From positions 1 through 39,844 of the forward strand of contig JAAZNF010000065.1 of the NCBI GenBank assembly GCA_012798435.1: a DNA stretch of 39,844 nt, given 5' to 3'. The position numbers and the translations under genes are program-made. This DNA is from Myxococcales bacterium. GTDB taxonomy: Bacteria > Myxococcota > B64-G9. The notes under the pieces are model-generated. The model ran no database searches. It saw only the letters and a list, made by a program, of their open reading frames with translations, and was not told the origin of the DNA. Below, piece after piece: positions 1 to 39,844 of the stretch (position 1 is the first letter of the stretch; every line of letters starts with the position of its first letter).

Positions 1-698
1 CAGGTGGCGAACGCCGCGTGGCGTTTCTGGTAGCTCGATACCCAGCGGGCGCAGCGCTCCGCCTGTCCGGCGTTCGAAAACGGAAAGGAGATCTTGATGC
101 GCTCCTGCCCGCAGCGCCAGGGCTTGGGGGTGAGGCGGGCCCGGAAGCACTCCTGCTCGCGGCAAAGCCGGATGTAGAGCGGATCGCTTTTCAGCGCCTC
201 GAGCGCCTCGAGGTTGGCCGGCGACGGGTCGAGCGGGCCGTGGATGGCAAGGCAGCGCAGCCCGCCAAAAGTGCGGTAGACGCGAAAGGCGAAGGACGGC
301 TTCCCGTGCACGAACCGCTCGATGCGCTCCAGCGCGGCGCGTTCCTGTTTGGCGCGCGCGCCGCCTTCGGGCAGGTCGATGTCCGCGAACATGACCCGCG
401 CCGCGTTCAACACCTCGCAGCCGTAACCGTTGCGGGTGACGACCGCGGCCGGCGGGCCGCCGGGCCCCGAAAGCGTCTCCAGGATCTCCTCCCGCAGGGG
501 ACGCACGCCGTACGGGTAGCGCTCGAGGTCGCCGCCTTCTTCGATCTTCTGCCGGAGCAACCGGGCCGACTCGCGAGCGGCCCTGCGCGCATCCTCCAGG
601 CTCACGTTCGAAGCGCACCAGCGATCGATGGAGACCTCGCGTCCCAGCGCGCTTGGGGCGACCACCGTTTCCTTGGCCCAGAACTTTCCAATCTTCAT
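1..698 (-). CDS. conserved protein of unknown function (3' end beyond the window)
   Basis: The minus strand is open from an ATG at 698-696 to the window edge, giving 232 codons with no stop. The N-terminus reads MKIGKFWAKE. Recognisable conserved blocks follow: YPYGVRPLREEIL around residues 65-75, then VTRNGYGCEVLNAARVMFADIDLP around 90-113 (shown here only as landmarks), then an arginine- and cysteine-rich block ending LTPKPWRCG near residue 205. I recognise this from memory as a soluble uncharacterised family seen in Proteobacteria, with the VTRN.YG..VLN and KPWRCG signatures typical of it. No catalytic motif, signal peptide or membrane segment is visible. It is transcribed away from the nuo operon. 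Its C-terminus lies outside the window. Its function is unknown. Confidence 0.8.
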   Translation of the reverse strand, partial: MKIGKFWAKETVVAPSALGREVSIDRWCASNVSLEDARRAARESARLLRQKIEEGGDLERYPYGVRPLREEILETLSGPGGPPAAVVTRNGYGCEVLNAARVMFADIDLPEGGARAKQERAALERIERFVHGKPSFAFRVYRTFGGLRCLAIHGPLDPSPANLEALEALKSDPLYIRLCREQECFRARLTPKPWRCGQERIKISFPFSNAGQAERCARWVSSYQKRHAAFAT

Positions 699-973
699 GC
701 GGGCGACTCCGGTTCGGGTTTCGATGAAATGCAGCATACTCCACAGACCGGGAGAAAAACTACCTTTCAGTCCCATCCCTCATCAACGAGGAGAACTTCG
801 GCGCATGGCATGCCCCGGCAGACTCTCGCCGGCGCGCTGTCCATGGCCGAAAGCATCCGGGAGGCAGGCGCTGCAATGACAGCCCCTCATCCTCGGATAA
901 CACGAACGGGTCCTGCCGTCTCTTCCCCCGGCTCTCTCCCGAAAGATCGTTCGCCGGGGACCCCCTCGGCGTC

Positions 974-1018
974 ACCCCTTCGCGTACAGGATTCCTCCAG
1001 GAATCCGTGGGGAGGGGT
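974..1018. repeat. nested inverted repeat in the nuo leader
   Basis: The inner arms GGATTCCT (989-996) and AGGAATCC (999-1006) are perfect inverted repeats separated by CC. The outer arms ACCCCT (974-979) and AGGGGT (1013-1018) also match perfectly. The element sits about 35 bases upstream of the putative -35 box, so it would be an upstream operator or a DNA cruciform rather than a leader-RNA structure for that promoter. If transcription starts further upstream, it could fold as RNA. It has no T-tract, so it does not look like a terminator. Confidence 0.5.
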
Positions 1019-1051
1019 CTTGTCTGGGAATTCGGGTACACCTCGCAACAC

Positions 1052-1079
1052 TTGACTTTCGGTCGCCACCGGATAATTT
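1052..1079 (+). promoter_or_regulatory. putative sigma-70-type promoter of the nuo operon
   Basis: TTGACT (1052-1057) is followed after 16 bases by TAATTT (1074-1079), within an AT-rich patch that is unusual here. An alternative -10, GATAAT at 1072-1077, has a better sequence but only 14 bases of spacing. nuoA begins at 1108, after GGAAGAGG near 1094-1101. Confidence 0.5.
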
Positions 1080-1107
1080 TGGCCCGGCTTCAAGGGAAGA
1101 GGACGAG

Positions 1108-1539
1108 ATGGGCTTCGAGCTGGCCATGGTGCTCGGTTTCTTCGTGGTGAGCGGGCTCGCCCTGTGGGCGTTGCTCTTCGTGGGCCGCTTCCTGCGCCTG
1201 CGCGCCCCGCGCCCGGAGAAGCTCACCACCTACGAGTGCGGCGAGTTGCCGGTGGGCCCGGCCTGGTTCAACTTCAACAACCGCTTCTACTTGGTCGCGC
1301 TCGTCTTCGTGGCCCTCGACGTGGGGGTGGCCGCGGCCATCCCGCTGGTGGTCATCCTGCGCGAGGCCGCCGCGGGGAGCGGCGGCTGGCTCGTGTTCCT
1401 GCTCCTGTTCGGCTTTCTTCTGCTGCTCGCAGTGGCGCTCGCCTACGTGTGGAAGAAGGGCGACCTGCGCTGGCTGCGCGATCTGCCCGCGCCCGAGTGC
1501 GCCCCGGTGGACACCGGCCGGCCGGAGCCGAAGCCATGA
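1108..1539 (+). CDS. nuoA: NADH-quinone oxidoreductase subunit A
   Basis: NuoA is a small membrane subunit of complex I at the junction between the peripheral arm and the membrane arm. The 143-residue product has the expected three hydrophobic helices (about residues 5-28, 60-85 and 90-113). It also has the conserved loop TTYECGELPVG, whose cysteine lies near the quinone site, followed by WFNFNNRFY. Length and motif order match the family. The start is chosen for the upstream GGAAGAGG and the fit to NuoA. It is the first gene of a tightly packed operon, and its stop overlaps the nuoB start as ATGA. Confidence 0.95.
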   Translation: MGFELAMVLGFFVVSGLALWALLFVGRFLRLRAPRPEKLTTYECGELPVGPAWFNFNNRFYLVALVFVALDVGVAAAIPLVVILREAAAGSGGWLVFLLLFGFLLLLAVALAYVWKKGDLRWLRDLPAPECAPVDTGRPEPKP

Positions 1540-2078
1540 GCGACGTCCTGGTCGAGCGCGGCCCCGAGGGTACGGTGGCGGTCGGCGCCATCGACCGCAT
1601 GCTCAACCTGTGCCGCGAGCACTCGCTGTGGTACCTGCTCTTCGGCACCGCCTGCTGCGCCATCGAGCTCATGCAGACTGGCGGGCCGCGCACCGACGCC
1701 GACCGCTTCGGCATGGTGTTCCGCTCCACCCCCCGCCAGGCCGACGTGATGATCCTGGCCGGAACCATCAGCTACAAGATGGCGAGCAGAATCCGCCGGC
1801 TCTACGATCAGATGGCCGACTACAAGTACGTGATCTCCATGGGAAGCTGTGCCAACACCGGCGGGCTCTTCAAGGATAGCTACGCGGTGGTGCAGGGCGG
1901 CGATCTCATCGTGCCGGTGGACGTGTACCTGCCGGGCTGCCCGCCCCGGCCCGAGTCGCTGCTCGAGGGCCTGATGCTGATCCAGCAGAAGATCGAACGC
2001 GAGCCCTGGCTCTCGCGCGTGCGCGGCAAGATCCCGCCCCCCAAGGACCCCTGGCCGGAAGGATCCCGCTGCCCATGA
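1536..2078 (+). CDS. nuoB: NADH-quinone oxidoreductase subunit B
   Basis: NuoB carries cluster N2, the terminal iron-sulfur centre that reduces quinone. The 180-residue product has all four expected cysteine ligands: the adjacent pair C40-C41 (in FGTACCAIELM), C105 (in SMGSCANTGG) and C135 (in YLPGCPPRPE). The start at 1536 overlaps the nuoA stop as ATGA and gives a normal NuoB N-terminus. A longer reading upstream would run through nuoA and is rejected. The gene is intact and translationally coupled on both sides. Confidence 0.96.
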   Translation: MSDVLVERGPEGTVAVGAIDRMLNLCREHSLWYLLFGTACCAIELMQTGGPRTDADRFGMVFRSTPRQADVMILAGTISYKMASRIRRLYDQMADYKYVISMGSCANTGGLFKDSYAVVQGGDLIVPVDVYLPGCPPRPESLLEGLMLIQQKIEREPWLSRVRGKIPPPKDPWPEGSRCP

Positions 2079-2626
2079 ACCCGACCGAGATCCAGGAGCG
2101 CCTGGGCCAGCGGCTCGGCGCGTCGTTGGAGTGCGGCGGCGCGGGGGCTGACGCGTTCGTTATCGTGCCCGCCGAGCGCTGGCTGGAGGCGGCCCGGGCG
2201 CTGCGGGAAGGGGAGGGGCTCGACTTCGACTACCTGCGCTCGCTCACCGCGGTGGATCGGCCGGCCGAGGGGAAGATCGACGTCGCGGCGCACCTCTTCT
2301 CGTACAAGCGCCGCCACGCGCTCACGCTCAAGACCCGGCTGGACCGCGCCGCGCCGCGCATCGCAAGCCTTGGCGCGGTGTGGCCGGCGGCCCACTGGCA
2401 CGAGCGCGAGCTGTGGGAGATGTTCGGCGTGGCGATCGAGAACCACCCCGACCTGCGCCACCTCCTGCTCCCTGAGGACTGGCCGGGGCATCCGCTCCGA
2501 AAAGACTATGCCATGCCCGAGCGTTACCAGGGTATTCCCACACGCCGGCCCGCGCCGCTTGCCGAGCCGGCGGCCGGGACGGGACCGACGAACACCGGGC
2601 CGAAGAACCCCCCGGAGGCGCCTTGA
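2075..2626 (+). CDS. nuoC: NADH-quinone oxidoreductase subunit C
   Basis: NuoC is a peripheral-arm subunit that packs against NuoD and NuoB. The 183-residue product contains the family signature [11 protein letters not shown] near residues 109-119, followed by [22 protein letters not shown]. It ends in a Pro/Thr-rich tail. C and D are separate genes here rather than the fused NuoCD of E. coli. Its start overlaps the nuoB stop (ATGA), and its own stop overlaps the TTG start of nuoD. Confidence 0.95.
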
Positions 2627-3753
2627 GCGAGATCGTCGAAACCGCCGGCCGGGAAGAGCTGATCCTCAACATGGGACCGCACCACCCCTCCACCCACGGG
2701 GTGCTGCGCTTCGTGCTGCACACCGACGGCGAGATCATGCGCCTGGCGAGGCCCGACATCGGCTATCTGCACCGTGGGCTGGAGAAGCTCGCTGAAGGGC
2801 AGAGCTACCCTGGCTACCTGCCGTTCTGCGACCGGGTCAACTACCTGGAGGGCATCTTCTGCGAGCAGGCCTACGCCATGGCGGTGGAACGCCTGCTCAA
2901 GATCGAGGTGCCGCCGCGCGCCGAGGCCCTGCGCACCATCACCGCCGAGCTCAACCGCATCGCCAACCACCACATCTGCCTGGGCTGCATCTCCATGGAC
3001 ATCGGGGCCTACACCCCGTTCGTCTACCTTCTACGCGAGCGCGAGCGCATCAACGATCTGATGGAGGCGCTGTGTGGCAACCGGCTCACCTACCACTACC
3101 TGCGCCTGGGCGGGGTGGCGCACGACGCCGATGACGCCTGGCTCAAGAATGCGCTGGCCTTCGTGGACAAGTTCGAGCGGGTGATCCCCGAGTTCGAGTC
3201 GCTCATCGGCAAGAACGAGATCCTGGTGCGCCGCCTGGCCGGAGTGGCGTCCATCTGCGGTGCCGACGCGGTGGCCTACGGCCTGGTGGGCCCGAACCTG
3301 CGCGCCTCGGGGGTGGACTGGGATCTGCGCCGCGACGCACCGTACTCCTTCTACCCCCGGCTCTCCTTCGAGGTGCCGGTAGGGAAGGGCGAGCGCGGCA
3401 CCGTCGGCGACTGTTACGATCGCTTCCTGGTGCGCGTCGAGGAGATGCGCCAGAGCTGCCGGCTGGTCCGCCAGGCCATCGAGAAGCTCCCCGCCGGCGA
3501 TATCCGGGCCAAGGTCCCGCGCGTGCTCAAAATTCCCGCGGGCGAGACCTACGCCTGCGTGGAGGGCGCCCGCGGCGAGCTGGGGGTGTACCTGGTGTCG
3601 GATGGCTCGGACAAGCCGTACCGCCTCAAGTGGCGCACCGGCTCGTTCGCCGCCATGAGCATCATCGAGACGGTCTCGCGCGGGCTCATGATCGCCGACC
3701 TGGTGGCTCTCATCGCCTCGCTCGACGTCATCGCCCCCGAGACCGATCGCTGA
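2623..3753 (+). CDS. nuoD: NADH-quinone oxidoreductase subunit D
   Basis: NuoD is the 49-kDa-type subunit that forms most of the quinone-binding cavity and is related to the large subunit of NiFe hydrogenases. The 376-residue product has the N-terminal motif [15 protein letters not shown], the [14 protein letters not shown] block and the C-terminal [18 protein letters not shown] ending, all typical. The start is a TTG at 2623 behind GGAGGCGCC and overlaps the nuoC stop. The next gene, only six bases downstream, is nuoH. The usual nuoE, nuoF and nuoG are absent from this position. Confidence 0.96.
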
Positions 3754-3759
3754 GGGAAC

Positions 3760-5052
3760 ATGCGCGCGCTCGCCGAATACCTGGCCGCATCCTGGCAGCT
3801 CTCACCGCTCGGGCGCGAGCTTTTATCGGCTGGGCTCATCTTGCTCACCGCCATCGTGGTGTTCGCCGTTGCCCTGCTGATCGCCGCTTTGCTCACCTGG
3901 CTCGAGCGCCGGGTGGCTGGGCGGGTGCAGAGCCGGGTGGGGCCGAACCGGGTGGGGCCGCTGGGGCTCCTGCAGTGGCTGGCCGACGGGCTCAAGATGA
4001 TCCTCAAGGAGGACGTGGTGCCGGCCGCCGCCGACCGGCCGCTTTTTTTGCTCGCGCCGTACCCGGTCATGATCGGGGTGTTCGCGGCCTTCGCCACGGT
4101 GCCCTTCTCGCAGCTGCTCATCGCCGCCGATCTCGACGTGGGCGTCTTGTACCTCATCGCGGTGACCTCGCTGGTGGTGGTCGGCATCCTGATGGCGGGG
4201 TGGGGGAGCAACAACAAGTGGAGCCTGCTCGGCGGCATCCGCTCCGCGGCCCAGATCGTGGCCTACGAGGTGCCGGCGGCGCTGGCGTTGCTCTCGGTGG
4301 TGGTGATGGCGGGCACGCTCTCGCTGCAATCCATCGTGGCCGCGCAGGGTGGCTGGCCGTGGGAGTGGTACCTCTTGCGCACCCCGTTCGGCTTCGTGGC
4401 CTTCTTCATCTACTTCACCGCCGCGGTGGCCGAGGGCAACCGCACCCCCTTCGACCTGCCCGAGGCCGAGAGCGAGCTGGTGGCCGGCTACAACACCGAG
4501 TACTCGGGGATCCGCTTCGGCGGGTTCTTCCTGGGCGAGTTCGCCAACATCTACCTCATGAGCGCCATCGCCAGCGCGCTGTTCTTCGGAGGCTGGCAGA
4601 TCCCCGGGGTGACCCCGGCCGAGCAGGTGGGGAGCGTGTGGTGGCAGGCGCTGGGCTTTCTCGTCTTCGTGGCCAAGGCCGGAGTGGGGTGCCTGGTGGT
4701 GATCCTGCTGCGCTGGACCTTTCCGCGCCTGCGCGTCGACCAGCTCACCGCGCTGTGCTACCGCTACCTGGCGCCGGGGGCCTTCCTGTGTCTCGTCGGC
4801 AACGCCCTGTGGATCGTGCTGGTCCCGGCCGGGTCGCTGTTCGAGCGCATGGTGGGCTACGGCATGACCGCGGTGGCGGCGGCGCTCGGGCTGTGGTTTG
4901 TGCTGCGCATGCGGCGTCACATGGTGTCGACGGGCGACCGGCTCGACCTCGATCTCTTCGCGCGTGGGCACACCCGCGCGGCCTTCGATCCCGCCTGGCA
5001 GGCGCGCGCCTACGGGCGCTTCCGCCGCCGGCGGCCCGGGGAGGCCTCATGA
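3760..5052 (+). CDS. nuoH: NADH-quinone oxidoreductase subunit H
   Basis: NuoH is the membrane subunit linking the quinone cavity to the proton pumps. The 430-residue product shows about eight to nine hydrophobic helices and the motifs ERRVAGRVQSRVGPNRVGP, EVPAALAL and AEGNRTPFDLPEAESELVAGYNTEY, the last two lining the quinone channel. It is longer than the usual 320-350 residues. The extra length is mainly at the C-terminus, where about 100 residues add one or two hydrophobic stretches and a basic tail. GAGGGA precedes the ATG. The stop overlaps the nuoI start. Confidence 0.95.
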   Translation: MRALAEYLAASWQLSPLGRELLSAGLILLTAIVVFAVALLIAALLTWLERRVAGRVQSRVGPNRVGPLGLLQWLADGLKMILKEDVVPAAADRPLFLLAPYPVMIGVFAAFATVPFSQLLIAADLDVGVLYLIAVTSLVVVGILMAGWGSNNKWSLLGGIRSAAQIVAYEVPAALALLSVVVMAGTLSLQSIVAAQGGWPWEWYLLRTPFGFVAFFIYFTAAVAEGNRTPFDLPEAESELVAGYNTEYSGIRFGGFFLGEFANIYLMSAIASALFFGGWQIPGVTPAEQVGSVWWQALGFLVFVAKAGVGCLVVILLRWTFPRLRVDQLTALCYRYLAPGAFLCLVGNALWIVLVPAGSLFERMVGYGMTAVAAALGLWFVLRMRRHMVSTGDRLDLDLFARGHTRAAFDPAWQARAYGRFRRRRPGEAS

Positions 5053-5624
5053 GCGCCGCGCGCGAGTACTTCGCCGCCATCCGCCGCGCGGTCTTTTCGC
5101 TCGCCGACGGGCTGTCGGTGACGGTGTCCTACCTGCTGCGCCGGCCGGTGACCATCCAGTACCCTGACCGAACCGCGCAGCCGGTGCAGCGCCTGCTCCC
5201 CGAGCGCAGCCGGGGCCTCCTGGAAGTGGACGTGGAGCGGTGCACCGCCTGCGGGCTGTGCGCCAAGACCTGCCCCATCGACTGCATCGTGGTCGAGACG
5301 GGCAAGGACGCCGCCGGGGCGCGGCTGCATACCCGCATGGACGTGGATCTCGGGCGCTGCATGTTCTGCGGCCTGTGCGTGGAGGCCTGCCCCACCGGCG
5401 CCATCCGCCACAGCCGCGAGTTCGAGGGCGGCATGGCGCGCGTGGAGAACTTGCTGGTGCGCTTCCTCGACGCGCCGCGGCCGCCGGCGAAGCCGCCCAA
5501 GAAGGGCGAGGAGCCCCCGGAGAAACCCGCCGGCTCCATCATCCGCTCCCGCTTGCCCGGGGCCTTTGCGCCAGCGCGAAGGTGCGCGGGCGGTCCCGAC
5601 GCGAAACCCGGAGGCGCGGCGTGA
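5049..5624 (+). CDS. nuoI: NADH-quinone oxidoreductase subunit I (2 x 4Fe-4S)
   Basis: NuoI carries clusters N6a and N6b, which relay electrons to N2. Two 4Fe-4S motifs are visible in the 191-residue product: C65, C68, C71 and C75 followed by Pro, and C104, C107, C110 and C114 followed by Pro. Extra cysteine C79 follows the first motif. After residue 150 the protein continues with a Pro/Lys/Glu-rich tail of about 40 residues that the core family lacks. The start overlaps the nuoH stop as ATGA. In complexes without NuoEFG this subunit is one of the places where an alternative electron donor could dock. That is inference here. Confidence 0.95.
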   Translation: MSAAREYFAAIRRAVFSLADGLSVTVSYLLRRPVTIQYPDRTAQPVQRLLPERSRGLLEVDVERCTACGLCAKTCPIDCIVVETGKDAAGARLHTRMDVDLGRCMFCGLCVEACPTGAIRHSREFEGGMARVENLLVRFLDAPRPPAKPPKKGEEPPEKPAGSIIRSRLPGAFAPARRCAGGPDAKPGGAA

Positions 5625-6136
5625 ACGGTGACTTTACCCTGGCGGACGGCGTGTTCTGGCTGCTCTCCGCGGCCACGGCGCTCGGCGGGCTCGGGGCGGC
5701 GCTGTCGCGCAACATCGTGCGGGCGGTGTTCTTTCTGCTGCTCACCTTCGCGGGCGTGGCCGGGCTGTACGGCCTGCTGTCGGCGGACTTTTTGGCCGCG
5801 GTGCAGCTCATGGTGTACGTGGGCGGGGTGCTGGTGCTCATGCTCTTTGCGGTGATGCTCACCAGCCAGATCGACCAGGCCCACCAGAGCAACCCGGTGG
5901 GTTCGCGCTGGCTCGGCATCGCCTGCGGCGCGGCCATGCTGGCCGTGTTGTGGACGACCCTGGTGCGGGCGCCGTTCCTGGAAGAGAGCGCGCCGGCCTA
6001 CGCCCCCACCACCGCCGAGCTGGGGCACACCCTGACCGGGATCGGCTTTCTGCCGCTCTTGGCCGTCGGGCTTCTCCTGTGCGCGGTGATCGTCGGCGCG
6101 GTGGTGGTCGCCCGGCGCGGCCCGGGGACGGAGTAG
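5621..6136 (+). CDS. nuoJ: NADH-quinone oxidoreductase subunit J
   Basis: NuoJ is a small antiporter-adjacent membrane subunit. The GTG at 5621 overlaps the nuoI stop (GTGA) and gives a 171-residue product beginning VNGDFTLADG with five hydrophobic helices. The block AAVQLMVYVGGVLVLMLFAVML contains the conserved pi-bulge helix region (TM3) of NuoJ. Length is normal. GGAGGC precedes the start at a usable distance. The frame stays open far upstream, but that stretch is nuoI in another frame. Confidence 0.94.
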   Translation: MNGDFTLADGVFWLLSAATALGGLGAALSRNIVRAVFFLLLTFAGVAGLYGLLSADFLAAVQLMVYVGGVLVLMLFAVMLTSQIDQAHQSNPVGSRWLGIACGAAMLAVLWTTLVRAPFLEESAPAYAPTTAELGHTLTGIGFLPLLAVGLLLCAVIVGAVVVARRGPGTE

Positions 6137-6140
6137 CGCC

Positions 6141-6452
6141 ATGACGAGCGTTGGATTGCACCATTTCGTGCTGCTGTCCGCGGTGCTGTTCTCGCTGGGG
6201 ATCGCCTGCGCCATCGCCCGGCGCAACGCGGTGGCCATCCTGGTCGGCATCGAGCTCATGCTGAACGCCGCCGCGCTCAACCTGGCGGCCTTCTCGCGCT
6301 TCGGCGCGCTGCGCGCCGAGGGACAGCTCTTCGTGCTGTTCGTGATCGTGCTGGCCGCAGCCGAGGCGGTGGTGGGGCTGGCCCTGATCCTGGCCATCCA
6401 CCGGAGGCTGCGCTCGGTGGACGTGCACCGCGCGGATTCGCTGAAGGGCTAA
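6141..6452 (+). CDS. nuoK: NADH-quinone oxidoreductase subunit K
   Basis: NuoK is the smallest pump-related membrane subunit, homologous to MrpC. The 103-residue product has three helices and two intramembrane glutamates, E38 (in GIELMLNA) and E75 (in AAAEAVVGLAL). These correspond to the two glutamates essential for proton transfer in the family. GGAG lies just upstream, within the end of nuoJ. The gene is intact and normal in length. Confidence 0.96.
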   Translation: MTSVGLHHFVLLSAVLFSLGIACAIARRNAVAILVGIELMLNAAALNLAAFSRFGALRAEGQLFVLFVIVLAAAEAVVGLALILAIHRRLRSVDVHRADSLKG

Positions 6453-6456
6453 CGCC

Positions 6457-8550
<2,094 letters not shown>

Positions 8551-8559
8551 GAGAGCCCC

Positions 8560-10194
8560 ATGGAACACCCCACGACCTCCACCCTGCTCACCTGGATCAT
8601 CTTCACGCCCTCCATCGGGCTCCTGCTCATCGGTTTGCTGCTTCTGACGCGCCCGCTCACCCAGCTCACCCAGGCCACCCTGGATCACCTGAGCCGGGCC
8701 ATCGGCGTCTTCTTCTCCGCGGTGCCGCTCGTGCTCGGGGGCCTCTTGTGGGCGAGCTTCGACGGCCGCGCCACCGGGATGCAGCTCGTGCACCATACGG
8801 TATGGATGCGGGCCTTCAACATCGAGTACTTCGTGGGCGTGGACGGGCTGAGCGTGGGCCTGGTGCTGCTCACCGTGCTCGTCTCCTTCGTGGCGGCGCT
8901 GGCCTCGCTGCCCTGGGGCATCGCCCGGGACGACCACCACCACTTCTCGCGCCGGGCGGTGCCGGGCTACATGGCCATGCTGCTCCTGCTCGAGACCGGC
9001 ATGCTGGGGGTGTTCTGCGCGCTGGACTTCTTCCTCTTCTACGTCTTCTGGGAGGTCATGCTGTTGCCGATGTACTTCCTCATCGGCATCTGGGGCGGGC
9101 CGCGGCGCGAGTACGCCGCCATCAAGTTCTTCCTCTACACCCTGGTGGGCTCGGTGCTGATGCTGCTGGCCATGATCGCCTTGTACTTCGCCTCCGACCC
9201 CGGTGCGCTGGGGCAGGCCGCCTTCACGCTCGCCGACGGCAGCACGGGCAAGCACACCTTCAACCTGCTCAATTTGGCCGAGCTGGGGCGGCAGGGGGCC
9301 TTCGGAGCGGCGGGGCCCATCCTGGGGGTGGCCTTCCCGCGCATCGTGTTCGTGGCCCTGTTCATCGCCTTCGCCATCAAGATCCCCATGGTGCCGTTCC
9401 ACACCTGGCTGCCCGACGCCCACGTCGAGGCGCCCACCCCGGTGTCGGTCATCCTGGCCGGCATCCTGCTCAAGATGGGCATCTACGGCATCCTGCGGGT
9501 GAACTACCCCATCCTGCCCCAGGCCACGCTGTGGGCCCGCGAGGCCATCGCCGTGTTCGGGGCGGTCAACATGGTGTACGCGGCCTTCGTGTGCCTGGCC
9601 CAGAAGGACCTCAAGAAGCTCATCGCCTACTCCTCGGTGAGCCACATGGGCTTCTGCCTGTTGGGCATGGCCGCGCTCACCCCGCAGGGCATCAACGGCG
9701 CGGTGCTGCAGATGATCAACCACGGTATCATCTCGCCGGCGCTGTTCCTCATCGCCGGGGTGATCTACGACCGGGCGCACCACCGCGAGATCGAACGCTT
9801 CGGCGGGTTGGCGCGCCGGATGCCCGAGTACACCGCGCTGGTGGGGCTCTCTTTCATGGCCTCGCTGGGCCTGCCGGGGCTCAACGGCTTCATCAGCGAG
9901 GCGCTGACCTTCCTGGGCGCCTTCCCGGTGTTCACCGTGCTCACCATCGTCTCGGCGGTGTCGGTGGTCATCACCGCGGCCTATTACCTGTGGACCATCC
10001 AGCGCATGTTCCTGGGGCCGCTGAATGAAAAATACGCGTCCCTCTCCGATCTCAACTGGCGCGAGCGGCTGACCCTGTACCCGCTCGGCGCCCTGATGTT
10101 GCTGCTCGGCGTTCTGCCCATGCCGGTGATCTCCTTGATGGATCCGACGCTGCGCGCGCTCATCGAGCCGCTGGCCCGCAGCGCCGGTCTGTGA
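8560..10194 (+). CDS. nuoM: NADH-quinone oxidoreductase subunit M
   Basis: NuoM is the middle antiporter-like proton pump. The 544-residue product contains FYVFWEVMLLPMYFLIGIWGG with the TM5 glutamate, KIPMVPFHTWLPDAHVEAPT in the TM7-TM8 region, and LAQKDLKKLIAYSSVSHMGF with the TM8 lysines. About 14 hydrophobic segments are present. GGAGAG precedes the ATG. Length and motif order are normal, and there is no sign of disruption. Confidence 0.96.
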   Translation: MEHPTTSTLLTWIIFTPSIGLLLIGLLLLTRPLTQLTQATLDHLSRAIGVFFSAVPLVLGGLLWASFDGRATGMQLVHHTVWMRAFNIEYFVGVDGLSVGLVLLTVLVSFVAALASLPWGIARDDHHHFSRRAVPGYMAMLLLLETGMLGVFCALDFFLFYVFWEVMLLPMYFLIGIWGGPRREYAAIKFFLYTLVGSVLMLLAMIALYFASDPGALGQAAFTLADGSTGKHTFNLLNLAELGRQGAFGAAGPILGVAFPRIVFVALFIAFAIKIPMVPFHTWLPDAHVEAPTPVSVILAGILLKMGIYGILRVNYPILPQATLWAREAIAVFGAVNMVYAAFVCLAQKDLKKLIAYSSVSHMGFCLLGMAALTPQGINGAVLQMINHGIISPALFLIAGVIYDRAHHREIERFGGLARRMPEYTALVGLSFMASLGLPGLNGFISEALTFLGAFPVFTVLTIVSAVSVVITAAYYLWTIQRMFLGPLNEKYASLSDLNWRERLTLYPLGALMLLLGVLPMPVISLMDPTLRALIEPLARSAGL

Positions 10195-10206
10195 GCGGAG
10201 GAGAAC

Positions 10207-11745
10207 TTGTTCGGCAACCTGGTCAGCATGCGCCTGCTCGCCCCCGCGGTGGTGCTGGGGGCGGTGGCGCTGTTTCTGTTCCTCGCGTCGGCCTTTGTGC
10301 GTCGGCGCGAGACCGGGCGCTGGCTCTTCCCGGGGGCGGCGCTCATCGGCCTGGCCGCGGCCCTGGTGACGCTGCTAGAGACAGTGCGCCTGCAGTACCT
10401 CCCGGACGGCTACAACTGCCTGCTTGGCGGTTGCACTGCGTTTCTGGGGATGCTGGCCTACGACCCGCTGGCGGTGTTCTTCCAGGCGCTCGTCATGCTG
10501 GCCGCGGTGGCGGCGGTGGTGCTCACGGTGGGAAGCCCGGCGGTGCCGCAGGCGCGGCGCGGCGAGTATTTCGGGTTGATTCTCGCCATGACGGTCGGCA
10601 TGTGCCTGCTGGTCTCCGCCAACCACCTGCTCATGCTGTATGTGGCGCTGGAGGCGGTGAGCCTGTGCTCGTACCTGCTCACCGGCTTCGACGCCAAGGC
10701 GCGCTCTGCCGAGGCGGGGCTCAAGTACGCGCTCTACGGCGGCGTGGCCTCGGCGGTCATGCTCTTCGGCCTGTCCTGGTGGTACGGGCTGTTCGGCAGC
10801 CTCAACCTGCAGAGCCTGCACTTTTGCATGCTGGGCTCGCCGGCGCTTTCGCCGGGCGAGAGCGGGGCGGCGGTGGTGGCGCTCCTGTTCATCCTGGCCG
10901 GCTTCGGCTTCAAGATCGCCGCGGTGCCCTTCCACCAGTGGTGCCCGGACGCCTACGAGGGGGCGCCCACGCCCATCGCCGCGCTCCTGTCGGTCGCGCC
11001 AAAGCTTTCGGGCTTCGCGGTGCTCCTGCGCTTCGCCTTCAACCTGCTGTTCGACCCGCGCGATCCCGAGACGCTGGCCTATGCGCCGGCGCAGCTCGAG
11101 TGGGCCCTGTGGGCCATCGCCGCGCTCTCGGCGCTGTCCATGACCATCGGGAACCTGGCGGCCATCCCGCAGAACAACCTCAAACGGCTGCTGGCCTACT
11201 CCAGCATCGCGCACGCGGGCTACCTGCTCATGGGTGTGGTCGGCGGCAGCCAGGGCGGCATCGCGGCGGTGTCTTTGTACGGCGCGGTGTACCTCGTCAT
11301 GAACCTCGGGGCGTTCGCGGTGGTGGCGGCGGTGGAGCGGGCCACCGGGTCGGAGGACCTGCTGGCCTTCCACGGTCTTGCGAAGCGTTCGCCGCTGCTG
11401 GCGGTCTGCATGGCCGTGTTCCTGCTCGCGCTCACCGGGTTGCCACCGACCGCCGGCTTCGTGGGCAAGGTCTACCTGTTCGCCTCGTTGCTCAAGGGTG
11501 GCGGGAGCCTGCCGGTCATCTTGGCGGTGGTGGGCATCGTCAACACCGTGATCTCGCTCTACTTCTACGCCCGGGTGCTGCGGGCCATGTTCCTACTGCC
11601 GCCCGAGCCGGGTCTTCCCGAGCGCATCGCCCCCGACGGGGCCGGCCTGCTCGCCGCCGCCCTGGCGGTACTGACCCTGGCCCTCGGCGTATTCTTCGGG
11701 CCGCTGGCCATGCTTGCCGAGTGGTCGGCGGGATTCGTGCGGTGA
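10207..11745 (+). CDS. nuoN: NADH-quinone oxidoreductase subunit N
   Basis: NuoN is the proximal antiporter-like proton pump. The 512-residue product has YVALEAVSLCSYLLTGFD with the TM5 glutamate, GFKIAAVPFHQWCPDAYEG with the TM7 lysine, and PQNNLKRLLAYSSIAHAGYL. I chose the TTG at 10207 because GGAGG ends five bases before it. An ATG at 10228 in the same frame would be too far from that site. Its stop overlaps the GTG start of the downstream hydrolase gene. Confidence 0.95.
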   Translation: MFGNLVSMRLLAPAVVLGAVALFLFLASAFVRRRETGRWLFPGAALIGLAAALVTLLETVRLQYLPDGYNCLLGGCTAFLGMLAYDPLAVFFQALVMLAAVAAVVLTVGSPAVPQARRGEYFGLILAMTVGMCLLVSANHLLMLYVALEAVSLCSYLLTGFDAKARSAEAGLKYALYGGVASAVMLFGLSWWYGLFGSLNLQSLHFCMLGSPALSPGESGAAVVALLFILAGFGFKIAAVPFHQWCPDAYEGAPTPIAALLSVAPKLSGFAVLLRFAFNLLFDPRDPETLAYAPAQLEWALWAIAALSALSMTIGNLAAIPQNNLKRLLAYSSIAHAGYLLMGVVGGSQGGIAAVSLYGAVYLVMNLGAFAVVAAVERATGSEDLLAFHGLAKRSPLLAVCMAVFLLALTGLPPTAGFVGKVYLFASLLKGGGSLPVILAVVGIVNTVISLYFYARVLRAMFLLPPEPGLPERIAPDGAGLLAAALAVLTLALGVFFGPLAMLAEWSAGFVR

Positions 11746-12590
11746 GCGAGGCGCGTCTTTGCGTGCTGGGGTCGGGCTCACGGGGGAACGCCTGTCTGCT
11801 CTCCTGCGGCGAACGCGACCTGCTCATCGACCAGGGGTTCTCGGGGCGAGAGCTCGAGCGGCGTCTTGGGCAGGTGGGACGCTCCATCGAACGGATCGGG
11901 GCGGTGGTGCTCACGCACACCCATGCCGATCACCTGAACCGCGCCTTCCTCAGAGTGATGCTCAAACAGGGCATCCCGCTCTACTGCCACCAGCAACACG
12001 CAGCGCAGCTCGCCCGCGACGCGCGTTTCATCCGGCTTGCCCGTGCGGGGCTGGTCCGGCCCTACCCGGGCCGCGGGCGTTTCGAGGTGCTGGAGCGGTT
12101 CGAGTTCGCGCCGCTGCGGCTGCCGCACGACTGCCCGCCCACGTTCGGATTCGTGATCGAGGCGGCGGCCCAGCCCCGGCCGGCGCGCCTGGCGTATCTC
12201 GCCGACCTGGGGCACGTCCCCGAAGGGGTCTTCGAGCGGATCTTGCAGCCGGGCGTCGACGTGTTGGCGCTCGAGTTCAACCACGACGAGGAGATGGAGC
12301 GCCGCTCGCGGCGTGCCGCCTCGCTCATCGAGCGGGTGCTGGGGCCACAGGGGCACCTCTCCAACCGGCAGGCCTGTGATGCGCTCGAGCGGTTGCTCGC
12401 GCCGGGAGAGCGGATGGCGCACAGCCTGATTCAGCTCCACATCTCCGAGGAGTGCAACGACCGCCGGCTGGCCTTCAGCAGCGCCGTGCGCGTGGTGGAG
12501 CGCATGGGTGGCGCGACCCGGGTCTTCAGCACATCCCAGGACGAGCCCGGGCGCGTGCATTATCTCTCTTGTGTTTCAGAAGAGCATTGA
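11742..12590 (+). CDS. MBL-fold metallo-hydrolase, YycJ/WalJ-like
   Basis: This is a soluble metallo-beta-lactamase-fold hydrolase of 282 residues. Key features are the N-terminal GSGSRGNACLL, the metal motif HTHADH at residues 59-64, and the later blocks LEFNHDEEM and GHLSN. All are characteristic of the YycJ/WalJ branch, whose members include putative exonucleases in DNA repair and cell-wall-linked operons. There is no signal peptide. The GTG start overlaps the nuoN stop (GTGA), so it is probably cotranslated with complex I, although no functional link is obvious. The exact substrate cannot be read from the sequence. Confidence 0.85.
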   Translation: MSEARLCVLGSGSRGNACLLSCGERDLLIDQGFSGRELERRLGQVGRSIERIGAVVLTHTHADHLNRAFLRVMLKQGIPLYCHQQHAAQLARDARFIRLARAGLVRPYPGRGRFEVLERFEFAPLRLPHDCPPTFGFVIEAAAQPRPARLAYLADLGHVPEGVFERILQPGVDVLALEFNHDEEMERRSRRAASLIERVLGPQGHLSNRQACDALERLLAPGERMAHSLIQLHISEECNDRRLAFSSAVRVVERMGGATRVFSTSQDEPGRVHYLSCVSEEH

Positions 12591-12596
12591 TATCCT
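12569..12596 (+). promoter_or_regulatory. weak candidate promoter for the 12603 gene
   Basis: TTGTGT (12569-12574), 16 bases, then TATCCT (12591-12596) straddles the end of the hydrolase gene. Transcription would begin close to the ATG at 12603, which has no visible ribosome site, so the message could be leaderless. The match is modest, and this is inference. Confidence 0.3.
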
Positions 12597-12602
12597 ACAT
12601 TC

Positions 12603-12815
12603 ATGCTCTACGGCCGGATCACGAAATTCGACGCGGCGGACGGGCTGGGAACGGTGATCCTGGACGATGGTCGCGAGATCCGTTTTTCGCTCACCGCCTG
12701 CGGCTACTTCCGGCCCGAGGTGGGAAAGAAGGTCAGGGTGATCTCGCTCACCGAGGGTTACGGCGGCCAGCCGAAGGCCACACTGATCGAGCCCGATCCC
12801 CGGGTGGGATCCTGA
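12603..12815 (+). CDS. small cold-shock-like OB-fold protein
   Basis: The 70-residue product reads like a shortened cold-shock/OB-fold domain. It starts with MLYGRITKFDAADGLGTVIL, where the glycine-rich turn occupies the place of the KGFGFI segment. A basic strand and a VGKKVRVISL strand follow. The aromatic RNP1/RNP2 residues of true CspA proteins are largely missing, so nucleic-acid binding is uncertain. No Shine-Dalgarno sequence precedes the ATG, and a promoter-like sequence ends just upstream. The cytochrome gene begins 17 bases after its stop. Confidence 0.7.
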   Translation: MLYGRITKFDAADGLGTVILDDGREIRFSLTACGYFRPEVGKKVRVISLTEGYGGQPKATLIEPDPRVGS

Positions 12816-12832
12816 GAGGCGAGGTGTTTCCA

Positions 12833-14191
12833 TTGAGGACTTCTACATTCCGGCATCTGGTGGTCGTGACGCTGAACCTGGCCTGGACGGTGCCCGCGCT
12901 GGCCCAGCCCAAGTGGGGCGACGCGGCGCTGGGCAGCCGCCAGTACGACGACTTCGAGCGGCCGCGCGCCTGCGCCGGCTGCCACCGGGAGTTCTTCCCG
13001 CAGTGGCAGATGTCCATGATGAGCCAGGCCTACACGCACGAGTGGGACGAGATCGAATACTTCGAGCTGGCCGTGCCGCACGCCGAGCGCGAGCCCAAGG
13101 TGGCCGGGGTCAAGGCCGGCTGCAACGGCTGCCACACGCCCATCGCCTTCCTGGCGGGCGACGTGCCGCCGCCGAAGCCGCAAAAACGCAGCCGGGCCAA
13201 CGAGTCGGTCTCCTGCGACGTGTGCCACACCATCTCGGGACGGGCCGAGGGAACACCGTTCAATTTCAGCTACATCTCATCGCCGGGCAAGACCAAGTAC
13301 GGGCCACGCGAGGGCGTGGAGTCGCCGCACCACAACACGAAGAAGCTCGAGCTCATCCGCCAGCCCGAGTTCTGCGGCAACTGTCACAACGAGCAGAGCC
13401 CGTACGGCATGTGGGTGAAGGCCACCCAGATCGAGTACGCCGAGGGCCCGTACCCCAAGATGGGCCTGCGCTGCCACGACTGCCACATGCCGGTCGCGAC
13501 GGGTCGGGTGGCCAGCATGTCGGGCGAGGACCTGCCGTTGCACCAGCACCTGTTCTTCGGGGCGCACGTCATGGCCAAGATCCGCGGCGCGGTCGAGCTG
13601 CGGCTGGTCCCCGACCGGCTCGAGGCCACTCCCGGCGAGAAGGTGAAGCTCACCCTGTACGCCTTCAACGCCAAGGCGGGCCACAAGATCCCCACCGGCT
13701 CGGTGGAGGATCGCGAGCTATGGGTCCACGTGGAGGCGGTGGATGCCAAGGGCAACCGCTACCACCTGCCCGTCGATCCCAAGGGCTTCCCCGGCGAGGA
13801 GACCACCATCGGCTCCAACCAGCCGGCCTGGTTCGATCTGGGGGTGGCCCAGGGGAAGGCGGACTTCGCGGGCATCCCGCGCGACGGCGTGCCCGAGGGC
13901 TCGCGCATCTACCGCATGGCCTACCTCAACCCCAAGGGCGAGATGACCATCATGCAGTGGTACACGGCATCGTTTGGCCCGGACTACCGCATCGGGCCGC
14001 TGGAGACGAAGACCGACAGCTACACCTTCAAGATCCCGGGCAAGGCTCCGCTGGGGCCGCTCACCGTGAAGGCCACGCTGTACTACCGCCTGCTGGTGAA
14101 ACCGGTAGGCGAGTACCTCAAGGTGCCGGCCGAAGAATACGAGGACCGGGTGATGAACGAGGCCGAGGCCCGGATCGAACTGGTCGACTGA
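12833..14191 (+). CDS. periplasmic pentahaem cytochrome c with C-terminal beta domain
   Basis: The 452-residue product starts with a signal peptide ending ALA|Q near residue 24. It carries five CxxCH haem-attachment motifs at residues 47, 97, 128, 181 and 214 (CAGCH, CNGCH, CDVCH, CGNCH, CHDCH). The haem part resembles the cytochrome c554/NrfB-type multihaem families. From about residue 245 the chain becomes haem-free and beta-rich (ATPGEKVKLTLYAFN, AGHKIPTGSVEDRELWV), as in some large periplasmic multihaem cytochromes. I prefer the TTG at 12833, eight bases after GAGG. A GTG at 12824 in frame is possible. The partner porin starts 12 bases downstream, which suggests an electron-transfer pair. 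Confidence 0.85.
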   Translation: MRTSTFRHLVVVTLNLAWTVPALAQPKWGDAALGSRQYDDFERPRACAGCHREFFPQWQMSMMSQAYTHEWDEIEYFELAVPHAEREPKVAGVKAGCNGCHTPIAFLAGDVPPPKPQKRSRANESVSCDVCHTISGRAEGTPFNFSYISSPGKTKYGPREGVESPHHNTKKLELIRQPEFCGNCHNEQSPYGMWVKATQIEYAEGPYPKMGLRCHDCHMPVATGRVASMSGEDLPLHQHLFFGAHVMAKIRGAVELRLVPDRLEATPGEKVKLTLYAFNAKAGHKIPTGSVEDRELWVHVEAVDAKGNRYHLPVDPKGFPGEETTIGSNQPAWFDLGVAQGKADFAGIPRDGVPEGSRIYRMAYLNPKGEMTIMQWYTASFGPDYRIGPLETKTDSYTFKIPGKAPLGPLTVKATLYYRLLVKPVGEYLKVPAEEYEDRVMNEAEARIELVD

Positions 14192-14203
14192 ACGGAGGAT
14201 TCC

Positions 14204-15430
14204 ATGCGAGGTCACCTGTGGTGGATCGCGCCGACGCTGGTCCTGATGTTGGGCGTGCTCTTGGGGCGGCCCTCGGAGGCCATTCCGGCCTTTGCTCGCA
14301 AGCACGAGTTCTCCTGCACCACCTGCCACGATCCCTTCCCGCGGCTGAAGGCCTACGGGGAGGAGTTCGCGGCCAACGCCTACGCCCCGTCGGATCAGGA
14401 GATGCCGCCGCGCTATTACACCGACGTGGGCGATGACCGGCTGTCGCTGTTCCGCGAGATCCCGCTGGCGCTGCGTGGCGACATGTATCTCGACTTCCAG
14501 CTCAACGGAAACGACACTGGCGACGGCTACCAGGACTTCAAGACGCCCTGGGTCATCAAGCTCATGTCCGGCGGCCAGCTCGCGCCCGACATCGGCTACT
14601 ACGTCTATTTCATGATGACCGAGGGTGGCGAGATCGTGGGGTTGGAGGACACTTTCATACAGTTCAACGACCTGTGGGGGAGCCCGGTGGACCTCATCCT
14701 GGGGCAGTTCCAGGTCTCAGACGTGCTCTTCAAGCGCGAGCTCCGGCTGACCTTCCAGGACTACCTGCCCATAAAGATCCGGCCGGGGCGCTCGGACATC
14801 GACCTCACCTACGACCGGGGCCTGCTGGTCTCGGCCGACTTCTCCTTCGGCCTGATGGCCTCGCTGTCGGTGACCAACGGCGCCAGGTTGAACTCGGCCA
14901 TCGACGACAACATGGACCCCGACTTCTTCAAGAACGTCATGCTGCGCCTGTCCCAGGAGTTCGGCCCGGCGCGGGTGGGGGCCTTCGGCTACTTCGGCAA
15001 GGAGCGGCGCACCATCACCGACGAAGCGACGGGGAATAGCCACCTCGGCACCAACGAATCGTTCATGTGGGGCGCGGATCTCACCCTGGATCTCAACCGC
15101 ACCACCCTGAACGCGCTCTACCTCCAGCGTCGGGACATCAACCCCTTGATGAAGCCGGCCAACGAGCCCTTCGCGCTGAAGAGCCACGGCATCATGGCCG
15201 AGGCGGTGACGCGGCTCTGGGGCGACCCCGGCCGGCTGTACGCGGTGCTGCTCTTCGACAAGGTGGAGAGCCAGGTGCCGGGGGCAGACCAGGAGAGCTA
15301 CACCGGCAACCTCACCTATCTGTTGCGCACCAACCTCAAAGTCATGGCCGAGTACACCTTCTACCGCATCCACGACGACGAGGTGGCCAACGAGCACCGC
15401 CTGCTGATCGGGCTCACCGGGGCCATCTGA
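14204..15430 (+). CDS. outer-membrane beta-barrel porin with an N-terminal haem c site
   Basis: The 408-residue product has a signal peptide (cleavage near SEA, residue 26) followed at once by FARKHEFSCTTCHDPFPRL. This places one CxxCH at residues 38-42 and then a conserved Phe/Pro-rich segment. The remainder alternates polar and hydrophobic residues with many aromatic strand ends and finishes in a short barrel-like strand, typical of an outer-membrane porin. The haem-then-barrel order is seen in a family of monohaem porins found near electron-transfer cytochromes. GGAGG precedes the ATG. Next to the pentahaem cytochrome it could form a periplasm-to-surface electron path. That role is inferred. 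Confidence 0.8.
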   Translation: MRGHLWWIAPTLVLMLGVLLGRPSEAIPAFARKHEFSCTTCHDPFPRLKAYGEEFAANAYAPSDQEMPPRYYTDVGDDRLSLFREIPLALRGDMYLDFQLNGNDTGDGYQDFKTPWVIKLMSGGQLAPDIGYYVYFMMTEGGEIVGLEDTFIQFNDLWGSPVDLILGQFQVSDVLFKRELRLTFQDYLPIKIRPGRSDIDLTYDRGLLVSADFSFGLMASLSVTNGARLNSAIDDNMDPDFFKNVMLRLSQEFGPARVGAFGYFGKERRTITDEATGNSHLGTNESFMWGADLTLDLNRTTLNALYLQRRDINPLMKPANEPFALKSHGIMAEAVTRLWGDPGRLYAVLLFDKVESQVPGADQESYTGNLTYLLRTNLKVMAEYTFYRIHDDEVANEHRLLIGLTGAI

Positions 15431-15459
15431 AACGAAAAGTATGAGGTGCGCTGCGGGGG

Positions 15460-15487
15460 TTGACGCCGAGACGGTCGTGCATAGCTT
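15460..15487 (+). promoter_or_regulatory. putative sigma-70-type promoter
   Basis: TTGACG (15460-15465), 16 bases, then TAGCTT (15482-15487) lies in the 136-base gap between the haem porin and the FadL-like gene. It would drive the 15567-18536 group. Confidence 0.45.
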
Positions 15488-15566
15488 GTTCGGGAGTTTG
15501 CTGGCCGACAAATGACAGATTCGTCGTATGCAACATGGCGCGCATGGGGCGCGAGGAAAATGAACG

Positions 15567-17021
15567 ATGAGGGCAAGCGTATTCATTTCGTGCCTGCTGC
15601 TGGCCTCGGCTCCGGCGGCGGCCTCCTCGCTGCTCGAGACCCTGGGCGCCTCCACGGAGCCGTCGGGCCAGATGGCCCGGGTGGAAGCCGGGGGCGTGGC
15701 GGCGGCGTACTTCAACCCCGCGCTGCTCTCCTTCATCCAGCCGCAGTATCAGGCCGGCTTTGTGGTGATGGGGCAGGATCTCTCCATCCGCCTCGGCGAC
15801 CGGCCGGCGGGCATCGATATTCCCGACAGCATCACCCGCGCCCGGCGCCTCAACCCGGACGGGACGACCAGCCGGCTCGAAGTGCGGCCGCTGCCCACGG
15901 CCCATCTGCGCACGGCGCGGGGCTCGCATGACGGCTCCGGGGCGCTGTCCTTCATCGAGTTCGGCACCGTGGTGCCGATCGGAACCGAGCGCATGTTTTC
16001 GCTCGGGTTCTACGCGGTAATCCCGGCCGGCGAGTTCCAGGGCCAACGGCCGTTCTACGTGGACGAGCGCGAGCAGTATTTCTCCAACTCGCTGCACTTT
16101 GAGCTTCTCGAGGACCGCTTGTCGGGGGCTGTCTTCGTGCTTGGCGGGTCCTACCGCCCGCTCCCCTGGCTGTCTTTCGGCGCCGGCGTGCTGATGGCCA
16201 ACTCGACTCGGGCGATCACCGAGATCTTCATCCCCGACGCCGGGAACCAGGAGGACGCCCGCACGCTCTCCAAGGTGAGCGTGAACACGCGCCTGGTTCC
16301 GCACCTGGGGCTGATCGTGGAGCGGCCCACCTTCCGCCTCGCGGCCACGGCGCACTTTCCCTTGCAGAACGAGGTGGATGGCCAGGGCGAGCTGCAGTTC
16401 TGGAACTACGATTACCCGGAGGGCCAGACGGCGCTGTATCAACCCTTCTCCTTCGTGCACGGCTTCTTGCCCTGGCGCGTGTCGCTCGGCGGGCGCTACC
16501 TCATCGGCCCGCCGGAGGGGGTATCGGGTTGGGTCAGCGCAAGCGTCCTGTGGAGCCAGTGGTCTGCCTACCAGGACCGCATGGGCGAGCAACCGCTCGA
16601 GCGCTGGTCGGACACCTTCGCCCCGACCCTAGGCGGCGGACTGCGCATGGGGAGCCACGAGATATCCTTACAGGCGGGGTACGCGCCGTCGCCAGTCCCC
16701 GATCAGACCGGACGCACGAACTACGTGGACAACGAACGGATCCATCTCGGCGCGGGGTACCAGTGGCGCCTCGACTTCGGCAAGAGCCGGATGGCGCTGG
16801 CCGCTCACCTCTATGCCGCACATCTTCTTCACCGGAGCGTAGAGAAAAATCCGAGCGCGTCGCACCCGGTGTTCGACGAGTTCCCGGACTCGGTGGACAT
16901 CGCGACCAACCAGTTCATCGGCGAATCGGCCGGATTCCAGAGCAACAATCCCGGGTATCCGGGGTTCACAAGCGACGGCTGGATCTTTTCCGCCGGGATC
17001 TCGCTGCGGTACTGCCGCTGA
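15567..17021 (+). CDS. FadL/OmpP1-like outer-membrane transporter
   Basis: The 484-residue product has a signal peptide ending SAPAAAS near residue 20. It then has LGASTEPSGQMARVEAGG and AAAYFNPALLSF, the small-residue-rich hatch and NPA motif that mark the FadL family of hydrophobic-compound transporters. The rest is barrel-like with many Gly/Aromatic alternations, and it ends with FSAGISLRYCR. The last residues include a cysteine, and the usual terminal Phe is absent. FadL proteins bring fatty acids or hydrocarbons across the outer membrane, but the substrate here is unknown. The next gene starts 13 bases on with a strong GAGGAGG. Confidence 0.75.
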   Translation: MRASVFISCLLLASAPAAASSLLETLGASTEPSGQMARVEAGGVAAAYFNPALLSFIQPQYQAGFVVMGQDLSIRLGDRPAGIDIPDSITRARRLNPDGTTSRLEVRPLPTAHLRTARGSHDGSGALSFIEFGTVVPIGTERMFSLGFYAVIPAGEFQGQRPFYVDEREQYFSNSLHFELLEDRLSGAVFVLGGSYRPLPWLSFGAGVLMANSTRAITEIFIPDAGNQEDARTLSKVSVNTRLVPHLGLIVERPTFRLAATAHFPLQNEVDGQGELQFWNYDYPEGQTALYQPFSFVHGFLPWRVSLGGRYLIGPPEGVSGWVSASVLWSQWSAYQDRMGEQPLERWSDTFAPTLGGGLRMGSHEISLQAGYAPSPVPDQTGRTNYVDNERIHLGAGYQWRLDFGKSRMALAAHLYAAHLLHRSVEKNPSASHPVFDEFPDSVDIATNQFIGESAGFQSNNPGYPGFTSDGWIFSAGISLRYCR

Positions 17022-17034
17022 CGAGGAGGGGCCC

Positions 17035-17892
17035 ATGCGCTGGATAGCGGTGTGGATGCTCATGATGCTCTTCGGGGCCGGCTCCGGTTGCGCGGGGTCG
17101 GACGGGTCGCCGGATGTCGCCGGGGAAGAGCATCGCGACGGCGGAGACGGGGGCGCGGATGCCGGCGGCGACGGCGGCGGTTGCGGGACCGACTGCCCGC
17201 CGGTAGACCCCGAGTTGCTCCCCGGTACATACGCCATGCTCCAGGTCAACGCGCGCATCACCAACGTACCGGTGGTTGGCCAGACCCACACCGAGACCCA
17301 CGCCCTGCTCCGCGCAACCGTGACGCGGGGCGGAGCGGATCGCCTCGACATGCTCATCCAGGTCTGCGATCTCAAACAGGTGAGCGAGACGACCCTGGTT
17401 CAGGTGGTATTCCCCGAGGCGTTTCTACAGAGCCTGGAGACGTACCCGCGGGTCATCGAGCTTCGGCCCGACCTGGGAACGAACCGGTTCGTCTCGCCGC
17501 TGGCGGTGGAGGTGTACGGTGCCCATCTGGTAGATCCGGTGAATGACACACTGCCCGCCGAGGCCGCGGACAGCCGGGTGTACGATCAGGACGGGGACGG
17601 GAAGCCCGGCGTCACCATTCGCGTCACCGGCCTGGTGGACGGCGAGATCTACCTCGTGCAGCGCAGCAAGAGCACGCTCTCGGGCTGGTTCGAATCACCG
17701 GATCGCTGGGGCGGGCTCATCGATAGCGAGGTCGAGCAGGTGTACCTCGGCTCCGATAACCCGGTGCTCTCCAAGCCCAACGAGAGCACGAAAGATCCGG
17801 ATCCGTCCCACAGCACCATCGTGCTCAAGCGGATCGAACCGCTCCATGAGTGCGATTGGATCAGCTCGCAAGGAGAAGCGCTGTTCCCGTGA
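17035..17892 (+). CDS. lipoprotein with Asp/Gly-rich N-terminal linker
   Basis: The 285-residue product has a lipoprotein signal peptide with lipobox GSGC (Cys19). A flexible linker dominated by Gly, Asp and Ala follows up to about residue 55, including CGTDC. The mature domain contains a DQDGDGKPG loop near residue 184, which resembles a calcium-binding D-rich loop. I do not recognise the fold. GAGGAGG sits just upstream of the ATG. Position after the FadL-like gene suggests a surface or periplasmic accessory. The lipid anchor is well supported, while the function is unknown. Confidence 0.75.
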   Translation: MRWIAVWMLMMLFGAGSGCAGSDGSPDVAGEEHRDGGDGGADAGGDGGGCGTDCPPVDPELLPGTYAMLQVNARITNVPVVGQTHTETHALLRATVTRGGADRLDMLIQVCDLKQVSETTLVQVVFPEAFLQSLETYPRVIELRPDLGTNRFVSPLAVEVYGAHLVDPVNDTLPAEAADSRVYDQDGDGKPGVTIRVTGLVDGEIYLVQRSKSTLSGWFESPDRWGGLIDSEVEQVYLGSDNPVLSKPNESTKDPDPSHSTIVLKRIEPLHECDWISSQGEALFP

Positions 17893-18536
17893 TCCCCGAC
17901 CCCATCACCCCCTGGCGCGGCGTCCTCATCGGGCTGTTCGGCGTGCTGCTCGGGATGCGGATTCTCTTCCGCCTTCGCTTCCGGCGCATGTGGCGTCCGC
18001 CCGTGTTGCGGGAAGAGGGGGCGGTGCTCTTCGTGCTCCATGGCGCGCTGGTGCTCGCGGTGTGGGCCGCCACGCTGCTTGCGATGCTCTTCCCGCGCTG
18101 GATCCCCTGGGCGTTTTTCGACGCGCCACCCATCGTCCGGGGACTGGGGCTGTCGCTGGCCGCCGGGGGCCTGCTTCTCATCGGCTGGTCGCACCTCCAC
18201 CTGGGGGTCGAGTTCGACACCACCATCGGCGCGAGCGGTCACCAGAAGTTGGTGACGTCGGGCCCGTACCACTACATTCGCCACCCCTTGTATGTCGCGT
18301 TCTTGCTGTTCTTCGTCGGCGCCGGAACGGCCGGTGGCGCCTGGCTCGTCTCCGCGGGCGGCGCGGCGCTGTTCGCCTTGCTCATGACGGTGCGGCTGCG
18401 GGCCGAGGAACGGCTGCTGCGCGATCGCTTCGGGAATGCCTACCGCGAGTATGCCCGGCGAACACCGCGCTTTTTCCCTCGCCTCCGCCTCGGACACCGA
18501 CAGGCTCAACTCCGTTCGTCGTCCGGCGGCGGCTGA
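17889..18536 (+). CDS. isoprenylcysteine carboxyl methyltransferase (ICMT)-family membrane protein
   Basis: The 215-residue integral membrane protein has about five hydrophobic segments. It carries the C-terminal ICMT/phospholipid-methyltransferase signature TSGPYHYIRHPLYVA followed by AEERLLRDRFGNAYREYARRTPRFFP. In relatives these regions bind S-adenosylmethionine and the lipophilic substrate. Bacterial members rarely have known substrates. I chose the GTG at 17889, which overlaps the lipoprotein stop as GTGA, in keeping with the local pattern. An in-frame ATG at 17850 would add 13 residues of non-membrane sequence. Its 3' end overlaps the convergent small gene by 31 bases. Confidence 0.78.
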   Translation: MIPDPITPWRGVLIGLFGVLLGMRILFRLRFRRMWRPPVLREEGAVLFVLHGALVLAVWAATLLAMLFPRWIPWAFFDAPPIVRGLGLSLAAGGLLLIGWSHLHLGVEFDTTIGASGHQKLVTSGPYHYIRHPLYVAFLLFFVGAGTAGGAWLVSAGGAALFALLMTVRLRAEERLLRDRFGNAYREYARRTPRFFPRLRLGHRQAQLRSSSGGG

Positions 18537-18703
18537 GGGCCAGGGACGATACCCGCGATATCGGGATCCTCGCCGGTCATGCCCCGCGGCCGGCTGGCCC
18601 GCTCCTCCTTGCGTTGGAGACGGCGCTGCTCCTTCTGCTTTCGCTTCTCCTCGCGGGCCTTCTCCTTCTGGCGCTTGCTGATGGTGGGCCGATTGTGGTT
18701 CAT
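18506..18703 (-). CDS. very basic, highly charged small protein
   Basis: The 65-residue product starts MNHNRPTISKRQKEKARE and continues with alternating Lys, Arg, Glu and Gln for about 40 residues. It looks like a single charged helix, followed by a Pro/Asp-rich tail ending PPPDDERS. Similar short TISKRQKE proteins occur in Deltaproteobacteria and related groups without assigned function. RNA or ribosome association is a guess from charge. GAGAGG lies upstream of the ATG, and the start overlaps the cupin stop as ATGA, so the two genes are probably cotranslated. It converges on and overlaps the ICMT-like gene end. Confidence 0.72.
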   Translation of the reverse strand: MNHNRPTISKRQKEKAREEKRKQKEQRRLQRKEERASRPRGMTGEDPDIAGIVPGPQPPPDDERS

Positions 18704-19128
18704 GGATCGCCTCTCTTGTGGCGCGGGTGGGATCGTTCGCCACTGTGGTAGCAGGATGGCGAGAACGCCGGCTGGCACAGGCAGTAGAAGACAAGGTCGC
18801 GCCGGCCCACGTTGGTGATGCGCTGGCGCGTGTCGGGCGGGATGAACACCAGGTCGCCCGGGCCGACTCGCCGGGGCCGAGCGCGGCCGACCTCGACGCG
18901 GCCCGTGCCCGAGAAGATGAGATACCACTCGCAGGTCCGATCCAACGTATGCCAGGCGGTGATGACACCGGGCCGAACTCGAGCCCGCGCCACGGAAAGT
19001 GTCCGGTCCGCCGGGAGACCCCAGAGCTGACGGATGAAGCAGTGCTCGGCGGTCAGCCGCTCACGTCCCGCGCCGCGGATGAGGCGCGGCCGGGAGCGGA
19101 ATAGGCGTTGGCGGATCTTTGGCGGCAT
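18700..19128 (-). CDS. cupin-domain protein
   Basis: The 142-residue product has a single cupin fold. Motif 1 is ITAWHTLDRTCEWYLIFSG.G and motif 2 is GDLVFIPPDTRQRITN. Compared with the canonical motifs, the second histidine of HxH is replaced (H-T-L). The histidine of motif 2 is also absent, so the usual metal site is incomplete. It may bind a ligand without a metal or use another metal set. It sits seven bases after the secreted-protein gene and overlaps the small basic-protein gene. The last 20 residues are His/Arg-rich. Confidence 0.75.
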   Translation of the reverse strand: MPPKIRQRLFRSRPRLIRGAGRERLTAEHCFIRQLWGLPADRTLSVARARVRPGVITAWHTLDRTCEWYLIFSGTGRVEVGRARPRRVGPGDLVFIPPDTRQRITNVGRRDLVFYCLCQPAFSPSCYHSGERSHPRHKRGDP

Positions 19129-19135
19129 GCAGGCC

Positions 19136-20449
19136 TCACAGGACTTTCAGCACCAGCGTAGCCGAGCCGTCGTTCTTCTCCTCCTGCTGTTTGCTGCCGC
19201 CGGGCAGCACCTGGTCGAGTTTCCAGCGGATGGCGCCCTTCACGAAGACGTTGACCTGCTCGCCGGGCCGGGCCTTGAGCGTCCAACGCATCCGGGCCCG
19301 TTCGAGCTTCCAGTAGGCGCCGGAGACGGCCTTGGGGTCGTCCTCCAGCGAGCCGTTACTCGAGGGCGACCAGTCGAAGCGCTCCTCGACGATGGTCCAG
19401 GAGGAACGGGCGTTGTTCTGGCTGGAGCGGTACACCAGGCTGTCCTCGGGGCCGCCGCCCGGGCCGGGCTCCAGGATGATGGTCTTGGTCTTCTGCGCGT
19501 AGGCGCGCTTGTCCACGCAGAACTTGCGCCGCTCGTCCTGGACCCGGGCCGAAAGCACCACGGGCGATTTCACCTCGATGGTCTTTCCCTTGAGAGCGGG
19601 GGTCACCTCGACGTCGCCGAGCATGAGCTTGAAGGCGCGAAGCTGCACGTCCACCACCTCCACCTTGAGGGTGCCGCTCCCCGGCGCGAGCAGCCAGCGG
19701 AAGTCCTGCCAGGCCTTCTCGGCTTCGGCCGCCCCGGCGAGTTTCTTTCCCTCCGCGTCCATGGACTTGGCGATGGCCATGGCCTTCTCACGGGAGGCCT
19801 CGCACGATTTGAGCAACTTGGCTCCGTCGGCGATGGAGACGAAGTTGTCCTTGAGCAGTTGCACCTCGGAGAGCCCGCCGGTAATGGGCTCGGCGATGTA
19901 CTTGTCCATCAGGTAGCCGTTGAGGCGTTTCGCTCCCTCCACCACGAACTCGGTGAGCTCGCCGCCGGGCCGGCCCGGAGCGTTCTCCACGGTGAACTTG
20001 AGCGCCGAGATGGCGATGGTGGCCATCTGGCGGTTCTTGGCCTTCCGCAAGGCCTCGTTCGCCGCCTGGCAGTCCTGGTTGATGGCCTTGGCCGCGGCCA
20101 GCGAGAGCTTCTTCGCCTCGGTGTACTCGGCCTGGCGCGCCCTGGCGGGCGTGGCGTCGAAGTCGAAGGCGAGGGGCGGGGCGTAGCCGGGCTCGGCGGC
20201 GCGGATCTCTTTGGTGAGCCGGCCGATCTGCGACAGCACCTCGGTCACCGAGCGGATCTGGGCGGTGGCCACGTCGGTCTTGTTTTCCCGTAGCAGCGCG
20301 CGGATGGAGCTCAACCGCTCGGGCAGGCCGCCGGCCAGGAATTCGACCTGCTTCTTGGAGCTGGCCGTGTCCTCCGCCCGGGCGAACCCAGCGGAAAAAC
20401 ACAATGCGAAGACCAGCGAGATAGCGGCGAAGGTATCGAGTCGGCGCAT
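19136..20449 (-). CDS. secreted protein of unknown function
   Basis: The 437-residue product begins with a clear signal peptide (MRRLDTFAAISLVFALCFSAG, cleavage near FARA). A long helical section (about residues 30-240) rich in Ala, Lys and Glu follows. From about residue 250 a beta-type domain begins with GSGTLKVEVVDVQL and ends SATLVLKVL. I do not recognise the family. It could be a periplasmic protein with a helical bundle and a C-terminal immunoglobulin-like domain. It heads a minus-strand operon with the cupin and the small basic protein, and AAAGGAG precedes the ATG. Confidence 0.7.
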   Translation of the reverse strand: MRRLDTFAAISLVFALCFSAGFARAEDTASSKKQVEFLAGGLPERLSSIRALLRENKTDVATAQIRSVTEVLSQIGRLTKEIRAAEPGYAPPLAFDFDATPARARQAEYTEAKKLSLAAAKAINQDCQAANEALRKAKNRQMATIAISALKFTVENAPGRPGGELTEFVVEGAKRLNGYLMDKYIAEPITGGLSEVQLLKDNFVSIADGAKLLKSCEASREKAMAIAKSMDAEGKKLAGAAEAEKAWQDFRWLLAPGSGTLKVEVVDVQLRAFKLMLGDVEVTPALKGKTIEVKSPVVLSARVQDERRKFCVDKRAYAQKTKTIILEPGPGGGPEDSLVYRSSQNNARSSWTIVEERFDWSPSSNGSLEDDPKAVSGAYWKLERARMRWTLKARPGEQVNVFVKGAIRWKLDQVLPGGSKQQEEKNDGSATLVLKVL

Positions 20450-20521
20450 GCGAGGCTCCTTTCCTCGTCCTTTTCTCTCACGATGGTTGATCAGGGTCCA
20501 GGGAAATCATGAACCTCAGTC

Positions 20522-20550
20522 TCGACAGAAAAACGCATATGCATTAATGT
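20522..20550 (+). promoter_or_regulatory. putative promoter in a divergent spacer
   Basis: TCGACA (20522-20527), 17 bases, then TAATGT (20545-20550) falls in an AT-rich patch (GCATATGCATTAATG). It lies between the divergent genes starting at 20449 (minus) and 20593 (plus). It points toward the plus-strand gene. The palindromic GCATATGC inside it may matter for regulation. Confidence 0.4.
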
Positions 20551-20592
20551 ACTCCACGAATCACCATCGCAATGAGAGAGGAGGCAGACTTT

Positions 20593-21348
20593 ATGCCGGG
20601 TACTCGCAGATCGATGGCATGGAACAATTGGCCTCAGAGAAGATTTCTTGGCATTTGTCTTGGGGCACTCCTGGCGGAGTTCTGCGTCTGTCCCGCTCGC
20701 GCGGACGACGATTGGGACGGCGCGGATTGGGAGGAGCTGGATCAACATCCCGCCGCCAAGGCGGAGCCGGAGGAACGGCCGATGGCCCTCGGGCCGCACA
20801 CCCTCCCTGCCGGGCGAATGGCGCTGCGCCTCTCGGCGGGGATGTTGTTCTCGAATCTGGGAGCGCAGGTGGGGGTGCTGGACTGGTTGGACCTCGGCGC
20901 CGAGGCGTTCATGCCCCACAGCGACTTTGGCAACACCTGGATGGTGGGTGGGGGGCCCAAGTTCCGAATCTACTCGCAGGGAAGATTCGCCTACGCCTTC
21001 AACCTGCGCGCCTTCGGCATTTTCTACTCTTCCGCGGGCGAGGCGGTGAAGGACTTGCCCGAGGGGCTGGCCCTGTTCCCCTCGGTTCAGATCGGCATGA
21101 AGATCAAGGAGGGTTGTTTCTACGGCGAGGTGGGATTGCTCTTCTATCCAGTGACCACGTCTTCCTCCACCCAGTCGTACGCCTTCGGCGGTGTGCCGAT
21201 GCACTTCGGCGGCGAGATCTACCTCACCCAGTGGTTGCACGCCTTCATCAACGTCGACATCGTGTTCTCGGGTTACTTCGGGGTGTTCTCGCTCTATCTC
21301 ACCGGGCCGTTCAACCTGCTGGAAGGCGGGCTGGTGTTCATCCTCTAG
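20593..21348 (+). CDS. exported beta-rich protein of unknown function
   Basis: The 251-residue product has a signal peptide ending PARADD near residue 37. The mature part has repeated Gly/aromatic-rich strands (LGAEAFMPHSDFGNTW, FAYAFNLRAFGIFYSS, CFYGEVGLLFYPV) and looks like a small outer-membrane or periplasmic beta-barrel. The ATG at 20593 is preferred because GGAGG ends eight bases before it. An in-frame ATG at 20572 would lie upstream of that ribosome site. I do not recognise a named family. A short palindrome, CGGGGCCCCG, follows the stop at 21349-21358. Confidence 0.7.
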   Translation: MPGTRRSMAWNNWPQRRFLGICLGALLAEFCVCPARADDDWDGADWEELDQHPAAKAEPEERPMALGPHTLPAGRMALRLSAGMLFSNLGAQVGVLDWLDLGAEAFMPHSDFGNTWMVGGGPKFRIYSQGRFAYAFNLRAFGIFYSSAGEAVKDLPEGLALFPSVQIGMKIKEGCFYGEVGLLFYPVTTSSSTQSYAFGGVPMHFGGEIYLTQWLHAFINVDIVFSGYFGVFSLYLTGPFNLLEGGLVFIL

Positions 21349-21431
21349 CGGGGCCCCGAAAGAGAGCGTTGGTGGGAGGCCTGGGGACACGCGGGTCGAT
21401 GGTGCCGAATTCCGTGTTTTTCCGGCGATCC

Positions 21432-21461
21432 TTGACTCGCTCCCCGGCCTCTGGTGATCAT
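21432..21461 (+). promoter_or_regulatory. putative sigma-70-type promoter
   Basis: TTGACT (21432-21437), 18 bases, then GATCAT (21456-21461) lies in the 193-base gap before the gene at 21542. The -35 hexamer is the same as at 1052 and 36454. Confidence 0.4.
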
Positions 21462-21541
21462 CGCGCATCCCGAAGCCTTCGCAAGTCGGGGACAAGATGG
21501 AAGCCTCGGCTTGCTCCAGTGGTCACCCGAGGAGGAAGCGC

Positions 21542-22459
21542 ATGAACCTGCAGGCCAGGAAACGCGAGGAGATGAACTGGCGCGAGCTTGCCGTGGACAA
21601 GGTCATCGATCTGGTGCTGATCTTCCTCGGTCTCTACGCCGCCATCGCGGTGCAGGACTGTCAGGACCGCGCCAAGGAGAAGACCGACTACCGCGAGCTG
21701 CTGGGGAGCTTCCAGCGCGAGCTCACCCACAACCAGGGGCAGAAGGCGGTGCTCGAGGCCTCGCTGGGGCCGATCGCCACCACCGAGCCGCCCGACAACC
21801 TCGGGCCCCTGAAGAAGCCCTTCGACGACTTCCGCCTCCAGGCCGACGAGGCGGATCGGATGCTCGGCTGCACGGCCACGCTGCTCACGGCGCTGGATCG
21901 GCCGCCGCGCGACCGGGCCGGGGCGCAGAGGCTCGTCGAGTGCGCCGAGCTCCTCGAGAAGGTCGAGAAGGGCGAGACACCGGCCTCGGGCACCCAGTGG
22001 AAGCCGGTGAGCATCTCGCCGCTGTACCGCGAGGACGTGTGGCAGCTCTACCTCGCCAACGGGGTTGCGGTGTTCGACAACAAGGATCTGGCCGTGCGCA
22101 TCGGCGCCACCTACTCCAAGGTGAAGAGGGTCGAGCAGGCGGTGGCCGAGATCGAGGCCTCCATCAACGAGGGCTTCATGCAGAAGATCGGCCAGGTCTC
22201 CGCCTCCATGAGCGAGCTCGAGGAGCTCATGCCCGCGGGCGAGGACCCGAAGAAACTCAAGGCGGCCGCGCCGCGGCTCAAGGAGAAGCTCACCGCGCTC
22301 TCCAACCAGATCCGTGCCCACAAGACGGCGGTGGCCCAGATCCAGGCCGTGATCGAGCTCAAGGTGCAGAAGCTCAAGGAGCTGATGGTGGAGATGGACA
22401 AGGGCTTCACCGAGGCGGTGGCGGCCATCGAGGCCGAGCGGAAGGCGCAGGGCGGGTGA
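21542..22459 (+). CDS. single-pass membrane coiled-coil protein, DUF6090-like layout
   Basis: The 305-residue product has one N-terminal membrane helix (about residues 17-38, VIDLVLIFLGLYAAIAVQ), then DCQDRAKEKTDYRELLGSFQRELTHN. This resembles the DUF6090-type pattern of a helix ending in a polar YxAIxxQ followed by L..L..EL..N. A helical region follows. From about residue 185 it forms a long coiled coil with many Lys, Glu and Ala, likely in the periplasm. The ATG at 21542 follows GAGGAGG. An upstream in-frame ATG at 21497 lacks a site. Its function is unknown. It lies directly before the sigma-factor operon, which has its own promoter. Confidence 0.72.
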   Translation: MNLQARKREEMNWRELAVDKVIDLVLIFLGLYAAIAVQDCQDRAKEKTDYRELLGSFQRELTHNQGQKAVLEASLGPIATTEPPDNLGPLKKPFDDFRLQADEADRMLGCTATLLTALDRPPRDRAGAQRLVECAELLEKVEKGETPASGTQWKPVSISPLYREDVWQLYLANGVAVFDNKDLAVRIGATYSKVKRVEQAVAEIEASINEGFMQKIGQVSASMSELEELMPAGEDPKKLKAAAPRLKEKLTALSNQIRAHKTAVAQIQAVIELKVQKLKELMVEMDKGFTEAVAAIEAERKAQGG

Positions 22460-22480
22460 GGCGAAACCACGGCCGGGCGG

Positions 22481-22508
22481 TGAAACCTTTTTGAGGCTCG
22501 GGCGTATG
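22481..22508 (+). promoter_or_regulatory. ECF-type promoter (TGAAAC-N16-CGTA)
   Basis: TGAAAC (22481-22486), 16 bases beginning CTTTTT, then CGTATG (22503-22508). This is the layout of sigma-W/RpoE-type ECF promoters, including the T-rich start of the spacer. Transcription should start near 22513, which places the GTG at 22516 almost at the 5' end and favours the TTG at 22537. Its position before a sigma-factor gene suggests autoregulation. Confidence 0.75.
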
Positions 22509-22536
22509 TGTCGTTGTGGACGCCGCGGAGGGAATC

Positions 22537-23136
22537 TTGAGCGATGACGCTTCGGCCCGTCCGCCGGACGAAGGAGCCGCCATGCTGGCCCGACACATCA
22601 CGGGAGACGTGTCCGCCTTCCCCGAGCTGATCCAGCGCTTCGGCCCGTCGGTGCTGGGATATTTCTCCCGCAGTGGCCTCGGACGCGCCGCCGCCGAGGA
22701 CCTGTTCCAGGAGGCCTTCGCCCGCGTCCACGTCCACTCGAAGAGCTACGACTCGCGCCGGCCGTTCCGCGCCTGGCTCTTCGCCATCGCCCATAACCTG
22801 CTGTGCTCGCACCTTCGCCGCCAGCGCATCCGAACCCTGTTCGGCCTGCGGCGGCGCCAGCAGGAGGCCGCGCCCGTCGAGGAGGCAGCCGCTCCTTCCT
22901 CGTCCTCGCCCGAGATCGAGGCGGCGGCCCGCGAGCAGGTCGAGATCGTACAGAAAGCATTACGGAACCTGCCGCAGAGCCAGCGCGAGGCCCTCCTGCT
23001 CACCGTGGTGGAGGGCCTGAGCCAGGAGGACGCCGCCCAGATCCTGGGCGTGCCGGTGCCTACCCTGAAGACCTGGGTGCGGCGCGCTCGGATCCAGCTC
23101 GCGGCCGCCCTGTCCGGATTCGAGGTGCTGTCATGA
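22537..23136 (+). CDS. ECF-type RNA polymerase sigma factor
   Basis: The 199-residue product has both ECF regions. Region 2 is FPELIQRFGPSVLGYF through AEDLFQEAFARVH and FRAWLFAIAHNLL. Region 4 is ALRNLPQSQREALLLTVVEG followed by the helix-turn-helix LSQEDAAQILGVPVPTLKTWVRRAR. A Glu/Ser/Pro-rich linker of about 25 residues separates them. I prefer the TTG at 22537 because GGAGGG ends four bases before it, and the predicted transcription start leaves no room for a ribosome site before the GTG at 22516. Its stop overlaps the anti-sigma gene as ATGA. It is probably held by that product and autoregulated through the promoter at 22481. Confidence 0.9.
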   Translation: MSDDASARPPDEGAAMLARHITGDVSAFPELIQRFGPSVLGYFSRSGLGRAAAEDLFQEAFARVHVHSKSYDSRRPFRAWLFAIAHNLLCSHLRRQRIRTLFGLRRRQQEAAPVEEAAAPSSSSPEIEAAAREQVEIVQKALRNLPQSQREALLLTVVEGLSQEDAAQILGVPVPTLKTWVRRARIQLAAALSGFEVLS

Positions 23137-26100
23137 ACTGCCGTGAAATCCGGGAACGCCTGGCGGAAGGCGCGGACGAGGTCCGCAACCAACCGGACAT
23201 CGCGGCGCACCTCGGGCAGTGCGACGCCTGCCGCGCCTTCGCGCAGAAGATCTCCGAAGCCGATCGCGCCCTGAGAGACCTGGCGGCCCCGCGGCTCGAT
23301 CCGGCGCTGGTGGACCTGACCTTGCGCCGGGTCGAGAGCACCTCGCAAGCGCCGGCTCCGCGCCGTCGCCTGAGGTTCGCCTGGATGTTCGCCACGGGGT
23401 CGGTCCTGTTGCTGCTGGGCGGGTTCTCCGTCTTGTTCTTGGGCAGGATGCGCGAGCTCGTGGGGGTGTCGGCGAACGCCCTGGCCGGCAACGAGGAGTC
23501 GACGCGCACAACCGAGCTCCACGGCCACCGGAACATCAAGAGCTTCGGTGTCGCCCCGGCCTCTGGCCCACGGGGAGGCGAGGGGAGCGGTAGCGGATGG
23601 GGAAGTGGCGGCGCAGCGGCAAGAACCCAGAACGGCCAGGGCATCGGCGGACTGGCCGCCACCCGGGACGATGATGAGGTGAAAGACCAGGAAGATACCG
23701 GCAAGCTCTCAGGGGAGAAAGACAACGGCGTAGAGCGCCGCTCCTTGGAGCTGGGCATCCGGTCGGGAAAGGCAGCCGCGGACCGCGGTCCCGCCAATGC
23801 GCCGGCCGGCCAAGACCAGCCCGACGACGGAAAGGCCGCCTCCACCGGCATGCTGGCCGTGCTGCGCCAGCCGCCGGCCGACCGCTTCGTGAAACTCGAT
23901 GCGAGTAAACCCGCCATGCCAGCCGAGCAACCAGCGGTCGAGGAGAACAAGAAGGAGCAGGAGCCTGTCAGCGAGCTCGAGCAGCGGCGCGCCCAGATCA
24001 TCCCCATCATCCGCAATCCAGAGCCAGAGAACCAGGGGAAGCCTGTGCGCAATCGGGCGCAATCCGATCTGCCATCGGCCAACGATGTCACGCTGGCCGA
24101 AAAGAAGAATCTTCCGTGGCGTGTCTCACTGGCCAGGCCGGCGCAGGAGCGGACAGGCGAATCGCTCATGGACGGTAAGCGGGGCCGTCGCTCGCCCGCC
24201 GGCGAGGTTGTGGCGACCACGCCCCGAGACGCCCTGGTCATGGGCTCGCTCGACAAGAGCGCCATCCGGCAGGTCATCCAGCGAAACCTGGGGCCGATCC
24301 AGAACTGCTTCTCGCGGGCTTTGCAGTCGAATCCGAACGCGGGCGGGAAGGGCACGGTGACCTTCACCATCCAACCCGACGGCAACGTCTCCGACGTGGA
24401 CGGCCGTTTTTACGATGCGGAGTTGGGCCGGTGCGTGGCGGCGCAGGTCGAGCGCTGGCAATTCCCGGTGCCCAAGGGAGGCGGGGTGGTGCGCGTGACG
24501 TACCCCTTCGTTTTCAAGTTGGCGGGCGATGACGCGGGAGAGGGCGGGGAGCAGGAGGCCGAGGAACTCGCGGAGCCGCCCGAGACGCCTCTCGAACAAC
24601 TCACTTTCATTCCGGCGCGCGGGTACTTCGAGAACACCTACCTGCCGGGAGATCCCGAACTCGAGTGGTTGCGCGAGCGGCTTTCTCAGCTCCCGGGCGG
24701 CGTGGCCTTCGACCTGGTCGACGCCATCCGCCCCTACCGCCAGCCCTTCGACGCGCCGGCCGCGGACGGCCTGGCGGTGTTTTTGGCGGCGGACCAAAAG
24801 GGCGTGGAAGGCCCGGCGCGCCTCACCCTCCAGGTGGGCCTCAAGGGCTCGCTGCGCCACGCTCAGCGCCGCTCGGCGGTCACCGCCGCGCTGGTGGTGG
24901 ATCTGACGTCGGTGCCGGACGAGGAGGCCCGGCGCTCGCTGTGGACCTTGGCGGACGCGCTGGCGGGTGAGATCCAGGCGGGCGACCGCTTCTTCCTGGT
25001 CGTGGCCGGCGTGGAGCGCCCGCTCAAGCTGAAACCCGCGGAGTTCTCCTCGCTCGCCGTGCGCCGGGCGCTGGCCCTGGCCCTGGAGGAGCGGGAGGCC
25101 AAGGGCGCTCAAGGGAGCCTCGAGGGCGCGCTACAAGCGGCCTACGACGCGATCCGGGGGGAGGGCGGCTCGGACGCCCCGTTGGGCGCCAATCTGGTGC
25201 TGCTGCTCGGCGCGGGACAGGTGGGAGAGGACCTGGACCAGCTCTCGTTGCTGGCACACACCCGGGCGGTGGACGGTATCGGGCTTACCACCCTGGGCGT
25301 GGGCGGCGCGGTGGACGTGGAGGGGCTGCGCTCGCTGGCGCTTTCGGGCCAGGGGCGGTTCCGCGTGGTGAAGCCGGGCGAGGAGCGGCAGACCATCGAG
25401 GGCGAGCTGGCCGCCTCCGGGTCGGTGGTGGCCCGGGCCATCCGCTTGCGCATCCGTCTCGCGCCCGGCGTGAAACTGATCTCGGTGCTCGGTTCCCGCT
25501 CCCTCGACGCGGTGGCCGCCGACCGGGTGCGCCAGGCCGAGCGGGCCATCGACCAGCGGGTGTCGCGCACCCTGGGGATCGAGGCCGACCGTGGCGATGA
25601 CGAGGACGGCATCCAGATCGTCATCCCGGCCTTCTTCGCCGGGGACGATCACGTCATCCTGCTCGACGTGGTGGTGCCCGGGCCCGGACCGGTGGCCGAC
25701 GTGCGGGCCCGCTACAAGGATCTGGTCAACCTCAAGAACGCCGTCTCCCAGGCCAGCCTGGTGCTGGCCGCGGGCGAGCGTCCGCTCGACCCTCTCAGCA
25801 TCAATGTTCAGAAGAACCTGTTGGCCTTTCACTTGGCGCAGGATCTGCGGAGAGCCGCCCAGAGCCTCGACGCGGGCCAGGCGCAGGAGGCTGCGGAAGG
25901 GCTGCGTCTCGCCACCGCCCGGATCGGCTGGCTGCTGCGGCGCACGCCGGAGCTGCAGAACGATCCCGAGCTGCGCCGCGATCAGCAGGCTCTGGCGCTG
26001 GCCCTGGCCGAGCTGCGGGAGCGGATCGACAGGGGTGGAGACCTTTCGGACCTGGTGATCACCCTGGCCTACACGGGCCGGACCAAGCTGCCGCCGCGCC

Positions 26101-26138
26101 GAGCCGAGACAGCGAAACCCTCGGAGGTCACTCCATGA
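23133..26138 (+). CDS. anti-sigma factor fused to an AgmX-like domain and a degenerate vWA module
   Basis: The 1001-residue product has four parts. The first is an N-terminal zinc-binding anti-sigma domain with C3, H26, C30 and C33 (HxxxCxxC). The second is one membrane helix at about 83-105, then a low-complexity Gly/Ser/Asp-rich linker to about 365. The third, about 370-463, resembles the AgmX/TonB-C-type domain: IRQVIQRNLGPIQNCF, GTVTFTIQPDGNVSDV, and a W-FPVPKGGG-YPF ending with paired cysteines. The fourth, from about 486, follows the YfbK-type von Willebrand layout (GYFENTYLPGDPELEWLRERL; landmark), but the metal-site DxSxS is D590-L-T-S-V, so metal binding is doubtful. It would hold the sigma factor in the cytoplasm and read the periplasm. 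The ATG overlaps the sigma gene. Confidence 0.8.
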   Translation: MNCREIRERLAEGADEVRNQPDIAAHLGQCDACRAFAQKISEADRALRDLAAPRLDPALVDLTLRRVESTSQAPAPRRRLRFAWMFATGSVLLLLGGFSVLFLGRMRELVGVSANALAGNEESTRTTELHGHRNIKSFGVAPASGPRGGEGSGSGWGSGGAAARTQNGQGIGGLAATRDDDEVKDQEDTGKLSGEKDNGVERRSLELGIRSGKAAADRGPANAPAGQDQPDDGKAASTGMLAVLRQPPADRFVKLDASKPAMPAEQPAVEENKKEQEPVSELEQRRAQIIPIIRNPEPENQGKPVRNRAQSDLPSANDVTLAEKKNLPWRVSLARPAQERTGESLMDGKRGRRSPAGEVVATTPRDALVMGSLDKSAIRQVIQRNLGPIQNCFSRALQSNPNAGGKGTVTFTIQPDGNVSDVDGRFYDAELGRCVAAQVERWQFPVPKGGGVVRVTYPFVFKLAGDDAGEGGEQEAEELAEPPETPLEQLTFIPARGYFENTYLPGDPELEWLRERLSQLPGGVAFDLVDAIRPYRQPFDAPAADGLAVFLAADQKGVEGPARLTLQVGLKGSLRHAQRRSAVTAALVVDLTSVPDEEARRSLWTLADALAGEIQAGDRFFLVVAGVERPLKLKPAEFSSLAVRRALALALEEREAKGAQGSLEGALQAAYDAIRGEGGSDAPLGANLVLLLGAGQVGEDLDQLSLLAHTRAVDGIGLTTLGVGGAVDVEGLRSLALSGQGRFRVVKPGEERQTIEGELAASGSVVARAIRLRIRLAPGVKLISVLGSRSLDAVAADRVRQAERAIDQRVSRTLGIEADRGDDEDGIQIVIPAFFAGDDHVILLDVVVPGPGPVADVRARYKDLVNLKNAVSQASLVLAAGERPLDPLSINVQKNLLAFHLAQDLRRAAQSLDAGQAQEAAEGLRLATARIGWLLRRTPELQNDPELRRDQQALALALAELRERIDRGGDLSDLVITLAYTGRTKLPPRRAETAKPSEVTP

Positions 26139-29100
26139 AAACCTTTGTCCTGCTTTCCTTGACCTGGTTTGGCCTGTGGCCCCTGGTCGCCCGCGCCCAG
26201 GCCGCCGACGACGGCGGCGAGGTGCGCCTGCCGCTCAAGATGTTCTCCGATCTCGCGGCCAAGGCCGGAGATCCCAAGAAGCCGGTGGTGGCCCCGGCCA
26301 CCTCGTACGCTCTGGCGCAGGCCGAGGTGGAGGTGACGCTCCCGGAGGCCAGCGGCTCTCCCGCGAAGGTCGACGTCACGCTCACCGTCCACGTGCTCAC
26401 CGACGAGTGGACCAGCGTGCCGTTGCTCCCCGTGGGGACGTCGCTCTCCCGGGCCTTGCTCGACGAGGCTCCCATCGCCCTGTCAGCGCTGCGGGGCGAT
26501 CTGGTGTGGTCCACCAACGCCCGCGGTACGCACGTGCTCAAGCTCTCTTACGCCGCGGCGGTGCGGGCCTCGCTCGGGGGGCAGTCGCTGGTCCTGCCCA
26601 TCCCGGCGGCCTCGGCCATTTCCTTTACGGCTCGCATCCCCGGGTCCGGTCTCGACGTGGCGGTGATCCCCAGCGCGGGGTTCGAGACCTCCGAAGAAGA
26701 CGGGCGTACGGTGGTGCGCGCCGCGGTGCCGACCGCCAGCGGCATCCAGGTCTCCTGGCGCGTGCCGGCGGAGCGCAAGGTGATCATCACCTCGGCCCGC
26801 TACGACGGCGCTCAGAAGGGCAAGGTGGTCGCCTGGCGGGCGCAGTTTACGCTCCGCTCGCAGAGCTTCGAGAGCGTGACCGTACCCATCCTGGGGCGCG
26901 GCGTGGCCGTGGCGGACGCGAGGCTCGACGGCAAACCCGCCGTCGTGCTGGAGGAAGGCGAATTCCTGGTGGTCCAGGTGCAAGGGGCCGGCCGGCACGA
27001 GGTGATGGTGGACTTCGAGACCCCCGTCTCCGAGGAAGGCGGGCCGCCGGGCACGCGCCTATGGTTGCCCCGGCCGCCGCAGTCCACCTTCACCCTGAGC
27101 CTGCCCGGCAAGAAGGAGGTCAGCGTGCAACCGGCGGCCGGGGTAGATCTGGCCGTGCGTGGGGACCGTACCGTGGCCACCGTGCACCTGCCGCCCAGCG
27201 ACGAGGCGGTGTTCTCCTGGCCCGGGGCGCTGCCCGAGGCGGTCAAGGAGAACCTGCGCGCCAACGCCGAGGTGTACCACTTCGTACGCGCCGAGGAGGG
27301 TGTGCTGCAGATCGAGGCCATCGTGGCCTACGAGGTCACCCGCGGCGCCACCAACCGCATCAGCGCCTTCCTGCCCGCCGGGGTGGTGGTGAACCGCGTC
27401 ACTGGCGACGGCGTGACCGAGTGGCGCGCCGAGAAGCACCCCCGCGGCCAGCAGCTCTCGGTGTTCCTGGATCGGGATCTGCGCGGCGGCTACCGCTTCC
27501 AGGTGTCCTACGAGATCCTGCTCGGTGGCGGCGAGAAGGCCCCGGCGCAGGCCATCCCGCTGCTTCAGCCCGCGGAGGTGCACCGGCAGCGGGGCATGGT
27601 GGCCCTGCTCTCCGGGACCGAGCTGGAGGTGCGGCCGCAGAACGAGTCGGCCATGAACAAGGTGGGCGAGAACCAGATCCCGGCCTGGGCCCGCGAGGGC
27701 ATCTCGCAGGCGGTGGCCCACACCTTCAAGTACGTGGAGCCCAGCGCCTCGCTCAGCGTGGTACTGGCGCCGCCGGAGAAGAAGCGCGGCAAGTTCGACG
27801 CGGTGGTCGATACCCTGTTCTCGGTGGGCGACGGCGTGCTCAAGGCCTCGGCCTCGGTCGAGATCGCCATCAAGACCGGCAAGCTCATGGACCTGGAGCT
27901 TTCGCTGCCGGAGAACATCAACCTGATCGGGGTCACCGCGCCGTCGCTGCGCGAGCACAAGGTGTCCGGCGAGGATGGCAAACCCCAGACGCTGGCGCTG
28001 CAGTTCACCCAGGAGATGGAGGGCACCCTGCGCATCGAGGTGGCCTACGAGCGCGGCATCGGGGCGGACGTGGAGAAGGTACTGGTGCCGGCCATCCACG
28101 TCCCCGGCGCCGACATGGAGCAGGGGCGGCTGGCGGTGGAGGCACTGTCGGCGGTCGAGGTGCAGGCGCTGGAGTCCGATCGGGACACAAGGCTGCTGCC
28201 CCTGGACGTCCAGGAGCTGCCGCGCCAGCTCACCCTGCGCACCACCAACCCGGTGCTCATGGCCTACAAGTATGTGCATGCCGAACCGCCATTCGCGTTG
28301 ACCCTGGAGGTGCGGCGGCACGCCGAGCTCAAGGTGCAGGTGGCCAGCATCGACCATGCCAGCTACCAGACGCTGTTCACCCGCCACGGGTTGTCGCTGA
28401 CGCGGGTGAGCTACCAGATCCGTAACCGGCGCAAGCAGTTCTTGGCGGTGCAGCTGCCGGAGGGGTCCGAGCTGTGGTCCGCGGAGCTCGCCGGGCAGCC
28501 GGTGAAGCCCGCCGCGGGCGCCAAGCCCTCCCAGATCCTGGTCCCGCTGGTGAACTCCGCCGTGCCCTTCGCGGTGGAGATCGTGTACCGCACCACTGTG
28601 CCGAAGCTCGGCTTCGCCGGCTGGCTGCGCGGTTCGCTGCCGGTCCCGGACGTGGTCGAGGCGCAGAGCAGCTGGGACGTGTTCTTGCCGGATGACCTCG
28701 AGTACGGCCAGGTGGACACCAACATGCGCGTGGTGGTGGAGGCCGAGCCGACCTCGGCACAGCCCGACATGAGCGCTGCGGCACGCGCGCTCGCCGGGGA
28801 GGACACGGGGGCGGGCGAGACGCCGGGCGGCGGCGGCGGTGTATTGCCGCTGCGCATGGACGTGCCCACCCACGGCATCCACTTCCGCTTCGAAAAGTTG
28901 TTTGCCAACCAGGGCGAGGAGGACAGCCGCTTCTCCATCCATTACTCTACCGGGGCGGCGCACGGGACCGGCGGGCTGCTCTTGTTTTTTGCCGTGCTAT
29001 GGCTCGGGCTGGCGGGGCTCGGCGCCGCCGGGCTCGTGCGCAAGCGCCTGAGCCGCGTACTGGCGGCGCTGCTCTCGCTGGGCGCGGTGGTGGTGGCGGT

Positions 29101-29236
29101 GGTCTCGGTGGCGGTGCTCAATGCCTCGGTGGCCTGGGGGGTGGCCGGGGCCATCGTGGCCGCCGTCCTCGCGGTGGCGCTCAAGATCCTCCCGCGCCTG
29201 CGTCGCTCCTCCCCGCCACCGGTGACCGCCGCCTGA
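26135..29236 (+). CDS. large envelope protein with three C-terminal membrane helices
   Basis: The 1033-residue product has a signal peptide (cleavage near ARAQA, residue 22) and about 900 residues of beta-rich periplasmic sequence with no cysteine clusters. After a Gly-rich stretch (about 888-895), it ends with three membrane helices (about 948-1020) and a short basic tail. Repeating patterns such as V.LP.G....V and LRIEV.YER suggest stacked beta-sandwich modules. I do not recognise a named family. GGAGGT precedes the ATG, which overlaps the anti-sigma fusion as ATGA. Co-translation suggests it is the periplasmic partner or effector of that regulator. That is inference. Confidence 0.75.
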   Translation: MKTFVLLSLTWFGLWPLVARAQAADDGGEVRLPLKMFSDLAAKAGDPKKPVVAPATSYALAQAEVEVTLPEASGSPAKVDVTLTVHVLTDEWTSVPLLPVGTSLSRALLDEAPIALSALRGDLVWSTNARGTHVLKLSYAAAVRASLGGQSLVLPIPAASAISFTARIPGSGLDVAVIPSAGFETSEEDGRTVVRAAVPTASGIQVSWRVPAERKVIITSARYDGAQKGKVVAWRAQFTLRSQSFESVTVPILGRGVAVADARLDGKPAVVLEEGEFLVVQVQGAGRHEVMVDFETPVSEEGGPPGTRLWLPRPPQSTFTLSLPGKKEVSVQPAAGVDLAVRGDRTVATVHLPPSDEAVFSWPGALPEAVKENLRANAEVYHFVRAEEGVLQIEAIVAYEVTRGATNRISAFLPAGVVVNRVTGDGVTEWRAEKHPRGQQLSVFLDRDLRGGYRFQVSYEILLGGGEKAPAQAIPLLQPAEVHRQRGMVALLSGTELEVRPQNESAMNKVGENQIPAWAREGISQAVAHTFKYVEPSASLSVVLAPPEKKRGKFDAVVDTLFSVGDGVLKASASVEIAIKTGKLMDLELSLPENINLIGVTAPSLREHKVSGEDGKPQTLALQFTQEMEGTLRIEVAYERGIGADVEKVLVPAIHVPGADMEQGRLAVEALSAVEVQALESDRDTRLLPLDVQELPRQLTLRTTNPVLMAYKYVHAEPPFALTLEVRRHAELKVQVASIDHASYQTLFTRHGLSLTRVSYQIRNRRKQFLAVQLPEGSELWSAELAGQPVKPAAGAKPSQILVPLVNSAVPFAVEIVYRTTVPKLGFAGWLRGSLPVPDVVEAQSSWDVFLPDDLEYGQVDTNMRVVVEAEPTSAQPDMSAAARALAGEDTGAGETPGGGGGVLPLRMDVPTHGIHFRFEKLFANQGEEDSRFSIHYSTGAAHGTGGLLLFFAVLWLGLAGLGAAGLVRKRLSRVLAALLSLGAVVVAVVSVAVLNASVAWGVAGAIVAAVLAVALKILPRLRRSSPPPVTAA

Positions 29237-29437
29237 AATCCTTTTCTCTACGGGCTGGCTCCCACGCTCCCGCATGACAAGGTCCAGATCGCACGCGTGC
29301 ATCGGATCCCGCTCCGCTCCCTCGACGGCGACGCCGCCAGACGCTCGGGCTCCTTGGGGTCACGCTGAATCTATGTGCGCTGGCCGAACAGGTTCGTCAT
29401 GGGCATGCCACGAACTCGTTCCAGGGATTGCGGGCTG

Positions 29438-31483
29438 CTATGGGGCCAGGAAGAATTGGATCAGATCGGTGCGCATGGCCACCGTTCCGGCGCCGCAGTT
29501 CTGCAGCAGCATGGTGTGGGCGCCCTGCGGCACGGAGGCGCAGGCGCCCGGGTCGTAGCTCTTGAGCCGGCTCGACGGCAGGGCCAGCGTCGCGCCCAGC
29601 AGGGTCGCGCCCTCGGGCGGGAAAACCGCGTCGCCGGTCACCGTCTGCAGCATCAGGCGCTTGGTCCCGGCCGCGATGTCCGCCGCCAGCGTCCCGGCGA
29701 AGTTGATGGGATCGGCGGGGTCCAGCACCCACTGCGCCGTCAACAGGAACTGGGCGAATTTGGCATCCTGAGCCAGATCCTGCGGCGCGCAGCGCGGTGG
29801 CGTGGCGCGGCAGCAGGCGGCGTCGATCACCTGCGCGGCGCACAGGACGGGAGACAGCTCGGCCAGCAGCACCGGCGAACCGCCCAGAAGCTGCGCCAGG
29901 CCGGCCGCCGGGGCGTTGAGCACCGCGCGCCGGACATCCGGGCTGAGCGCGGTGAACACGGCGCCGGTGACCGAGCCGAGCGAAACCCCGAGGAAGAAGA
30001 TGCGGTTGGGGTCGATCGCCAATCCCGCGCAGGTGTCCTCGGTACAGTTTTTAAGCACCCGCACCAGTTGCATCAGGTCCGCGACCGTCTGGCGCAGGTT
30101 GTCCCGGGTGGCGAACAGGTCGCTGCTCATGACCGGGTAGAGCTGATCCGCGTTCGTCTGGCCGTTCTTCACCAGCACTTGCCGGCCGCCGGCCAGCACG
30201 CCGTCCATGGCCACCAGCGCGAAGCCCGCCGCCCCCAGGTTGTTGGCCAACGACAGCATGGCCAACTTGTTGGCCGAGGTCGCCTGGGCGGGATCGGTGG
30301 GGGTGAGGGGGTGCTGGAAGATCACCACCGGGTACGGCGGTGTCCGTCCGGCCGGCAGGCTGACCAGCACGGGCACCGTCTGACCCTGGCTCCCCTGCGG
30401 CGGTGGAGGGCTCGTCATGGAGAACTCTCCGGGGACCCACTCGGGCTGCCCGCTCTTGGGCAGGTAGGGCAGCTCGATGGCGGCCGCCTGCTGGAAGCGG
30501 GGCGAGACGAAGTCCGCCGAGATGAAGCGCGCGATCCCCGGGCAGTTGGGCCCGGCGCCGATGGCGTCGCAGGAGAGGCCGAGCGCCCCGAGGAACTGCT
30601 GCGGCGGCAGCGGCGGCACCGGCAGCGACGCGGCGGGGATGGTGACCTGGCGGGTGTCGAACGCCTCGCCGAGCAGCCCCAGGCGATCGCGGATGTCCGT
30701 GAGCGCCGCCTGGGTCGACTGGGTGTTGAAGAGCCAACCGAGCAGGATGTCCTGGCGCGGGATGGCGAGCGCGTCGGCCGCGGCCAGGAGCGGCTTGTGC
30801 GTCTCCTGGAGCAAGCGCAGCGCGAGATCGGACTGCGCGGTGGTGCTACGCACCAGCGTCCAGGCGTACGAGGGGAGGACCTCGAAGCCCTCGCGGTCCC
30901 GGATGCCGCGCAGCAGGATCATGCCGTACAGCCGGTCCGGCGCGAGCGCTCGCGGCACCTCGGGCCGATCCTGGAGCACGGGGAGGAACACCACGGTCGG
31001 CACCGGCACCGGCGCGGCGTCGCAGCCCTGGATGTACTTGGACGTCTGGGTCTGCACGGCTCGAACGGCGATGGGGTGTTGCAGGTCCGGCGTGCGCGCC
31101 GGGTCCGAGTACGGCCCGAGATCGAGAAGCAGGACGCGGTCCGTCAGCGACTCCTCGTCCAGCGAGCTGGTGAAGTACGCCTGGATGAAGCCCTGCAAGA
31201 AGGTCCCGTACCCGTCGAGCCGCTCGACGCGGCGCAGGGTCTCCTCCGTCACCGAACCCGCCACCAGGCACTGCGATGGCCGGAGGCTGAGCGTGGGCGG
31301 CTGCGTGTCGTTGACCGCCAGGATGTTCGGCAGGGGGAGGAGCGAGCGCGCGGGTTGATCCGGGTCCGGGGCGAAGTACGCGGTGGTGGTGCCGAAGGTC
31401 TGTCCGCCGTCGCCCCCGCCCTGGCTTTCCAGACAGGCCGCGAACAACAGAAAGGATAGATTGACGAGCAAGAGCTTTCTCAT
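29438..31483 (-). CDS. surface-lipase-like lipoprotein (VolA/bacterial virulence-factor lipase type)
   Basis: The 681-residue product has a lipoprotein signal with lipobox FAAC (Cys17). The N-terminal half fits the lipase N-domain pattern (LLPLPNILAVNDTQP, LDGYGTFLQGF, a VLLLDLG strand). The C-terminal half has an alpha/beta-hydrolase core with PYPVVIFQHPLTP and the nucleophile elbow G-V-S-L-G, serine at residue 501. The relatives I have in mind are surface lysophospholipases such as VolA. The catalytic Asp and His are not certain, although a late GAHTM is a candidate for the His. It is the last gene of the kinase-porin operon, 11 bases after the porin, with GGAGG before the ATG at 31483. Confidence 0.68.
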   Translation of the reverse strand: MRKLLLVNLSFLLFAACLESQGGGDGGQTFGTTTAYFAPDPDQPARSLLPLPNILAVNDTQPPTLSLRPSQCLVAGSVTEETLRRVERLDGYGTFLQGFIQAYFTSSLDEESLTDRVLLLDLGPYSDPARTPDLQHPIAVRAVQTQTSKYIQGCDAAPVPVPTVVFLPVLQDRPEVPRALAPDRLYGMILLRGIRDREGFEVLPSYAWTLVRSTTAQSDLALRLLQETHKPLLAAADALAIPRQDILLGWLFNTQSTQAALTDIRDRLGLLGEAFDTRQVTIPAASLPVPPLPPQQFLGALGLSCDAIGAGPNCPGIARFISADFVSPRFQQAAAIELPYLPKSGQPEWVPGEFSMTSPPPPQGSQGQTVPVLVSLPAGRTPPYPVVIFQHPLTPTDPAQATSANKLAMLSLANNLGAAGFALVAMDGVLAGGRQVLVKNGQTNADQLYPVMSSDLFATRDNLRQTVADLMQLVRVLKNCTEDTCAGLAIDPNRIFFLGVSLGSVTGAVFTALSPDVRRAVLNAPAAGLAQLLGGSPVLLAELSPVLCAAQVIDAACCRATPPRCAPQDLAQDAKFAQFLLTAQWVLDPADPINFAGTLAADIAAGTKRLMLQTVTGDAVFPPEGATLLGATLALPSSRLKSYDPGACASVPQGAHTMLLQNCGAGTVAMRTDLIQFFLAP

Positions 31484-31494
31484 GGCGGCCTCCG

Positions 31495-33315
31495 CTACCA
31501 GTGGGCGTCCACCAGCACGTAGAGGTTGCGAATGGTCTGGTCCACCGCGGTTGTCGGTCCCAGGTACAACCCCTCCCAGTCGCGGCGGATCTCCAGAAAC
31601 CCCAGGCGGGCGAACAGGTTGCCCGGCACCAGCTCCTGGATGAGGTACACCTCCCAGGCCAGGCCCTTGGTGGAGAGCCGGTTCACCAATAGGTCCGAGG
31701 GCGACGACCAGGCCACGTGGTACTTGGAGCCGTAGTTCAGCTCGGCGCCCAGGCGGGTGTGGTAGGTTTCCCAGAAGGGAAGGGTCCAGCGCAGCCCGGT
31801 GTAGACGAGGTGCCCCAGGTTGGTGTGCCCCGCGCCCTCCTCGTAGGAAGCCAGCCCGATGGCCAGCCGAGAGGTGCCCTCGAAGACCATGCCGGTGGGG
31901 CCTTCGGTGGGATGGACGATGGGCAGGGACACCGGCACGTCGTACAGGATGCGCCCGTCGCTCGGCCGTAGCACCGTCATGTGGTAGGCGAGAAACACGT
32001 CGAGGCCGGAGCCGGCGATGTCGGTGAACTCCAGGAGCGAGGTGAACATGGCGTACTCGCCCAGGGTGTCGCTGGTGGAGCCGACGGGCGCGATGCTGGT
32101 GTTCAGCGAGGGGATGAACAGCGAGACGTTGCGCGGCGGGAAAGCCGGGATGTAGGCCGCGCCGAGCTGGACCAGGTTGTTGCCCAGGCCGGGGATCTCG
32201 AGCTCGAACATCCCCCCCAAAACGTGCATCTCGGCGAAGCCGCTCTCGTGCTCGAACAGCGTCAGGTGGTCGTTGAGCTGGAAGTCGGTGTGGGTGGTGA
32301 AGGGCATGTAGAACAGGCGCAGGCTGAAGTTGTTCAGGCCCTGGAGGAAGCTGTCCAGGTGCAGGGTGAGCATGACGGTCTCCATCTCCGCCTCGACCAT
32401 CTGCACCCCCCAGGTCGCCGAGCGCGCGGTGTCCTCCTTGAGCTCCGCCGGCGGCCCCTCGGCGGAGGCGATGCGCCCGGCGGAGAACACCAGCCAGTCG
32501 GTGATGGTCCAGTCGATGTAGGCCCGCTCGATGCGTAGGGTGGGATCGCGCGGGTAGCGCGTCGAGTGCATGTCCAGCGTGACCGACTGGGGCTTGAGCT
32601 CGTTCATGTACTTCAGCACCGAGAGCCGCCCGTAGAAACGCAGCCGCTCGGTGATGTCGAAGGAGAGCTTGAGGAACAGCCGCTCCACCCAGTTCGAGCC
32701 GTACCACTTGTCGACGTCGCGTCGCTGCTCGCGGTACACTGGCGTCACCCGCACCGAGCCCGTGGCGGGGTCGTAGATGGGCTGGCCGAACGGATCCAGC
32801 ACGAGCTCGAGGTGATCGGGCACGGATTCGATTGAGCGATCGAGCAAGTGGAAGTCGCTGAAGGTCACCCGGAACCCGCCGCTCCAGTCCAGCCGGTCTT
32901 TCTTCACCTGCTCGGCGAGCTTGTCCTGGTTGCCCAGGATCTGATCCAGCACGCCCTCCACGGAGTCCAGGCGCTTCGACAGCTCCTCGATGTCGCCGGA
33001 GAGCTTCTGGGCGTCCAGCGCCTGGAGTTTCTCCTCGAGCTCGCGCAGCGACTTCGCCACCGACTCGGGCGGCGTCCCGCTCAGGATCTGGCGTTTCTCT
33101 TGCTGGTACTTGCGCTGCAGGTAGTTGACTTCCTTCTCAGCAGCCTGCAGGCGCTTTTGCAGCCGCTCCAGGGTGCCCTCCACCGACCAGGTTTGCGGCT
33201 TGTCCCCCTCCGGTGGTGGGGTGGGCTGCTGGCTGAAGGCCGTCACGCTCGCGCCGAGGACGAGCGCAAGGCATGTAAACCCGATGCCGCCTTCGATTGC
33301 CCTTTCCCGCTTCAT
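31495..33315 (-). CDS. DUF3373-like outer-membrane porin with N-terminal coiled coil
   Basis: The 606-residue product has a signal peptide (cleavage near TAFSQQ, residue 29). A coiled coil follows at about 45-140 (TLERLQKRLQAAEKEVNYL; LEEKLQALDAQKL). A barrel follows with WSGGFRVTFSDF, LSFDITERLRFYGRLSVLK, IERAYIDWTI and GRIASAEGPPAELKED. These strands match the DUF3373 porin-like family as I know it. The chain ends with LYVLVDAHW, an aromatic last residue as expected for a barrel. I placed the ATG at 33315, after AAAGGA. A longer reading frame extends upstream but overlaps the kinase gene and lacks a signal peptide there. It lies 41 bases after the haem-kinase gene. Confidence 0.8.
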   Translation of the reverse strand: MKRERAIEGGIGFTCLALVLGASVTAFSQQPTPPPEGDKPQTWSVEGTLERLQKRLQAAEKEVNYLQRKYQQEKRQILSGTPPESVAKSLRELEEKLQALDAQKLSGDIEELSKRLDSVEGVLDQILGNQDKLAEQVKKDRLDWSGGFRVTFSDFHLLDRSIESVPDHLELVLDPFGQPIYDPATGSVRVTPVYREQRRDVDKWYGSNWVERLFLKLSFDITERLRFYGRLSVLKYMNELKPQSVTLDMHSTRYPRDPTLRIERAYIDWTITDWLVFSAGRIASAEGPPAELKEDTARSATWGVQMVEAEMETVMLTLHLDSFLQGLNNFSLRLFYMPFTTHTDFQLNDHLTLFEHESGFAEMHVLGGMFELEIPGLGNNLVQLGAAYIPAFPPRNVSLFIPSLNTSIAPVGSTSDTLGEYAMFTSLLEFTDIAGSGLDVFLAYHMTVLRPSDGRILYDVPVSLPIVHPTEGPTGMVFEGTSRLAIGLASYEEGAGHTNLGHLVYTGLRWTLPFWETYHTRLGAELNYGSKYHVAWSSPSDLLVNRLSTKGLAWEVYLIQELVPGNLFARLGFLEIRRDWEGLYLGPTTAVDQTIRNLYVLVDAHW

Positions 33316-33356
33316 ATACGTTCCTTTCCCAAAAGGTCGCACCAGAACGATGCGCG

Positions 33357-35507
33357 TCACCGCTCCCCGGCGATGCCGCTCTTCTGCTTCTTTTCGATGC
33401 GCTGCAAGATGACCTGCAGGGCGCGCTTGAGCTCGTCCGCTGAAAACAGCCGGTCCAGTTCGACCGAGCGGTTGTGTCGGCGTCTGTGAAAAAAGAACTC
33501 CCACTGGCTGCGGGTCTTCTTCTCGTACTGGAGGGCGGGTGCCCGGACGCCGTGACAGCTTCCGCAACCGCGGTTGAGGACCTGCTCTCCGTTCCACGAG
33601 CCATCACCGCTGAGGTACGAAGGCTTGGCGGTATTTTCGGGTGGCTTGGGTTGAGGAGGCGGCGGAGGGGTCACCGCGGCGACCACGGGGCCGGGCGTGG
33701 CGGGAGGCTCCGGCGGGGGAGTCGGCGCGGGCTTGGGGGGAGCTGGCGCCTCGGCCACGGGCGTGGTTGTGGGTGGCGGCGTTGGCGCCGGAGGTTGCGG
33801 CGTGGGGTGCGGCGCCGGAGCTGGCTCGGGCGCCGGCGGAGTCTTGGCCTCGCTGTGGCGAACCTGCGCCGGTGGGCGATGAGGCCGGCGGGGGTGGTCC
33901 CGCCCCGGCGGATCGACGACCGGTGACGCGGGCGGCTGCGCGCTGCCGGGCCCTGGCACAGGGGACGGCACGGGCGCCGGGAGCGCGACCAGGTTCGCCT
34001 CCAGGCGCAGCATGCCGGCCTCCTGGCCCGCGGCCTGGGCCGAAAAGGCCACGTACCCGTCTTTACGCACCTCGATGGTGTGCATGGAGTTGGGCACGAT
34101 TCGCGTCTCGAAACCATGCTCTCCCGCCAGGCCGGCCTCGGTCCCGTCGATCCACACTGTGGCCGGAGACGGTCGGGCGACGATGATCAAATTGGGAGAG
34201 GAGTTCGGCGGGGCGGTTGGAGGCGGCGCCGATGTTTCCGGGACGCTCCGGTCGAGGACGAACCACTTGACCGCGGCAAAAGCCCCGCCCGCCAGGACCA
34301 GCAAAAGAGGCGCCAACCACAGCCAGCGCCGGGGCTTCCTGGGACCCGTCGCCTCGGCTTGCCCGGCAGGCGTCTGGGAAGGGGTCGAGCCGATGGCGGT
34401 GGTCCCCGGCAGGCTCGGCAGGTTGACCTGGGGCAGCGTCATCTCCCCGGTCTTTCCTGGAACCGGCGGAGGCGCCGGCGGTCGCTCGGCCATCTGGCGC
34501 GCCTGGGCCAGCAAGGTCTTTTCGAACTCCCGCCGCTTTTGAATGCGCGCCTTGAAGGTCTCCTGGAACCAGCGGCGCGCGTCGGGGGCCGGGGCCAGGC
34601 CGCCGTTCTTTTCGGCGCAGGCGGCCAGGCGGGTTGCCAGTTCCTCGCAGGTCTGGATGCGCTGCTCCCGGTCGGGGTGGGTGGCCGCGGCCACGATGTC
34701 GTCGCACTCCTTGGGGAGATCGCGTTCGAGCTGCGACGGCGGGATGAGCTTCTCGCTGCTGATGCGGTGGATCACCTCGCCGATGGTGACGTCGGGTTTG
34801 AAGTCGAACGGCACGCGGAGCGTGAGCATCCGCCACAGCACCAGACCCATGGCGTAGACGTCGACGCGGTGATCGATCTCGGAGAACTTGAAGCAGTCGG
34901 GCGCCAGGTAGGAGAGCTTGCCCTTGATCACGCCGGGCGAGGTGAGGTCCATCTGCACCGCCGCGGTCTTGGCGATGCCAAAGTCGATCACCTTGAGGTA
35001 GCCGCTGGAGTCGAGCATCAGGTTGTGCGGCCCCACGTCGCGGTGGACCAGGTTGAGCGGTTGCCCCTCGGCGCTCTTGGCGGTGTGGGCGTAGTGCAGC
35101 GCCTCGCAGGCCTGGATCAACAGCCGGGCCAGCACGGAGAGCGGCATGCGGCGCCGGGCGCGGGCCAGGGCGCGCGCCACGTACTCGAGGTTCTCCCCGT
35201 CGAGGTACTCCATGACGATGGCCACGGCGTCGCCCATGCGGCACAGATCGAAGACCTTCACTACATGGGGGTGATTGAGCTGGGAGACGGTGCGCGCCTC
35301 GCGCACGAAGAGCTTCACCGAGTCGTCCGCCTGCGAGATCTTGCCGGCCTTGATGCGTTTCACCACCACCAGCTGCTCGAAGCCGGCCGCGCCGCGCTGG
35401 ATGCCCAGGAAGACGTCTGCCATGCCGCCGCTCCCCAGCCGGGCCAGCAGCAGGTAGCGGTCCTTGATGTCGGTCTGGATGCGCAGGCTGCTGTTGACGT
35501 CAACCAT
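33357..35507 (-). CDS. Ser/Thr protein kinase with PEGA domain and C-terminal haem c motif
   Basis: The 716-residue product has an N-terminal kinase domain with GSGGMA (25-30), K50, E70, HRDVGPHN (155-162) and DFG (175-177). The usual APE is APD (202-204). A membrane helix lies at about 394-416, a PEGA domain at about 440-512 (IIVARPSPATVWIDG), and a Pro/Ala-rich linker at about 525-625. A 70-residue tail then contains GCGSCHG, a CxxCH at 648-652 (bases 33566-33552), on the outer side of the membrane if the helix crosses once. No Met follows, while H674 and H678 are possible second ligands. A haem there would make this a redox or haem-sensing kinase. The haem is predicted, not shown. Confidence 0.9.
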   Translation of the reverse strand: MVDVNSSLRIQTDIKDRYLLLARLGSGGMADVFLGIQRGAAGFEQLVVVKRIKAGKISQADDSVKLFVREARTVSQLNHPHVVKVFDLCRMGDAVAIVMEYLDGENLEYVARALARARRRMPLSVLARLLIQACEALHYAHTAKSAEGQPLNLVHRDVGPHNLMLDSSGYLKVIDFGIAKTAAVQMDLTSPGVIKGKLSYLAPDCFKFSEIDHRVDVYAMGLVLWRMLTLRVPFDFKPDVTIGEVIHRISSEKLIPPSQLERDLPKECDDIVAAATHPDREQRIQTCEELATRLAACAEKNGGLAPAPDARRWFQETFKARIQKRREFEKTLLAQARQMAERPPAPPPVPGKTGEMTLPQVNLPSLPGTTAIGSTPSQTPAGQAEATGPRKPRRWLWLAPLLLVLAGGAFAAVKWFVLDRSVPETSAPPPTAPPNSSPNLIIVARPSPATVWIDGTEAGLAGEHGFETRIVPNSMHTIEVRKDGYVAFSAQAAGQEAGMLRLEANLVALPAPVPSPVPGPGSAQPPASPVVDPPGRDHPRRPHRPPAQVRHSEAKTPPAPEPAPAPHPTPQPPAPTPPPTTTPVAEAPAPPKPAPTPPPEPPATPGPVVAAVTPPPPPQPKPPENTAKPSYLSGDGSWNGEQVLNRGCGSCHGVRAPALQYEKKTRSQWEFFFHRRRHNRSVELDRLFSADELKRALQVILQRIEKKQKSGIAGER

Positions 35508-35542
35508 GCTCCCGGAACCTCGCTATCGAATCTTCTTCTGCA

Positions 35543-35572
35543 ATCCTAGACCTCTTTGATCTGCGAGATCAA
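35543..35572 (-). promoter_or_regulatory. putative kinase-operon promoter with overlapping palindrome
   Basis: Read on the minus strand, TTGATC (35572-35567), 18 bases, then TAGGAT (35548-35543) faces the kinase gene starting at 35507. The -35 box lies inside a perfect inverted repeat, TTGATCT-GCG-AGATCAA on the plus strand (35556-35572). That position would let a bound dimer block RNA polymerase, so it is a good operator candidate. The half-sites TTGAT/ATCAA match FNR/CRP-family half-sites, but the 7-base gap is not the usual 4. Confidence 0.55.
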
Positions 35573-35632
35573 GTTTGCCGACATTTCTCCCGAGCCACGG
35601 GACCGTCACCGATCTCGGGCCCGCGCCGCGGT

Positions 35633-35662
35633 TTGACACCCGTCCAAACTTCTGACAAAGAT
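35633..35662 (+). promoter_or_regulatory. putative promoter of the His-rich membrane protein gene
   Basis: A perfect TTGACA (35633-35638) is followed after 18 bases by AAAGAT (35657-35662). Transcription would begin near 35669. That bounds the start codon of the gene below to a position after this point. Confidence 0.5.
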
Positions 35663-35741
35663 TCACATCGTAACACCGCGGCGGCGACCCCGCGGGCTGG
35701 GAGAGACCACGCTCCTCATCACCGCCATATCGATCGGTTTC

Positions 35742-36431
35742 GTGCACACCCTGGTCGGGCCCGACCACTACGTACCCTTCATCGTGATCGGTCGCGCGCG
35801 GCGCTGGGGGTTCGGGCGGCTGATGCTGCTCACCTTTGCCTGCGGGCTCGGCCACGTGTTCTCCAGCGTCGTCATCGGCCTGGTCGGCATCGCCCTGGGC
35901 AAGTCCCTGAGCCACCTCCAGGGGGTCGAGGAGATGCGTGGCGCGTGGGCGGGCTGGGCGCTCATCCTGTTCGGGGCGGGGTACGGGGCCTGGGGGCTGT
36001 GGCGGGCGCTGCGCGGGAAGCACCCGGCGCACGCTCACCTGCACCCGGACGGGACCATCCACCGGCACGGCCACGACCATCCGGCGCAGGCGGAGCACCC
36101 CCCGGTGCACGAGCACCCGCACGCCGAGGGCGAGCCGCAGTCCTGGAGGAGCCTGACGCCGTGGGTGCTGTTCATCGTCTTCGTGCTGGGGCCGTGCGAG
36201 CCGCTCATCCCGCTGTTCTTCGCCTCGGCGCTCGCCGGCTCCTTCGACGAGGTGCTGCTGGTCACGCTCGGCTACTGTGCCGCCACCCTGGCCGCCATGC
36301 ACGTGCTGGTGGCGGCCTGCTGGCTGGGCCTGCGAAAGATCTCGCTCGGCCCGCTGGAGCGCTTCAGCCACGTCCTAGCCGGCGGGGTGGTGCTGCTGTC
36401 GGGCGTGGGCATGGTGTTCTTCGATCTGTAG
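35742..36431 (+). CDS. His-rich polytopic membrane protein (NicO/LysE-like), start uncertain
   Basis: From the GTG at 35742 the product is 229 residues: HTLVGPDHYVPF at the start (HxxxxxDH-like motif), a helix pair, and a His-rich cytoplasmic loop (about residues 96-126, many HxH). A GPCEPLIPLF motif in a later helix and a C-terminal helix follow. Proteins with this layout resemble NicO/RcnA-type metal exporters or related LysE-superfamily proteins, and the His-rich loop suggests a metal ligand. The reading frame upstream codes LLITAISIGFV, which completes the expected first helix, but offers no ATG, GTG or TTG. GGGAGAG (35699-35705) points to a start near 35709-35718. The true N-terminus is probably upstream of the given one. 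Confidence 0.65.
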   Translation: MHTLVGPDHYVPFIVIGRARRWGFGRLMLLTFACGLGHVFSSVVIGLVGIALGKSLSHLQGVEEMRGAWAGWALILFGAGYGAWGLWRALRGKHPAHAHLHPDGTIHRHGHDHPAQAEHPPVHEHPHAEGEPQSWRSLTPWVLFIVFVLGPCEPLIPLFFASALAGSFDEVLLVTLGYCAATLAAMHVLVAACWLGLRKISLGPLERFSHVLAGGVVLLSGVGMVFFDL

Positions 36432-36453
36432 TGTCCCGCCGTTCCGCGCTTCC

Positions 36454-36482
36454 TTGACTCGAGCGTAGCGAGCCGCTACCCT
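36454..36482 (+). promoter_or_regulatory. putative sigma-70-type promoter of the second kinase operon
   Basis: TTGACT (36454-36459), 17 bases, then TACCCT (36477-36482), 40 bases before the kinase ATG at 36523. Spacing is optimal, and the -35 matches those at 1052 and 21432. Confidence 0.55.
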
Positions 36483-36522
36483 CGGCGCTGGCCGCGGCCG
36501 GCGGGCCGGGCCGGGAGCGCGC

Positions 36523-38136
36523 ATGTTCCAGCCGGCGCAATTCGGCAAGTACTACCTCTACGAGCGCATCGCCGTCGGCGGCATGGCCGAGATCTACAAG
36601 GCCAAGATGTACGGGGTGGACGGCTTCGAGAAGAACATGGTGGTGAAACAGATCCTGCCGCAGTACGCGCGCAACAAGGACTTCATCACCATGTTCGTGG
36701 ACGAGGCCAAGATCACCGTCTCCTTGCAGCACGGCAACATCGTGCCGGTGTACGAGCTGGGCCAGATCGACGGGGTGTACTACCTGTCCATGGACCTCAT
36801 CGACGGCAAGAACCTGGGCGAGCTCCTCGACGCCGGCCTGGACAAGAACCAGCGCCTGTCGGTGCCCCACGCCCTGTACATCGCCTGCGAGATCCTGGCC
36901 GGGCTGGACTACGCCCACCGCAAGACCGACGAGCGCGGGAACCCCCTGGGCATCGTCCACCGCGATGTCTCGCCCCAGAACGTGCTGGTGTCCTACGAGG
37001 GCGAGGTGAAGATCGTCGACTTCGGCATCGCCCGCGCCGCCACCAAGGTCCACTCCACCCAGGCCGGGGTGATCAAGGGCAAGTTCGGTTACATGTCCCC
37101 CGAGCAGGCCATGGGCAAGGACGTGGACGCCCGCTCGGACGTGTTCGCCGCCGGCATCCTGCTGTACGAGATGCTGACGCTGGAGCGGCTGTTCTACAGC
37201 GAGACCGACGTGGTCACGCTGGACCGGGTGAAACGCGCCGACGTGCCCACGCCCTCGCGCACCAACCCGAACCTGCCGCCCCAGCTCGACGCCATCGTGT
37301 TCAAGGCCCTGGCGCGCCGCCCCGAGGACCGCTACCAGTCGGCGGGGGAGATGCGGCTGGCCATCTCGCGCTTTCTGTATGGGCTTCCGGTGGAGGCCTC
37401 GGCCAACACGCTCTCCGCCTACCTCAAGGGGCTCTTCCAGGCCGAACTGGAAGAGCGGCGCCGGCAGCCGGCCATCCGCATGCCGGCGGCGGCCCCGGCG
37501 GCTCCTCCGCGGGCCCAGCTCATCGCCTCGGCGCCGGCGATCCCGGCACCGCCGGCGGCACCGGCCCCGGCCGCACCCGTCCCGGCCGCGCCCCGCCCCG
37601 CCCCGAGACCGGCCGCACCCGCCGGACCGGAGGCGCTCTTCGGCGAAGGACCGCCGGGGTCGCCGGTCGGCCAGGCCCACGCCCCGCCGGCGGAGTCCGG
37701 TCTTCTGCTGCCTTCGTTGGAGGACGAGGCGGTGGACGACGACTTCAGTTTCAAGCGGGCGGCCCGGCGGGCCCGCTGGATCGGCATCGTGGTCGCGGTG
37801 GCGGCCTTGGCGCTGGGGGTGATCTTCCTGGGCGGCCCCGTGGTCCGGCTGCTCTCGGGAGACGGTGGCGGCACCAGCCGCCTGGCCAAGCAGAGCCTGG
37901 GCACGCTGGTGGTGCGCAGCCGCCCCACCGGCGCCTCGGTGTACTTCGGGAACCAGAAGGTGGGCACCACCGACGTCCGCATCGGGGACATCGACCCCAA
38001 GAAAGAATACGAGCTGGTGCTCACACTGGAAGGGTACCCGCCCTATTCGCGAAAGATCGTTCCGACGGATTTCAAACCGGAGGCGGAGATGACCATCCAG
38101 GTGTTCAAGGACTGGACCGCCGACGCGCTGAAGTGA
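36523..38136 (+). CDS. Ser/Thr protein kinase with PEGA domain
   Basis: The 537-residue product has a kinase domain with VGGMAEIYKAK (18-28), K42, E61, HRDVSPQN (146-153), DFG (166-168) and SPE in the activation segment. All key catalytic residues are present. A Pro/Ala-rich linker (about 320-395) leads to a membrane helix at about 417-443. An extracytoplasmic PEGA domain follows at about 459-530 (LGTLVVRSRPTGASVYF). The layout parallels the minus-strand kinase but lacks the haem tail. It starts an operon with a coiled-coil protein and a lipoprotein. Signals sensed by the PEGA part are unknown. Confidence 0.92.
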   Translation: MFQPAQFGKYYLYERIAVGGMAEIYKAKMYGVDGFEKNMVVKQILPQYARNKDFITMFVDEAKITVSLQHGNIVPVYELGQIDGVYYLSMDLIDGKNLGELLDAGLDKNQRLSVPHALYIACEILAGLDYAHRKTDERGNPLGIVHRDVSPQNVLVSYEGEVKIVDFGIARAATKVHSTQAGVIKGKFGYMSPEQAMGKDVDARSDVFAAGILLYEMLTLERLFYSETDVVTLDRVKRADVPTPSRTNPNLPPQLDAIVFKALARRPEDRYQSAGEMRLAISRFLYGLPVEASANTLSAYLKGLFQAELEERRRQPAIRMPAAAPAAPPRAQLIASAPAIPAPPAAPAPAAPVPAAPRPAPRPAAPAGPEALFGEGPPGSPVGQAHAPPAESGLLLPSLEDEAVDDDFSFKRAARRARWIGIVVAVAALALGVIFLGGPVVRLLSGDGGGTSRLAKQSLGTLVVRSRPTGASVYFGNQKVGTTDVRIGDIDPKKEYELVLTLEGYPPYSRKIVPTDFKPEAEMTIQVFKDWTADALK

Positions 38137-38154
38137 CCCGGAGGTGGCGAGGAC

Positions 38155-38967
38155 ATGGGATCCAAGCTGGAGAAGACCCAACTGGAATACGAGTCGATGC
38201 TGCGGGACCTGGGCGAGAAGGCCCGCATGGTGAACATGCTCGACAAGGCCAGCCCGGAGGCGCGCCAGGGCCTCGACCGCGCCCGCGAGAACCTCTCGGA
38301 TCGCAAGACCGAGCTCGACTTCATCCATAGCGAGATCGAGCGCCAGCAGGCGGAGCTGGCCGAGCGCAAGGCGAAGCTCGAGGCCGACATCGCCGCCACC
38401 CGCGAGGCCCTCTCCAAGACCGAGAAGAGCCTGGACGCCAAGAAGGGCAAGGTCGAGCCGCTCAAGAAGAGACTCACCGGCGCCGAGTACGACATCAAGT
38501 TCGTGCAAAAGTCGCTGGAGGAGGAGCAGCGCAAGCTCAAGGTGGCGGAAGAGAAGGAAGATCCCAAGAAGATCAAGGAGCACCAGGAGATCATCGCCCG
38601 CATCAAGATCGACTACATGCGCAGGCAGAAGGAGATCAACGACCTCAAGCGGCAGATCTCGGAATTCTCCAACCCCACCAAGTCCCTGGGGGGCTCCATC
38701 GAGGAGCTGGAGCAGAAGCTCGACGCCTTGGAGGAGGAACTGGAGGGTTTCGAGGAGTGCGAGGAGCAGCAGATCCTGGATGATCTGCGAAAACAGCACG
38801 CCGACAAAGAAAAAGAGGTTCGCATCGGCGAGGCGGCGGTGCTGGACGCCATGGCCGACCTGGGCGAGGATCTCTACGAGCGGCGCATCTCCCACCCGGT
38901 GCTCAACAAGTACTACGCCGACCTGGACGTGCTGGCCCGCGCCATCGACGAGATGCAGAAGAAATGA
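38155..38967 (+). CDS. long coiled-coil cytoplasmic protein
   Basis: The 270-residue product is almost continuous heptad-type helix with Lys, Glu, Leu and Ala (from about residue 5 to 235). Breaks occur near NPTKSLGG (about 176-183). It has no signal peptide, no membrane helix and no recognised domain. It lies 18 bases after the kinase, with GGAGG upstream of the ATG, so it is likely cotranscribed. It may be a substrate or scaffold for that kinase, which is a guess from position. Its stop overlaps the next start as ATGA. Confidence 0.78.
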   Translation: MGSKLEKTQLEYESMLRDLGEKARMVNMLDKASPEARQGLDRARENLSDRKTELDFIHSEIERQQAELAERKAKLEADIAATREALSKTEKSLDAKKGKVEPLKKRLTGAEYDIKFVQKSLEEEQRKLKVAEEKEDPKKIKEHQEIIARIKIDYMRRQKEINDLKRQISEFSNPTKSLGGSIEELEQKLDALEEELEGFEECEEQQILDDLRKQHADKEKEVRIGEAAVLDAMADLGEDLYERRISHPVLNKYYADLDVLARAIDEMQKK

Positions 38968-39844
38968 TTGCGCGGGATCGGCGTCGAGGATGTCGGCTGG
39001 CGTGGCTGCTCTTGTGCCTGGCCTGCGCCTGTCGCAAGGGCGCGCCTTCGCAAGAGGGGTTCGCCGTGGTGCTGGCGCAGGCCGGGGACGCCGGCGCGGC
39101 CGAGGAGCTCCGGGCCGAGGTGGCTGGACTGGATCCGGAGCTGGCCGACGCCTCGGTCCGGATCGTGAATGATGCGCCGGGCGCCGCGACGTACCTGGTG
39201 CTCAGCCGGCCTTTTCCCACCCGCGAGGAGGCCGAGGGCCTGCGGCGGAGGCTGGAGCAGACGCATCGCACCGGCCTGGACGTCATCGAGATGCCACCGG
39301 TGGCCGGCCCGACCGCGACCGAGGTGGCGCCCGGCAGTCGCCCGCTCTTGCTCTCGCTCCTGCCGGCCCCCGAAGGCGAACTCGAGCTGGAGGCGGTGCG
39401 GTGGGCCGCGGCCGAGGCCGGACCGCCGGCGCCAGGAACCCCGGCGGTGCTCGATAGGTTCGAGGCGCGGCTACAGAAGGCCTCCTGCCGGCAACAGGCC
39501 CGGGCCGCCTGGCGCGCCCCCGATGGCGGGCGGCTGCTCGCCTGGGTGTGCGAGGGAACGGCGGAGGAGCTGTTGCCGGCCATCCATCGGGCACTGCTCA
39601 CGGCCCCCGAGGTGATCCGGCCCCCGCCGGCGCGGCGGGCGGGAAGCAAGAAGGGCAAGAAGGCCCCGCCGGACCGCTTGCCGGCCGTGGCCGATATCCT
39701 GGAGGAGGCCATGCCGCTCCCGGTCGCCAGCCCCGCCCGGTTGCCCTGGGGGGAGGCCGGCGCCCATTCCTTTTCGGTCAAGTTGCCCAAGGAGCGCGCT
39801 GCGCCGGCCGCTGAATGGGCGGCCCGCCTGGCTCCGCTTCCTTC
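38964..39844 (+). CDS. lipoprotein, incomplete at the window end
   Basis: An ATG at 38964, overlapping the coiled-coil gene stop, opens a frame with no stop to the end of the window (293 full codons). The N-terminus has a basic start and a hydrophobic stretch, then LACAC, a lipobox with the cysteine at about residue 23. The mature part is Ala/Glu/Arg-rich. It has a segment (VRIVNDAPGAATYLVLSRPFPTREEAEGLRR; landmark only) that resembles a SPOR-like beta-alpha pattern, and a Lys-rich insertion (GSKKGKKAPP) near 228-237. I do not recognise the family. Its C-terminus is outside the window. Confidence 0.7.
   Translation, partial: MIARDRRRGCRLAWLLLCLACACRKGAPSQEGFAVVLAQAGDAGAAEELRAEVAGLDPELADASVRIVNDAPGAATYLVLSRPFPTREEAEGLRRRLEQTHRTGLDVIEMPPVAGPTATEVAPGSRPLLLSLLPAPEGELELEAVRWAAAEAGPPAPGTPAVLDRFEARLQKASCRQQARAAWRAPDGGRLLAWVCEGTAEELLPAIHRALLTAPEVIRPPPARRAGSKKGKKAPPDRLPAVADILEEAMPLPVASPARLPWGEAGAHSFSVKLPKERAAPAAEWAARLAPLP

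Follow-up and report, generated by a model that had tools for sequence, protein, structure and literature searches.

A Hanks-type receptor kinase with a predicted periplasmic haem c domain is encoded beside an outer-membrane barrel gene in Myxococcota

The window analysed here, a stretch of 39,844 nucleotides spanning contig JAAZNF010000065.1 of a Myxococcales bacterium, encodes a serine/threonine kinase whose C-terminal tail is a predicted monohaem cytochrome c (Table 1). We propose that this protein is a Hanks-type receptor kinase with a tethered periplasmic monohaem c sensor, co-encoded with an outer-membrane barrel, in which the redox, ligation or docking state of the haem alters kinase activity, a reading to which we assign a probability of about 60%. 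Its domain order, the conservation of the tail and the family to which the tail belongs, the adjacency of the kinase and barrel genes and their co-occurrence across genomes are all read from sequence.

Table 1 Features of the haem kinase locus, in window coordinates.
Feature	Position	Strand	Basis
Haem c Ser/Thr receptor kinase gene (predicted haem), 716 aa	33357..35507	-	ORF and translation; orthologues of the same layout
Kinase domain, residues 21-288	34644..35447	-	Pfam PF00069, E 5.7e-39
Single transmembrane helix, about residues 395-416	34260..34325	-	hydropathy and charge flanks
PEGA domain, residues 438-492, weak	34032..34196	-	Pfam PF08308, E 2.8e-4; alignment
Pro-rich tether, residues 493-631, little conserved	33615..34031	-	sequence and alignment
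Predicted monohaem cytochrome c domain, residues 632-716	33360..33614	-	conserved in seven kinases; homologous to stand-alone secreted cytochromes
CGSCH haem c motif, residues 648-652	33552..33566	-	CxxCH invariant in seven kinases
His678, candidate distal haem ligand	33474..33476	-	invariant in 7/7 kinases and in most stand-alone relatives
DUF3373 outer-membrane barrel gene (putative), 606 aa	31495..33315	-	Pfam PF11853, E 2e-24; porin-like model; conserved neighbour
Lipoprotein alpha/beta hydrolase gene	29438..31483	-	weak Hydrolase_4 match; 51% orthologue by the G007 haem kinase; weak relative in G182

Membership of the Hanks family is indicated by a Pkinase fold with the catalytic Lys (VVVK), HRD (HRDVGPHN) and DFG motifs all intact. 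The match to the PASTA-type kinase family NF033483 of NCBIfam falls below its cut-off. The sole strong hydrophobic stretch spans residues 395 to 418 or thereabouts, with the sequence RKPRR on its N-terminal side. According to the positive-inside rule, the positively charged flank of a helix lies on the cytoplasmic side, and the catalytic domain is therefore predicted to be cytoplasmic and the remainder of the protein, including the CxxCH tail, periplasmic. The PEGA domain, at 21.1 bits, only just exceeds its cut-off of 20.8, and CGSCH is the only CxxCH in the whole protein. Pfam, hydropathy and sequence thus bear out the arrangement described in the initial annotation, namely a kinase, one helix, a PEGA domain, a Pro-rich linker and a CxxCH tail, and the helix with its charged flank does not predict the cytoplasmic tail that would have spoken against a haem. 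The same annotation pointed to APD in place of APE as a second deviation; the substitution is real but minor and without visible meaning, since orthologues have SPD, APD or APE at this position, and we rejected it as a meaningful change.

We looked for the tail in the eight further genomes of the order and then, with a profile of three tail sequences, in 195 genomes of the phylum (Myxococcota). Two of the eight contain a clear homologue (48% identity, E 1.5e-24 and 1.8e-23), in both cases on a kinase of the same layout, and the profile added four real cases combining a kinase, one helix, a linker and a CxxCH tail; a match in a further genome (G142, E 0.009) was dropped because no long CxxCH frame was found there. 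In total, the tail occurs on seven transmembrane Ser/Thr kinases from five families of the phylum, in separately assembled genomes. The window is a single contig of a draft genome, which might suggest an assembly or gene-calling artefact, or a CxxCH arisen by chance, but the recurrence of the same fusion in seven cases led us to reject this explanation, to which we would give almost no weight.

Invariant in all seven tails are both Cys and the His of CxxCH, a QW pair, one Phe, His678, a Leu and a Ser. Against the four closest orthologues, the kinase domain shows 50-59% identity and the tail 48-51%, compared with 25-40% for the linker, whose composition is biased. As the tail is approximately as conserved as the kinase domain, and the linker and PEGA domain are not, the conserved external feature is the CxxCH domain, and this level of identity, together with the invariance of the motif in seven kinases, argues that the motif is not there by chance. 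The PEGA domain is largely missing from the G007 and G185 orthologues, and was therefore rejected as the key periplasmic part; the G192 and G015 kinases have several PEGA-like repeats. Of the kinase-PEGA-CxxCH layout that the initial annotation suggested looking for in relatives, the kinase and the CxxCH tail recur in seven proteins, and the CxxCH is kept in every orthologue found. When the kinase itself was used as query across the phylum, the close orthologues (four or five) had E values of 2.1e-97 or lower and all carried the tail, the next kinase being at 8.8e-68. A scan of named genomes returned only four orthologues (two Myxococcales, one Deltaproteobacteria and one 'bacterium') and one stand-alone cytochrome, and a plasmid search with the window kinase gave no match over 80% of the protein.

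The tail of the window kinase, taken alone, gives a weak cytochrome match (E 0.027), under the Pfam cut-offs. A relation to known cytochromes c, which had been put forward for checking, is found by profile and through stand-alone relatives: nearly all PDB matches of a profile of the seven tails are c-type cytochromes, with quinohaemoprotein amine dehydrogenase at the top (E 1.7e-4). In the AlphaFold model (pLDDT 80, pTM 0.67), the tail forms an N-terminal helix (model residues 28-40) with the conserved CxxCH at its end, then a helix in the middle and a long one at the C-terminus, and Foldseek matches of this model are mostly to cytochrome c6 (best E 2.4, none significant singly). The weak score of the isolated tail would suit a Cys pair without haem, the tail being a cytochrome remnant with a structural or metal-binding role. 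A remnant would be expected to drift, however, whereas the CxxCH with its His, the QW pair and His678 are invariant in the seven kinases, and we regard this possibility as very unlikely. The cytochrome c assembly protein PF01578 is encoded in the genome of the window and in five of the six other genomes with a haem kinase; it was not found in G006, a draft of 610 contigs. The original suggestion of a haem c is thus favoured by the conserved CxxCH, the predicted periplasmic location, secreted monohaem relatives and an assembly protein in the same genome, and a covalent haem c on the kinase tail is very likely.

The stand-alone cytochrome from the scan of named genomes, which has a signal peptide and is 25% identical to the tail, comes from a Desulfuromonadales MAG, and tail-like matches were obtained in 18 of 297 genomes of the phylum of that MAG (presumably Desulfobacterota), in frames of 101-183 aa. 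Most of these relatives share C..CH followed by KT..QW.RFF.R.KH, S..L and YL..HAADS, and two of the three proteins scanned exceed Pfam cytochrome cut-offs. The tail is homologous to these small secreted monohaem cytochromes c. Of 18 testable loci, 15 have a DUF3373 gene as the immediate same-strand neighbour of the cytochrome gene, which it follows in 14 cases and precedes in one; of the other three, one has DUF3373 2.6 kb away and two have none. A chemoreceptor gene (HAMP and MCPsignal) directly follows the cytochrome and barrel genes at loci L089-L092, which suggests a connection between the pair and taxis signalling at these loci, and at L093 and L094 the ORF of similar size in this position is probably a chemoreceptor too. 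Multihaem cytochromes or molybdopterin oxidoreductases are encoded close by at further loci, so the cytochrome-barrel pair keeps company with respiratory and signalling genes. At the window locus the signalling enzyme is fused onto the cytochrome, in contrast to the separate neighbouring gene at the stand-alone loci.

In the window, the DUF3373 gene starts 41 bases past the kinase stop codon, with a purine-rich GGGAAAGGA ahead of its ATG. The product of this gene is modelled (pLDDT 63) with a signal helix, a coiled coil at residues 45-136 and some 20 strands, and the model matches porins (best E 7e-11); in one survey, DUF3373 is listed among the putative pore proteins of the outer membrane, with 18 strands (PMC4827864). 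Six of the seven haem kinase genes are directly beside a DUF3373 gene (the window, G006, G007, G182, G192 and G015), that of the window and five of the six others lying directly upstream of it; in G185 both genes are present but unlinked. DUF3373 was found in 14 of the 195 phylum genomes, comprising all seven with a haem kinase and another seven from a single further family, and in no case did a haem kinase occur without it (Fisher's exact p = 1.8e-9, uncorrected for relatedness). Six genomes of the same family that are without the tail also lack DUF3373. Since a cytochrome lies beside the barrel gene in one group, and a kinase-cytochrome beside it in another, the fusion appears to have arisen between working partners, and we take a barrel-pairing cytochrome to have become fused to a Ser/Thr kinase. 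The hydrolase gene that follows is a possible third gene of the operon, although this link is weak; in G007 (L043) a hydrolase gene (3166-5253) is beside the haem kinase gene and a second related copy (11033-12000) lies about 6 kb away. In the other family, the two loci sampled (L121 and L122) encode strong DUF3373 proteins (E about 1e-146) near a cytochrome with eight CxxCH motifs and not near a haem kinase.

Because the kinases have lost the His of the HAADS motif and there is no conserved Met, the foremost candidate for the distal ligand is His678, which would give His/His ligation. The same two features could point instead to a sensor of gases (NO, CO or O2) whose sixth site is open or exchangeable and which is independent of electron transfer through the barrel, and haem c sensors that bind NO are carried by other types of receptor (PMC12889525). 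The invariant second His suits bis-His ligation, however, and the link to the barrel indicates a redox partner, so that we consider a gas sensor quite improbable.

Under the proposed redox, ligation or docking mechanism, the long flexible tether would let the cytochrome dock on the barrel complex or on periplasmic cytochromes, or exchange electrons with them, and the redox, ligation or docking state of the haem would change, across the single helix, how the kinase associates with itself and how active it is. In the haem kinases, 154-342 residues separate the helix from the CxxCH. Linkers of this length can span a periplasm of usual width, and docking at the outer membrane is therefore a better fit than a rigid relay. 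A long disordered tether would be a poor carrier of conformational change, and the signal would therefore need docking or clustering; docking of the tail on the barrel is what we infer. This same long tether, together with the stand-alone relatives, which look like common electron-transfer cytochromes and are encoded next to barrel and respiratory genes, could also mean that the haem serves only electron transfer or docking while the kinase senses another cue, such as barrel assembly or envelope stress. The fusion of carrier and kinase in every orthologue is hard to reconcile with a haem state irrelevant to signalling, and this alternative is in our view unlikely. A more ambitious version of the proposed mechanism, which is possible but doubtful, has the kinase's own haem taking part in electron transfer at the barrel, so that electron flow across the envelope would be read out directly as phosphorylation, and jointly has the cytochrome-barrel pair linked to chemoreceptors in other phyla.

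In a kinase tree, for which sampling was limited, the five close haem kinases, from three families, share a clade (support 100/100), and those of G015 and G192 form a second (99/97). The two clades join in a single group (97/89) that also takes in one tail-less kinase, whose gene adjoins that of G015. The tree requires two changes of the tail label, which one gain and one loss (at L047 5302-6759) or two gains would explain equally well. The more divergent haem kinases (L046 5037-7595 and L047 2910-5501) have several PEGA repeats, and a related tail-less kinase gene adjoins the L047 2910-5501 gene. The window itself contains, on the forward strand, a second Ser/Thr kinase gene with a PEGA domain and no CxxCH (36523-38136), followed by a gene for a coiled-coil protein (38155-38967).

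Among known systems, outer-membrane porin-cytochrome conduits of the MtrAB type and Cyc2 couple a c-type cytochrome to an outer-membrane barrel. The haem kinase locus likewise encodes a barrel with a c-type cytochrome, given the adjacent DUF3373 gene and its porin-like model, but differs in having another barrel family, a single predicted haem and no multihaem partner in the operon. Elsewhere in the window, a secreted protein (14204-15430, forward strand) has one CxxCH (CTTCH) near its mature N-terminus and, after it, a region that looks like a barrel (weak Porin_4), so that cytochrome and porin are arranged much as in Cyc2; the gene for this protein is directly preceded by one for a pentahaem c-type cytochrome (12452-14191, forward strand) with five CxxCH motifs and matches to Cytochrome_C7 and C554, the listed GTG start of which is probably too early. 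A secreted 1033-aa protein with no Pfam match is encoded at 26135-29236 (forward strand), overlapping the end of an upstream ORF of 1111 aa. The stand-alone cytochromes beside DUF3373 share with the kinase tail a homologous domain and the same barrel neighbour, but are free secreted proteins with no kinase fusion and an additional His in HAADS.

PASTA-type kinases such as PknB and Stk1 are similar in having a cytoplasmic Hanks kinase, one helix and an extracytoplasmic sensor, which in the window kinase consists of a PEGA domain, a Pro-rich tether and a cytochrome domain instead of PASTA repeats. The nearest Hanks-type kinase with an iron centre is mycobacterial PknG, which has a rubredoxin-like domain (PMC8546545) and likewise joins a Ser/Thr kinase to an iron domain of redox type. 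PknG is, however, cytoplasmic, with its rubredoxin iron site adjacent to the kinase, no haem and no membrane tether, and the Pfam scan of the window kinase shows no rubredoxin-like Cys4 domain beside the kinase. A 2026 preprint describes the sCache_heme family (DUF3365/Tll0287, with GSU0582 and GSU0935 of Geobacter), in which a periplasmic covalent haem c is found on transmembrane signalling proteins and the CxxCH was acquired from cytochromes (PMC12889525). The window kinase resembles these proteins, as described there, in its predicted periplasmic haem c on a transmembrane signalling protein. They have a Cache fold, however, and their outputs as given in that text are histidine kinases, chemoreceptors, GGDEF/EAL proteins and cyclases, with no Ser/Thr kinase named (PMC12889525), whereas here a whole small cytochrome is placed on a Hanks-type kinase; Pfam scans of the window kinase and of its tail gave no match to PF11845 (sCache_heme).

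No haem c domain on a Hanks-type kinase was found in the open-access literature searched, and none is named in the passages searched of a 2025 review of bacterial kinase regulation (PMC12189002) or of the same preprint (PMC12889525). The combination of a cytochrome with a Hanks-type kinase is therefore likely, but not proven, to be new, the search having covered open-access literature, and its parts are of known kinds.

Most bacterial Ser/Thr receptor kinases lack a known signal. In the window kinase, the proposed sensor can be recognised as a redox protein and its genomic partner is known, which makes a signal, be it haem redox state, a ligand or docking state, directly testable. If our reading is correct, haem c sensing would extend to Hanks-type kinases, and DUF3373, a family of unknown function, would gain a role in the redox biology of the envelope. 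The fusion suggests a direct link from electron transfer at the cell envelope to protein phosphorylation.
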